From assembly GCA_037576195.1 (NCBI GenBank), contig CM075102.1, positions 32,112,745-32,176,744 on the forward strand: a DNA stretch of 64,000 bases, given 5' to 3'. This document shows, one piece after another, positions 1-64,000 of the stretch (within the stretch, counting starts at the first letter, position 1; every line of letters begins with the position of its first letter). The notes beneath the pieces were generated by a model. The model was not told where the DNA came from, did no database searches, and worked only from the letters and a program-made list of their open reading frames with translations. The position numbers and the translations under genes were made by a program. This stretch comes from Phytoseiulus persimilis. Lineage: Eukaryota > Arthropoda > Arachnida > Mesostigmata > Phytoseiidae.

Positions 1-1638
1 TTGCGTCCCATTGAGATGGCCGTGCGGAGTCCTAGTGTGTGATGGCGTTCTACGATAGGCTTGCATTAATGATACCCTGTCTTGTTAGCCATCAGACAGG
101 GTAGGTCTCCGACTGGGCGACCGATTTCGTCGACAGACACCTTCCCTCGGACGGGAGAAATCGAGCCAGTTAGGTGCGAACAGCGTTATTGTGGGTCTCT
201 CTGCAGTAATCGCATATGCAACGACAATGCAGCCGCCTCATAGGCTCACCGCTGAATGACCACCGCTCAACGATAAATGCGGGTCCGCTCGCCGGCTCTC
301 ACTTCTATCTCGGCGAAGGAACTGCGGAAGCTATAACAATGCCCAACGACCGGGTATCTGGCTCTCACCGAGCCGTGTTCCAGTCTCGCGACACAATCCA
401 GCTGAGTAGCAAAGGACGTTGACGGTCAGGCACCCGGTCTTCCGAGCCTGAAATAATCGGTTGGAGCCGGACCGCTATCCGACGTGCGTAGCGGACCGAG
501 ATTCTCAGTTCTTCTGTAATTCTCCGAACGCGTGTCCCCCCTCCACGATCACACCCAAAAGACCTCAGAGCACTCGAGCAACGGTGCCAAATTCGTGATC
601 GGCTTAAAATCCGCTCGGGCTGTCTATCTGAGTTGGAAGAAGAGCGGATCAGAATTTCCGGAGAGATTAAGATCATCAGAGGCACATCCACCAGGGGGCT
701 CACCAAACTCCAGCTCGGGGACAGAATTCCGAGCTCCGCGATGAGAGCCTCCATTCTCAAAACTCGAGGAGATTCATTGTCATGCAGTGATATGGTCTCT
801 TGATTCTCTCTCTCACAGTTTTCTCTTGTATCCTTTGCGCCGCAGATGAAACTATTCAAAGTCACGGTCGGGCAACCTGCGACTGAATATAATTATTTCT
901 CACCTGTGCCAGATTTAAGCGATAGTCTTGTCGAGGAGCGTGCTCCGTCCGGCTGACTGCTCGCACAATACTCTCCTCGGACCCCCGATTCGAAGCTTTT
1001 GTTGACGGCTGTTGGCCTCGACGGAGAATGGATAATCTTGATGAACTCAGACGTGAAGTTCGAGCCCCAACCATTGTCGGAATTCGGGACGGATTTCGTC
1101 GGAACTCTCGACATGCCAAGCTCAGGACTAATGCCACACTCGCAGAATCAAAGGAAACAAGTGTTATTTTTTATTGCTTTCAGAGCCATTTGAGGGGAGC
1201 ATAACTGGAATTATCTAATCTGACGGCAACGGACACGCTGTAATACGAGCCTTGATGAGAATATCGTGCGTTACTTGACGTAGCTAAACACAAACGTACG
1301 CGCCACCGAATGTTTTCGTTCCAACATCCAGATGTCATTCTACCGATGGAAGCAGAATCGGATTCGAAACAGGAGTTTGCGGCGCAACTGTTTATTCATC
1401 CATTGCCATTTCTCGTGGCGGAGAACGAATCTTTCGTTAGTTCGGTATCATGACAAAGATGAGATTCAGGCTGAGTGAAGCGAGAGACGTGGTTGCAGCG
1501 TAGATCGACCGATTCGACATTCTTCCTCAATCCAGAAACAAACAGGTGTGGATTCACGATGAGAGAGAGAGAGAGAGGGAATTATAGAGAGACAACCAGA
1601 GCTAGGGAGAGGGTGAACGGCGGATCTTCCGAAAATCT
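1..1638. other. no recognised gene, left flank
   Basis: I see no convincing gene here. Several frames stay open for 80-100 codons on both strands (for example about 495-800 on the plus strand, with a charged, coiled-coil-like translation). None has a recognisable domain, a clear splice context or a start. A short GA dinucleotide tract lies at 1561-1577. Confidence 0.5.
1561..1577. repeat. GA microsatellite
   Basis: An uninterrupted run of GA dinucleotides about 17 nt long, continuing as imperfect GAGA-rich sequence to about 1610. It lies just beyond the stop codon of the minus-strand Ig gene, so it may be in that gene's 3' UTR. Confidence 0.8.
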
Positions 1639-2376
1639 CTATCTGGAGGTCACGGTCGAGTCTGGTTTCGTTGTACTTGAATCAACATTGACGGGTAGAG
1701 CCGTGGTCGTTGATTGAATTGCTGTCTCCGGTGCTGACGGTGGCGAAGACTGAGTTGACGTCGTCGGTGGTGAAGTAGAGGCTGCAGACTCCGACGAGTC
1801 TGTCACCAACGTAGTGTTGGTATTGGATTCAGCGGGGAGGACGGTAAGAAACATGGACTCGGTATAGATTTTCTCTTTACGAGGCAGCCGACAGATGTAT
1901 TTGCCTTGGTCGACGTCGAGCACGGGGCTGACCCGGAGCGTCGATTCGGTTCTACCGTCTTCGACGAGGAGCCTGACCGACATGCGTTTGTCTTCAGTTA
2001 CACGACTCGATCCGTAGAACAACACTTTGAACTCGTCACTCTGCAGCCAAACAATGACGACATTCCTTCCGTCGGTTCGCGCGACGCACGAAAGCTCTGC
2101 GAATGAGCCGTTGACAACCGTCAAGTTCGCCAGCGGTTCTACCAGAGTAGGGGTTTCTGTGGTGCCGTCCCTTCCGTTCACGGAAACCTCACCGGGAGCC
2201 GGGGGCGCTGCAGCCCCGTTCACGCCAACGACTCCAACCGCATCGGGAGTGGTGGGGTCGTTCGAAACCGCAGGCGTCGTAACGGTCTCCGCAGAGGATA
2301 CACTGGACGTTACCGACTCACTGGAGACCACAGCGGTCGATAGAACGAGGCAGGAGGCCAAACAAAAGAGCAACAT
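1639..2376 (-). CDS. secreted single-Ig-domain protein with mucin-like tail
   Basis: A single open frame of 245 codons ending in TAG. I start it at the ATG at 2376, because the frame upstream offers only non-ATG codons and this start gives a clean signal peptide (residues 1-19, hydrophobic core LLFCLASCLVL). Residues 20-80 are a Ser/Thr/Pro/Gly-rich spacer. Residues 82-180 form one immunoglobulin domain with the expected marks: Cys97, Trp110 thirteen residues later, and the D-x-G-x-Y-x-C signature at 156-162. Residues 183-245 are Thr/Ser/Pro-rich, as in an O-glycosylated stalk. N-glycosylation sequons occur at Asn84, Asn90 and Asn187. There is no transmembrane segment or clear GPI signal, so it is probably secreted, perhaps for adhesion, recognition or binding. 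The exact family is not recognisable. A spliced 5' exon cannot be excluded. Confidence 0.75.
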   Translation of the reverse strand: MLLFCLASCLVLSTAVVSSESVTSSVSSAETVTTPAVSNDPTTPDAVGVVGVNGAAAPPAPGEVSVNGRDGTTETPTLVEPLANLTVVNGSFAELSCVARTDGRNVVIVWLQSDEFKVLFYGSSRVTEDKRMSVRLLVEDGRTESTLRVSPVLDVDQGKYICRLPRKEKIYTESMFLTVLPAESNTNTTLVTDSSESAASTSPPTTSTQSSPPSAPETAIQSTTTALPVNVDSSTTKPDSTVTSR

Positions 2377-3684
2377 CGGGGAGCGGCAAGAGTCGCAGAA
2401 AGCGAGCAAAATTCACGACGACGTCGACGACAAACAGCGGAGTGTAAGCATTACTTGGTGTTGGGTTTCATCAGGAAAGGTAAATCTACTACGAGAGAAA
2501 GAGGCTGTTGCCGCCGCTGTCGCCGCTGCTGCAGTTGATGACGGCGGCGGTGATGATGATGAGGAATCCTCCAGTAGTGAGAAAAAAGGCAACGGCGGCG
2601 GCAACGACTGTCTATGACTGTCTAGAGGAGCCAGCGAGCGGGATCCTCGAAAGACGAATGGAGCACAAAGGCCGAGCGTGCGAGCTCGAGGTGTGTTTAT
2701 CCGTGGAGTCTGGGCCGGCTGGATTGAGAACAGTGGTTTCCCGGTGTTCTACCGAAAGAGCGCAGAGCTTTGATTGCAGGCTTGGAAGCAACCAGCCTAG
2801 TTTCAGGAGGCTAATAGTCGAGGAACGGGATGAGATATCATTAACGTTAACGACTTGGAACTGAGAAAAGCCAAGCAGCGCCGGTTTTGAAGCCGGCGGC
2901 TCCGCCTACTTTTCGGAGAAACTCCGACTCCGAGCTTCCGAGCGGGAGCGCGTCAATTGTTCGTTCTTCTCTCCGGAAGGGAAGTACCTGACGAGAACGA
3001 AACCCAGGAAGTCGATTCAGAGTTCTCCGGGAGCAGGACGAGTCCTGAGGTTTTCTTTCTGTGCAAAGCTTCGTCGGCTGGGGGAAGAAGGCTTCGTTCT
3101 CAATTTCGGTGACCTTGACCCTCGACAGGAGAGCCCCATCGTCGCAATAGCTTTATCTCCCCAGTATGAAGAATCAGGAGTTGATGATCGGATCGTTATT
3201 CACAAGGCCCCGGTTTGGAGAATCGACACCGAGTAGCTAATTCAAAAGCGATCTGTGAAAAGGCTGACAGAGGCGAGTCCTTCTTCCCGTGGGGAATCAT
3301 TGGGGGGAAATATTGGGGAACGCCCGAGGCAACATGCCAGAGGGGCTTCATCCCGCGAGAAAAGCGAACGAAGCCGTAGTCGACCGCGTTATCCAGTCGT
3401 TCACGGAAGGATGACTCCTCTGCAAGCTGCACATCGACCGTTGGATTTGATATTCCGAATTTCGGAACGTTTGTACAAGGCGATAGGTGCCCATTCGCAG
3501 CGGAATTCCAGACTCGCATGCAGGAACCCAAGAGATTCAGACAGGTGCAGCTCTGCCGTGTGAAAGCAGCACAGGACCTATGAATGCTGCTGCTGCTCGA
3601 TGAGAGAATCAAGGAGAAGTTTTCTCGATAGCGAGAAAGGGAGTCAGATCTCGGATCTCACCTCGAAGTTCTTTTTCCTTTCAG
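2377..3684. other. intergenic / upstream intron, no gene seen
   Basis: This stretch lies between the minus-strand Ig gene and the first visible MICU exon. It should hold the 5' flank of the Ig gene and part of a MICU intron. At 2505-2610 there is a low-complexity trinucleotide-rich stretch (GCC/GCT and GAT/GAG runs). No earlier MICU exon or mitochondrial targeting sequence could be recognised. Confidence 0.4.
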
Positions 3685-3838
3685 TATGACTCACCGGTAG
3701 ATCACGAAGGAGCTGAACCGCTCCATCTGACCACACGAGAACGGAGATTCATAAGGTTTGCGTCTGTGGAATTCGATGGACAACTTTTCATGACGCCACA
3801 GGATTTCTTGGACTCGGTGACCGACCCCGACCCTCGCC
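3685..3838 (+). CDS. MICU3: MICU3-like mitochondrial calcium uptake protein, internal exon A
   Basis: This internal exon has a pyrimidine-rich acceptor (CTTTTTCCTTTCAG) and a GTGAGT donor at 3839. It encodes 51 codons plus one base. The translation contains TTRERRFIRFASVEFDG followed by QLFMTPQDFLDSV, the characteristic block of MICU proteins just ahead of the first EF-hand region; the QLFMTP form resembles MICU3 more than MICU1 or MICU2. MICU proteins sit in the mitochondrial intermembrane space and gate the calcium uniporter. The split final codon (C + CT = Pro) joins exactly to the exon at 16864, giving DPDPR-P-RISRRKLS and matching the family across the junction. Earlier exons, including the start and targeting peptide, are not found and probably lie left of the window. 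Confidence 0.88.
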
Positions 3839-6800
3839 GTGAGTCTAAGTTTTTCTCAGCTCCTCTAATTTATCAAGGAAGCGCTCCTAAATATTTTTCC
3901 TCGGCTGATTTTGTCAAAACTTTCGATTCGCTCCGGAGTCCAAGCATCAGTGTCAGTGTCGTGAGTCGAGTTTCAAGGAGGAGGACTCCATTACATCGAT
4001 ATTGGGATCTTTGAGAGTCTCCCGTCCGTCGATCGAGACGGAAACATTTCGAGGGGCCATCATAAGAGGTTTTGTATCGTGTTTGTTTACGGGCCGTCCA
4101 TTCTGTCGGAAGGAGGATTGTGACATCTCCCAGTATTACATAAGGATAGACTCCGTTTTGGGTCCGGTTCCTTCTCGTCAAGAAAAGTAGATGCGTTTCG
4201 CAACGAGCTGAGCATGCATTCATGACTGCCGAGCTCATTTCCTCGTTTCGGCGAACACACAGACCCGAATCGGAGTGCTCGAACCAGGCCCGAGGCCACT
4301 TCAAAAGAAAATCCGGAGTCGAGAACCCATTACGGTGGAGTCTCACGAATTTCGATTGGAGACGGCTCTTCTTCTGACCTGGGATCAATCAACCATGGCT
4401 TGCATGGCCGAGCAGCAAAGGCAGCGTCGTTGGAACGCCTTGGACTGTGGAACGAGGCACCGATGCGCGGACTCGAATATCGAGCATCTATCATTTCCTG
4501 ATTGCAGTTGTATCTCTGGCGATCTCGTTGCGTCTCCCAAGCCGAGACATTCGTTCTCTGCAATCTGTTGCCACTTGCCGCGAGCGATGAACGTAATGGC
4601 TCCATTTCTCGGTTGGCGCGGTTCTCGCCGGACACGAGCGCTGCGTCCGGAGCATCATCATAGAGATGGGAATCCTCCCGTCGGGAGCTGTTGAATGTCG
4701 AACTCGCATATTGCGTCGACGCAACCGGAGGGAAACCACCCCTGCTCCTTCGGAGGAGCGGACACACGAGCCCGCAGGTTCGGCTCCGGGGAAGCCGGTT
4801 TCCAGTTGCAACAGAATCCAATTTCCTTGTTATCATAGATGGGAACGTTTTCCCGGCCGGTGGCCGCAGCAGAGAGCCGAGCCTCGGGCTATCGGTTCTC
4901 CGTTCGATAGAGCAAAGTTGATATCGTTTCAAGCGTGCACTAGACCAACTGCTCACAGGCGGACGGACTGACTGACTGACCGTAAAGAACGCGGCCGCGG
5001 CTGGAGATATCGCCGCTGTATCGGTCTTTTCGGCCTGTTTAGTACTTCCTGTACCGTGCAACATACAGCCACCAGGCAGCTAACAACAAACCGCGGAGTG
5101 CCACCGCGTTTCTCCGGTCGTGCGGCCGCGAACGCCTCCGAAAACCCGCAAGTAGGAGAGCTGAGTGGACCCGCATGTGTTTCTCCGGTATGGCGATGAA
5201 CTCTCCGGTAGCCGCTCGGCCAACTCAGGCCGAACGGTGTCGCAGCCGCGAGCATGTCCTGTTCTCTTGGAACGATCACGTCCGTAATCATCAAGTGCGC
5301 ACAAATCCGCGTCCCCATGACGGAGCAGCTGCAAATTCAGTGAGCGCTGGAGTGCTCTGCTCACCTCGAACAAGAATCTTCTGCCGTGAGCCATCGCTTT
5401 ACATGACAAAAGCCCGGCTACGTGAGTTTCGGGACCACGGCTCGATTCAAGTACCGGGCCGAGTGTCTGGACCAGAATTTCATTTAGAATCCAAACTCGG
5501 AGTTTGGTTTGGTGGGCTTCGACGAGTCCACGAATCATCGCTCCCCGGAACGAGAGTACGCGGGAGTCTCTTGAGACGAAAACGGTCCCGGGGCCGCCGA
5601 GAGAATAACTTGACATCGAAGTCATCAAGGCGTGTGACGGGGCAATATGTCCTCGAAAGAAGGAAATCGAAAAAAAGAGAGAATGGAGGCCTCTCGATCA
5701 AAGTGCGTCAGCAGAATGGTGGCCTGGGGCCACGATCGGGACCCCGTGCCCGCTGAGACTTATGAAGCTCCGGTAAAGAGAAGCCAACAGAACTGCTGGC
5801 GGCCGCCTACACAGCCGGACTCGACTACTTTCTTCAAGTAGTATGCGGTACGATACCTGGCCAACAACTCCCGTCCACCGCCATCGAAATCAAGTTCCGC
5901 GCGGCGAGCTCAAGGCGATGATTCTCTCCACTTGGAAACTGTCGGGGATCCAGGGACCGACTCCGTTCAAACCTGGGTTAACTTTCTTGCGGAATTGAAT
6001 CGTGGCTGCCCCTGGAACAGGAATCCGGAGTTTGTGGAAGATTTATCAGCGGCCCAGTCGGAAGAGGCGCTTCGCTGACGTATTCTGCAAATGGCGGGAA
6101 CTCACGCAACCAGATTCGCTCCGGGTCGAGATGACGGCGCGGCGCCCGGGGACGCCGTCACTCCGAGCGAACGGGCAGTGAATCGGAAACAAAAATCATC
6201 CGAGACTTTCCCTCAGCCCGGAGTTCGCAGTCGCAACGAATTGACGTTGTCTCCGTCATGGAAAATTGTTTTTTCGCCCGGTTAGAGACGGGAGGGAGGT
6301 CTCGCGGAGCATCCAACTCCCGTTCTCCCGAGCCTAATTCCGATAGGAACAACATTCGTACGGCTTCTCCGAGTCCTGTCCGTCCTTCTTTCTGCGCGGC
6401 TGTGCTCGAGGACTTCGTCGTGAGACGGCGGAGACATCAGGAGCATGTCTTTTGGCAGGACGCCAAGAGTGCCTGTCATTGGCACAGAAGAAATCGCTCA
6501 TGGAAGGGTTGGCAGGGAGTGGATGACGAGGGAGGAGAATCCGGGCTCGCTGACCGACTCGCCGTTCGTGTTCTCGTTCGTAGCGGGGACAAAGGCAACA
6601 AGCGAGAAATCTCCCACTTCAATCCTTTCACACACTTTGACCCCGCCTGAACGCCTCGTAGAATCTGAAATTCCTCGGCTCTAACGATGCAGCCGTCATG
6701 AACCCTACGTGCTGATACTCTGCGATACGGGGTTACTGAGCCGTCGCCCCGAGGATTCCTCTGGTCTCGTTCTGTCGATACTTGAAGCTCCCTCGAACTC

Positions 6801-9800
6801 TGATGTCTTTTGGGGCTCCTTCTTCAAAGGGTCCTTCGTTCCGGTCGCCCGGAGCGATTCCTGAGATCGGGAATCGATTCCTGTCCTCCGAAAGGGAGTT
6901 GAGATTGCTTTGAGACACGGTCCGACTTCCTGTCCAGAGGAGTCGGCTTTGACGCACCTTCCACGGACGGACTTCCCAGTCCAGTGTCGCTCCAGCATTT
7001 TTCCATTTCCAGGTTTGTTCCTCTCCCCCCGTCGCTCTTTTCCCGATGGGAGGTGCCAGAGCTGTTCCCATATTCCTGAATTCCCAATGCTCCCAGCTGC
7101 ATGCGTTTTCAGTCTTGTCAGGACTCATTATTCGGTAACTCCATCCTTGTCAACGTACGGTGCCGTGCACTTCACTCCGTGCATGAGAGCTCGGCAGAGG
7201 GTCGCTCCAGTTCCACCGATTCACTCCGAGGCAGTGGTTGGGGCCGCGGAACCGAAAGCGCACCTCTATCGATAGAGGAGGTAATTTTCCCTCTGAGAAC
7301 TTTACGAGAGCATTGTTCGCCAACAAGGCGGAGACGGAGCTGCCCGTCAAATTCCTCCTCCCTCCGGTGATATTTTGTGCGGTGGCAGCTGAAGCTCTCA
7401 TTGCGAGCTTTCGGAAATGATCGGTTGGCAACTCGATGTTCGCGGCTGCGCCCCACGTTGTCCCTCGAGCGTCGAGGGTAGTCCATCGTTCGATCTGAAC
7501 GAAGCGCGGAAGGAAGCGCCTGTCTGTCTGGTGGAGAGAAGGAGCTCGGAGCGACAAACCAGCGGCCTGGCGCAACCTCGTACCCCGAGAACGACGGAAA
7601 GGAAACCTTCCGATGCGGGAACGATCGGGATATTTCATGCAGGAAGCGCGACGAGTAGAGCGGGCCTTGCTCCGGAGCAGCATGCGTTCTGTCCAACCGT
7701 CGAATGAATGGATAAATAATTCATCAGGTGAACTAAATATGTAAGCTGACGCATTTCGACTTGGATCGTCGAGCTCGGCATCGCTTCTCGGCTGGAGTCG
7801 GCAGCGGTTCGGCCGAGCGAGCGTTCGACTCTCCGAAATTCCGTTCGCAAACAATTCACACGAGCCGCGCTTCCCACGAACCTCCCGAAACGCTGTTCGG
7901 GGAATCGCGGAACATATCAGCTCCAACGAACATCGACCCAGAGAGTCACACGAAATCGGGGTTCTCACGGGTCGTTCACAGAGCTGCCTGGAAAGAAGAA
8001 AGACGCCATTGATCTCATTCCCCGGATCCGTTCTCCATCCTGCCATCAGCGCCCTGTGGGGAGAGAGCTCTTAAGCTATTGGATACGTCCGTGAACTCGC
8101 TTCTATACCTCGTTCTTACCCTCCCGAAGCAAGCTCGTTCAGCCCTTGACTTTGTAAATAAAAGACCGTTGGCAAATATAACACACGACTAGACGAGCCC
8201 AGACGAACGTCAACGCACTTCGGTACTCCGATAGGATTACAAATTCAATTACCCGGCCAGTGACAGGAAGGAGAGACACTCATCCGCCCGCCCGCGCCTT
8301 CGCCGAGGTCACGCTTCGGGACGTTCCAGAGGCTGGCACGCAGCTCAGCTCTGCTCCTGCGTTGTCTGAGGGATCTCGCTCGTTGGACTGTCGACAGGCC
8401 GGCATCGAGTTCCCATAACGGCGAGGAGTAACGGTTTCCCTGCGGCGCGAGGTCTCCCTCGCGGAACGGTTGGGAATTCAGATGTGTCCGCGAGAGAAAA
8501 AACCGCCCTGCACCGGTCCAACAGCTGGAATCGTGTACGTCCTGGGCGAGCGTCGAGAAAAAAAATGGCGGGTATTCGGCATCCCATGAAGAGATAGGGC
8601 CGAAAGTATTGAGAAACTCGGTCATAAAACAGTTTCCATGTAAGGCCTCCGGGATAGCCCTGGACGGAGCCGAGCGGGAATCTGAACGTTCTCGGCTTCC
8701 GCGCTCGAAATTCTCTCGTCTCCCTGCCTTCCAGTCCCGACGGTGCCGGTATTGTGGCCCGAATACCGACATCGTGTTCAATCCGAACCGATGAAACGGC
8801 GTAGCCTCGTGGAAGAGATCTATCCTTCACGATCCAACGGCCGTTCCCGATCCGTTTTTGCCCTCGTTCGATTGGAACCGGGCTGTAAACTTCCCTCATC
8901 TTGCCGGGGCAGCGGCGCGCCGTGCGGATCCCATCCTTTGAGGTGGAGGACGTGGCGACAGTCCTCCCTCCGATGTCCTCCGTGGAGCGGTGCGGGTCGA
9001 ATATTTATTAGACGTCCGCGCGTTGTCGGCCTCTCAACGAAACCGCTCGTTTCGGGAAGCCTCACCGCGACCACCGCGGTTCGCTGTCAATAAACAGCTC
9101 ACGTCGCCTGATAACGGGGCCGTCACATCTGATGGCAACGAAACGGATTGTTGAGGAAGCAATCGATGGACTTCCAAAACGTTTCACGAGCTCATCAATC
9201 GGCTGGAACGTGGCGCTGACAGGACTCCGATGGACGAGCGGCCGCTGTCCAGGGGCAAGTCGACCGAGGCGAGAATTGAAATTGAAGCCGTTGAGATTGA
9301 ACGACCGAGTGCCGGTCGGTCTCACTTTTTGCATGAGATAGAATTCCCCGAGTGAAGCCTTAAGCCGGCTAACGACCCTCTTTGGCGGAACTTTCGGAGA
9401 CGAGGCCCAAAAGAAAGTTGGTCCCACTGAACGAGTTCATCGCTAGGCAACTTGGATGTATAAGAAGCAGAGTCGGAAAGTACGATGGGAAGGATTTCCT
9501 TTTGCTGGGAGCCACGGGAGGGCGACATCCTGAGCTTCGAGGAGAGTCGAAAGGTGCATCAGGTCCTCGATTCCATCCAGTTGCACAGTTCAACATCCGC
9601 GACAGAGCAGCGACAATGGGGTTTAGCTGCGTAGCACCCCATGTGCGCAACGGCTCCCACAAAACATTCAATGTGAGACTCAACTCCACGAACTCCGCAT
9701 ATGCATAGTGGAAACGTTGACGATGGCACATGCGCGCCCGGCTCCCGAACGTTCCACTTTACGTCGCGTTAGCGAAAGGATTCACAGTTTTTCTTCCTCG

Positions 9801-11857
9801 AAGGACGTGAGCTGTTTGGTCGTTCCCCCGTCCGGAAAGGCGCGGGTGACGGCGTTCCGATGCAGATGGACCGGCAGAGTGCGACAGTTCGAGGGCTGTG
9901 TCCAGCCACATCAATCCGTTTGAAGTGGCCCGCAAACAGGCTGAAGAGCCGTCTGTGCTCTGGCTTGGGGCGGACGAAAAATCGGACTCGCTCGCAGCGT
10001 AGCGGAACGTAATCTAATGACGAGCCTCGGTCACACATCGCGAAGCGCCATCACACGTCCGGTCCTGCAACGGCATCGGCGTCGCGTTTCTCGTTCCTCC
10101 CGTATCCTCTCTGACGGAACTCGCTCAAAATGAATCATGTATTTTTCATCCGTCATTGAGAGTTCTGGTGCTCATTCGAACACTGACGAATGAAGTCACA
10201 AGTGCAAGTTCGTGATGTTCGTGTCGCGCGAGCTTGTTCGCACTCTCTTTTTTGGTGAAGACATGCGCTCTATAATTTGTGTACATCAAACGGCCCACAT
10301 TGGAGTTGGCCCTCAGAACATCGCTCGAATGAATATCCGTTCCCTCCGTTAGTGCAGAGGAGGGAGGGAGGAGGAGAGTGACTGGTTCGAGCTGAGGACA
10401 CCCTGACGTCTGGTTTGCAGAAAGCTTATCTGATAAAGAGCGCTCTAATAAAACCCTCGAATGAAGGAGCATTCAGCAGGGAGACCATGGAGAACGAAAG
10501 TTTCGTTACACACCAAGATCCGGGTTGTGCGCAAACACCTCGGGAGCTTCTACCGCCTTGAGAAATCGGACAGCGGGCGTGAGCCCTATCCCACGGTAGC
10601 CATCGAGCGGGATTTCCGCCCGTGCCGACGCATCCAATGGCGAGTTCCGAACGATGTGCTCTACATTCGCTCAATACAAGACATTCAGGATATGAAAAGA
10701 GTTTCCACCGGACCAGATATTCGCAGACAGACCGCCGCTCGCTGTACGCTACGCAAAGTCTAGCTCTCCTTGCTTTCGATGGAAAATGCCGTGGAACCTG
10801 GAGGACTCCCAGATCGATCCATAACTCTCGTCCACATATATAATGCGTGAACATAGAACGCTAGGCATATGATAAATCTGTACTGTACTCCGGAGACACA
10901 TCGGGGCGTGAACCGAGAGGAGAGTCTGAAAAGAAAGATCATCTCAGCTACATCCTACTCCCTATCCAAGCTGACAGTTGAAACGGATAATAGATGGCAC
11001 AGAGAAGAAGGGGAGTGAAGACGACGAGACTAACGACTCTAGACAGCGGTTCTGTGCATCGAAAAAGTTAGGAGACAATTTTGAGTACCGTGGAAAGAGC
11101 ACGCTCGACGGAAAACCGATCGGCTGAGATGCTTGGGAACAGGGCCTGAATCAGAAAGACAATGCTTCGAGAGGGGCTAAGACTACTTCCCCGCCGGAAA
11201 GAGAGGAACCAAAGGAGGGAAAACAAAGGAAAACCGACCATGTCCCTAAGGGACTGGAAAAGCCTCCTCAGTCTCTTCCCATATAAACCGAGCACGGAAC
11301 ACGTCGAGCGGTGGGGTGATGGGTACCGTTTGTAGCCATGGTGCTCACAAGCAAACGGACGCGGCGGCGTCTGCTCTGAGCGATCCATGAGCGTAAGCTG
11401 GTCTACGTACCATCTAAGACCGCTGAGGTGAAGAGCGGCACAACCACGCGGAATTTTACGCACCGTTGCTTCTCGTGTTACGGGCTGAGCTCCCTCAGTG
11501 GTCTTCTTCGTGGTCTAACCGGCTCAGCTGGAATCTGTTTGTTGCTCAGGATCCCTGGATAATTTCTCGACCGCTTCTCCATCTCATCGCTGTGATAGAG
11601 TGCCGCTCGTTTCCTCGATCAACTGCTGCGTTTTTCCCCTCTTTCCTCCCTGGGTTTTCTTCTCCGACTGCTTTCCATATAGGGCTCCTTCCCTTGCTCC
11701 CGCTCAAAGCATCCTGATTGAAATGCTCGTTTTTATTGGCTGTCAGGGCTCGTTGAATGGGAGTCCACAATTCTTCGCGCAGTGCGCCGCGATGTGAGCA
11801 TGGCGGTAATAGGACTCCCAGGACCTAGCGCACCGTTGCGAGGAGGCGGCGTGCAGT

Positions 11858-11874
11858 AAAAAAAAAAAAAAAAA
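11858..11874. repeat. A17 homopolymer
   Basis: Seventeen consecutive A residues. There is no poly(A) signal and no recognisable coding sequence just upstream, so it is not clearly the tail of a retrocopy. Confidence 0.85.
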
Positions 11875-12079
11875 TCTCCCGCTTGGAGAGAAAATTGAAA
11901 TCACTCGCGGTCGGTGGAGTTTTTCCTCCTCTGTGGGAATGTCGCCCGATCGATCGATTGGTTCGTGGCCTTCCCCAGAGTAACACAGTTAGTTACTCAG
12001 TCTTGATTGCTCGCGACGTCGATATTGCACCAAGCCCATTCAAGCGAGCTCGTGCCCGCAGACGGGCGAGCAAGCGGAT

Positions 12080-12096
12080 GAGAGAGAGAGAGAGAG
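12080..12096. repeat. GA microsatellite
   Basis: A GA dinucleotide run of about 17 nt inside the large MICU3 intron, similar to the one at 1561. Confidence 0.8.
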
Positions 12097-15000
12097 AAAA
12101 TTCATATTCGGCTTTTCTTGGGAAGTCGGGACCAGCTCCCGCTCAAAGGAAAAAGCGACGAGGCTCGCAATCAGATTCTGCCATGGTGGAAATTCAGAAG
12201 ACTGTCATGGTTCCAAAACGGTGCGCCTAATCAGACACGGAACGGAACCCTGTGGTTGTTCGTCTCCAGGCCCGTCACGTCTTCGTTACGGTTGGCGGCC
12301 CAAGAGTTTCCCCGTTTAGAATTCCACGAATACGCGGGAAAGCCCGCGTCGCTTCTGCGTTCCCTCTCCGAGGCCTCTTCCAATTCTCCCCTCTGATGTC
12401 TGGTCACGGCCTATGGCTCGGGCTCGCGGGACAGCTTCGACGAGAACTCGTGGAATAGTTTTCGGCGAGCGTGATCGTCATGGAAAGCTGGAAACGGGAA
12501 AAACTCTGAGTTTCGTTCCCAGAGCCGGATTCCCTCGCGGATCAGCTTGAGGCTGAGTCTCACCTCCTCGAGGAGAAAACTGTTTCTGGAGGTTCACGTT
12601 CAGCTGAAAGGAACAAGCTGGGAAGACGATCAGTAAAAGTGATGGTCATACTCTCCCAGAGGTTCCTCGCCAAGTTTCCTCATGATTTCTCGCAAATACC
12701 GCTGAGCCAGCTTGTACTGATGTTCTCCAGGAAGCGTAACGATGTTGCTTCAAACCTCCCGTCAGGTGCCGATGGATGCATCGTTCGAGTTAGGCGGCCG
12801 CATCAGTTTTCGTAAGACGACGAACTCCGCCGGATGTCGACCCGAATGATGAGAGCACTTGAGTATGCAGTGTTGTGGGCTGAGAAACTTTCGACTTTCC
12901 TCCGATGTCACCCGCGTTTGACGGGGTCTTTCGCCCGGTGCTCGAGCCTACCCGCCTCTACATTGGATCTTGCCGTTCTTGCTCGTTGACGCAGAAGGAT
13001 TTTCCGATACAAAAATAATTTTCGGAGCGAGTAGCTCCTCGATAGATTTTACGATTGGTTCCTCCGTAACCGGAATCAAACTTTCCACGCGAGACGTTGG
13101 GGGTTGAGGATTCTCTCCTACGGAATTTCCAACACGCGAGACGCAACCCCCACATTGAGCCTTTGCGGAGAGTGCCATGATTTATGACGAAACTGATTTT
13201 TTGTGTGTCAAGGGAACAGGGAGGATGGCGAGGCGTTTCAGGACGAGGCAATCCGAGAGGAACCACCGAGCGCCTACGACATTCATTAGAGCTGAGCAGC
13301 TCGCACCCGTTCCGTAACACATCGCCAGGCTTTCTCTTGTCTGCATTCCAGCTGACGATCTGGACTCTTTTCAGCGGGTCTTCGGGATAAAAATACAAAT
13401 TTCGCGCCCTCGTCCAACGCGCTCGATCACGATCCATCAGAGCGAGGAGCTTTATCGAGTCGGAGAAACGAGTACACCCGTTCGCATCGATTACTCAACT
13501 AGATGCGCCACCCAAGCTTCTGTCTGACAGGCTCAACATTTGGAGCGATTCTTACCGTGAGGGGATGCTCTCAATTGCCTCGCTCCATCGGAGGATCTCA
13601 CATATAACCTGATAAAACTCACAGAGGTGCCCCCTCCTCGAGTGAGATGCCCTATGTGAAAGAATCTCAACGGACCAGGTTTCTTCCGATCCTCCGATGG
13701 ATCGCGTCGATAACGATGACAGCTTATGCTAAGCTTCGACGGAAAATTTCGAGCTCGACCAGTGGTGTCAGAATCACGCGATCCATTGGAGAAATTCTCC
13801 GTCGACGACCTCGGGGCCGATTGGGATCACCTCCAAGGATCACCTTCATCAGAAGCTTCCGAACTAAATTAGCGAACACGTCAGAGGCGGTTGCCCCACT
13901 TCTATGGCGCATCTCGGTCCGCCTCATCCCGGACGTTGTCGAAACATGTTGACCAACCTGCGTACGTGAATTGCACTGGGGAGCTCGTTTACTGGAAGCT
14001 CCTTCCCCGAGATTTATTCGAGACACGATATCTGACCCGGACGCGAGGAGCCGCCCGCGAGTGAATATCGCAACAGAGAGCAGAGTTTGAGTTGAGGCCA
14101 AAGTGGATCGAGCGCAAAGTCGGGACCTCTTATCCGATTAGGCCGCACAGAGAGGGTAATCTTCTGCGGCGGACTGCAAATAATCTACCGCGTGCTCTCC
14201 TGTCTGGCTCGGATCGCCACCGCCGTCGAGCACCGACCTGATCCCAATGAAGTCATAAAGTCGGAACAGCAGCAGATCATCGGACGGGTCCTTGACCCGT
14301 GGACCATAGGAACCAAATCAGTGTGCGGCAAAAGAGTTCCGATCAAGGACCTTTGGAGGACAGAAACGAGGTCTTCCAAGAGAATCCGGTGCGTGTACTT
14401 TTGGCGCATCACTCAAGTTCTGAGCTAGATCGAAGAAGATCGTTTACCCGAAGGCAGGGCAACGGCTCAACCTGACTCGCTCCTGGAAGGCCAGGACGAG
14501 GGTCGTGAGGGTTCTCAATGTGGAGAAGTACTCCGCTGGTCGAGAAGAGAGTAACCGTGCTCTGCTCCATCAACTCTTCCGGTTCGCCAGCGGATCTATT
14601 GTCCTCTTGAGAGTTTCGAGTTGATGAGCCGGGGGCCAACCCGAGACGCAATTGGTATTTTCTCAAGCCTTTCCTCCTCATCAAGGGCCGCAGCCTCTGA
14701 AGAAGTTTTTTCCCCGGCGCGGCGGACTGTATTTTGACCAGACCGAGGTAGCAATTGTTGTCCATAGAGACGTTGCTGCTGCGCGAGATGCGGGACTCCA
14801 ATACGATCGAGGTACGGATGGGCCCGTCAAGATTCATCGCTTCAAGACGCGCTCCATCGGTTGCGGTGGCGAACTCTTCGGGCATGGACAATGAGGTGCC
14901 TACCCAGCTGGTACTCTACAACCTTTCTATCACCCGTCAACACATTGTGGGCGTTGTTGTGTTGTTCGGTGAGAGTGCGGCGCAAATAAGGCGGAACCGA

Positions 15001-16863
15001 GTTTACCTCTCGACAGGGGCAATTCGACAGGCCTCGGCTGGCTCACGCGAACGTTTTTCAGACGAACCCTGCTCTGAGAAGTATCCGCGGCCGACAATTT
15101 CTCTTCAATAGCCCTTTCAAACTCTTTTAATCGGAGCCTTTGTAGCGTTCTCGACGCCTCAATCGGAGTGTCGGCCTCCAAGCGTCTATTGTTTTCCTGT
15201 TCGGAGCCTAATTGAAGGAAGCTCGGAGCGCTGTGTATTCAACCGACTGTGGAGCAAAGCCGTTCCAGCCATCGCCAGCCTGCTCATCCGAGTCGGATTA
15301 GGCCTAAACAAGTTCATCACGGTACAATTGACGAGGCGAGAGTGACGACGTGGAGGGCGTGTGTGGGTGACACGGGAACTCCGGTTCGGCGTAGCGTTCC
15401 ACCGTGTGAGACTTCAACGAGGCCGTGGCCTCCCGACGCCGACCACGCTGCTGCGAGTGGAGTCCCGGAATGTTGACGCATTCCTCTTCGCCTCCAATCA
15501 CGACAGCCTCGTGAGAAATTCGGCTCAATGTAGCCCGTCGCCGCTCTCGACGTTGACGGGGCGGAGGAAGATCGCCGCGGCCGAGTTATTCTGTGGAGGC
15601 AATCGGCTCGATCAGAACTGTGTTTTCGTTAAAGTTCCGTCCCCTCGATGAAACAAACGCAAACTCTTCCCTCGTTAGGGCGCAAGGGTTGGAATCTTGC
15701 GGGAGGCAAACAGCACGGTGCTAATTGGGCGGCGGAAGTTTTTTTGGTCGTTCTGCTCGCAAACGCCATTCAGGTCGCAGCTCTCTCGGAGAATGTCTCT
15801 CTCACTCGGCGAACCGCTCAATATATGGAGGGGGCCCCGTCCGTTGTTTCCTCTGCGCAGACAGAGGAAGCTCATTCAGCGAGACCCGCAGCTCGTGAAA
15901 CAATGTGCCTTGCCACATGTGAAATGGTCTGCTGTGCTTGTAGACTGGGTAAGGATTCGCATCCGCTCCGCCGAATCGAGACTCAACTGAGTAGGAAAAG
16001 TACGAACGCGGAGGAAGGGGAGGGAGTACGTGATGTTTACCGAGACGCGTCTTAGAGCTTGCTTGAAATGCTAATACATGTCACTCGTGTCCGAACCAAC
16101 AGAAATCTTGCATCGGAGCTCAGCTCATTGAGACGTAGAACCCTCTCGAGCTCACAAAGCATCCCATCGGAGTCGAGACCTACAACAAGACCTTCGCGAC
16201 TCGATTACGATACGTCATCGATGTGTGTTTCTCTCTGAACCCGCTGCGCACGCGGCCCTACGCACGCGTGCGGACGTCGCGCGCATCTGCAAGTCTACTC
16301 GCTCAGCGTGATCGGGACACAAGCACTCCGGTGACTCGTCAAGCCCCCGAGGTACGGGTCGGCGCGCTCGCAACCGTTGATCCATCGAAATATTGCGAGC
16401 GAGAAAGAATCTCCCGAGCTTCCGCTATTGTGTGGGGCGCCGGATCCTAGACGGAGCCCATCGTCACTGTAGCGGGCACTCACTCGAGGGAGTCCATGAA
16501 GAGATCTCGAGCTCACACGCCTCTCAACGCCGGACGGCCTTGTTCAAAAAATCCTGCTTCAATCGTGAGGAGACTTCTGTCGGAGCTCGTGCTCAAACTT
16601 CTGAACCTCCATGAGCTAACCGAGCGCCGACTGAAGGACCTGTCTGTCGAGCTCATCCAAAGTTTTCCATCGAGATTGAAGCAACCGGCGTCGAATTTCT
16701 TCCCCGCTCCGGCATCTGGGATCGATCGGAGCCAGCGTCATCGCCATAGCAGTTCTACGAAATCTTCTGACTGCAGCAAGGCACTAGCACCGCTCTCTGA
16801 GCGGAGGGTATTCGCATTTTCCCTCTATTGTTATCTGACAGTTGTCCTTCGTTCATATTCCAG

Positions 16864-17022
16864 CTCGGATAAGCCGACGGAAGTTGAGTCGGAAAGATGT
16901 AGACAGACTCACGGATGCGACGCCCCCGAAAAAAAAAGGCAGCACTAAATTATTCCGAGAGCTCAACGACACGGGAATCATTTCGTACACCGAATACTTG
17001 TTCCTTTTGTCGGTGTTGACAA
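16864..17022 (+). CDS. MICU3: MICU3-like protein, internal exon B
   Basis: This 159-nt exon is flanked by a CAG acceptor and a GTGAGT donor. Its translation runs RISRRKLSRKDVDRL, then TPPKKKGSTKLFREL, then GIISYTEYLFLLSVLT. The last block is nearly invariant in MICU1-3, and a TPP-x-x-KGS-x-KLF segment is typical of MICU3. It enters in phase 1 from exon A and leaves in phase 1, so that A + AA gives the Lys of the conserved LTKPH motif at the next junction. No frame break is present, so the piece looks functional. Confidence 0.9.
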
Positions 17023-17225
17023 GTGAGTATGCGACGCTTTGCTACCGTCGTCGTCGTCGTCGATTGCCCGAGTTGTCTTGAAGGATAGCAGCTATTTCCA
17101 TCTGAAATGAAAACAACAATTCCAATCCCGCGTCTTGGACGAAAGTAGACGATCTACGAGTGCCTAGGAAGGTGACCGCAACCCGATACGTCGGAAGAAT
17201 ACGACACAATTTACGCGCCTTTCAG

Positions 17226-17308
17226 AACCTCATTCCGGATTCCGGATAGCATTCAACATGTTCGACACGGACGGAAACCAGAGGGTCGACAAGAACGAAT
17301 TTCTAGTG
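17226..17308 (+). CDS. MICU3: MICU3-like protein, exon C with first EF-hand
   Basis: This 83-nt exon has a GCGCCTTTCAG acceptor and a GTGAGT donor at 17309. With the preceding exon it reads LTKPHSGFRIAFNMFDTDG followed by NQRVDKNEFLV. The loop DTDGNQRVDKNE has every canonical EF-hand ligand position (D1, D3, N5, D9, E12), so this first calcium-binding site should be intact. It ends in phase 0. The following MICU parts (the LVHFFG block, the FMDNLQTE block and the second EF-hand) were not recognised downstream, so the next exon is either beyond 64 kb or too divergent to see. Confidence 0.9.
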
Positions 17309-20300
17309 GTGAGTCTATATGAAAAACAGTTGCGAGGAGTTGTTTGAAGTTGAGATGAGTGAACGCTTTTCGGAAGTAGCTCACAACGGTGATCAATCAT
17401 TGACCCTTGAGCGCTCGGATGTCTGCCCGGAAGTCCGAGGACGGAGTGTACTCTCTCGTGCCGTGCTCCAAACTGGCGGATGAGAACTGAAATGCCCGAC
17501 TAACTGCACTTATCATATCCTCACCGTTGCTCTTCTGGTGTGGTGTTCCGGCAAAATTAGCAACAGCTAATACAGTTTGAACCTGAATGCGTAACCGAGT
17601 GTCGATGAGCCTCGTGCTACCCGAAAAGACCAGCTCGGGAGTGTCGACATCAATTGGAAATCGCTCTGTGAGCTCCCGATCGCCGCTTTGAACGGGCAGG
17701 GTTCGGACCGGAAAAGAGGTCGAGGCCAGAGCTTCTACAATGAATTGCCATAAAATAAGTATCGAGCGATCCGGAAGCTTGGAGCGAGAGGTTTCGACGC
17801 CGCAGTCGAGCTTGCAACAATGTGTCATTCGTGCCTATCCCCGAATATTCGAACAGGGCTCAAACAAGGACCTGCGCTGTGTGTCGTGTCGCGAGGATTC
17901 GGAACAGCTACAAATTATGGGTCAGCTTTTCTTATCTGAGTCACAAGCCGCAATTCTGATAAGAGCCTATCGAATGGGAAGTGAGAAGTCTCAACAACCT
18001 AGAACACAAACAACAGGAGAAAACAGCGCATTGTGAACCCATTGGGCTTCGGAAGCCCAGTCCCGTTGTTAGGGTTCCACGTGATTCAGTGGGAGGTTGT
18101 CGTATGTTGACCTAGATACAATTAACGACGTCAGCCCAGACTCCACCCTGAGCTGAGCTCGTCGTGCCCGCCTGTTGTACTGTGCAGAACTATGTTTTTT
18201 TTTCCCTCTCTCGCTCGGAGATCGTGCTCAAGCCTCCGAGTCGACGGATATTTCTTCCCAGCTCCACCTCATCTCACAAAATTATTCGCAGAAGCTTAAA
18301 GAAGAGAAAAGTCGGTTGTCAACGAATTCCCTCGTCGACCCCGACCGTAGTGGGGTCCCCGCGGAAATACTCTTCGAAAAGTAGCACCAACGCAGCATTG
18401 GTCCATTTTAACAAAAATGGCGCATGTAATCTCACGACCTGAATGTGCTTTTGGCCGAATACATTGAACCTTTTCGCGATCGGGAGGAATATTTCATTTC
18501 GAAGACTCCCGAGTGTGTTGAGCCCGCTTTCCTTCGCATGGATTCCGTTCCTGCCGCATTGTCTAACCCCTGAGACTCTCGAGCCTGGGAAGAAGCGTTC
18601 ATTTATGCTTTACGATGCTAGGCCGGTCAAAGGAAGTTTCATCAAGTCAGCTCGTTCTATAGGTGATGTGGATGCTCGCGATGAAATTCTTTAAGGGGCA
18701 GACAAGCCAGCTGATGACAGTGGATCTGAAAAAAGTAAGTTTGAAAATCATCGTGCAATGTGGCCCCTCATAAACACGAACATCTCATGCTTTCTCTCGT
18801 TTCACGCTGACCAATGAACATTTTTTCCTAATCCTCTGTCTTTCTGCTGTCTCGTCTGCTGCCTCTCGCGGTGACAGTTTGCTTCAGCCGCCTCTCCGAA
18901 TAGAGGAGATTGATTAACAGGTTAAAGTCTCCGACGACGATGATGGAGAATAACAGGACTCAGGCAGACACAGAAAAACATCGAGGCGCCGCGAGGTTGC
19001 TCTCCATTCACCAACGCAAACTTCAATTACAACCTTATTAACAACGGTGTCCAACGCCAGACGAACAATGCCCACACAAAGACCGTCGAGCCGGCCTTCG
19101 ATATTGTGCGGAGTCTGATAGGTTCCAGGCATTGTTGGAAGAAGGCCAATGTCGAGAACGACAGCCTGTTGTGTGTATTGGTGGAGCGGTTGCCACTACC
19201 GGAGGTCCTTTGACGCTCAATGGAGGGTTCTCATACGCGGCCATCGTGCCACACCGTTACAGAATGGGTGCTCCAATTTAAGAGGTCAGATCCGCGTCGT
19301 CTGAGATTCTGTGCTCGAGCCTTCCGATATCGCCGCCAATGTGAGCGCGGCAGCTATTGCGATGTGGGCGATCAATCAACGCCTCAGCAAAAAATCGTCG
19401 CTCGAGGAAAGTTTTTTATTTATCGGAATCCCTTCTCCCATCGGAAATCTCGCCGATTCAGCCTAATCGATCGTTTGAGGCCCATTTATTTGTCTTCACT
19501 CTTCGATTGTTCACGGGATGGGACGAGATGAGAATTCCATGATTTTTCGCCGTTCTTTATTTAGAAGCAAAAACAGTCAACGTTGCGTCAGCATTCGTAT
19601 CGAAGATGCTTGAGAAACATTCTTCTGTGTCAAGGCTTCCAACGCTGATAGCAGTGTTCGATTGTGGTCATAATTACTGCATTTGTGTATCTCATAGTCC
19701 ATACCGCGCACGTCGATGAGAGGAGTTATTCTCCTCTCTGTTTCCGGTCGAAAAGTTGAAAATTCTAATAATGCGGCCACGATTTCGACGGAATGCGACT
19801 CTTAACGACCGATTCGCCCTTCCGTGAGCTTTTTCTATTAAAGACTCCTCGCGCCGATCGTCATCCGGCGGTAGAATTCCGGTAAAACCCGGCCTACTGA
19901 ATTTGACCGGAAGTTTCACGGCACCGAATCAGAAACCGATCAAGAATCTTCGACTCTTTTCGCCTCATCTGCGCATTGAGAAGCCTCAAAAATCTCCGTA
20001 GTCTCCGATCTGAACGCATGTTCCCGGGCCCATTCTGGATGACGTCAGATCGACAGAGAAATCCTGGAATCTGTTGTCAGGCCGAGTCGCTGCGGACATC
20101 GCTCAGAAAGCTTATTCGGACCCATTGTAGCCTCTATACTTCGGTCGTCGACTTAACGATCCATCGCTATTGATTCGCGTTGCCACCATTCAAGGGATGG
20201 ACGGCTCATATCGATCACTTTCGCTTGCTAGCTACCAAGCTGGACAGCTAGCTTGCTAGCAGAGCGCCCGACTCGGTGATCGACGGGCTGTATAGATACA

Positions 20301-21276
20301 ACGTGAAAGCAGTTATGTGATGTCACGAGTTCTCTGTGAACTGAAATCGGCTCCTCCATCGGTGGACGCTCTCCAACCTTCTCGAACCCCGTTCTTTTGC
20401 GTTCAACAATGAATCCCCTCCTTGGAGCTTAGCCAAACCCGATGTCAACGGAGGCGAAAGTCGCTGGCCCGTGGCGAAATTCTATCGAGAAGAAAACTCT
20501 TATCACTTCTTGGATCGCATCATGAAAAAGCCGGCATTCGTTCCGATTGGTTCACAAAGCAGAAGAAAAAAACTTGCCTCTTCTGTGGGCCGATCGTTTT
20601 TTTCCGCTGGGTTTCGTCGGCAGAGCCGCGACGGTCATTTTCCGAGACGTGTATGATGCGATGTCAGAGGGGGGAGCGAGGGACTCAATTTGGAATCCAA
20701 CCCCTTCTGAGAAGCAGGATGAGCTTTTGGAAAGGTTCGACTTGAAATCCCGTTTTCCCTGAACAAACACAGTCGTGGAATAGCGTTTGAAAGCGAGTAT
20801 AATGGACTTCGACGGTTGCGGCGATGACAACGATGGCGTTTTCCGAAAATGAATTCGGCGGGAGTAAGCCCCACCGACTATGCAGATTTCGTCGGCACTC
20901 ATAACGTGGCCAAGCTAACAAACCATGGGAAGACATACCTGAGGCCCCGTCATTTCTTTCGCGTAGTCGCAGCTCGTGTTTGAAGAGCACTAACCGCTCC
21001 GAAACATGTTCGGGTGACGCGAAGAGTTCACATGCGGAGTTCAGATGAAGTAAGCGGTATGCATAGGTCAGGAGCATCGCGAACCCTCAAACGGTGATTG
21101 AGGCTTGCGAGAAGCTCCCCAGTACGCAGACGATCTCTTGAACTTTCAAGCGCCGGAGACGCGAAAAAGGTTTGCTGCTTTGAGAGGGCCGGTCGCGCGA
21201 GAGGCAACTGAAACGTCTCCAAAGCCCTACCTTCGTGTCCGAGCCACGCGTCTACATTTTCTCTCTGAAAAAAGCT

Positions 21277-21289
21277 CCCCCCCCCCCCC
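21277..21289. repeat. C13 homopolymer
   Basis: A run of about 13 C residues in otherwise unremarkable sequence. Confidence 0.8.
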
Positions 21290-21385
21290 ATAAACTAGGT
21301 AGCTCTCAGACATCCGGGAAAACAGGCTCCTTGCAGACATCCAGAGCCGAACAACAATTCATCCCAAAACGAATCCTTTATTGGG

Positions 21386-21616
21386 ATGAGCGGAGCAGAG
21401 CAGCGGATTGTCAAAAACAGCGGAATAGTGTCTCCCATGACCATCAATGTCCATCTGTTCGTACGAAGTTCTCTCCGTGTACAGCCGCATCCTTATCAAA
21501 GCAGCGTATCTTTACAAGCCATATGGAACAACAGCTTAGGCAACAAGGGATCGGTCATGGCATCTTTCAAAAATTTCTCAACAGCGAGAGTGACGATGAA
21601 GACGAAGCCGACATGA
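21386..21616 (+). pseudogene. possible Cys-loop ligand-gated channel fragment
   Basis: An open frame of 76 codons whose middle reads RIVKNSG, then SPMTINVHLFVRSS, later YQSSVSLQAIWNNSL. The order R-I-x-x-N, P-x-x-x-x-V, VRS, Y, then an aliphatic run ending in W-N-x-x-L resembles the extracellular domain of glutamate- or GABA-gated chloride channels just before the Cys-loop. Just upstream, in another frame, FIPKRIL-Y-WDER resembles the IP-x-x-IL-x-x-YD-x-RIR lead-in of the same family, which would imply a frameshift. No splice sites, Cys-loop or membrane segments follow. It may be a decayed fragment or a coincidence. Confidence 0.22.
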
Positions 21617-23490
21617 GCGACGAAATCGCATTCTGAAAACTTGATTGCGAATAGAAAATCAGACAGCATTCTTCTTTTCTCTTATCGGGGAACTCTTCTG
21701 ATTCGATGTGATTGTCACGCCATTGTGTGAGCGATAGCGAATGGGAATCAAACTTCAAGGATGAACGCGTATGTCGTCGAGCTACGATTGCAAAGTAGTC
21801 AAAATCGAGAATTCCTTGAAAATCAAATCTCCTCCTACGTGAATAGCCGTCATTGTCATGGTTTGAGGCGACGTCGACCACTGTTCTCAGCGTTGTCGTC
21901 GTCGTGGCTTTCTGTTGCCGCTGTTGCGAAACTATTATCTTCACTTCATTTCGGATCTATGATCGGCAGATTGTTAGATTCAACGGGCCCTACCGACACA
22001 CGATTCCTTCTCCTTCTCATCCTTCTGAGTCGTGGCCCGAAATGCAATAGGTGACTGACAGACCGTTGATGGTATGCTCAACAGCAAGCGAGCGGCGAAA
22101 CCTGTAATATAGTTGGCCTGCAAAAAACAAACTCTGGCCATGTGCACAACGCGCTATTCATTCTATCGAGATCGGGCGTTAATCGTGGTGTGAACTTTCT
22201 GACCTTCTGAGAGCTCCCATGCGGGCTCGGATGGACTTGAGAAACCGACTCCAGGATGGCAAGCCCTCGAGCATGCTCGACGGTGGCGCACCGGAACTCC
22301 AGTGACACTTGTTGAGATGTGTTTCGGGCCGCGACCGGGCTACAAAGCCGAAAAGAGAGCAAAGGGTTCTCAGGTCGCTCAGAGCGAGAGAAAGGCCATG
22401 CAGTTGCCGCTCTGAGCTGGTAGTCACGCCACGCGGACGTTTAGCGCAGTCCAAGTGAGGATGACAACTTCGACAAGTGACGTGCGCTGATCTGCGAATC
22501 TGCGCGACAAAGTTTCGAAACATTAAATCGGGTTGAGGGTTGTTTCAGCCGCGATCATCGTTGCTGCTGTCATCGCCGGATGCCGTCGATTCGGTGCCGA
22601 AGACTTAACTCAAGTGACTTGAGAAATGCGACCGAGTTCATAATCGCTGACAGTAAACTCTCATTACGAAACGTACCACTGGTTTGCTGATGCTGCGTAG
22701 TTTAGAGATGTCGACAGCGATCGTGAATTGTGTCGAATAACCCGTTGTCAGTATCTCGGAAAGGGATAAGCTGCTCAAATATTCGTTTGCACTGTTGTCC
22801 CGTCGGACACACGTCGAGTCAATGAGCGCATTGTTCAGATGGATATCTGTCCGAAATCGGTCACTCTGTCACGTTCATGTTTTCCGTCTTTTCTCCGGAA
22901 TGTCACTCCCAATGTTTTCATTCCTTCAAACGAAACTGTATACATCGTGAATGATTGCGAACGGAGTGTCAATGGCAGTTACGTTCCAATCGTGAATCGA
23001 CACAGTACGAAATCTCTGATCCGCCCCCAGAATCACTTCTACAAACAATCCTCGACGGCATTCCGCAGAATGAAACTCCCCCACAACGAAGTCTATTCAA
23101 TCCAAAACAAGAACTAACTTCCATTTTCCGGTAATGGCAACCGACAGAGTTTCGCCGCAATCGAACCACGGTTGCAACCTCTTCGGGCTTGGGAATTTTG
23201 CGGCGGTCTCCCGCCGTCATCAGATTCGGCGGGAAGAAACGTTTTTTTTTTCTCGGAAAACATCTGGAACCCCACGAAGAACCCGTCGTGCATTATTGAT
23301 GACAAAAATATCGTCAGGGTGTCAACACCTGTACTTGTTGCTCAGGACGTCTTGTTTGTTCGCTATCGGCAAGGTGAAGGCGTTCTGTTGTTGTTATTGA
23401 GCTATAATAACGCGATGACAAAGGCGATCAACATCAAAGCATCCGTTACGTCGCTAATAGCGTCCGGCGCAACGGAGACCTTCCCCGACT

Positions 23491-23664
23491 TCTGAGCTGA
23501 GAGCCCGCGACCACGAAAATGGAGATGACAACAACGACCACAGCGATGAGAAGGATTTCTCAATGAAGCGACCGAAGAAGAAACGAAAGTTATCTAAGGA
23601 CTCTGCTCTGCCTGGGGAGCTTTTCACGACATCTATCGTGGCAGCTCCGCCACCGAAGCCCGAG
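23491..23664 (+). CDS. possible exon with nuclear localisation signal
   Basis: This open stretch has strongly coding-like codon choice. It translates as an acidic run (HENGDDNNDHSDEKD) followed by a basic MKRPKKKRKLSK and then a Pro-rich end. The basic part matches the monopartite SV40-type nuclear localisation signal pattern. A weak acceptor (pyrimidine-rich CTTCCCCGACTTCTGAG) precedes it, and GAG followed by GTAGTA at 23665 could be a poor donor. No partner exon was found and the protein is not recognised. If real it would be a nuclear protein. Confidence 0.3.
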
Positions 23665-26600
23665 GTAGTACCCTGGGTTTGTCTATCCGTTTTGTCTGCT
23701 CGTCCGTACGTGTGTCTGTCTGGCCGTCCATGATTCAGTCTGCGGATCTGTCCGCCTGGCCGGGCGATAGGTAGCTGGAGCTAGGTATAGAAAGGGCTCT
23801 TCGGTAAAAAAGACCTCGAACTTCGAACTGTTATGCCATTTACCGTCGTCCGTTTTTCGTTCGTCTTTCAATTGAAAACAACCGACCGAGCAAAGGGCCG
23901 CACCGTGTCAGCGGGGTCAACTTGCCCAAGACACCGCCGCTGTTCGATACGCGAAGCCCGCGACCAGATAGATACGAAGATAGCCCTTCAGTCAGCGAGC
24001 GAAGCGCCGTCCAATCCAAGATACGGTAGTTGTTGTTCGCTTCTGCCGCACATTCGCTTCAGTCTCCCTGGGGTACCGTATTCGATACTGAAGGCATTCC
24101 GGGCCTTCGGGAGGTTAGGCTTCCGCTCGGATTTTGAATCTCCTCGATGAGTTATTCGCCGACAATGTCTTCATTGTTGTCGATGTTATCGTTCCTTTTT
24201 CTCTTCTCCATCGGAGCTCGTGGTCGCCCGCCTGACCGCTCAGTGAGCGACACTCACTCTTCGGGCTGCTCGTCGCTGCTATGGTTGCTTAGCTGGAGCC
24301 CGCATTCCAGGGACGGCATGACAGGGGTTCGGGTCCCAATTTCCTGCGGAAGGGCTTCGAGTGGACAAGGAATTCGCTGAATGTCGTTGCAATAAATTAT
24401 CTTGACCGAGGGGTTACGCGACTGCGGTGTACTCACGTACACATACGCTCATGTTCGAGCAGCTGACGAGAGCGCACTATCCAGCCAGATAAGTGGCCAT
24501 CGGTGCAGGTGGCAAACCGCTATCAACGACTCCACGGTCGCGGAAAGAGAGCCCAACACTCTGCACCGCCCAAGGTTCTCGTCCAACTCGACCGTTTTGT
24601 TTCGTCGGAATCCATCCCATGGACTCGCTTCTTCGATTCGGTTCTGTTGTATTTAACTCACACGCCGTAGCCAGAGACCAGCTCGGATCTTTTCCAAACG
24701 AGCTCCGGCTCCTAGAAAGTCGGACTTCCCGAGGATCTGACTAGTGTGAAGATGGGACCACGTGGGCAATGATTCCCGTTCGCAACGCAACGAGGAATCC
24801 AATAAGACGCACGCAATTCGTACGCGCAGTTCCGCGATCTACTATCCACCTTGAAATCGGTACATCACCACGTCGGTCCGCAGTAACGGAGGAAGCGCAT
24901 TCGCTCACGATTCGATTCGTGTGTACCTACCCGAGCGTCGTTATCGGCCCGAACCGCGAGTCGGCAGCGCACTTCGCTGCAGGATAACCACTCAACATTT
25001 TCCAATTGTATCAATCATCGATCCGGAGGTGTTTTTTCTTGCGAGGTGTGCCGGTCTTCTCGAGTATTTGCGCTCTGTCAATCAGTTAACGGTCGGCTTG
25101 TCGTTCATACCTACGGCTTTCCCGTGGAAGGTTCCTCGTCCGGACGATCGTCCGTTCGAAGTTTGCCCGCTCGATCCGACCGCGCGATGGGTGACGTGCA
25201 GTCCCAGTAATTGGGGTCTAGATTTGTGGCCGTCGCTTCGCTGTCGGGTCACTTGTCGAGTTTATTGAGCGTGAAAGCAATGACCTAGTCGGCGCCGTCT
25301 CTGGAGAAAGTTGCATTCTGATCGAGCACACGATTTGTTGTTGAACGCCGACTGACGTAACGGTATTTTTTTGTATTTTTTCGCCTAACAACTAGCCAGT
25401 CATGCTCTGCTGGACAGGATTCGTCAGTCATCATCCGTCCGTCCGCTTGTGTTGCTCTTTGAATCACTTCTGAATTCCTATGAGCAGCCTGTGGGCCATG
25501 TGGCGAGCCAACCGTTGCCAGGCACTCAGGAGAGAATAACGAAAACCAGTCAGCACCGTCCCACGCATCCGCTGATTTGCTCGGTGTGGACTAACTTCAA
25601 CAATCCGCGAAATCCAAGAGCAGTGATGGACACCTTGGACGAATCAACCGACGAGATCTGTCCGACCGATTTGGACAAATTCGCATCAATTTCGCTCGGG
25701 GGTGGGCTTGCTCGTGACGTTTGCAAAACTTCTTCAAGTTCGCCTTGATTTTCGGTCGATCGTGCCGCCGCCAGTTCGGGAACGATATTCTTACAGGTTT
25801 CTCTGTCGTCGGAATCCGTATAAGCTTCAGAGCCCCGACCGGATTCCCTGGTTCGGCTTCAAGGTCCTGCTGCGTGTCTCGGCATTCAATGAACTTCCGT
25901 GAAGGTCCAGTTATGTAAAGTTTTATGGTGCTTTCGGAATTCTGGTCAAGCTGAAAACCGTAAAGAAGTTGAGCTAGCGCCGGCCGGCAGAACTTCGTTG
26001 GAGGCCTGGCGGCATGAATCCAACGTGCAGCGAACGGCATCGCGTAACGGTGGTATCCGTCGGAGAATCCCGTCAAAAATCGATTCCCCTGGAAAGAACC
26101 GGGGAATCATAGGCAGCAGTATCGATGCGCCCAGCTGGGACGGGTTTGCGGTCTGGAGGAGCGATAAAGTCGCATTGTGTCGCAGGAATGAGTTCAAACC
26201 ATTTGAAATTCACCCCGCTGCCGTCCTCCCCGATCTTATCGCTGACCCGAATGCTATCACCGGCGACGGTGACACCGGCGTACGTGGATCCGTTGTACGC
26301 GGCGACCCCAGGGCTCCGACCGCATAGCGGCGGCCGCGTGCTCCACTGGCAGACACGCTACGTGAATCGCCGTATGTGCGCACAACGTCTACGCCGGTAG
26401 TGATCCGGGCCAGCAGCTAGGCCGGGTAGGCATCGTCAGCGTTCATTGCGCCGGTCTTCCGTTGAATCGATCGTCAAGTTTGTTCAGCAGAGGGGATCGA
26501 CTGAAAATCATCCAATCGACGTACATCGAGCTAAATATCTCGAACGTTTTACCTGAACCTTCATCATAGTTTTCGCTATTATCATCATCACCAGCGGCGG

Positions 26601-29216
26601 CGGCAGCCGCGGCCGCTGTTGTGACTCCGCAGCTTGTGAAGCTTTTAAACTGTGGAGAAATTGTCACGTGAATCGTTGGCAGCCACGCGAGTTGTTCCAC
26701 CCAGCTGGGAGAAGGTCCGAGCCAATATATCATCTGCGTAGTTATTGTTGACGATGTTTTTTCGGTCAATGTTTGACACTCAACGTTTTCAGTCGACTTT
26801 CAAGGTACTCTCCCGATACGGTAACGACTTATGAAACTGTTACATCAGTGGATCAAAACTCTCAGTGGGGGACTGCTGCAACTCGACTCCGACCAAGCGG
26901 ACATCCAACAAAGCAGTCCGGGCAGTCAATCTTCGGGACGCAGCGATTGAACTTCGAGCGATCTTTACCAGGGCCCGAGGTGTCAACGTTCAATCAAAGC
27001 CTCTGCATTGTTGTTGACTCAGATGGTGGAACACGACTCCGGATGAGTGAAACAAACGATGCAACGGACGGGCGAAAGTCATTCACAGAAACGGGCTTGA
27101 CAATCAAGCGATACCGCCCAGCTTCTCTGCGAAAATGCAACATCACCCGCCAGCGTCACCACGACAAGGAACCGATTGCTCATTGACCCACGATTCCAGA
27201 CCTCGAGCCGGCGATCCGGCAGCGAGGATAAAAAGCAAGAGAGAACACTCCTAACTGGATCGCCCTCGTTAAGTATTCCTCATCAAGGAGCTCTTGTCAG
27301 AGCGACATAAAGCATTCGTGCGCGAAGTTCGCAAGGAAATCGAAGCAATGGATGGAACTGCAACCAAATACCACGTATCTGTGGTACAGGTCCCGCAAAC
27401 GAAGTTAATTACCCATTCCACTACATGGAGGCGGGGCGTTCACAGCAAGAGGCTTTGTCCACTTCAATTTAATGAGCTCGTACGTCACGCGACGTTATTC
27501 ATGGCCAGTGTCCTTTTATGACTGTCCACTCATTCGTCCGCCGTCCTTCCACCCATCCGCCGACATTTTAGGTGGAGGCTCCCATTTCCCAACATGGGTC
27601 CAATCCATTAGACCGATTGTGTCCTCCAACACAGGTGTCTGTTTGCTCGAGAGATCGAGCAACAGTCGAGTCGAAAACCGTTGGGAAGGTCTCGGAACGG
27701 ACCTCTGGAGCTTCTGAGATGTTTCATTGCCAGCCCCATAGTTCCTACACCATTCCTGCTCCGTCGTGGAACATGTCGAAGGCGGCCCGAAGCCGTTAGG
27801 TATTGCGATGATCTCCATCAAGCGTCAGCAACAGGACCAGCCTCCATCGAAAGGAGGCTCCTGCGACTTCTTCGGAGATCGAGAAGCGTTCGCTCTCCCG
27901 TCATCCGCAGAAGCGGGCGGAGGGGCGAACCGGGATCCAGGTCGAATTCGCCACGGCGTTCCCGGGAAATCGTTTGGGAAGACCTACAGTCTATCATCGC
28001 AAGTATCGCAGCCGATCCCGCTACGAAAGAGGGAGTGATTTGGAAATAGCCGCAAGTTCCGGCGTGGCACGCCATCTGCGAGGGGCAGATGGCTGGACGC
28101 AGGTGGCTCTGACACCTCGTCTAGCGGAACTCCAGTCTCAGTGTTCGAGAGTGCAACTCAGACTGAGCGCTGCCGGATCAGCCACCCGCGATGTCAGTGA
28201 CTCTCCCGGATACTCACAGCGGCTGGGCTGTTGCGCTGTCCACTAACAAACTCTTCGACTGTTTCGTTCCTCGAGGCGTCTACATTCACCGTTTTCTCTC
28301 CTACAGTTCTAAGATTCCTCGGCGATTGACTCCCGCGCTTGCCCGATACGACGCTCTTGTGGCTCACGGTAATTCTTCGAGGCTGACGGGAAAAAAACGC
28401 TCGCCTCCGCGAGATCCCCCGCAAAACGAACTGAACTGGGGGAACCGCATCTTATTGGGCTCCTCTCGACAAAATCAATCATGTTGTTCCGGACGAGTCC
28501 CTTATTCACGCACAGTCTACAAGCACAGCTCCTTCCTGCTTCCAGCGGCATGCTCTCTCCTAGGCATTATGTTTCGTTCGGATCGAATCGATCCGAATCG
28601 TCATTTGATATGTGGACACGAAATAAGAAAATTATTACAAGAACTCGATACGTTCGACCACGAGGATAGCCGGAGGAAAATCAGGTCCGACGTTAGTCGA
28701 TGAGCCGGGGGCTTCGGAAGATCCCAAAGCTAAGTAGCCATGACCTCAAGCCCTGAATGGTTTACGATGTCGTCGATCGTTGGTTATTTCAATCATCTGT
28801 GTCCCACTTTTACGTCGAATCGTTGTTGCTGTTGTTCGGGGTACTTTTTCGACCGCTGCCAACGCTGCTGCTGCCACAGCTAACGTCCACCAAATCGTCT
28901 TCTTCTTCATCCATATTACATAAATTGCCGCCGCCACCCAGCTACCCAGACGCCACTGGTGACTACAACCACCACCAGCGCTGCTTACGCCGCGAATACG
29001 GCTCCGCAGCATCCGTTTTGACCCCCGGTATGACCCCTCGAAAAGTCTGTGGTCATCTGTGTACAAATGTTCTCTCTACTCGCGCAGCTGCGAGTCGCTA
29101 GCTGGGTCAATCACTCGGTCGGGCGAGCAGGATCTCACTGGAAAACCGGGGTTCCTGAGTCAGAATTTAGGCTCACTGATCCATCAGGAACCGGGGAGTC
29201 CACAGCAATGCCATCA

Positions 29217-29242
29217 GGGGGGGGGGGGGGGGGGGGGGGGGG
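29217..29242. repeat. G26 homopolymer
   Basis: About 26 consecutive G residues, the longest homopolymer in the window, about 0.6 kb upstream of the first glycine-rich gene. The exact length is likely to vary or to be affected by sequencing error. Confidence 0.85.
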
Positions 29243-29800
29243 AATTCATGGGGCAAAACCAAGCATGGGGCGATTCGAGAGAAGAGATCCGAGCTTCGAA
29301 GTTGGAGATTCGAGAGAAGGGATCTGATCTTATCGGAGACGCGCAGATATTCAGCGTCTCGGTTCGATTCTCAATGGCCCAGGGTAGTTTCCGTTGACGG
29401 AATCCAGTTGAAGGATCTGCAACGAAAGAGTGCGACTCCTCATCCAGCGTTTTACGGAGTTAGCTCACGTCCTTGACCCTGGACACGCCTAGAGAAAAGG
29501 GAACAGCGGATGCCAACAACTGATCCAGTCAGTCAGGCTGGACAGCAAGCAGTTGTTCGATTGATGTGACCCTCAAACGATTGCAGCTTTGAAGAAGCCC
29601 CACTGCATGGGAGTGATGGCGGCTGTCGGTGGAGAGGAGGATTTGAGTTTTGACAGTTGTTCGGACGGCTGGCGGCGGCGGCGATGGGATCGGCGGGGCT
29701 TACTAAGACCCGGGGTTGTCTCTTCGGAGCTGCGAGGAGGAATATCGGAACGGAGGAGAAAGTTCGTTGTCAGCTGGTCACAGTGAAAGTGCGCCCGGTC

Positions 29801-29835
29801 GATAAAAGGAGGGATTCGGCACCGGCACAATCAGT
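29801..29835 (+). promoter_or_regulatory. TATA box and arthropod initiator of first glycine-rich gene
   Basis: GATAAAAG at 29801-29808 is followed by ATCAGTG with TCAGT at 29831-29835, about 30 bp downstream, the normal TATA-to-start spacing. TCAGT is the arthropod initiator consensus. Transcription would start about 35 bp ahead of the ATG. The same combination precedes the 47.5-48.5 kb paralogue on the other strand. Confidence 0.7.
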
Positions 29836-29866
29836 GTCTGTCCGCGTCTTGTCAAGAACCGTCGTC

Positions 29867-30154
29867 ATGAACAAGTTTCTTCTAGTGGCCCTCGTGGCTG
29901 TGTTCGTTCTCGTCCTGGTCTCTCAGGAGGCTTCAGCCGACAAGCACAAGATCATCAAGAAGATTGTCCTGAAAAAAGTGTTCAAAACCCTCAAGAAGGC
30001 CAAGTTCATCCCCATTGTCGTGCCGTTCCATCTATCGAAACACCAGAACCAAGGCTGGGATCAAGGAGGTTGGGATCAAGGCGGCCACGAAAAGTACCAC
30101 GTCCAGGAGATCGGAGGAGGACACGGTGGAGGCGGATGGGAAGGTGGATGGTAA
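29867..30154 (+). CDS. secreted glycine-rich protein with Lys-rich N-terminal motif (short form 1)
   Basis: An intronless gene of 95 codons. I chose the ATG at 29867 rather than longer upstream frames because it sits just after the promoter and opens directly on a signal peptide (residues 1-24, MNKFLLVALVAVFVLVLV then SQEASA). The mature protein begins DKHKIIKKIVLKKVFK and continues through KKAKFIPIVVPFHLSKH, a highly cationic segment shared almost unchanged with the two paralogues in this window. The tail has a GWDQGGWDQGG duplication, then HEKYHVQEIGGGHGG and a final GGW. It contains no cysteine after the signal peptide. Its role is unknown; a cuticle, silk or other extracellular matrix component, or an antimicrobial secretion, are guesses from composition. 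It is on the same strand as the 36.4 kb copy and about 6 kb from it. Confidence 0.88.
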   Translation: MNKFLLVALVAVFVLVLVSQEASADKHKIIKKIVLKKVFKTLKKAKFIPIVVPFHLSKHQNQGWDQGGWDQGGHEKYHVQEIGGGHGGGGWEGGW

Positions 30155-30658
30155 TCGGTTCCCGGTGAGCCGAGCTGTTGGCTGACAGAATCCGGTCGAG
30201 TGAACCGAGCCAGCTCCTACCAAGCAGGAGTTCGTCACGTTTGATTCGTCGATATCCTCATCCTCATCGTTCTCATGGAGTCGCCCTCGTTTGCCGCGCC
30301 GCCGGGAACGGCGGCCGAGAAGTGGGCGAACAGCGGGACGTCAGTCCGGAAAGCAGACGGACATCTTGTAAATAGAGCATCCTGCATCCTTCGATAATCC
30401 TTCCGTGCCACCGTGGGCATTACGTGTTCGGTGTCGTCGTCCAACCATCTCTCTTTCTCTCTCGATCGCTGGCTGTCCCACAATTTACCTCCTGCCCTAA
30501 ATCATGTGTGTCATGCCCCCTCTTCGCGGCCCCTCCTCGTGATGTCAGTGCTGTGTGCAGTGTGACGTCCGTGTTCTCGTGTTCTAGTCCGAGTTTATCA
30601 TCCTCACGTGTCGATCGTATACTAATTGTTATAATGTATTGTATAGTGTAATTATGTT

Positions 30659-30664
30659 AATAAA
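30659..30664 (+). terminator. poly(A) signal of first glycine-rich gene
   Basis: AATAAA about 0.5 kb after the stop codon, following an AT-rich stretch and followed by a GT/T-rich stretch. It is the first canonical signal downstream of the gene on this strand. Confidence 0.55.
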
Positions 30665-33600
30665 TTGTCGAGTTTCTCCTCGTTTGATCAGTGGAAAAAA
30701 CGCCTCCTTTGTTCTCAAGAGTGATATTCGTGAAGAACTCAGTTCTTCACCTGATCAACCGGAATAATGCGAAGCATCTTGGATTCTTCTCGTGAGATCA
30801 AGAGGACCCATGAGCAAAATAAACGACAATTTCTTCCCCGCCGACTGGAACGGCTCGGTCCGAGCAATCTTCACAGTAGAGTTCCTACGAAACTTTCACT
30901 GAATTCGCCGCAAAACTGTGGGAGCGGAGTGTAATTCCGTAGTGTGTGCGATGGATGACGCGAGTTTCGTAATGGCCAGAGGTTAGGGCTCTTCTGCCCC
31001 CACCCCCCTCTTCAACAATGGAAGAACGAACGTTCACACGGATTCGCAACTTGGACGTGCTCCCAGCCCACCTCAAGAAGCTCGCTGAAGGAATATTTCA
31101 GGTTTTCTAAAAATATCAGAATGGGAGAAAATTCTTGAGAACTGAGAATACACGAATGGCTGGCACGGTTGGCGCCTGGTCCCGCAGTTTCTCAATTTTC
31201 GTTTCACCCTGCGCACCAAAGTGTGAAGGCGCCCTTCGAGAAAACAGATGCCGATCTGGATTCAGTGGCACTTGACGGAGTACAATTACCACCCACTTAT
31301 GCGCATAGCCAATGACTGGTTCAAGGTTATGGACAAGTTCACGCTCATTTTTCGGCTCTTATCCAAGTTCTCCATTCCTGACATCTGTGCAACCACAACG
31401 ACGACAACAATGCAGCTACCGTTCTCGGCGATGTCGGGTTTCGGCACATATTTTCGAATATCAGCTTTGGGAAAGACATTTGAACCAGCAGTTGTATCTT
31501 TGACCCCAAACGCTTTCACCGTTTATGAACGGTGGTACCTACGGCTTTCGCAAATTTCCGTCACTTGAACGGTGAACTGCTAGCCTGTCCATTTCCTCGC
31601 CAGCTCGGCTCTCGGGAACTTCGAAGCATCGCTGATTCATACTCGTCAGAGTTTATTAAAATTCACAATCGGTGGGGATCACTAAAGTTGATGCCTTCCG
31701 GACTATTTGCGAACCACGCGTAACTGTTCTCGCGAGTAATTCAACCAACATGCAACCTGTCCGGCGTGATCTCTAACCCCTCTCATTAGGAATAAGTGTC
31801 TGCACCGCGGAGCTGAGCATTGGGGAGTGGTTTGAGGGGTTCCGATCGCTCACTCCCGAGGACACAAAATGAAAACCGACGTTGTCGAAGTTCACTCCAG
31901 CCTGATTGTCGTGCTCGCCATCGGATGGCCGCCGTTTTGGGACGAGCTTTCGACGGCTGCTATCCATCCCCTGGGTATGAACGGCTTTTCCGGGGGAATG
32001 TTCGGGGGAGTAGCTTGCTTGGGCAGTCCCTGGAACATTCAGGAGTTGACTGCTACATTCCTCAGAGTGAGTGTGGGCATCAAGTGCCGTACCGGGAAAC
32101 AAAGCAGTACTATAGCCACAAACCAGCGTTTACGCAACTCGAATGGTGTACGAAGATGATGTGGGCGTTGTTCGACGCGCCTCCCAACTGGTAATTTTGA
32201 CAAAGTGCCACGGTGCGATCCGCATGCCAGTCTGTTGGTGTTAACCATCCGTGTGGTCATCCGAACCGCGAGGCGCCTTTTTGTGCGGCCGACGGCGTCA
32301 TCGCCATCATTATTACAGGAGACATCATTGTTTCTCAGACAAAGTCCCGTTGTTTCGTTGCTTGTTACGTGGATGCAATGCATGTTCTATCCTACGATGA
32401 ATTTTATCTCCCTCTAATCTGGCGCGATGGTTCCCTCGTTTACTGCAGCGGCATCTTCACGTGACGTGCGTTCCCTCGGATTCCGGTGGTTTCGCGATTC
32501 GATTTTATAACAACAACGACTAGTTTGTGGCTAAGATGCCGCTAAACCGGTTAATCAGATGAGTTACAACGTTTCAATCCGCTCGCTGTTCTCACCGTGT
32601 GCGTTCGATAGTCTCCCAACGGACCTTGCCATTGACCATCATGAGAATCCTATCTATAATCACGGATGAAACTGATAGGGATCGTGGTCAGAAAGATGTG
32701 CGACGGCTGGGCACATTTGGTACTTTTCGGCAGTCGGCACGTTCGCCGATGTGCAGCTAGCTGGAAAACCGCTGGCATCGCCTCCATTGTGTCAAGGTGA
32801 GCCGTGAGACGACTGAAGATGACCCGTCAGGACGTTGTTTCATTTTTGGCAACATTACCTCACCACAATACTTTCTCCGGTAAGCGGGCGCTACCTGGTT
32901 AAAGACGAGGACTAAAAACAACGAGCGACACGTCGTGATATTCCCTCGCTGATCTGCTCAAAATCATGAGGATGAAAAATCTGTTTGAGCCTGGGCAACG
33001 GGCGATCAGGATACGCGTCTTCGAGAGATCGACGATAGCTTTCAAAGCTCGGATGCCGACTCGAGGATTCCGGATAGCACGACTGGGTTCCAGGAGTGAA
33101 CGTTCCGCAGTCGCTTTCGAACGGTCGCGGTTCTTCTGGTAGCTGGGACGCGACCAGCGAACGAATCTGTCCAGTCGGCCATAGATCGCGGTCCCAACCC
33201 CCCAGCGATTCGGCACGAAATTGGTGAAATATAGGTCGCTGATCAGCCCCCCCCCCCCCCTCCCTTGAGAGTTATAGATGAACCTTCCGACAACTCTACG
33301 GATCAGTGCGATTTACGCGGGCGTTGTTTTTCATGAGAAAGCGCCGACTCTGATCGCGACACAGAGCAGGTTCAGAAACTCAGCGAAGTCCGCTTCGATC
33401 GGAATCGGAGTTTGCGACCGAACATTAGGTCGACATGAGCAGGGAGTTTGTAGGAAGCTTCAGGAGTGTACGGAGCAAGAGAGATCGCAAAACTCACCGG
33501 GGTTTTATGAGAATAAACTGGAACAATCGTTAGTTGAGGAGATTGAGGGAGTACGAGTGCCGAATGATCTTGTTTTCCAAGATGATGCTTCGATCCACGA

Positions 33601-36376
33601 GGATCGATGGAGCTTTTTGTGACAGAAAGGAGTGCCGTACGAAGTGGAGCACAATTAAGTCGGTCACCCTACAAGGCGCCTCCGATGGTTTCAGCGGGAA
33701 GTCGCCCGCTGGTAGTCACTCCGTGGAAAACTCACGAAGGAGGGTCAGTGAATGGGCTTTCCGCCCCATTCGCGTAAACGCAATCAAAAACGCTCAGTCT
33801 AAACGGACGATCGTACAAGAATCACTGAGCCACTCCCTCGCATGACTCAACAAGTGCCACAGGATGACATCGGACCCAGTGTTCAGCGAGTAGTGTCTCT
33901 GACTTTGTCAGCACAGACGGTCCAGATGGAATCTAGCCCTCTCACTCTGGCATATTCGGAGGGGGGATGGTATCGCTCCCTCAAAAATTTTCCGACCGCG
34001 AGCACTATGGAAACGGTCTGTGTCGAGCTCCGAGCTGCGTCTAACCACCTCAGAATCCGCCCCCTCGGGGATCAACTCTATCTGCCGCTCCTGGATGAGC
34101 CGCTGCCTTCGCGAAGTCGCTCCACTGATAATGGCGCTGCGCAATGAAGCGAAATGATCTGCGAACGATTCGATTGATTGTGGAAAAAGCGTGATCTCGT
34201 CTTCTTTCTTCCTTCGCTGTCATGATTGTCTTCGACCGCGATCGTGCCGTCAATCGACACGCTCCAATACGTTTGATAGTACCAAGGATTCGCTCTGATG
34301 GCGTGGGTGCGCATCAAAACCTCTTACGACTGGACAAGTGTATTCGTTGATGGGTTGTTGTCTCGATCGTCACATTGCACGGGATCAATCAGAACAATCG
34401 ATGATTGCGTGCCCGACCGTCAGCAGCAGAAGGAGAGTCATTCTCAGTAAAAAATCATATGTGAATTCCGTTTGCGTCCGACGTTTCAACCAGTGTCAAG
34501 ACTGCGCTGACGAGGCGCTGAGCGCAATCCCATTCATCGTCATCATGAGATCTTCAATCCATTATCGAGCGAATATGCTCGCCTTACAAAACACTCCGAT
34601 CCGCTCGCGGCCGATCAGAACCATCTCCTATATGATGTCGCGTTTCTGCTTTCCAATGTTCTCGACCAGGCTTCGAACATCATTCGTTTTCTTCCGAATC
34701 CCGCTGTCCGTTATTTGCATCGCCTCTAGGCTACGCGCTGGGAGGCGAGCATCGAGAGCGAAAGTCTGCTGAAGACAGCGCCGAAAATGGAAGCGAAGTG
34801 CGATTATCAGAATCACACGTTCCGGTTTGTTTCGTAATTTTGAGATAAGTATGACCTATGCTTGGAGCAGCTGAACACGAGGGATACGTCGCTTTCGATG
34901 TCGATTGATCGAAGAGCGTCCGGACGAACACGCAGAGGTATTTCGTTGCTATGCCGTCTTCAGGGAAGCGCGCGAAGAATAAGGGAGCTTTGAACATAGC
35001 GTGGTAACTGCGCTGTGGAATGCCTGGGATTCTTCGCTGAAAGGTCAGAATAAATATAGCGTGTTAAGTCTATTTTCGAAGAAGTACAACTCCGAACGGA
35101 TAAAACGATCGGGAATCATTCCGAAACCCATCGTGCTTCAATTAGAAAGACGTGCGCGAGGGCCGAAGCCGGGCGCGCACGTTTGCCAACCCATCGGAAC
35201 TCGCGCCACGGAACAGCTGTTCGGGGCAGTCGGAAAGCGACACTGATGGGAGCTCAATAATAGAGATTGTAACAGCCAGTGGGTGTCTGTTCCACGGACG
35301 CGGCGACGAGACGCTAGAGGGTATCTGGAAAGGGCGAGACAGACGAGAACGAGAAAATTGCGATGGCCGTTGGAGGCAAATGAAGCCGGAAGACCCATGT
35401 TGATGAGTAGCGTCCCCGGCTGGATGCCTAGATACGAAGTTCGAGCTCCTGAGCTCAGATTCAGGAGTCAGACCTCGGGACGAATCTGCCGCTATCGGTT
35501 CAATCGCAGGTTTGAGGAATACTCGGACCACGCCTCGCTTCATCATTCGCTTGTGTGTCATTCGGAGTGATACAAACGGTACCCACGTTCCGCTGGGACC
35601 CTGGCGGATCGCGGCGCAAATACGAGGGACTCCATGGACGCGTGATTCATTTTTTATGGCTTTTCCGAGCTCATCTTGCACCTCGCTGGTGTCCCAAACG
35701 AGAGCTTGACCACCTGCGGAACTTTCACATCTGAGTCGTAAGCCCAGCTCTTTGTTTGTCAAGCTCTCAAGTGGGAGAAGCGATTGCGCGATCGCGCACT
35801 TCAAGCAACCGCAACCGAATTCGTTTGAAATATTTTCTCCCATGCTGGAAAACTGGACGGGGGAGGTGAAAACGAATGAGCGGTGGAAATGATGACTACG
35901 AGGGCATCCCAACGCTGAACACGCTGCGCAGGATTTTGGGAACGCCGGTCAAGTGATCTGTTGACAAGATTCGACGCCGGCGTACGGCTCTTCTCTTTCG
36001 GCAGTCAGTTTGAAAGTCTGTCCATTCAAAATCTTTCGTGTGTGTCGTATTATGCAACTCCTCGGCGACTAATCCTCCCACACATCCTTGGCCCTCATCA
36101 AGTGGCCGCTGTTGTCAGCGGTGGTGGAATACGCGCGTACGATTTCCGAATTTTTCTGTCCGGGGAGCATACCCCTCGATGGATAGCATCCTGCGGCCGG
36201 CGAGCGAAGTCCTCGAAGGGTTTGTTCTATTTTAAAAGTTCCAGGACAGCAGCCGCTTCCTATGCGGCGGTCGTCAGGCGAGGGCAGGGCGTTGCGCCCG
36301 AGAAAGGGGTCGACGCATCTTGCCACAGAGCTTTCTTTAAGTGAAGTATGCGCGGCAAGTTTCTAATCATTGTGGT
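30665..36376. other. intergenic between the two short glycine-rich genes
   Basis: I see no firm gene. Open frames at 31248-31568 (+), 34511-34729 (+) and 35142-35912 (-, 256 codons) have no recognisable domain, start context or splice sites. A C14 run lies at 33247-33260. Confidence 0.4.
33247..33260. repeat. C14 homopolymer
   Basis: About 14 consecutive C residues in non-coding sequence. Confidence 0.8.
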
Positions 36377-36381
36377 TCAGT
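36377..36381 (+). promoter_or_regulatory. initiator-like TCAGT ahead of second glycine-rich gene
   Basis: TCAGTGTTCC lies 15 bp upstream of the chosen ATG and is nearly identical to the initiator region of the minus-strand paralogue (TCAGTGTTCG). No good TATA box lies 30 bp upstream; the nearest A/T-rich element is TTTAAG at about 36336. The assignment rests on similarity to the paralogue. Confidence 0.35.
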
Positions 36382-36395
36382 GTTCCAAGTTCAAG

Positions 36396-36665
36396 ATGCG
36401 TTCGTACACCCTCCTGCTCGTCACCCTGTTGGCCATGTTCTCCATCTACGAGGCGGAGGCTGACAAGCACAAAATCATCAAGAAAATCGTTCTGAAGCAC
36501 ATCTTCAAGTCTCTCAAGAAGGCCAAGTTCATCCCGATCGTCGTTCCGTTCCACCTCACCAAGCATCCCAAGCAAGGATGGGAGTCCCACGGATGGGAAG
36601 GCGGTCACGAGAAGTTCCACGTCCAAGAAATCGGAGGAGGCCATGGGGGCTGGAATGAATGGTAG
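36396..36665 (+). CDS. secreted glycine-rich protein with Lys-rich N-terminal motif (short form 2)
   Basis: An intronless gene of 89 codons. An ATG at 36348 is in frame, but I prefer 36396: it gives a normal signal peptide (MRSYTLLLVTLLAMFSIYEAEA), aligns with both paralogues, and lies just downstream of the shared TCAGTGTTC element. The mature protein opens with the same cationic segment (DKHKIIKKIVLKHIFK, then KKAKFIPIVVPFHLTKH), followed by a Gly/Trp-poor linker and the shared end module HEKFHVQEIGGGHGGW. It differs from the 29.9 kb copy by a few conservative changes and by lacking the GWDQGG duplication. The high identity in the Lys-rich segment against a freer signal peptide and tail suggests tandem duplication with selection on that segment. 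Function unknown. Confidence 0.88.
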   Translation: MRSYTLLLVTLLAMFSIYEAEADKHKIIKKIVLKHIFKSLKKAKFIPIVVPFHLTKHPKQGWESHGWEGGHEKFHVQEIGGGHGGWNEW

Positions 36666-36901
36666 ACCACACTAGGAGCCACGGTTCATTCGGGAGCCAA
36701 CGTCCCACGCCCCGGATTCGACTCCCGAGTGCCCGACTCGGTGCTGATCTTCGGGATGCCTCCATGTTCCTGTACAGTGTTAGCGTGCCTTTCCTCCGGT
36801 GTTGAGTTCATTGTCATCATTTTGCTCACCAATCATTAACCACTGTCAACGTGTCCGCTGGTCGCACACGAGTTCGTCTCATGTAGAAGTCTGAAATAGA
36901 G

Positions 36902-36907
36902 AATAAA
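36902..36907 (+). terminator. poly(A) signal of second glycine-rich gene
   Basis: AATAAA about 240 bp after the stop codon, the first canonical signal downstream on this strand. Confidence 0.55.
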
Positions 36908-39900
36908 TTAATGTTGTCGAGTATGAAGATGAATCTTCCACGGCGCCATTTTTCGGCCTTGTGAACCCTGCCGGCTTCGTTCCCGTACTGCCCCCCGGAA
37001 CTTGTGCTGCAAGAGCTACGATCAGCGTGCGGCGAGGGGGTCGGCAGCCCTCTGTGGCGGAGATCCACTCGGGGTTGAGATAGAGGAACATTTTTCAAAA
37101 ATTTCGGATCCATGAAACCATTTTGGGAGAGTCACGAGAGTGGTGGGCGATATGAGCAACGAGCTGGCGACAGGATTGCCGGTCGAGGTAGCCGGGGAAT
37201 CACACCGCTACGGATGGAGGGCACTAATCCTATCGATGGCTCAACACAAAGGAGCGGTTGCGATTGCGTTTTTTGCCGTAATCGCTCAGTGCGATGAGGA
37301 GATTTCAAGTATCAGTTCCAGTGAGCACATTGCGTCGGCTGTGAGCGCAATTAACATCGCGGAACTAGCCGCTGTCACCCTGATGTTGTCAACCAAGAAG
37401 ACAAAGATGACTTCCTGCCATACACCAACGAGCTCATCAGCAACAACAGTGACGACGAAGCATGAAGACTCTGACTCAATTCATTGAGAACAATGCTGGA
37501 AAAACTTTCTCCCGTCGTGGAAGCGAAGTGATTCGCCGGTGACCGTGTGCGAGACTCAGCGCGCGCGCGGATTGCTCACGAGGGCTCGCTGAAGAGCCAA
37601 ACCCAACATGCTTCCATGATGCCACAATCAACAGGTGGTGCGTAATGGGAGGTTACGAGTCTGATTGAAGACTGATGACAAGTTTGCATCCGGGACTGCG
37701 TCCTACTTCGAGCTCCTGAATTCCGGGACGGCTCTCTCCAGTTTACCCGAGCGGTATTTCGCAACGATATTTCCCGCTTGGCTGCCTTTCGTCATCAAAG
37801 CGAGCGGCAGTCCCCCGGAGCATCAGTCTCGAGGAAATGAACGAGTTGGACACACAACTAGTTCGCCAAATCAGCTGCCCGCTCATGCACAATCCTCGAA
37901 ACATTGCGGAATGAAAGAATGCAACTTTGCCATGAATCCCTACGCTCGTCAGGGTCCTAATAGCCTGATTGTCTTAGCCGGAGGAAGCCGGGAGAGGAAT
38001 CGTGTCGTAATTCGCCGGTTTACGGCACTGTAAACGTATCAGGGGAGCCTTCCCACATCCTGAAGCTCCAACGGGAACAGGTGCTCGCATCTCGTGCGGA
38101 CAATCTGCCACTGGGGCCATTTGAAGGCCATCTGTGCAGGATCATTATTCGAGAGCGGCATCAGCAGCAGGTGTCTACTGCGAGGGTTCCGGAAACATCG
38201 GTGATCCATAAATCGAGAGCACGGTTGTTGGATCTCTTTACGCGCCTCATCTTCACTCAGAAGGAGGATGAATTCGGGACTATTCGGTAAAACAGTTATG
38301 CATGTGGTTTCTTCAGCCAGCTGGCAGGCATACTGATCACGTTCCCATGATTCTCGCTGCTTTTCCTGCTCTCCCAGTGGAATGCGAAGTAAAGTTCCGC
38401 CTGGAGCTTTTGACGGTGTGAAGCTCATAAAGCTCGAAAACAAAGGGTCCTAACCCCTCATTACGCAGCTCGTGGTGCCGCCGCTGGGCTCGCATGAAGG
38501 ATGATATCAAGTTCGTTTGGGAGCTGTCAGCTTCGCGGATCGAATAGCTTTGCAGAGTCGGAGGCGAAATCCTATTTCTCCAATTTCCATCCCATCCCTT
38601 AGGCAGATGCAGGCCATGGGGGAACAGGGGGAAACTCAGCCGTGGATGATTGATTCAACGAAGATGGCGCTTTTCTCCGTTCTTGGGTTCAGTCCGGAAA
38701 AGGCAAACCGTGGACGTGCGGCATTTCTCGAAAATTTCTTAATCTGCATGGTCATCCGTTCTGGGCCTGTGATCGCGGGAGAAAATGCCTCCCTTTTCGA
38801 ACATCGTTCCGAATCTCCCGGCAAATTGGTGGATCGCCCGCAGAGGGGCTCATTCGGAATACGTTCTCGTTCACCGGATCGGCTGCGGATCCTGTACGCA
38901 ATGATTCTGAGTTCCAGTTCTACACGATCCAATTGAAGTAGCGGACAAGTATGGCCCCAAGCTTCGCTAAATCCGTTCGATTGGTCACAGGAGCTATAAA
39001 CCTCCGCTAACGGCTCTTCTTCGAATCCTGGTTGCGCGAGGGTGCTACTGGACTTCGAACAGTCCTGCAGTTTCCGAGAATCAACTTCTGGGGGGCAGGC
39101 CATGCCTCCAGTTTCGCAGAATACGGCGCCGTCATCGAATTGTGGGGGGAAGTTACTTGGCTGATAGTTTCGGGTATCGCTTCATCCGCATGAAGATGTG
39201 CGCATTCATCGAAACCAGCACAGACGGCTGCAACGGGCAAAGGAAAAACAAGAAGACAGATATATTTTAGCTGTCAACACTGCCATCTCGTCGGTGATTG
39301 GAGCACCGAGTCTCTCTATTCGGCCTGGAGAGCCGACGAATACTCCGTTGTTCACCATCGAATCTTATTGACCCGCACGAGATTCGCGTGATGCTAGCTT
39401 CTGACGGAACGGCAGCTCGATTGGCGCAGCTCCGCCGAGATCGTCGATAATTAACGTGCATGACCCGACAGCTGGAGCTCTCTATTAGTGCCGTGCGCTC
39501 GGCTTCATCGGAACTTCGAATCGTATGGAACAATCTCATCCCTCCCAGTTCCTACAAAATTCAGAGCTGGAGTTCTTCCAGTAGGATATGCTCGATTCCT
39601 ACTGGCCGTATGAGGGGGAACTTCTGCAACCGCTTCCGTGTCTCTCTGGCGGGAGAATTTCCCCATTGGATCGGGAAGAGTTCGTTGAAGAATTCAAGTC
39701 TTGTTTGCGTTTCTCCCCGCCACGCTCGGAGAGACGAGGTTCGTCTCGTCGTCGCGTTGGCTGAGTGCGTATGATTCGGACCGCACGTACAACGAAACAC
39801 TTTCATTCTTCGTTTGATTAGTTTATTCAGGATGCTTGCGTGGCAGAACTTCGTTGTCCTGCGTTTCTCGCGAAGCGTTCCCGACAGGAGTTCAGCGCCG

Positions 39901-42900
39901 TGTGCGATTCTGGCTCCCGGAGCAGTGGTTTGCGAAGTTGTCGACAGCTGAGCCAGGGGGCACACGGAATGCATGGGATGCAGGGGCTCTGGGGTCTACG
40001 GAAAGGAAAGTTTGGGAACCCTCTTCCAAGCGAAAACTAATCAATGGATCCACCATCGGTTGGATCCGCCTCGAAAGTCGGATCATCGTCACCGTGGAGA
40101 GTTTGGCTCGCTTTTTTTGATGGAGCGCTCTTCACACACATTTCGAGAAGCTTAACTGGGGGTCTCCTTCTGAAGAAAAAATTCCCATCACGTATAGACC
40201 AGCGACGGTGTTATCCCACTTATCGGCGCTTCCACACATCGCCTCACGTGGCTCTTTTAACTGAATCAGGTGGCGTTGATGGATCCTGCTCATGGTAACC
40301 GTATTGCTTCTCAATAGATCAGCGGAGTATTGAGGCGGAGCTGAACTTTGGACGAATTATGAGGGGCAGTTCTGAAGAATGATTGGGAAGGAGAGCCCAC
40401 GTTGTACTTAACAAGTCGATGAGGATGGGAGAACGAGGCCAAGGAAGAGTCACATCCGTCATGGATGAGGGTTTGGCGTGGAACTGATGAGCCTGACGCA
40501 GACGGCATTTTTATGAGGAGGAAGACGAGAAGCGCGATGGGATGTCGGACATGGGTTCGGCGTTGCTCCAAACTCGATCAACTCAGAGTCGATTCTCGAA
40601 TCCTGACTGATCGCAGCTGGTCCATTCTAATATCACTTATTTCGTCATCGAAATCAGGAACGCATCCGCGAGCAGCGGATCAAGGTCAATTGGTCAAGCT
40701 TCGTCGCTGGGCTTCGACACTCTGAAGAGAACGTCGATCAACGGGCTTCACGAGATGTGTTCTTAATGCATTCGTCAAGGGTGTTGTTCTCCACGCGGCC
40801 CCAATCATCTACTCGCTCACCACTCAAGAGTCATTGTGTTCAGTAAGAATTGGCTGCACGCTTAGAAGATTCTCGGACACAAAGGAGTGATCGGGGTTGC
40901 CATCGAATTTTTTTCGTGTCTTTTTTGTCGATTTATCCTTTACCCTCTTGAGCCACGAGAGCTGCGGACGCGGTGCTGTCAATACATTGTTCCGCGTGAT
41001 CATCATCGTCTTGTTTTGCTTCGGCTCCGTTCTTCGTTTAAATCCTTCCGAAAATAAACAGAGCCGCGTGCATCGCCGCTTCCCTCGATCCGTCATTCCA
41101 CCGCACCTTGTCATCGCAAGAAAAAACGTGTTCAGACGCTCAAGCTGGGGATGTCCCGCTCGAGATCGGGCTGTTGCGACGTCGGCGTCATGCTCCCTGT
41201 TGCTGGAAATTCAACAGAATCTGTCCGGAGCGGAACCCCTCGATTCTCGTTGAATCTGAGGTGAGGTGGAACAGAGTTCTCGATCCCGGTGCCGTGTTCT
41301 TTTTTCCGGGTTGTATGTCCGGCTCGTTTTCCAGAAGAAGACATATCTGCTCGACTTACGGCTCCTCCTCGACGCTGGCGGGTCCGAGCCGTCGCAGCGG
41401 CGCACATGCAGTATCGATGATGCTACTCGCGTGCCCGTTCAGGAGACATCGATGTAGAGTCGCCCGCGGCCAATAAGCTCGGCGAGCGGCCAGCGACTCA
41501 ACCGGCTGGTTTCGGATTCGCGGGGATATCGTTTCCGCCCGAGAACCGGAGAAGAAAAACATAAAAGGAACACAGGCGTTGGCGCTGTCCAAAAATCTCT
41601 GGGAACGGTCAAATGCTTCCGAGCCACACGGAGTGACTTTCTTCCCTCGAGCCTGCTCTACGGGAGTCCCAGCCTCCATCTCTTATCGTCGATGGGAGGA
41701 CTGACGGGTGTCTCCCGAAGGGAATTCCCGAGCGAAACGATGTTCACTCACTTGGAAACGGGAGGAGCTCATTTGTTCCGCCGAACGAAGTGCCTTGAAG
41801 ATTTCTGGTCTGAGAGGTAACACATATGCTCCACGCCGTGTCATATCACGAGCCGGAGATCGGGCTCCTGAGATGGCGGCAGCCGATAACTTGTGAATAT
41901 GAGCGTTCTATCAGTGTCGACCAAACGCAACGAACAATTGGAGCAGCCGAATCTCACCGACCGTCCCGGTTAACAGAGAGCGATCGGAAGTCGGACGCTG
42001 ACTCAAAGACCATAGCTGATCCGACTCTCCAGAATATGTCCAGTGCTCTAGTGACAGAAGCGTCAGCTTCCCTCGTGCAAGAATCAGTTCTCGCGACTGA
42101 CCGAGACGTGAATTGCGAAAATAACCGGGTGCGGGTGATCCCTACGTTAGAGCTGGAACCCACTCGGTACGTCACATGCATATATATGGCATACGGGAAA
42201 GTTGTAGGGTGAAGCTTGCTTATTCGAAGTTGGCCCCCTCCCCTTCCCTAGTGGACAGCAACCAACTGCAGTGGACAGCTTAGCGTGCTTTGAACGTGCA
42301 CAGCATGCAAATGACACGTTATGAGGCCGTCCTGTTTATACACGCTAAAGCTCTACATGCGAGAGCATGCATAAATACTCACATACGCAGATGGCAACTC
42401 GCCCTTGATTAATACACCGAGCAAACGACCGGACGCCAAGCCTGCTCACCGACGTTGACGCTCAGCACTTTCAGACGCGCATGCAGTCTCAGATAGGATT
42501 GGAAATCGGAGATGGGCTATTGGGGTTAAAGTCCGACCTTCGGGTGGCGTCTTGACGGTTGATCTACGATCCGTTCGCAGAACACCACAAATCGATAGAG
42601 GAGTCGGAGAATGTCTCTGCGGGTTCACCTGTTGTTCAACCAAGCTCCGCGTCTGGTCTGAAATCACTCAGTTGGGAATCCGCCTTCCTTCCTTCGAGCC
42701 TGCTTGGAGGACACGGGAACGCGGTTCCGATTGGAAATGACGAACTCTTTATAGCTGTTGGTGGCTGCCAGGATTGGACTTTCCTGAACGGGTGTTTCCC
42801 ACTTCGTAACTCGACGTTCCCTATCGGTCTTCGATCGTTTACCAATCGTTTCTACCGAAACAATTTGATCCTGCTCAATACACAGGGAACGAACAGTTAG

Positions 42901-45744
42901 TTAACCGATTTGAGTGTTGTCTCCGACAGTGATCCATTCTGATACAAAATTATACGCCGAGGTTCTCAAAACTTGAGGAGTGCGCTTGACGATAGAAGAA
43001 GGTTCCGCCAGACGGGTACCCGTTGGAGATCCGAAACACTACAAGCGCACGCTCCTGTATGAAAATACTCAAACGGAAGCGCAAGCGCTCCCAGAGGGAA
43101 CCGGGTCAGTGCGACTCTGCGGGGTCGCTATAAATAATCTTCGTGCTCCCTCTAATGGGAATGCGCCCGCACGAGATTTGGAGTAACAGAAGTACACGCT
43201 TCTATCGGAGTTTTTGCGAGAATATACACGTGTGCCCAACTCCGTTGAAGGACCCTACATGGCGAACATATCGAAGAGTTCTCTCCATCGATGACACGGA
43301 AGCATAGCGCTCTTGTCACGTAGAAAGCGTTTGAAGACGGAATCGGGGTCTCTCGATGGTCACTCGAAGATGCTTGCCCACATATTGTTGCTTAGACCGG
43401 GCTTCTTCCGAAGCGTGAATCCCTTCCGTTAGGGATTCTAGCGTTTGCCGAAGCTGGCCTTTGGTTGTTTGGTGGACGGCTTTGTGGTCATTTTTCAAAA
43501 TGACGGATGTTCGCATAACAAACAGCCTTTCTTCTCCCCGTTCCTCCCGCTGCTCACCTCCTTTCTGCCGGTCAACGCCATGACTCCAACCAATCGCTGA
43601 TTTTGGGTACGTCTGTGAGCGATTTCATTTATTGCCGTAGTATCAATGGCAATAGATCTGGGATCGGCTTCCAACAGCTCCCAAAACAAATTTCGTTGAC
43701 GTCCATGAGATTGTGCTCAGAAGGCACGAGATCCATTGAGTCCCCACTAGCGATCGCTTCCCTGGTTCGAGGATTGAATCCTCTCACATAAGATTGATTG
43801 GCTCTCTGATTTTTCCTTGATCTTCTCCTCTTTAGAGCGGCAATGGCCATCGAGTAATCAAGTATGATTGGGTACGAATTTTCAGCGGCGTTGTCAGGGA
43901 CTTTGTTCACAGAATTTTTCAAGAGTGATGCTCAGCACCAGCCTCTGAACTTCACTCGTCCCACACGAAGGAAGAGATCAGATCTTGTTCATATGTCATA
44001 GCTTATTGTCACTTACCGGGGCACTCTTGGGAGTGTTCGCGAGTAGATCATGGGAGATATTTCATTGTTTACAATCTGTGAGTCGCGAGAAAACACATGA
44101 CGCCGAGGCTCACGATCTTTCTCCCATTTCGATTTCGGAAATCTTATCAGGAATCCGATCCTCCATTTTCTTCGTGAACAGAGCCATGCCGAAATTCTCT
44201 CACGGAAAGCTTCGAGAAGCTCCATTTCAGCGTTGAACGGCAAACTATTAAATAAATGTCTCTTCCTCTCATGGGCCGCGGCCAGCTGTACCCTAAGTCT
44301 CGAGCAACATTGTGGAAACCTTCCGGGGCTTTTGTCTTTGTCGCCTGTCGCGAGCTGTTCGCGAAGCTCTTTAGGCAGCTTACGAGTGATACGGATTAAC
44401 CCTCGTTCATGACAGGATCATCTGCGTTTGTTTCGTGGACGCAGCGAAGGCTGTTCGCGACACCATTCTGGGGTAGCAGTCAACCTTTCATTAAGATCAC
44501 AACAATCCGAAGAGCAGCGCCCCGATTCTGGAGTACAAGTTTCCGGAGGCTACACGACCCCTCCCAGGAACTCACCAGAGCCTGAATTCGAGACTCGGAG
44601 CCCGGAACTCGGATACGAAGATTATCCGCGACGAGCTTCCCCATCGCATTTTCAGTCCAGTTGAGAATCGTCATCGATGGAATTCTCTACGAATAAAAGC
44701 TTGAGTGGAGCTCGAATCTCCTGAGCCTGGGGGGGCGAGTGTTTGAGTTTTTGTCAAGTGGAGCCCGAGCTGAAAATGTTTGGGAACCACTGCTCTAGCC
44801 TATGACGGTTCGAGGCCCATCTAGATGATGGAGTTTTCCCTACGAGCCTCTGATAAATTCTTCTGCCGATCCCTTCTCTGCTGTACTCCCACGAGCCATA
44901 CACATCAGTTCGCATATCAGGGAGGTGACAAACTAGCAGCGTGTGAACAAATCGACATTAAACCAAGTCCTTGGTGTTCCTGCTGTTTCTTCTTGCTTCT
45001 GTCAGAGCAATCAGAGGAGAATATCACGATTGCTCCCTCCGGTGCTTCCAGATAGCTTCGTCAGATAGAGGAGTGGTCTATCGGTCCCGTCGGAACCAGA
45101 CGATGGGAAACGAATCACCGATTCATTACTGACTCAAGAGGTCCTGACTCCGTGGTCGTGATTGAGCTTTCACAAACGGCATGTTCATCGTTGCCATCTT
45201 TATTATCGTTTCGTCAATCTTACCCGATTCTATGATCATTATCGCGGAGGTTAAAGCGGCGCAGGGTTCACGTCCATCTTCATCATGAGTCACGCCACTA
45301 CGATAATCCTGATTGCGATAATTGAGGCAGGGCAGCAACATGAGTTTCAGTGAGGAAACTGTTTGTTCAACGTTGGCGCGTGTTTTGTGGGGAAGTGGTC
45401 ACCGTTTCTCGCCATTGTATTATGATGACATCGGTGTCATCTTTTCTTGAGGCTTGGCCCTCACCATCTTCAGGAGGCTGAAGAGCTCCGTTATCACACT
45501 GAACGAGCTCGGCTGTCAGACTTTCTCCCTGACGCTGGTTTTTAATTATGAGCCCACGGATTCGAAAAGTAGGGGAAGAATGGCAACGACCCTTTGAACA
45601 TCTGCCCAACGTTTCCGACTTCTCTGACATGCCCTTGGCAGAGTCTTCCTTCCGGCCGTGTTGAGGCCGGAGCCGGTTTTGGCTTTTTGTGGGGAAAACG
45701 ACCACGACCGCAAACGATGTTGACGTCAACGATACTCTTGTAGC
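36908..45744. other. long stretch without a firm gene
   Basis: There are only unassigned open frames, none with a recognisable domain: 37140-37487 (+, 115 codons from an ATG), 41826-42212 (+), 42559-42900 (+) and 43629-43922 (-). The last two have fairly natural amino-acid composition and could be exons of unknown genes, but splice context and homology are lacking. Confidence 0.35.
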
Positions 45745-45778
45745 TGGCTAACTTTCGTATTTTCTTTTCCAGGTAAGT
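45745..45778 (+). promoter_or_regulatory. recursive (ratchet) splice site candidate
   Basis: On the plus strand the sequence shows a branch-point-like GGCTAAC (CTAAC at 45748-45752), a pyrimidine tract (TTTCGTATTTTCTTTTCC), an AG at 45771-45772 and immediately GTAAGT at 45773-45778. A strong acceptor joined directly to a perfect donor is the signature of zero-nucleotide ratchet sites in very long introns. The MICU3-like gene on this strand has a donor at 17309 with no recognised following exon, so this site would lie inside its long intron. Alternatively it is the acceptor of an exon I cannot recognise. Confidence 0.5.
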
Positions 45779-45856
45779 GTTTTGTTGGTTCAGCTGTCGA
45801 CTAGCGGTTATGCCGCGGCGGCGATCGGCCGAGAGGCTGTAACTTCAGTAGGTCAG

Positions 45857-46095
45857 TCATTCATTGCAAGCTAGCAGCCAGTCGCTGTCGACGTTGACGT
45901 CGCTGTCGTCGGACTCACCGGAATAGACTTTCAACCGAGGGTTCAGGGGTCGACTGGACGTCCGACGCTTAGGCCGGTTGTAGTAGTCGTCATCGTAGAA
46001 GCGATCGGTATTTCGCAAGCTTGGTTGACGTCCGCCGGAGTGTAGTGGGATCCCTGCTGTTGACCTGTTACATCGTTCCAGCACGTTATGATTTG
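45857..46095 (-). CDS. possible C-terminal exon of an unrecognised gene
   Basis: This minus-strand open stretch of 78 codons plus TGA has marked codon-like third positions. It is preceded by a reasonable acceptor (CGTTACTTCCAG, AG at 46097-46096). The translation includes NTDRFYDDDYYNRPKRR, then NPRLKVYSGESDDSDVN, ending DWLLACNE. The mix of tyrosine/acid-rich, basic and acidic Ser-rich patches suggests a cytoplasmic or nuclear tail. A GTGAGT inside the frame (TATTCCG then GTGAGT, near 45917) could serve as an alternative donor. No upstream exon was identified before the glycine-rich gene at 47.5 kb. Confidence 0.38.
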
Positions 46096-47481
46096 CTGGA
46101 AGTAACGAGCTCCTCGGAAAAGGAGCCAAAAAAGGCGAGTTTGACTCTGCCGGAACAGCCATCCCATCGAAACTCAAAATTGTCCATTGCGGCCGCATTT
46201 AATGAGACTCCCACGCATAAAGCCGCTTTTACTCACGCCACCAACCAACACTCACCGGACACCTACACCCGCGGGTATCATTGCCGGCGGCTCTTCTTCA
46301 AAAAACTAACCGCACATGATTCCAAACATCAACATTTCTTTATTATTTCCGAATCTCAACGACCGGTTGACCGTCTCTGAGCTTACAATGGTTTCCTTTT
46401 TACATTCAAACAACTGCTCCAATAATGCGGGATTTTCTCGATGAAGTGCGCTCTGCTTTCCGAGGCTCCATTGTCACGAGTGGTCGACGAGTAGATTCTA
46501 CATAATATTAATATGAATACTATCACCGTTATTTGAACATACATATAAATATTTACTTTGCACAGGACTTAGGGAGGGAGGGGATGAGGGAAGAAGGTTC
46601 ACAAAGTCAGTCGAAGAGAACCAGCTCGATTCCCGTACATGTCGCTCCAAGAAGGGTTAGCTAAGAGCTAGGAAATGTTCCCGACCCATTACTCTCGCAC
46701 CCGAGTCTCGTGTGAGCAGAACATTGAATAACAGAATCACAACGATAACAATAACCTAGAGAGGAACACTGAACGAGTGCGCAAGCAAGCCGGCTGCGTG
46801 AGCAGATGTTATTTCGCGATTCGAAGCTTGCGACTGTTGACTGAATGTTCAGTCGGAGGTTCTCGGTGAATAACCTCAGTGAGAATAACATCCGATGGAT
46901 CAATGATCAGGACAAAGGGAAGATCCGTTACGGTTGAGGGCGCACGATGAGAACGCACAAGGACGGCGATCGTACATTACAATGACCTGGACTAGCTGGC
47001 GGAACATGGCACAACGAAAGAAAGTCAGTTTCTTGGTTCAGATTACAATCGATTCGATGGATGAATGGATGATCGGACGAAGAGAGATGAACATATGATT
47101 GGATGCGACGACGATTGTTAATTGTAGAGCAAATGAGAGCCAACTGGATGAATGCAGAATGAGTAAGCTGATGACGACGACGACGGTGACACGAACAATC
47201 AATGTCGCATTGTCATCTTGTATCGTAAAAGCATCGTCAGCTGACCTCTCTGCTGACCCTGGTTTGCTTTTTGAGCTTCCGGATGAGTTGTTGTTGGTGT
47301 TTCGTGTCGAGCCCGTGGAAGTGTTTTGGGGAAGCCTCTTCGGCCAATGACTATGTACAACAGCGAGGAGAAGTGAGACAACGAGGCGACAATTACTTCT
47401 ATCTGAGCCACATTGAGACGAGGAACGATTAGGACACTTTCATCACCTCCGGCTTGAGCGAGGTCTCCAGGGTCAGTCGAA
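46096..47481. other. 3' flank of large glycine-rich gene
   Basis: This region probably contains the 3' UTR of the minus-strand glycine-rich gene. The first AATAAA on that strand lies at 46344-46339, which would imply a 3' UTR of about 1.1 kb. A nearer non-canonical signal is possible. No further gene is seen. Confidence 0.35.
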
Positions 47482-48549
47482 TCACCAACCGCCGCCGCCG
47501 CCGCCACCTGCGACCTCCTGAACCTTGAAAGCTTTCGCGTCTCCACCTCCGCCTCCTCCCGCGGACCATCCACCACCACCACCTCCGCCTCCACCGTGTC
47601 CACCACTTCCACCATCGATGACCTTTATCTTGAACTGCTCCCCACCACCGCCTCCGTGGCCGCCACCGCCGCCCGAAGACCAACCTCCTCCGCCGTGTCC
47701 CCCTCCAAGACCTCCTCCGCCGTGTCCCCCTCCGAGGCCTCCGCCGCTGTGTCCGCCGCCAAGGCCTCCTCCGACTTCAGTAACTTTCCACTTCTCAGAA
47801 CCTCCTCCGAAGCCACCGCCTCCACCTGCTGACCATCCTCCGTGTCCACCGCCGCCGCCTCCTCCGAACTCGGTGACCTTCCATTTTTCACCGCCACCTC
47901 CTCCGTGACCTCCACCTCCAGACCATCCCCCGTGACCACCACCACCGCCGATTTCAGTGACTTTCCATTTCTCTCCTCCTCCGCCTCCTCCATGACCACC
48001 ACCACCTCCCCCTTTGCCGAAGTTCAAGGGGATTCCGTGTCCTTTTCCGATCGATACATCCGGTACAGAGATTTTCCACGAGTGTTTGCCACCTCCACCG
48101 CCACCTCCTGACCATCCGCCGCCGCCGCCACCTCCTCCTGACCATCCTCCTCCACCGCCCATGGACTTGAGAGCTCCTAATAGCTGATGAATATCGGTGC
48201 CTTCTCCCTTGCCGATCTTGACGTCAGGGACAGAGATTTTGAAGTTATGGCCACCTCCTCCGTGCCCACCTCCTCCTCCCATCGACCATCCACCGCCGCC
48301 ACCTCCTCCAGACCAGCCTCCGCCGCCACCGCCGCCGCCATGTCCTCCGCCCGAAGACCAACCCTGCTCCATTTGGCTCTTCATCAAATGGAACGGAACG
48401 ACGATTGGGACGAATTTCGCTTTCTTGAGGTGTTTGAAAACCTTTTTGAGCACAATCTTCTTGATGATTTTGTGCTTATCGGCTTCGACGGCGGACAGCG
48501 TGAACACCGACGCCAGCATGGCCATGCACAGCACTCGCATCGGCTTCAT
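47482..48549 (-). CDS. large secreted glycine-rich repeat protein with Lys-rich N-terminal motif
   Basis: An intronless gene of 355 codons. The start at 48549 (MKPMRVLCMAMLAS) gives a signal peptide to residue 23 and aligns with the short paralogues; a longer upstream reading would bury it. Residues 24-57 are the family motif (DKHKIIKKIVLKKVFK, KKAKFVPIVVPFHLMK). The rest alternates glycine-rich runs (GGGGHGGGGWSGGGG) with short strand-like modules. Two read KISVPDV-x-IGKG (preceded by F or W). Three read EKWKVTE followed by I, F or V. One reads EQFKIKVIDGG, and the last reads FKVQEV before the terminal glycines and Trp, matching the end of the short paralogues. A central HQLLGALKSM segment is unique. 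It is most likely an extracellular structural protein (cuticle, silk, adhesive or eggshell), inferred from composition. The opposite strand is Pro-rich and open, which is a shadow. Confidence 0.9.
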   Translation of the reverse strand: MKPMRVLCMAMLASVFTLSAVEADKHKIIKKIVLKKVFKHLKKAKFVPIVVPFHLMKSQMEQGWSSGGGHGGGGGGGGWSGGGGGGGWSMGGGGGHGGGGHNFKISVPDVKIGKGEGTDIHQLLGALKSMGGGGGWSGGGGGGGGWSGGGGGGGKHSWKISVPDVSIGKGHGIPLNFGKGGGGGGHGGGGGGEKWKVTEIGGGGGHGGWSGGGGHGGGGGEKWKVTEFGGGGGGGHGGWSAGGGGGFGGGSEKWKVTEVGGGLGGGHSGGGLGGGHGGGGLGGGHGGGGWSSGGGGGHGGGGGEQFKIKVIDGGSGGHGGGGGGGGGWSAGGGGGGDAKAFKVQEVAGGGGGGGW

Positions 48550-48694
48550 GGTTAGATTCCGTAGAAGTTCACAGACACGTAGTCCTTCGAACACAAGATG
48601 AAATGGAGCTGAGCTCCGACGACACACCACACTTCGTGACGAACTCGCTCCCTTCGGCTAGAGCTGATGCTTTTCCACCGAAAACCAGACGAAC

Positions 48695-48728
48695 ACTGAT
48701 CGATGCTCTATCGTGCTCGTCCTTTTAT
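48695..48728 (-). promoter_or_regulatory. TATA box and arthropod initiator of large glycine-rich gene
   Basis: On the minus strand CATAAAAGG (plus positions about 48721-48729) is followed about 30 bp later by ATCAGTGTTCG, with TCAGT at 48699-48695. This predicts a 5' UTR of roughly 150 nt before the ATG at 48549. The initiator matches those of the two plus-strand paralogues. Confidence 0.7.
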
Positions 48729-51700
48729 GGCTACAGAGTGCGGTTCTTGTGTGATCCGTTGGTGGTATGGCCAAGCGAGCTTGAGAGAAAGTATGGAATG
48801 TGAGGGGGGATCGCGGTTGTGAGAGGGCTTCGTAGCGGGTAACAACCACGTAAGCAAGTACCCTGGCTGGCTGGCTGGCCGGCCTGGGAGAAAACGGAAA
48901 CTTCTGCAAGAATCTTCATTCAGTTCAACGTATTCCCTTTCCAAGTGCGCGGATCGTCTTCCGGCGACCGCGGAGTAACTCCTGCGGTGCGACCGGTTGG
49001 TCAACGTTGAGTGGCCGCCCGCCCATTCCGCAGCCTGACGGCTCGCTCGGTCGGCCATTTGACCGTTTGCATGGATCCCGGCAAATGTCCACCTAGCGAG
49101 GCATACACAGGGTTCCTCGCCGCCAGAAATCGGGGCGACGGACTGAGATCTTACACAATCTCCCATCTGATTCTGATCAAACGACAAAAGGGTCCCGCAA
49201 TGTTTTGTTTTATCTTCGAGCTTTATTATCCATTTCTTGCGGTTACGTCAGGCCGTACAAAACATTTCGCTTCGCATCGCTCGCTTCCCAAGGTGACGAT
49301 TATCCGTCAGAATGTGTTTTGACATGATTCGTGGAAAAAATGCGAATTTATTAGGTCACCTGCCACAGTGGCGACAACAGGAGCAACAGTCATCAGAATG
49401 TAGTTGAAGCGAATGACAGATGAGATTTCGGTCGATTTATCCACGAATCACCGCGTCTATCACAGTTATTCTGCAACGGAGAAATCCGGCTTCTTGAAAG
49501 GAGTTTTGAAATGCTCAAGGAGACTTCAATCACAGCAGAAACCCAACGAAACAGCTCGAGTACGAACAGTTCAGAAAACCATTAACGCTCGGAGTTCCCA
49601 GAGCTCAACGAGCCCCCGCAACAGAGCATAAAAATATCTGAGGCGATCGACGTATCGAGCTGTCAGCGGGCGGCACCAGTTCTGGAGACCAGCAATGATG
49701 CCGAATGGAACATGAGTTCGAACATCATGGCCGATCGAGTGACAGCGATGAGATTCTTTCGGGAGTCGGTCTCTGCTGTCGAAGGCGGAGAATAACAGCA
49801 ACTGATGGAAGGCGTCCGGGTCCAACGATGGGTTCTGAGTTCCTGGTGAATTTATTCGTCGGGAGAGTTGTGCTGGATATCCAAACGATCTCCCATCGCT
49901 ACACTTCAACTGTCTTGAAGCGATAATCAGTGACTCGGGACGACGATGCCTGTCGAGTGAGACCTCGCAACCTGAGACTGATCCGATCGGACGGGCTCAG
50001 AGAAGGAGCAGGCAAAAATCTATCAATTTCCCTTAAGAAGCATTTGAAGTTACAAATGGCCCCAATTCATTAGCTGACGAAAGTCATCCTCACCTGAGAG
50101 ACCACGGCAAAGCATCACACATAATTTGGCGGAATGAAACCTGATTGATCTATAGAATAACGGACCAGCCCCCGACGGCACTCACTGCGCAGAATTCTTG
50201 AACAGCGGGCATGATCTTCTATTTCCGAATCGGAACCGCTCGAGCGATACCAAGTGTTTAAGACGATCGATGTCTCACAGCAAGTCGCCTGCACCGCTAC
50301 GCGAATCGATGGACCGGGTCATTGATTTGGAATCTCATCCAAAGACATCGCTGGAACTCGCAGGGTCTTTCCAACTTCTTTAATTGGTGAGGATTACGAA
50401 CGCTTCTCTTGGTTGGGATTTCAGAGACACAATAACTATCCAAAAGAAGAAAGTCTTCCGCAGGTTGAGCGCGATCAACCGCGAGCAAAAATCCAACCTC
50501 CTACTTGGATAAGTGACAAGGCGGAAGGAATTCGTCCCGAAGTAACACTATAAGCTCACTGATCAGGAAAAAAGAGGGAAAATTGATGTCCACTGCTCGA
50601 GTTCGCGAAGTTTGATCCTCAAACTCGACCGCACATCGCTCGGGGAAACAAATTTTCTCGTGAAAATGTTGTGGAGTCGGAACTTGGTAGAATTTCGGAG
50701 TGAAGATTCACAAACAGATGTTCTCGCTTCTTCTCCCCCACGCATATTCAAGAGTTTCGTTGGTCTGTCTGTCCGTCCGTCCCTTCATTCGGCTGGCAAT
50801 CTGCTTGGCCGACCGAGCTGCCCGGCTGGCTGGTTATGTTGGACTGTCCATGAGGGGTCAACATTGAGCATTCGGTTTCAGTTCAGAGCGTTGACCAATG
50901 CGCAGCACACGTTTCATTCGCGCACTTTGGGTTACAAAATGCCTTCGTTGTACGACAGGGCTGCCCTCTGCATTACAAGTGGAAAAAGAATCGGATTCGG
51001 GGAAGAAGGAAATCTTGTGAGAAATGAGACGAAAACTGTCTGAAAAGTGAAGACTATCTGATCCTCGACTCAATCTTGCCTAAATCTCTTAAGGAATCGA
51101 ACCACGGCCGCGTTTCCAAGTCGTTTGTTTTTCGGATACGTTTTACGCAATTCTAGATCTTCACGAATCTTCCCTGGACGGCTGCTTTCCTGCCGAACAG
51201 GGGAACTTTTCGCGAATCTCCTTCGCTCTGCCCAGCTCGCTCATGTGAAACGCCGGCGCCACCCTCTGGTATTAAACAGAAGAGGAGGCTCGTTGAAGAG
51301 CGCGCCCGCTGCTCGGTCAAATCGCATACGGAGTTCTCCCTCCAAAGCTGCGAGAGGGTCTCCAGCGATTCTCGACTCGGCGATGATCTGATGACCTTGA
51401 TGAGGACCTGTGGGATGGGCTCGACGGCGAAAAAAAACAACTCGACCGAGGGCCGCAGGTCGAATAGGTTAAGTGTTTGTTGAACAACCAATCTAGGAAT
51501 TCCGGCTCCCTGGGCGGCTTCAGTGAATATCCGCTGCTCATCGCCTGACACTCGTTTTTTTCGAGCACTCTGTCGTATGTGACGCGCACATCCAAGGAGC
51601 GCAATTCGGCCAGTCCTTGTCTCCGAAAAAAATACTTCACGAGAAAGCTCCCCCAGGATTCGATTTCGTTGGAAGCCCAATATAAGCGCATCGGCTCTGT

Positions 51701-54700
51701 TCGGTTCGGTTCTTTGTCCGACGGAGCTCAAAACACTTTCTGTAGCGCATCCGCCGGCATCGCTGCCGTTGTTGTCGTTGGCTCCGCCATGATTGTTGTT
51801 ATCGTCGTCGATGTGCAAGTCTATGAAGAAACAGTTGCGGGCGAACAAACGACCCGAATTCTCATCCGTCTACATCGGATCGTAGCACAGATTTTCCGTT
51901 CGAGCCCAGCTTGTTCAACGGATCAGGTGACCGAAAAAGAGCCATCAGGACGGACAATTTTCAACACTCTAATTCAAGATGATTCCCCGCGATGATTATG
52001 CAGCTCTAGCAATCTGTTACGATCGCTCAACGCAGCTCCGCCCACTTTGAACGACCGCATCGATTCTCGTAACACCCTTGACAGCTCCAAATTGGCAGAT
52101 CTGAGACGATTCCTGACAGAAGATAATGCCAACAAAGACACAAAAATCACAACGAAGGAGCAGCGATTGGAGACAGCGTGAGTCACGAAAGATCCCTTAC
52201 TGAGCGTGGAAGAGTTCATCGTTGGCTGTCAGGGAAATGTGAGTTCGTGTATCGCGCCAAGACTTTAACGGCTTTAGAGAACTTCAGACGATTTCGAAGA
52301 GCGATAAAATCGAACGATTGACGGATAGATAAGTGGAGCGCTCACCGATTCGACGATTCTCCGGATAAATTGAGTTCACAAAGCCAGAGAGTCTGCAAGG
52401 AGGAATCGATTCTAAGTTGGCAACCGAACGAAATGATCGAAATCGTCACCGCAATGGCAGCGCCCCGATCGAAAGCGACGAATTTGAGTTTTTCAAACTT
52501 TTCGGAATCCCAGACGTCGACTGCCCGGGTCCCCGAGGTGAGTATCGAGCCCTTGGAGATCTTCGCTCTGGGCGAGTCCTGAGCCAGCTCGCGGAAGTTT
52601 CCCAAAGTCAGCCTCAACTGAGCGTGGAACGCGATAATCCGTCGAACCGGCTTCCGATCACAGTTTTTCGCTGTTTTTTTCCCGAGAAACGAAGGGGGTG
52701 AATGGGTTGTCCCGGATCTCGTTCCTTTAGAAGGCACGAGAGAGCAGCTCCTCAGTGCTGGCGGTGTTAGTTGTCGTGAAGAGAACTCGAGGGACCATAA
52801 TGCGAGCAATTTTATGACTTAATTATTCGGGACAGGTCCATCATCGAGGGGCCAGGCGCGCCGACAGTCATCCACGAATTCCAGGATGTCCGAATCACTT
52901 TTCATTGATTGGATGATTCAATCACGCGAGCATAGTGCAGTACGGGCCTGTTGAAGCACATTCAAACGTGGTTCGCGGTTCGCTGATCTCGATCATGGGA
53001 ATCCTGTGTCCCAATATCGAAGTTCGCCCGACGGATCCGCTGTCCGAGTAACTTCGTCTTCGAGCCGCGGTGATTGACGTTGATTCAGAGGTCGATTCAA
53101 ATCCCAGTCTCTTCTTACACTCATGTCTTCCTACAAGGGCAGCGGCCTTTGCAAGAAGCATCAATACCTGAAGTGTCGTTTCATATTACTTCATTCCATT
53201 ATTTTGAGGAAAAATCCCGGCGTCCGATCAGGTAGCTCTTTTCCACTCAGCGAAAGTCTTCCCGAGTTTTCTGAACCTCACTGGGAAGAAATCTCTCCTG
53301 AGAGGAAAATGCCTCTACGAGAGGATTCCGAATCAGAATCCCTCCCCATCTAAGCCGCCGAGACTCCCTTCGGATCTCGGTAAAATACAGCAGCGTTCCA
53401 TCCTTTCTTGAGTCGATTCCTTGCTTCTATCTTCCACGAAAAATCTGTTCCCGAAACCCTCAGAGGCAAAAGCCCAAGTATCCTTTACTTTCTCAACGAT
53501 GAATACTCCCGCAGACTACAACTGTATTAAGGAAGATGGGTCTTCGATGAAGCGTAAAAATTCTCGCGACATCATGTCTCCGAAGAGGGGGAGATGCATT
53601 TTATTTTTACTCTTGTCTCCGATATTTTCGTTTGGGAACGGTTACATTTCCGCGGCAGCGTAATTCCAAGATTCTTCCACATTTTGCGGTTGTTGACTCG
53701 TTGTCGGATGCTTGCGGCGATTTACACGATTTTTAACAATGACGATACGGGCTTATTCATGCCTCTTCTGCTCCCTCGCTTTCTTCTTTATTTCTTTTCT
53801 CAATCTGTCAGCATAGTTTACCGTCTCGCGGAAATTTCCACCATGAACCGTTGCTTCAGTGGACTTGAGCTCGCGGTTTCCAAAGCGCGAAACGGTCCGG
53901 GTTCTGCGTACTTCAGATCGCAGGGTTTGACGGAGCGAACGCGTGGTGAATGTTCCCGATTCCGGCGAGGCGACAGAAGAAAGTTGCTAACGGTGCCGCC
54001 GGTTTACGGTGCCAAAATCCATGGTACACCGTCCCGGAACTAAGCAGGCGCATCTGACACCTAATCCACGCGACTGCGATGTCAGCTGAATTGATGGCCG
54101 CAGGGCCATCACACGCCTAATTCACGGCTGCTCCCACCGTCACACTTGACAAATAGTCGATGCCAACGGTCAATTAGAAGCAGTGAGGGTAGAGTAACTG
54201 CGCCGCTTCGTTCTGCTTCTGATTAGTCCCGCTGAAAGAGCTCCGTGCCGCCGGTTTCTCACCGAGCTCGACTCTGCCCGCTCCGATTGGGCCGTGTTCT
54301 CTCTGCGACAACGCTTTCCCCGATCGTAATTCAGCCGTCTACCTCGTCGTCCTCTGCGCCGGTCCGAAGGCGTCCGTAAGCGCTGCCTCCTCCTCGCTCC
54401 GCGCGGTCGCCCGAAACAGAAGAGAAGCGGGTGACCGAGGAACGAACGAAGCTTTCGTAGGTCCGATCTGGGTGTCTCCGGAGGTTTGACACACACACAG
54501 TGGGTGTGTTGAAGGAAGCTCGTCGCTCGCGCGACGCCGTTCTGGAGCTTTGGAAAATGTGGGGTGGGTGGGAAAGACCGCCTGCTCGAAACGGACTGCT
54601 TCCACTCATAACTGGAAGATGAAGGGAATCTGAAAGGCTGCGAAAACGGATTTCGCGGAAGCTCTTCTTCCAATCACATTCATCGCAGCTTTGTTTCACT

Positions 54701-57700
54701 CTGGACCGCCGACCGGGTGACTCTTCGCGGGACTCCACCGCCGTCCCGGCAGTTGCTGAACAGATGGAATAATCGGGAGAACCTCGGCACAGCGAAGTGA
54801 ACTCGAGAGTTCACCGGACCGGAGTTCCTGCGCTCCTAAGCTCTGAGTCTGGAATCAGACGCAGCTCATGAACGTATTCTGTGACAGCCGATTTCGGTTC
54901 GCCGGCCGTTTGTCGATTGATGAAGTTGTATTGAGATGCAGCGGATCGAATGATCGATGCCGAGCGATGGGGAAAACCTGATCGATGAGAGCCGACTTTG
55001 ATCGATTGAGATGAAGCTCATCGCTCAGGGTCCGCCGGGAAAGCTGCCCGATGTTGAGACGCGTTTGTTTCTGTCGGTTGCGTCATGGCTGCCGAAAAAA
55101 AACAAAGCTCCCGGCATGCAACGAATCTGTTGGCGTTTGGCTCGGAGTTGGACTGACCGTCGTCAAGAATATGGAACTCGAGCTAGCGCCGGACACAGCT
55201 GCGGCTTCCTTGGACTCGCTGATGATTGCCAGCTTAGTGACTGGTAGGCCGCTGCCATCGTCGTTTTGGCAGGACGACTGTGTGGCTCGGCTGACTGGCT
55301 AGTTGACTAGCTCGTTGGCCACGTCATCTTTCCGAGAATAGCTGAAATCTTCTTCTCAGCTTGTTGTTATTGTGTCCTTGACTCCGGACGGCACCCTGGT
55401 CCCACCGTTGCTTACACAACCGACGGCCAGTATGGGTTTTTTTTGGGGAAGACCATTGACTCGAAACCCACGGACCCTCAGGCGCACACGGCTTCTGTCA
55501 ATCGAAAGTCAGATGTCAGCGGTCGTTGAAACACACCACCGTCGTCATGATCCTCGCGGCTGCGGCTATCGGTTTTGGAACTCCGTTAGCCAAATCATCT
55601 CCTCAACAAAGGCCTGCGCAAGACTGCGTTGTATTGTGGTACGGACGAGGAAAAAAAAAGAACGGGGGGAAAGACGAAGGAAGGAAACGAACTATCGATT
55701 CTTGTCAGCTTTTAGTCCACTCCTGAGGAGGCCGCGATTCGACTCTCCGCAACCGTCCGTTGCGCAGATCAAAAATAAGAAGCACTGAGCGAGCTTCACA
55801 ATGTACGACCGGACGGACCCGGGGCCGGAGACTGCACTCCCTCCCTGAGGTTTCCTCTGGTCAAACCGTGATCTCCACGGGCGAGGAGGGAAAGTCTGGG
55901 CACTGAGCTTGGCCGGATGGATGGTTGGTTGCTCGTCTCAAGAGAGGTCGCCGATCGCCAAAGGCGGCCCAAAAATGTATGAATATCCCACCATGGTAGC
56001 AGCTCGGATGGAACGCTGAAGGCTCCCGCTCGGCGAGCGCGGGACAGGTTGTCTGGTCGTTTAGAAGTTCATTTTGCTTGCATTGCGGCGGCAGGTGCTC
56101 CGCGGTTTGTGTCGTTGAAGAACGACGGGCGTTCGCGGGCAACCAAGTGCGCGTGTTTCTCATCAGCTCATATTGTCGTCGGCTTCCGTCAATTCTCGAT
56201 CAAAGGTCGGAGCCCGGGCTCTGTTGCGGACCGAAAGCGATGCTCGTGATTCGTTTCCAACTTTTCGGTAATGTTGGCGAGCGATGACAACGACGAGATT
56301 CTCGGAATCGACCGCCGGTCGAATCCAGGCGCGCTTTGGCGGAACCGCGGATCCGCAACGCCACGGCCATCAAATATTGCGCTTCTATCGAAACTACTGC
56401 GGCTGCTCGGAATTCACTGCACAAGTGTCAATGAAACGCGTTGATCACTCGCATTGTCTCCTCCATCTCTCTCTATTAGCCACGGTATATTCATATTTTA
56501 TCCCGACATTTGCGACAATCCATGGTCATATCTATGAGCTATTGATGAGCGTTTGTTTTGATATCATTGCACTTGATCCGTGATCAGAACCGGCCATCCG
56601 TCAGCTCGGACAGCGGGCGTCGAATCAGGCCGGCAATCGCATTCGCGACGATGTCTGATTGCCAATGTGGCACCAGTGTTCCGCGTTAACCCGTTCAACC
56701 AACCACTCGGTCGATCGAGCGCGGAGATTCCAATTGAACCGTTTCGCATCGGAAAACAACCCAATCGAGACTCCGATCGAATATTCGCTGGGAGCGGCGC
56801 CTCCCTTGACCGTTGTTTTGATAGCGGCGCTGTCACGTTCTTCCTGAAACTTTTCCTCTCCAGTCAACCCCCTGAACAACTTCACGTAGGATGAGACACT
56901 TCGGAAACTTGAACCCAGACAAGAATCGGAACGACCCGACCAGGTTTCCAGACCATTTCCACAGATGGGATTGTCGAGTTTTAATCGTTCGCTCTACTTT
57001 TATTTTCTCTTACATCACACACGTTACACATTGTCATTTGGCGAACTCCACCACGGATCAGGACAGGAGAAAAAGTGGATCCGTCTTTTCAAATGTAGGA
57101 GTTAAACCAGTCATCCGAGGCCCGCTGCTGGTTCCGGTGCTGCTAGTTGTGGCACCGGCCGGCGCCTCTGCAGCTAGGAGCGTGCCTGTCGAATCGGATG
57201 ATCTTTGCCTCGTTTCGCGAAATCCATTCAACCGTCGTGATCTCTGCTCCCAGTGACCCCTGGTCATGTCCTTCCGGGTCCTCCCACTTTCGTCTTCACT
57301 CCGCGCGTAGTAATCTAACTCATTTGCAAACACTGATTCAATTAAGTGATAATCGTTCGCTACTCGCCGCCTTGACTGCTCCATTTTGCACTCGATTCTA
57401 ACTCGGCGCAGGGCAGACGGCGGCACGCTCCCTTCGGCCATTCGTCTCTGTATTCAAGCTCGGCATCGGACCCGTGTCATTTCGATGTCAATCGTAGTTT
57501 GATGTTTTGCCAGTCACGCGAACGTCATGAGACACGCTGTGACCACTGATTCGCACAGGGAAGCCACCGTATCGGCATATGTTGTCACAGAACGGCGGAG
57601 ATAGGGAGCCATGGTCAACTCGGGTCTCGAGTACCGAGAACCATCGGTCGAGGGCCGGTGCTAATCGACCGGTCTCCGGAGGAGATCGTGGCCTGGACTA

Positions 57701-57826
57701 CCAAGTCGGGTGATGAATGACTGACTAAGTCAATATGTTGCCGAACTGTTCTGGCGATCGATTGGTCAGCAAATCCATTCGGAAGCCGGGTTGTCAAGCA
57801 GTGATCGAGGGCATGTCGAAACACAA
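48729..57826. other. intergenic, no firm gene
   Basis: I find no convincing gene in this 9-kb stretch. Notable but unassigned are a 231-codon minus frame at 51153-51848 overlapped by another natural-looking minus frame at 51317-51691, an EF-hand-like segment at 52.1 kb (listed), and a GC-rich stretch at 54170-54760 that could be a promoter region. Confidence 0.35.
51996..52238 (+). pseudogene. possible EF-hand exon or remnant
   Basis: A 61-codon open stretch ends just before an in-frame TGA that is itself part of a perfect donor (GTGAGT at 52178). Its end reads LTEDNANKDTKITTKEQ, which fits an EF-hand loop with N1, N3, D5, I8 and E12. Still in the same frame after the stop, KDPLLSVEEFIVGCQGN resembles the second half of an EF-hand of neuronal calcium sensor or KChIP type and is followed by a second GTGAGT at 52239. 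The two loops are too close for a normal EF pair, so this is either one real exon with chance sequence behind it, or a decayed gene. No partner exons were recognised. Confidence 0.25.
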
Positions 57827-57832
57827 TTTATT
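57827..57832 (-). terminator. poly(A) signal of ceramide synthase gene
   Basis: AATAAA on the minus strand, about 90 bp beyond the TGA stop of the ceramide synthase. This spacing is ordinary for a 3' UTR end. Confidence 0.7.
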
Positions 57833-57922
57833 CACAGGAATGCTATAAATGGAGTGGAATCCTAAAATAAATACACCGGTTAGGAACGAAGGGTTTCAGC
57901 AAAGCCGTTATTGCGGAGAGCA

Positions 57923-58045
57923 TCATTCGGTTTTGGACGTTGGTTTCGGTGTTTTTCCCTCTTCGGTGACATCGTCTTCTCGAATGTCGTCGACGCCGTC
58001 CTTGAGGCTTCCGGTCACTGCCTTGAACAGTATCATTGAGATCAA
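57923..58045 (-). CDS. CERS1: CerS1-type ceramide synthase, last exon
   Basis: The acceptor CTGTTTCCAG is followed in phase 0 by LISMILFKAVTGSLKDG and a short tail ending in TGA. It joins to VYWFI of the previous exon, giving the last TLC-domain membrane segment of ceramide synthases (human CerS1 has YWFL then a segment ending in KVLTGQ). The tail is only about 27 residues, acidic (DDIREDDVTEEG) then Lys/Pro/Thr-rich. It is shorter than most animal CerS tails and might carry phosphorylation-based regulation, but that is only a guess. Confidence 0.88.
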   Translation of the reverse strand: MISMILFKAVTGSLKDGVDDIREDDVTEEGKTPKPTSKTE

Positions 58046-58420
58046 CTGGAAACAGATCGAATGGGAGATACGTAAACCTAATTGTATTCCATGTATCGAC
58101 CACGACTCCTGTTCGATCGCCCCGATACTCCTGTGGAACGAAGAGGCCACCCCAGGTGGATGTCGATTAGACAGCCCTCGTCTCAGAGAGGAGCGGACTC
58201 AGGACGATGAGAATATGTATCTCTGGAAGTGGGAAGCGGACCTGGATTCAAGGGGAGCATGGGCTTTCCGCGCTGTCGATTTCCGAGATGGAAACCGGAT
58301 ACTTAGAGCCCAAAGAATCGGATGGAAGAGCAGATATGACGGATTCATCTCACGGACTCCAGGAAAACGTTCGAATATTCGAAAGGGATTGCTCTCCGAT
58401 ATCGCAGCAGCCGTTCTGGC

Positions 58421-58434
58421 TGACGTCGACGTCA
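58421..58434. repeat. 14-bp palindrome TGACGTCGACGTCA
   Basis: A perfect palindrome made of two overlapping CRE/ATF-like half-sites (TGACGTC and GACGTCA). It could bind bZIP factors, but no functional evidence is visible. Confidence 0.7.
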
Positions 58435-58562
58435 AATACCAACGCAGCCGAATTCGATTGGAACCCCTCAGGAGGAGTGGATGGGTTTGTCCCAAAGTGT
58501 CATTTTCCCTCCTTTCCTCCATCGGCTACAACATTAACCCCTTTGTGTGTTTGTGGCCGTCA

Positions 58563-58590
58563 GTGTGTGTATTTGTGTGTGTGTGCTTGA
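58563..58590. repeat. GT-rich microsatellite
   Basis: An imperfect GT dinucleotide run interrupted by ATTT, inside the last ceramide synthase intron. Confidence 0.75.
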
Positions 58591-58748
58591 GTGTCTCTGT
58601 ATGGAGGGAAAGAAGAAAGCGTGACAACGGCGAAACGAGTGACCGAACGCCAGTGACCGCAACAGAACGAACGAGCCAGCTGATGAGGCATCGTTAAGCG
58701 CTTACCTCATGATAAGGAATCTGCTTTGAAGTTCCTCCGGCCCGGCGG

Positions 58749-58755
58749 TATAAAA
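58749..58755 (+). promoter_or_regulatory. isolated TATA box
   Basis: A strong TATAAAA in a GC-rich context (GGCGG before it) on the plus strand. About 65 bp downstream an ATG opens a frame of only five codons. No TCAGT initiator sits at +30. It may be chance, or the promoter of a spliced or non-coding antisense transcript. Confidence 0.25.
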
Positions 58756-59127
58756 TGCCACCGTGTCGAAACGACGACGCGACGACCACTTTTACAACTA
58801 CTTCGACCACTATGAGTGCTTCATTCTAAGCGTAACAAGTGAACATTGATTCACCACGGATGTATGCCCCGGTCGCGCGTCGCCGCCACGAAAGCCACAA
58901 GACATTTCATCGATAGCCGCGAGAATCTTTTCCTATTCACTTCAATAAAACTCCCAATGTTTCCTCGTCGGCGAAACCATGTCGGACTTGGTTTTCCCCT
59001 TCGGAAAATCGGTTCAGTTCACACAGCTCCGATTGGAGTGTGATCTTCGAGTCGCAGTTCAATGTCTCAGCGGAAACGCCTCCCGATCAAGGCGAAACCG
59101 ATGCTAACAGAAGCAAGAATCACTCAC

Positions 59128-59284
59128 TATGAACCAGTAAACGTCCATTATGAAGATTGCGTAGAGCATGTGGTTCATGATCATCGAGCATGACAGTAGG
59201 ACGCTTTCGTTCTTGGTCACCAGCAGGAGGCTCGATGTGCTGTACATGGCTTTCAGTGGATAGTAGAAGAGGCGAGACAGGGCC
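59128..59284 (-). CDS. CERS1: CerS1-type ceramide synthase, TLC-domain exon
   Basis: This exon has a TTCTGTTCCAG acceptor and a GTGAGT donor. The first base completes TG+G (Trp) from the preceding exon, giving SSW-ALSRLFYYPLKAMYS, which aligns with human CerS1 WFWFRLYWFPLKVLYA. It continues through two predicted membrane stretches, LLSCSMIMNHMLYAIFIMDVYWFI, corresponding to the penultimate helices of the TLC domain. A 190-codon frame on the same strand covers this region in another phase and is a shadow. Confidence 0.9.
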
Positions 59285-61384
59285 CTGGAACAGAACAATC
59301 AGATCAATCAACACTCTACAATCGACACCGGTTGTCAACGAAGTTGGAGATATAAATGGTAGATAGCAACCGAAATTTAAAGCCATTCTAAAGGCGTCTT
59401 CTTTGGACCACTCGGTGCCGAGGTGGAGTTTTCTGATGAGAAAAATCGGTGTCGCCCGCTGTGAACGACTGTTGATGATATTGTTGGGAGTCGAATAACG
59501 GGCTAGTCGACACAAGTGTCTCCGATGAAGTTTGACACGCGCCGTACCCTTACGAAACGACGACAATCCTGTCTCTCGCAATTGCACGGAGCAAAACGAC
59601 GGCGATCGAGAACTTCCCAGCCAACAGACTGTCGCGGTTATTTTGGCATTCTTGTTCTTTCCCAGTAATACATGGAGGCGAGCTGGAGACATATGTCACT
59701 TGGGACCACACAATCACCGTTCCTTTGAGTGAAAGGAAGAGAGAAATCGCTGTCCGTTATTGCGCAATGTTTCATACTGGGTTCAGTTGCTTCTGCGCGG
59801 TCAGTCCGGGCCGAAAGCCACAAAAATTCGTTAATCTCCTTGTGAAATGCTCCTTGAGATGACTTCCAAACTAACTTTCGATGCTCCACTGATTTCAATT
59901 AGGAATTTCAAAAGGAAATCAGAGCGGACACGTCTTGTGTACCGATAATAACTTTGGCCAACTGAGTCGGGCGCATTAAGGTGCTGCAGTGTCACAACCC
60001 CCTCAGAGACGTGACATTGGAGGTATCATTGGCAATCACGGGATCTTCCTGACGCGACGCTTCAGTTCAACCGTGCTTCTCCAACCACTGATTCGACAAA
60101 AACTGATATCAACGGATCGATAGCCGAGACTGAGAACATTCGTTCTGCTCTTGAGGCGGATACCTCTTGGCCGCCAACGCTTTCGATCACATCATTCAAA
60201 AGCATACTGAAAAACCCCGCTGATCTTCGAGCTGATTCCGCGAATTCGTGTTTTGTAGCGAGCACTTTTCTTTGGTGTGACTTTTGGCCGGCTGGCACCG
60301 CTTTTTGGGAACGATGCTTTGCAGGTGACAAGATAGTCCTTCTTCTGCTTCCTTGATGACCGTCGTGTGAGAAAAGAAACGCCGTTGAGATGCGGGTCCT
60401 GCTCATGCTCATGATCTTCGAACAACGGGAATCGCATTCATTCCCCTTCTTCATTTCGAAACTTTCTGCTTCCTGCAGTAAGGCAGGCATCGATAGCTGG
60501 TGAAGAGTTGAAGAGGAGGGAAGCGGTTGTGGGGAGAAGAAGAGAATTCCAGAGACAAGATATTCCAAAAATCACAGCAGCAGTCAAAGGCCGGAAAAAT
60601 ACTAAAATCACCCGGCACTGTACGGCCGTCAGTGCGCCACGAGCGAGCCAGCCGGGTAAGCGCTTCGCTCGACCGCCCGCACACTACACAAGACTACAAC
60701 CCTTCGGGTAGGCAAATACGGCTTGGTCGCTCACAATGGAAAACGACTTCTGCCACATTTCTCCGTGATGGAAAACTCTCTCTCTATCTCTCTCGTTCGC
60801 GGAACGGCGATCGAGCTAGGGAACGAGCGTGCGAGTCAACTTGCCTGTCTGCCAACACCCCGGTGAATACTCGACTGAGCAAGCCGATTATATCGGAATG
60901 CAGATGGAAAGTTTCAAAGTCAACGCAAGTTTCGCCAGAGACGGGAACGACAAGCACTGCTATTGAAAATCGGATCAATGAAGTATTGTACGAGAAGCAA
61001 AGCAGTCAGTCTGGAGTGTTTTGACATCATCCAAGGCGTCTTCCGAGTTTGCAATTTTCCTCAGGCGTTGCATAACACTGAGCAAGCTAATTCGACGGGC
61101 TTCGATTGGATTTGAATTCTCAATTTTCAACTCTTCTCTTGATCGATATTTGCGCTTCTTCCTCGTTCTTCGAGGTCCGGATCGATGAAAGCTCCCTTCA
61201 AAAGTCAAAACTGACGACCGTTAACGGTGAGCCAAACGAATCGAAGCGGGTCGATGTTGCTGTCGATCCCGTATTTTCTTCGGAGATTATGTTCAACGAC
61301 TTTCGTGCGAACGTGGAGCCGGCTAAGAGCGAGCAGTCTGCCTGTGGTTCGAACGCGACAAATCGGAAGTAGAAATAAACTCAC
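59285..61384 (-). other. ceramide synthase intron
   Basis: A 2.1-kb intron between a GTGAGT donor (61384-61379) and a TTCCAG acceptor. Open frames inside it (for example 60062-60568 on the minus strand) have no recognisable domain. Confidence 0.75.
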
Positions 61385-61546
61385 CATGATGAAATGAGCA
61401 AGATGAACGCGAGGTCTCCGACGAATTTATACACTTTATGTTGTCTGCCCTGACGATTCCGCAAGAAGATCATGATTTTCAAAAACTCTAAGATGATGTC
61501 GGATATGTCATGTAGAAACAGGACCAATATTCCTACGTTGTGACAC
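61385..61546 (-). CDS. CERS1: CerS1-type ceramide synthase, exon with Lag1p motif
   Basis: This exon has a CCCCAATTTCAG acceptor and a GTGAGT donor in phase 2. The split codon AG+G completes Arg, giving QRCHNVGILVLFLHDISD and then IILEFLKI. HDISD-x-x-LE is the core of the Lag1p motif of ceramide synthases, including the conserved His and Asp residues required for acyl-CoA-dependent N-acylation of sphingoid bases in the ER membrane. The following RNRQGRQHKVYKFVGDLAF loop matches the longer loop of the CerS1 clade (FKSRGGSYHRLHALAADLG in human) rather than the shorter one of CerS2-6. Confidence 0.93.
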
Positions 61547-63489
61547 CTGAAATTGGGGAAGATTACAACATCAGCGGCACGTACACGAAACACTCATTCG
61601 AAACGGCACTTCTCCACAAAGCTGCAGAGTAGGCGCTTCAAAGGAGACTCGAACCGAGGCAACGGGACTCCGACCGTGATATCTACCACCACGTTTCTCT
61701 CAGCCGATCCAACATCGTTGAGGATCAGTGCTAAGTGCACGGTCGCGACTCTTCTCGACACTACAGACGCGTGAATCGACAGTTTGTTTCGGTACCGGCG
61801 ACGGAGTCAATCACAATTGAAATTCGCATTTGCGATATCCCAGACAGATGCGGCTACAGTCGAAAACGTAAGCACATACAAGACTCATAAACACATATAC
61901 TTTTCTCTTCACTCTCTCGCTGATATTTGGTCACATCCTGTTTTTTTGAAGGACAAATTACTCTTCCGAACTGTGCCAGCCGGAGAAATAATACTAGCCG
62001 AAGAGGCTGACGTGAGGTCACGTGACCTCACGTGATTTTGCCCCCGCCATGCAAATTTGTGAAAGGCTGGCGCGCAGTTTGTTTGCCTGCATGCCTGCTT
62101 ACCAGCCATTGCTTCGGTTGGCTTGCTCATTCACCGTGCGGTGTGTGGAAAAATTCGTAACGATCCCACCGTAATCATTCTGCCGCAAACAATCAATCGT
62201 TCGGGAGAAAGTTTCGGCTGTTCTCACTCATAATTACTCGATACCATCAGCATCGAATAAAATTCTCGCTCATCATTCGATACCCCGACAAACACTCCGT
62301 TTGGCAGTCGGTCGGAATCAATTGAAAAGCGATACAGCATCGTGAGCAACGATGGAGCCTAATAGCTCCATCAGTACACATATGAAGATGTTTCTGGAGC
62401 AAAGTCGGACCAATTTGAATATACAGTGGGCTGTGTCAAGCACAAACGTGCCCTGGGGCGGCCAGATTATCACAACGGTGCATTCCCTAAGGACTTTTAT
62501 GAACTGCGTTTTTACAGCTGCTCCACAGTTCACATGAAGACCTTCCCGACCAACGGGAGAAAAAAAAATTAGTGAGGCTGTATATCTCCGTTCAGGGCAG
62601 ACTATCGCCAGCAGCGGTGTAGAGCTTTTTGAGCTTGCCTCATCATAGCACGACCAACTGAAATTCAGTCACACAGAGAAAAAAAACTTCCTGTGCTCGA
62701 ACTGTCTCCGTCCCGCCACAGCATGAGCGACTGGGTGCAGCCTTTCTGACTTTTCTCGAGAATCCAGTCGATGAACCCTCCCAAAGCTCCGGGTCAGTTC
62801 ACCGTCCGAGTCCGGACACCGTTCATGAGCGCAGATTGGCCTCTGAGCGGTTCCTCCTGGTCCCTCTGTCGGGGTCTGAATATATCGAGACCATGGTAAC
62901 ACAAGAATTTCACCCACTTCGCTCTTGAAACTTCCGTGAGAGCTTGCATGAGAAAGGTGCTGCAAGCTTTGAGACTGGTGCCGTGGTCAAGGTTTTCCGT
63001 GGAACGGAAGCTTAGTAAAAGCTGGATAGCGTGAGGATATCGTAGCGCTAGGAGGTGTGTTTTGTGTCGCGATAATGATTACTGATTACTGATCGTGAGC
63101 GAGAGCTCCACATCAGAACGGGCCCACGCACTGATCGAGCTCGCGTGCGGGCGACTTCGTGGAGAAGAGGCGAGTCTTGCTCCGAGCGGATTCGACGTAT
63201 AGGGTCGAGATCGAACATTGTAGAGTCGGGTTCGAGGCAGCACTGTCGGGCGGCCGCCGGATCGGTCGATTGGCCGACTGGTGATAACGTTGCATGATCT
63301 TTCACCTCCACACGAGAGTGCGCATTCGCTTCGCGGAATGCGGAGAACTCCAATCTCGATTCAGACTCGAGACTCCACGTGTCCCTCAGATCTCGAATAA
63401 ATAGGTCATCACGGCTTTCGCTCTTTTGGCAAGGTTCTCGACTAGAATTCGAGCCGAGATCTGAAGCGCGTTTTTCGCCTGGCACTCAC
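61547..63489 (-). other. ceramide synthase intron with CLEAR-like palindrome
   Basis: A 1.9-kb intron bounded by GTGAGT (63489-63484) and TTTCAG. It contains the 24-bp palindrome at 62010-62033. No nested gene is recognised. Confidence 0.75.
62010..62033. promoter_or_regulatory. 24-bp perfect palindrome with CLEAR/E-box core
   Basis: Both halves match perfectly over 24 bp. The centre is GTCACGTGAC, the optimal CLEAR element bound by MITF/TFE-family bHLH-Zip factors, and two further ACGTGA/TCACGT half-sites flank it. The same sequence contains AGGTCA and TGACCT as an inverted repeat separated by 2 bp, a nuclear-receptor-like arrangement. Its position within an intron of a sphingolipid gene makes an intronic enhancer plausible but unproven. 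Confidence 0.5.
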
Positions 63490-63670
63490 CTTTGCACGTA
63501 TGAGAGCCAGAGAAGAAGGATGCATATGATGTGGTGTGTTGCCATTACCGGAGAGTCTTTTCTCCAAACATCGTGAACGAACAGGGTGTACAAGCCGTGA
63601 ATGTAATACGATACTTCGATCATGTATAGTATGTAGATATCCCTGTGAACCTCCATGTCCATGCTCCACC
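63490..63670 (-). CDS. CERS1: CerS1-type ceramide synthase, first TLC exon in window (gene partial)
   Basis: The acceptor TTTTCTTCCAAG is followed by a phase-1 start and GWSMDMEVHRDIYILYM, then IEVSYYIHGLYTLFVHDVWR, KDSPVMATHHIIC and LLLWLSYVQ. Human CerS1 has the same order (W-x-P-G-M-x-V-x-RDI, then SFYGHSIYATLYMD-x-WRKDSVVMLLHH). The paired His in ATHHI are the conserved catalytic-region histidines. The gene runs off the right edge: the N-terminus and first membrane segments are not in the window. The four exons seen give 206 uninterrupted residues. Confidence 0.92.
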
Positions 63671-64000
63671 CTTGGAAGAAAATCGTGGTTTTAGAAGGTA
63701 TTAGCGACCGCTCCCAGAACGGTTGTATCTGCATGTGGGGAGCGGGGGACTTTCACTTTGTGGTGAATCCACTTCTATCGCAATGGAATCAGTGCCGGTG
63801 AGAGGCTCTCTGGGACCATCGGTGCGGTCTCCGGATCGAAAGCGCAGAATTTAATGAAAAAACCGCCCTGATTTACTCCGAGATAGAAGCGGGTCCTCCG
63901 TTCCGGACGAGGCGATCGCCCACGCTTCATTCTTGCTGGGACAGTACGTGGACTCTTCCTCTCGGAGGGGAGCAATCTCCACTCTAGCGCGAATTGCGAC
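63671..64000 (-). other. upstream intron of ceramide synthase
   Basis: No preceding ceramide synthase exon (FFTDYPFFHDP-like sequence) is recognisable here, so this is taken as intron. A 66-codon minus frame at 63775-63975 is not CerS-like. Confidence 0.5.

What the first reader, a model, noticed from the sequence alone, without database searches (positions are those of the whole stretch)
29867..48549. Three-gene cluster of an unrecognised secreted glycine-rich family defined by an invariant Lys-rich N-terminal segment
Seen directly: three intronless genes share a signal peptide, then a segment beginning DKHKIIKKIVLK and ending VPFHL-x-K that is nearly identical in all three, then a glycine-rich tail closing on a VQE-I/V module with Gly and Trp. 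The cationic segment is more conserved than the signal peptide or tail, so selection acts on it. Alternating Lys and aliphatic residues suggest an amphipathic strand or helix that could bind a polyanion, membrane or chitin. I know no named family with this motif.
Basis: partly seen in the sequence, partly recalled or inferred. Interest (0 to 1): 0.78.

Follow-up and report, generated by a model that had tools for sequence, protein, structure and literature searches.

The report
Mite secreted proteins with cationic helix
Three genes here belong to a nine-gene family, probably in a mite, whose secreted proteins start with a strongly conserved positively charged helix and end in a flexible tail rich in tryptophan and often glycine; they look like building blocks of a cuticle or glue-like material, or less likely germ-killing peptides.

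Summary
Three complete single-exon ORFs lie at 29867-30154 (+), 36396-36665 (+) and 47482-48549 (-). Each has a signal peptide, a 34-residue Lys-rich segment (29 of 34 columns identical in all three) and a Gly/Trp tail.

Six more members lie just past the window's end, so the array has 9 genes over about 82 kb. One weaker candidate lies 9 Mb away (E 0.024). VPFHL is specific to the window trio. The family-wide signature is an amphipathic Lys helix, then a Pro/aliphatic stretch (IPLVIPLP in the other six), then usually E-x-W-x-V-x-E, then Trp with or without much Gly. There is no Cys after the signal peptide. The segment is under purifying selection. AlphaFold gives a helix at residues 24-44 and low-confidence coil after 55. 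A TATA-like box precedes 8 of 9 genes.

Pfam, NCBIfam and PDB give no credible match. No arthropod protein database was available, so "unrecognised" is only partly tested.

Best reading (0.5): secreted matrix proteins in which a cationic helix docks or assembles and the Trp/Gly tail condenses, as for tick-cement glycine-rich protein. Main rival (0.27): helix-headed glycine-rich antimicrobial peptides. No expression data were available.

The parts
29867..30154 (+). G1, complete ORF, 95 aa: signal peptide + Lys-rich segment + Gly/Trp tail
29867..29938 (+). G1 signal peptide (24 aa, ends ASA before Asp; cleavage site judged by eye, no predictor run)
   Evidence: AlphaFold helix 2-20
29939..30040 (+). 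G1 conserved 34-residue segment DKHK...VPFHLSK (helix 24-44, then Pro/aliphatic stretch)
29801..29835 (+). G1 TATA-like GATAAAA (29801-29807) and initiator-like TCAGT (29831-29835)
36396..36665 (+). G2, complete ORF, 89 aa; conserved segment 36462-36563; no TATA-like box found in the 260 nt upstream
47482..48549 (-). G3, complete ORF, 355 aa; signal peptide 48549-48481, conserved segment 48480-48379, long Gly/Trp tail with EKWKVTE[IVF] and KISVPDV modules
48695..48729 (-). G3 TATA-like CATAAAA (48729-48723) and initiator-like TCAGT (48699-48695)

Best explanation
A tandem family of secreted extracellular-matrix proteins (cuticle, eggshell, or a gland secretion such as glue or silk) built as head plus tail. 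The head, right after the signal peptide, is a short cationic amphipathic helix followed by a rigid Pro/aliphatic stretch (IPLVIPLP, or IPIVVPFHL in the window trio). It would dock the protein to an anionic or hydrophobic partner (chitin-associated matrix, acidic matrix proteins, a membrane or each other). The tail, with Trp set among Gly or polar residues and one or more E-x-W-K-V-x-E-like modules, would self-associate (Trp-Trp and Lys-Trp contacts) into a condensed, water-poor material. Shown here: the gene array, domain layout, lack of Cys in the mature proteins, constraint on the head, variable tail length, TATA-like boxes. Inferred: secretion, helix in vivo, self-association, tissue and material role.
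For: Nine tandem genes with one shared head and tails of 30 to 298 residues, a pattern expected of structural proteins whose tail length tunes the material. Head strongly constrained while tails differ in length and composition. No Cys in any of the 9 mature proteins, Gly up to 51 %, 3-14 Trp each, Trp as last residue in 7 of 9. TATA-like box in 8 of 9 upstream regions against 10 % of random 260-nt windows (pattern set after viewing the sequences), as is usual for strongly expressed stage- or tissue-specific genes (established knowledge). AlphaFold: helix 24-44, then pLDDT below 50 from residue 55. Working precedent: the tick-saliva glycine-rich protein phase-separates through periodically placed aromatic and Arg residues and ages to an adhesive gel (PMC11794139, abstract and passages).
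Against: No expression, localisation or proteomic data. The members match no cuticle family in Pfam. Tyr, a partner of Gly in tick and silk GGY repeats, is nearly absent (0-1 in each of the nine). Five members have mature Gly below 20 % (G6 4, G9 6, G8 9, G2 13, G7 17), so for those the matrix reading rests on Trp and the head. Trp spacing is irregular, 3 to 48 residues. The tick precedent depends on Arg, which these tails hardly use. A cationic helix right after the signal peptide is also what an antimicrobial peptide looks like.
Confidence: 0.5

Rival explanations
1. Antimicrobial peptides: the mature N-terminus is a cecropin-like cationic amphipathic helix that disrupts microbial membranes, and the Gly-rich tail is a second, acanthoscurrin/ctenidin-like part. 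Mesostigmatid mites would use these in place of the missing cecropins and defensins.
For: Net charge of +6 to +9 over 19-20 residues and helical periodicity. A Varroa immune-gene survey reports no canonical AMPs by BLASTp but ctenidin-like Gly-rich hits in Varroa and G. occidentalis (PMC12027997, abstract and passages; the paper itself warns that BLASTp misses such short peptides). Dermanyssus larvae express a 168-aa ctenidin-like Gly-rich protein (PMC8028124, passages). The IIKK unit of the head also occurs in the frog peptide aurein 1.2 (search listing and abstract starts only). Two of nine members have a weak sub-threshold Pfam hit to YxzE-like putative bacteriocins (G1 E 0.046, G7 E 0.0094, cut-off 40 bits against 15-17), which I take as composition.
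Against: The head is almost frozen between old paralogs (dN 0.06-0.11 in the trio with dS near saturation), unlike the fast divergence common in AMP families (established knowledge, not tested). None of the nine ends in Gly for C-terminal amidation, which serrulin, acanthoscurrins and ctenidins carry. Tails of G1, G2, G4, G5, G6 and G8 are net acidic. Full-length helical moment at exactly 100 degrees is not significant.
Confidence: 0.27
2. A chitin- or polyanion-binding cuticle family: the Lys helix is itself the ligand-binding domain, and the tail is only a flexible spacer.
For: Strong constraint on the head; six of nine proteins are short (87-103 aa) with tails of 30-42 residues.
Against: No similarity to PF00379 or any other chitin-binding Pfam family. 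The E-x-W-K-V-x-E-like module is itself kept in 8 of 9 and, in the long members, repeated, so the tail is not just spacer.
Confidence: 0.15
3. Salivary, venom or other exocrine proteins acting on prey or host, not structural.
For: Small secreted tandem paralogs; tick Gly-rich proteins have been studied mainly in salivary glands (PMC11772090, abstract and passages).
Against: No Cys in the mature proteins, tails predicted without structure (G1), and no accelerated evolution of the head.
Confidence: 0.08

Closest known systems
Tick saliva glycine-rich protein (tick-GRP77, UniProt Q4PME3; PMC11794139)
   Same: Short secreted chelicerate protein, no folded domain predicted in its tail, aromatic residues interspersed with Gly, cationic residues available for cation-pi contacts.
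   Different: Tick-GRP77 has an acidic N-terminus and an Arg/Phe/Tyr C-terminus and is predicted disordered throughout; this family has a cationic helical head, Trp and Lys. Its sequence was not in hand, so no alignment was made.
Acanthoscurrins, ctenidins, serrulin (Gly-rich AMPs of spiders and scorpions; PMC6784228)
   Same: Secreted, Gly-rich (3 of 9 clearly), cationic overall (8 of 9; G4 is acidic), chelicerate if the organism is a mite.
   Different: Those are amidated at the C-terminus; these end in Trp, His or Asp. The passages seen describe no helical head in them.
Arthropod RR cuticle proteins (PF00379)
   Same: Secreted, tandem arrays, few Cys (recalled for RR proteins); 112 matches in the same genome.
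   Different: None of the nine matches PF00379.
Cecropin-type linear cationic helices
   Same: Amphipathic Lys-rich helix at the mature N-terminus (recalled for cecropins).
   Different: Pro/aliphatic stretch and Gly/Trp tail instead of a second helix; no Pfam hit to a cecropin family.

Membership tests
RR cuticle proteins (CPR, PF00379) | Rebers-Riddiford domain | tested here: not met
   No PF00379 match in any of the nine full-length proteins at E up to 10 (G1-G3, G4-G9); the genome's 112 RR matches lie elsewhere
Acanthoscurrin/ctenidin Gly-rich AMPs | Gly-rich mature peptide | tested here: inconclusive
   Gly 43-51 % in 3 of 9 (G3, G4, G5), 20 % in G1, 4-17 % in the other five
Acanthoscurrin/ctenidin Gly-rich AMPs | C-terminal amidation (a C-terminal Gly as amide donor) | tested here: not met
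   Last residues are W in 7 of 9, H in G8, D in G9; amidation of the known peptides read in passages of PMC6784228; the need for a donor Gly is recalled
Acanthoscurrin/ctenidin Gly-rich AMPs | Hemocyte expression and antimicrobial activity | not testable with these tools
   No RNA or assay data
Tick-cement-type glycine-rich proteins | At least 20 % Gly (definition in PMC11772090) | tested here: inconclusive
   3 of 9 clearly above; G1 at 20 % after rounding; five below
Tick-cement-type glycine-rich proteins | Disordered chain with periodic aromatic stickers | tested here: inconclusive
   G1 pLDDT below 50 at residues 55-95 (only G1 was modelled). Trp spacing is irregular: 7 to 48 residues in the long members G3-G5, 3 to 23 in the short ones. 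A cationic helical head is present, which tick-GRP77 lacks
Tick-cement-type glycine-rich proteins | Phase separation and salivary expression | not testable with these tools
Any Pfam, NCBIfam or PDB family | Match above the curated cut-off or a convincing E-value | tested here: not met
   Pfam on all nine in full and on their N-terminal parts; NCBIfam on G1-G3 only; PDB with G1, with the G1 segment and with the nine-member profile. Best: PF07172 GRP on the Gly tail of G3 (E 1.7e-4, 22.6 bits against a cut-off of 30), YxzE on G7 (E 0.0094), PDB E 2.6

The most novel reading that the evidence does not exclude
A mite-lineage family that joins a cecropin-like cationic helix to a phase-separating Gly/Trp tail: a helix-headed glycine-rich host-defence family that fills the gap left by the canonical antimicrobial peptides reported missing from Varroa and other mites, possibly as an antimicrobial coat that is also structural.
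Probability: 0.2. Interest if true: 0.68.

Novelty: new variant of a known kind. Interest (0 to 1): 0.4.

Why it matters
Glycine-rich secreted proteins are usually lumped together by composition. Here a strongly constrained 34-residue head defines a true gene family that profile searches can follow through low-complexity tails. If the head drives assembly, it gives a compact testable module for arthropod glue or cuticle materials; if it kills microbes, it would help answer what mites use instead of cecropins and defensins.

Tried and rejected
Rejected: chance ORF; DNA repeat or recent duplication (segment dS 0.92 or more in all 36 pairs, past saturation in 16); RR cuticle family; strand model of the head. 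At exactly 100 degrees the moment of the full 19-20-residue head is not significant (p 0.05-0.53 for the nine); it is so only near 88 degrees, a period of about 4.1, and the 86-104 band was chosen after seeing that. The hydrophobic stripe would wind round the helix; this is evidence against a clean textbook amphipathic helix. Within the band the shuffle p for G1 and G3 is 0.06.

A first, stricter TATA-plus-initiator pattern matched 2 of 9 genes; the wider one, written after reading the upstream sequences, matched 6 of 9, and the TATA part alone 8 of 9.

Led nowhere: literal motif strings in the paper library, two searches with 0 papers (figures and supplements are not covered); viral contigs, 600 pattern stretches and no relative; bacterial/archaeal genome contigs, 103 stretches and no relative; Rfam on the window, 0; COX1 not found in the assembly; insect odorant receptor family 0 matches, but the controls rang nowhere, so uninformative; tail module EKWKVxE outside the family, 2 other places in the genome against 2 for the reversed pattern; Pfam on 10 of the 73 ORFs of 100 aa or more in the window, only the Ig-like ORF matched. 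Paper searches for a phytoseiid genome or a mite Lys/Gly-rich family gave nothing on this family in the listings; passages were read only in PMC8028124, PMC11772090, PMC6784228, PMC11794139 and PMC12027997.

The tenth candidate (C2:41302343-41302456, E 0.024; read) keeps FIPLPIPLPIIK, but its Lys part has strand-like, not helix-like, periodicity. I do not count it as a member.
Full report
OBSERVATION. The three ORFs are at the stated places: G1 29867-30154 (+, 95 aa), G2 36396-36665 (+, 89 aa), G3 47482-48549 (-, 355 aa). Each begins with a hydrophobic signal-peptide-like stretch ending in A-S-A, A-E-A or V-E-A (judged by eye) and goes straight into DKHKIIKKIVLK. Of the 34 columns from DKHK to VPFHL-x-K, 29 are identical in all three. 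Each tail closes on V-Q-E-I/V plus Gly and a final Trp. The coding pattern for DKHKIIKKI is found three times in the whole 181-Mb genome, all here, and not for the reversed control.

THE CLUSTER IS LARGER. The window is C2:32112745-32176744 of a genome with 127 contigs. A whole-genome protein search, an ORF scan of 264 kb round the window and two further whole-genome searches find six more members just past the window's end: G4 C2:32190074-32190964 (+, 296 aa), G5 32199462-32199920 (-, 152 aa), G6 32207513-32207806 (-, 97 aa), G7 32213755-32214066 (-, 103 aa), G8 32218907-32219191 (-, 94 aa), G9 32224764-32225027 (-, 87 aa). Nine genes span about 82 kb; the ORF scan found none in the 80 kb upstream of the window or the 72 kb after G9. 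A profile of the nine segments finds those nine at E 3.4e-12 or better and nothing else below E 8; five column-shuffled profiles give a best E of 0.17 (these nine built the profile, so their own scores are flattering). The whole-genome searches score only the best candidates, so a count elsewhere is a lower bound. One weak further candidate lies at C2:41302343 (E 0.024; protein) and is not counted.

ANATOMY. Across the nine (N-terminal 64-82 residues only) ten mature-region positions are invariant (I33 L35 K36 K40 L42 K44 P49 V51 P53 K58 in G1 numbering). VPFHL occurs only in the window trio; the other six have IPLVIPLP[LI][IL]K. After this comes, in 8 of 9, an E-x-[WFY]-x-V-x-E-like module, repeated in G3, G4 and G5; G6 has a variant. 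Tails after the segment run from 30 (G9) to 298 (G3) residues with 3-14 Trp; their Gly content is 54-59 % in G3-G5, 27-38 % in G1, G2 and G7, and 5-15 % in G6, G8 and G9. No mature protein has Cys; the last residue is Trp in 7 of 9, His in G8, Asp in G9. The EKWKVxE coding pattern occurs 8 times in the genome, 6 of them in this family.

STRUCTURE OF THE HEAD. Hydrophobic periodicity of all nine heads peaks at 86-91 degrees per residue; within the helical band 86-104 (set) the shuffle p is 0.00-0.06, in the strand band above 0.75. At exactly 100 degrees over the full length it is not significant (p 0.05-0.53), so the hydrophobic stripe winds. AlphaFold on G1 with a three-row alignment gives helices 2-20 (signal peptide) and 24-44 (head, pLDDT 76 in the block 31-40) and pLDDT below 50 from 55 on; overall mean pLDDT is 54, so this is weak support.

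SELECTION. Nei-Gojobori: segment dN 0.071, 0.064 and 0.112 for G1-G2, G1-G3 and G2-G3, with dS 1.8, 2.8 and saturated; signal peptide dN 0.45, 0.62 and 0.67. In 36 of 36 pairs of the nine, segment pN is below signal-peptide pN and below segment pS; the lowest segment dS is 0.92, and 16 pairs are past saturation. So duplications are old and the head is held by purifying selection. Tails were not scored because they do not align.

PROMOTERS. A TATA-like box lies in the 260 nt before the ATG in 8 of 9 (not G2), against 10.4 % of random windows (binomial P 1e-7); in 6 of 9 it is followed at initiator distance by an initiator-like word, against 1.1 %. Both patterns were written after viewing the sequences; a stricter earlier pair pattern matched 2 of 9. 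This supports complete, expressed, intronless genes; no RNA evidence was available.

ORGANISM. 112 RR cuticle matches were found, all but five on the large contigs C1-C4, so this is an arthropod. Of the 12 RR loci fetched, 10 carry T-N-E-x-G and 2 S-N-E-x-G just after the RR core, several followed by E-S-K-N-P-A-D-V (a first, narrower filter printed only 2 of 12). I recall this ending as typical of arachnids. Four large contigs, 181 Mb, and 50-56 % GC in the window fit, from recall, a mesostigmatid (perhaps phytoseiid) mite. This is inference; the record is unnamed.

KNOWN FAMILIES. Pfam gives no match above cut-off for any of the nine in full, NCBIfam none for G1-G3, PDB none for G1, its segment or the nine-member profile. 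Sub-threshold hits are PF07172 on the Gly tail of G3 (E 1.7e-4) and YxzE-like on G1 (0.046) and G7 (0.0094), which look like composition. Literal motif strings are in 0 papers of the library. No arthropod protein or transcript database could be searched, so absence of a name elsewhere is not shown.

MECHANISM. I favour a secreted matrix protein: a constrained cationic head for docking or assembly and a Trp/Gly tail for condensation, by analogy with the tick-saliva glycine-rich protein whose condensation depends on spaced aromatic and Arg residues (PMC11794139, abstract and passages). The analogy is imperfect: the tick protein uses Arg, Phe and Tyr and has an acidic N-terminus. The antimicrobial rival is serious: Varroa and other mites are reported to lack cecropins and defensins by BLASTp, a method the authors call poor for such short peptides, but to have ctenidin-like Gly-rich hits, in Varroa and G. 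occidentalis (PMC12027997, abstract and passages), and Dermanyssus larvae express a ctenidin-like protein (PMC8028124, passages). Against it stand the frozen sequence of the head, the missing C-terminal Gly for amidation and the acidic tails of six members.

VERDICT. A real, constrained, tandem secreted gene family with an unusual head; a new variant of a known broad kind (glycine-rich secreted proteins), of moderate interest until expression or activity is known.

Noticed in passing
window 1639-2376, strand -: ORF with a signal-peptide-like start and one immunoglobulin-like domain (Pfam Ig_3 E 1.4e-5, below its curated cut-off), perhaps one exon of a larger gene.
   Followed up: partly
L020, ATG at about 9092, strand - (C2:32265836): 77-aa ORF with signal-peptide-like start, many Cys and a TATA-like box 232 nt upstream: a possible small Cys-rich secreted protein about 41 kb past the array.
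   Followed up: no
L044 143-418, strand - (C2:41302343-41302456): Distant single candidate relative with FIPLPIPLPIIK but a strand-like Lys part and no Trp.
   Followed up: partly
whole genome, e.g. C2:21481744-21494707 and C1:36456990-36484671: 112 Chitin_bind_4 matches, many in tandem groups, those nearest to this array at C2:32418004 and C2:31455818; 12 of 12 read carry [TS]-N-E-x-G after the domain.
   Followed up: partly
window 29217-29242: Pure run of 26 G about 625 bases upstream of G1.
   Followed up: no
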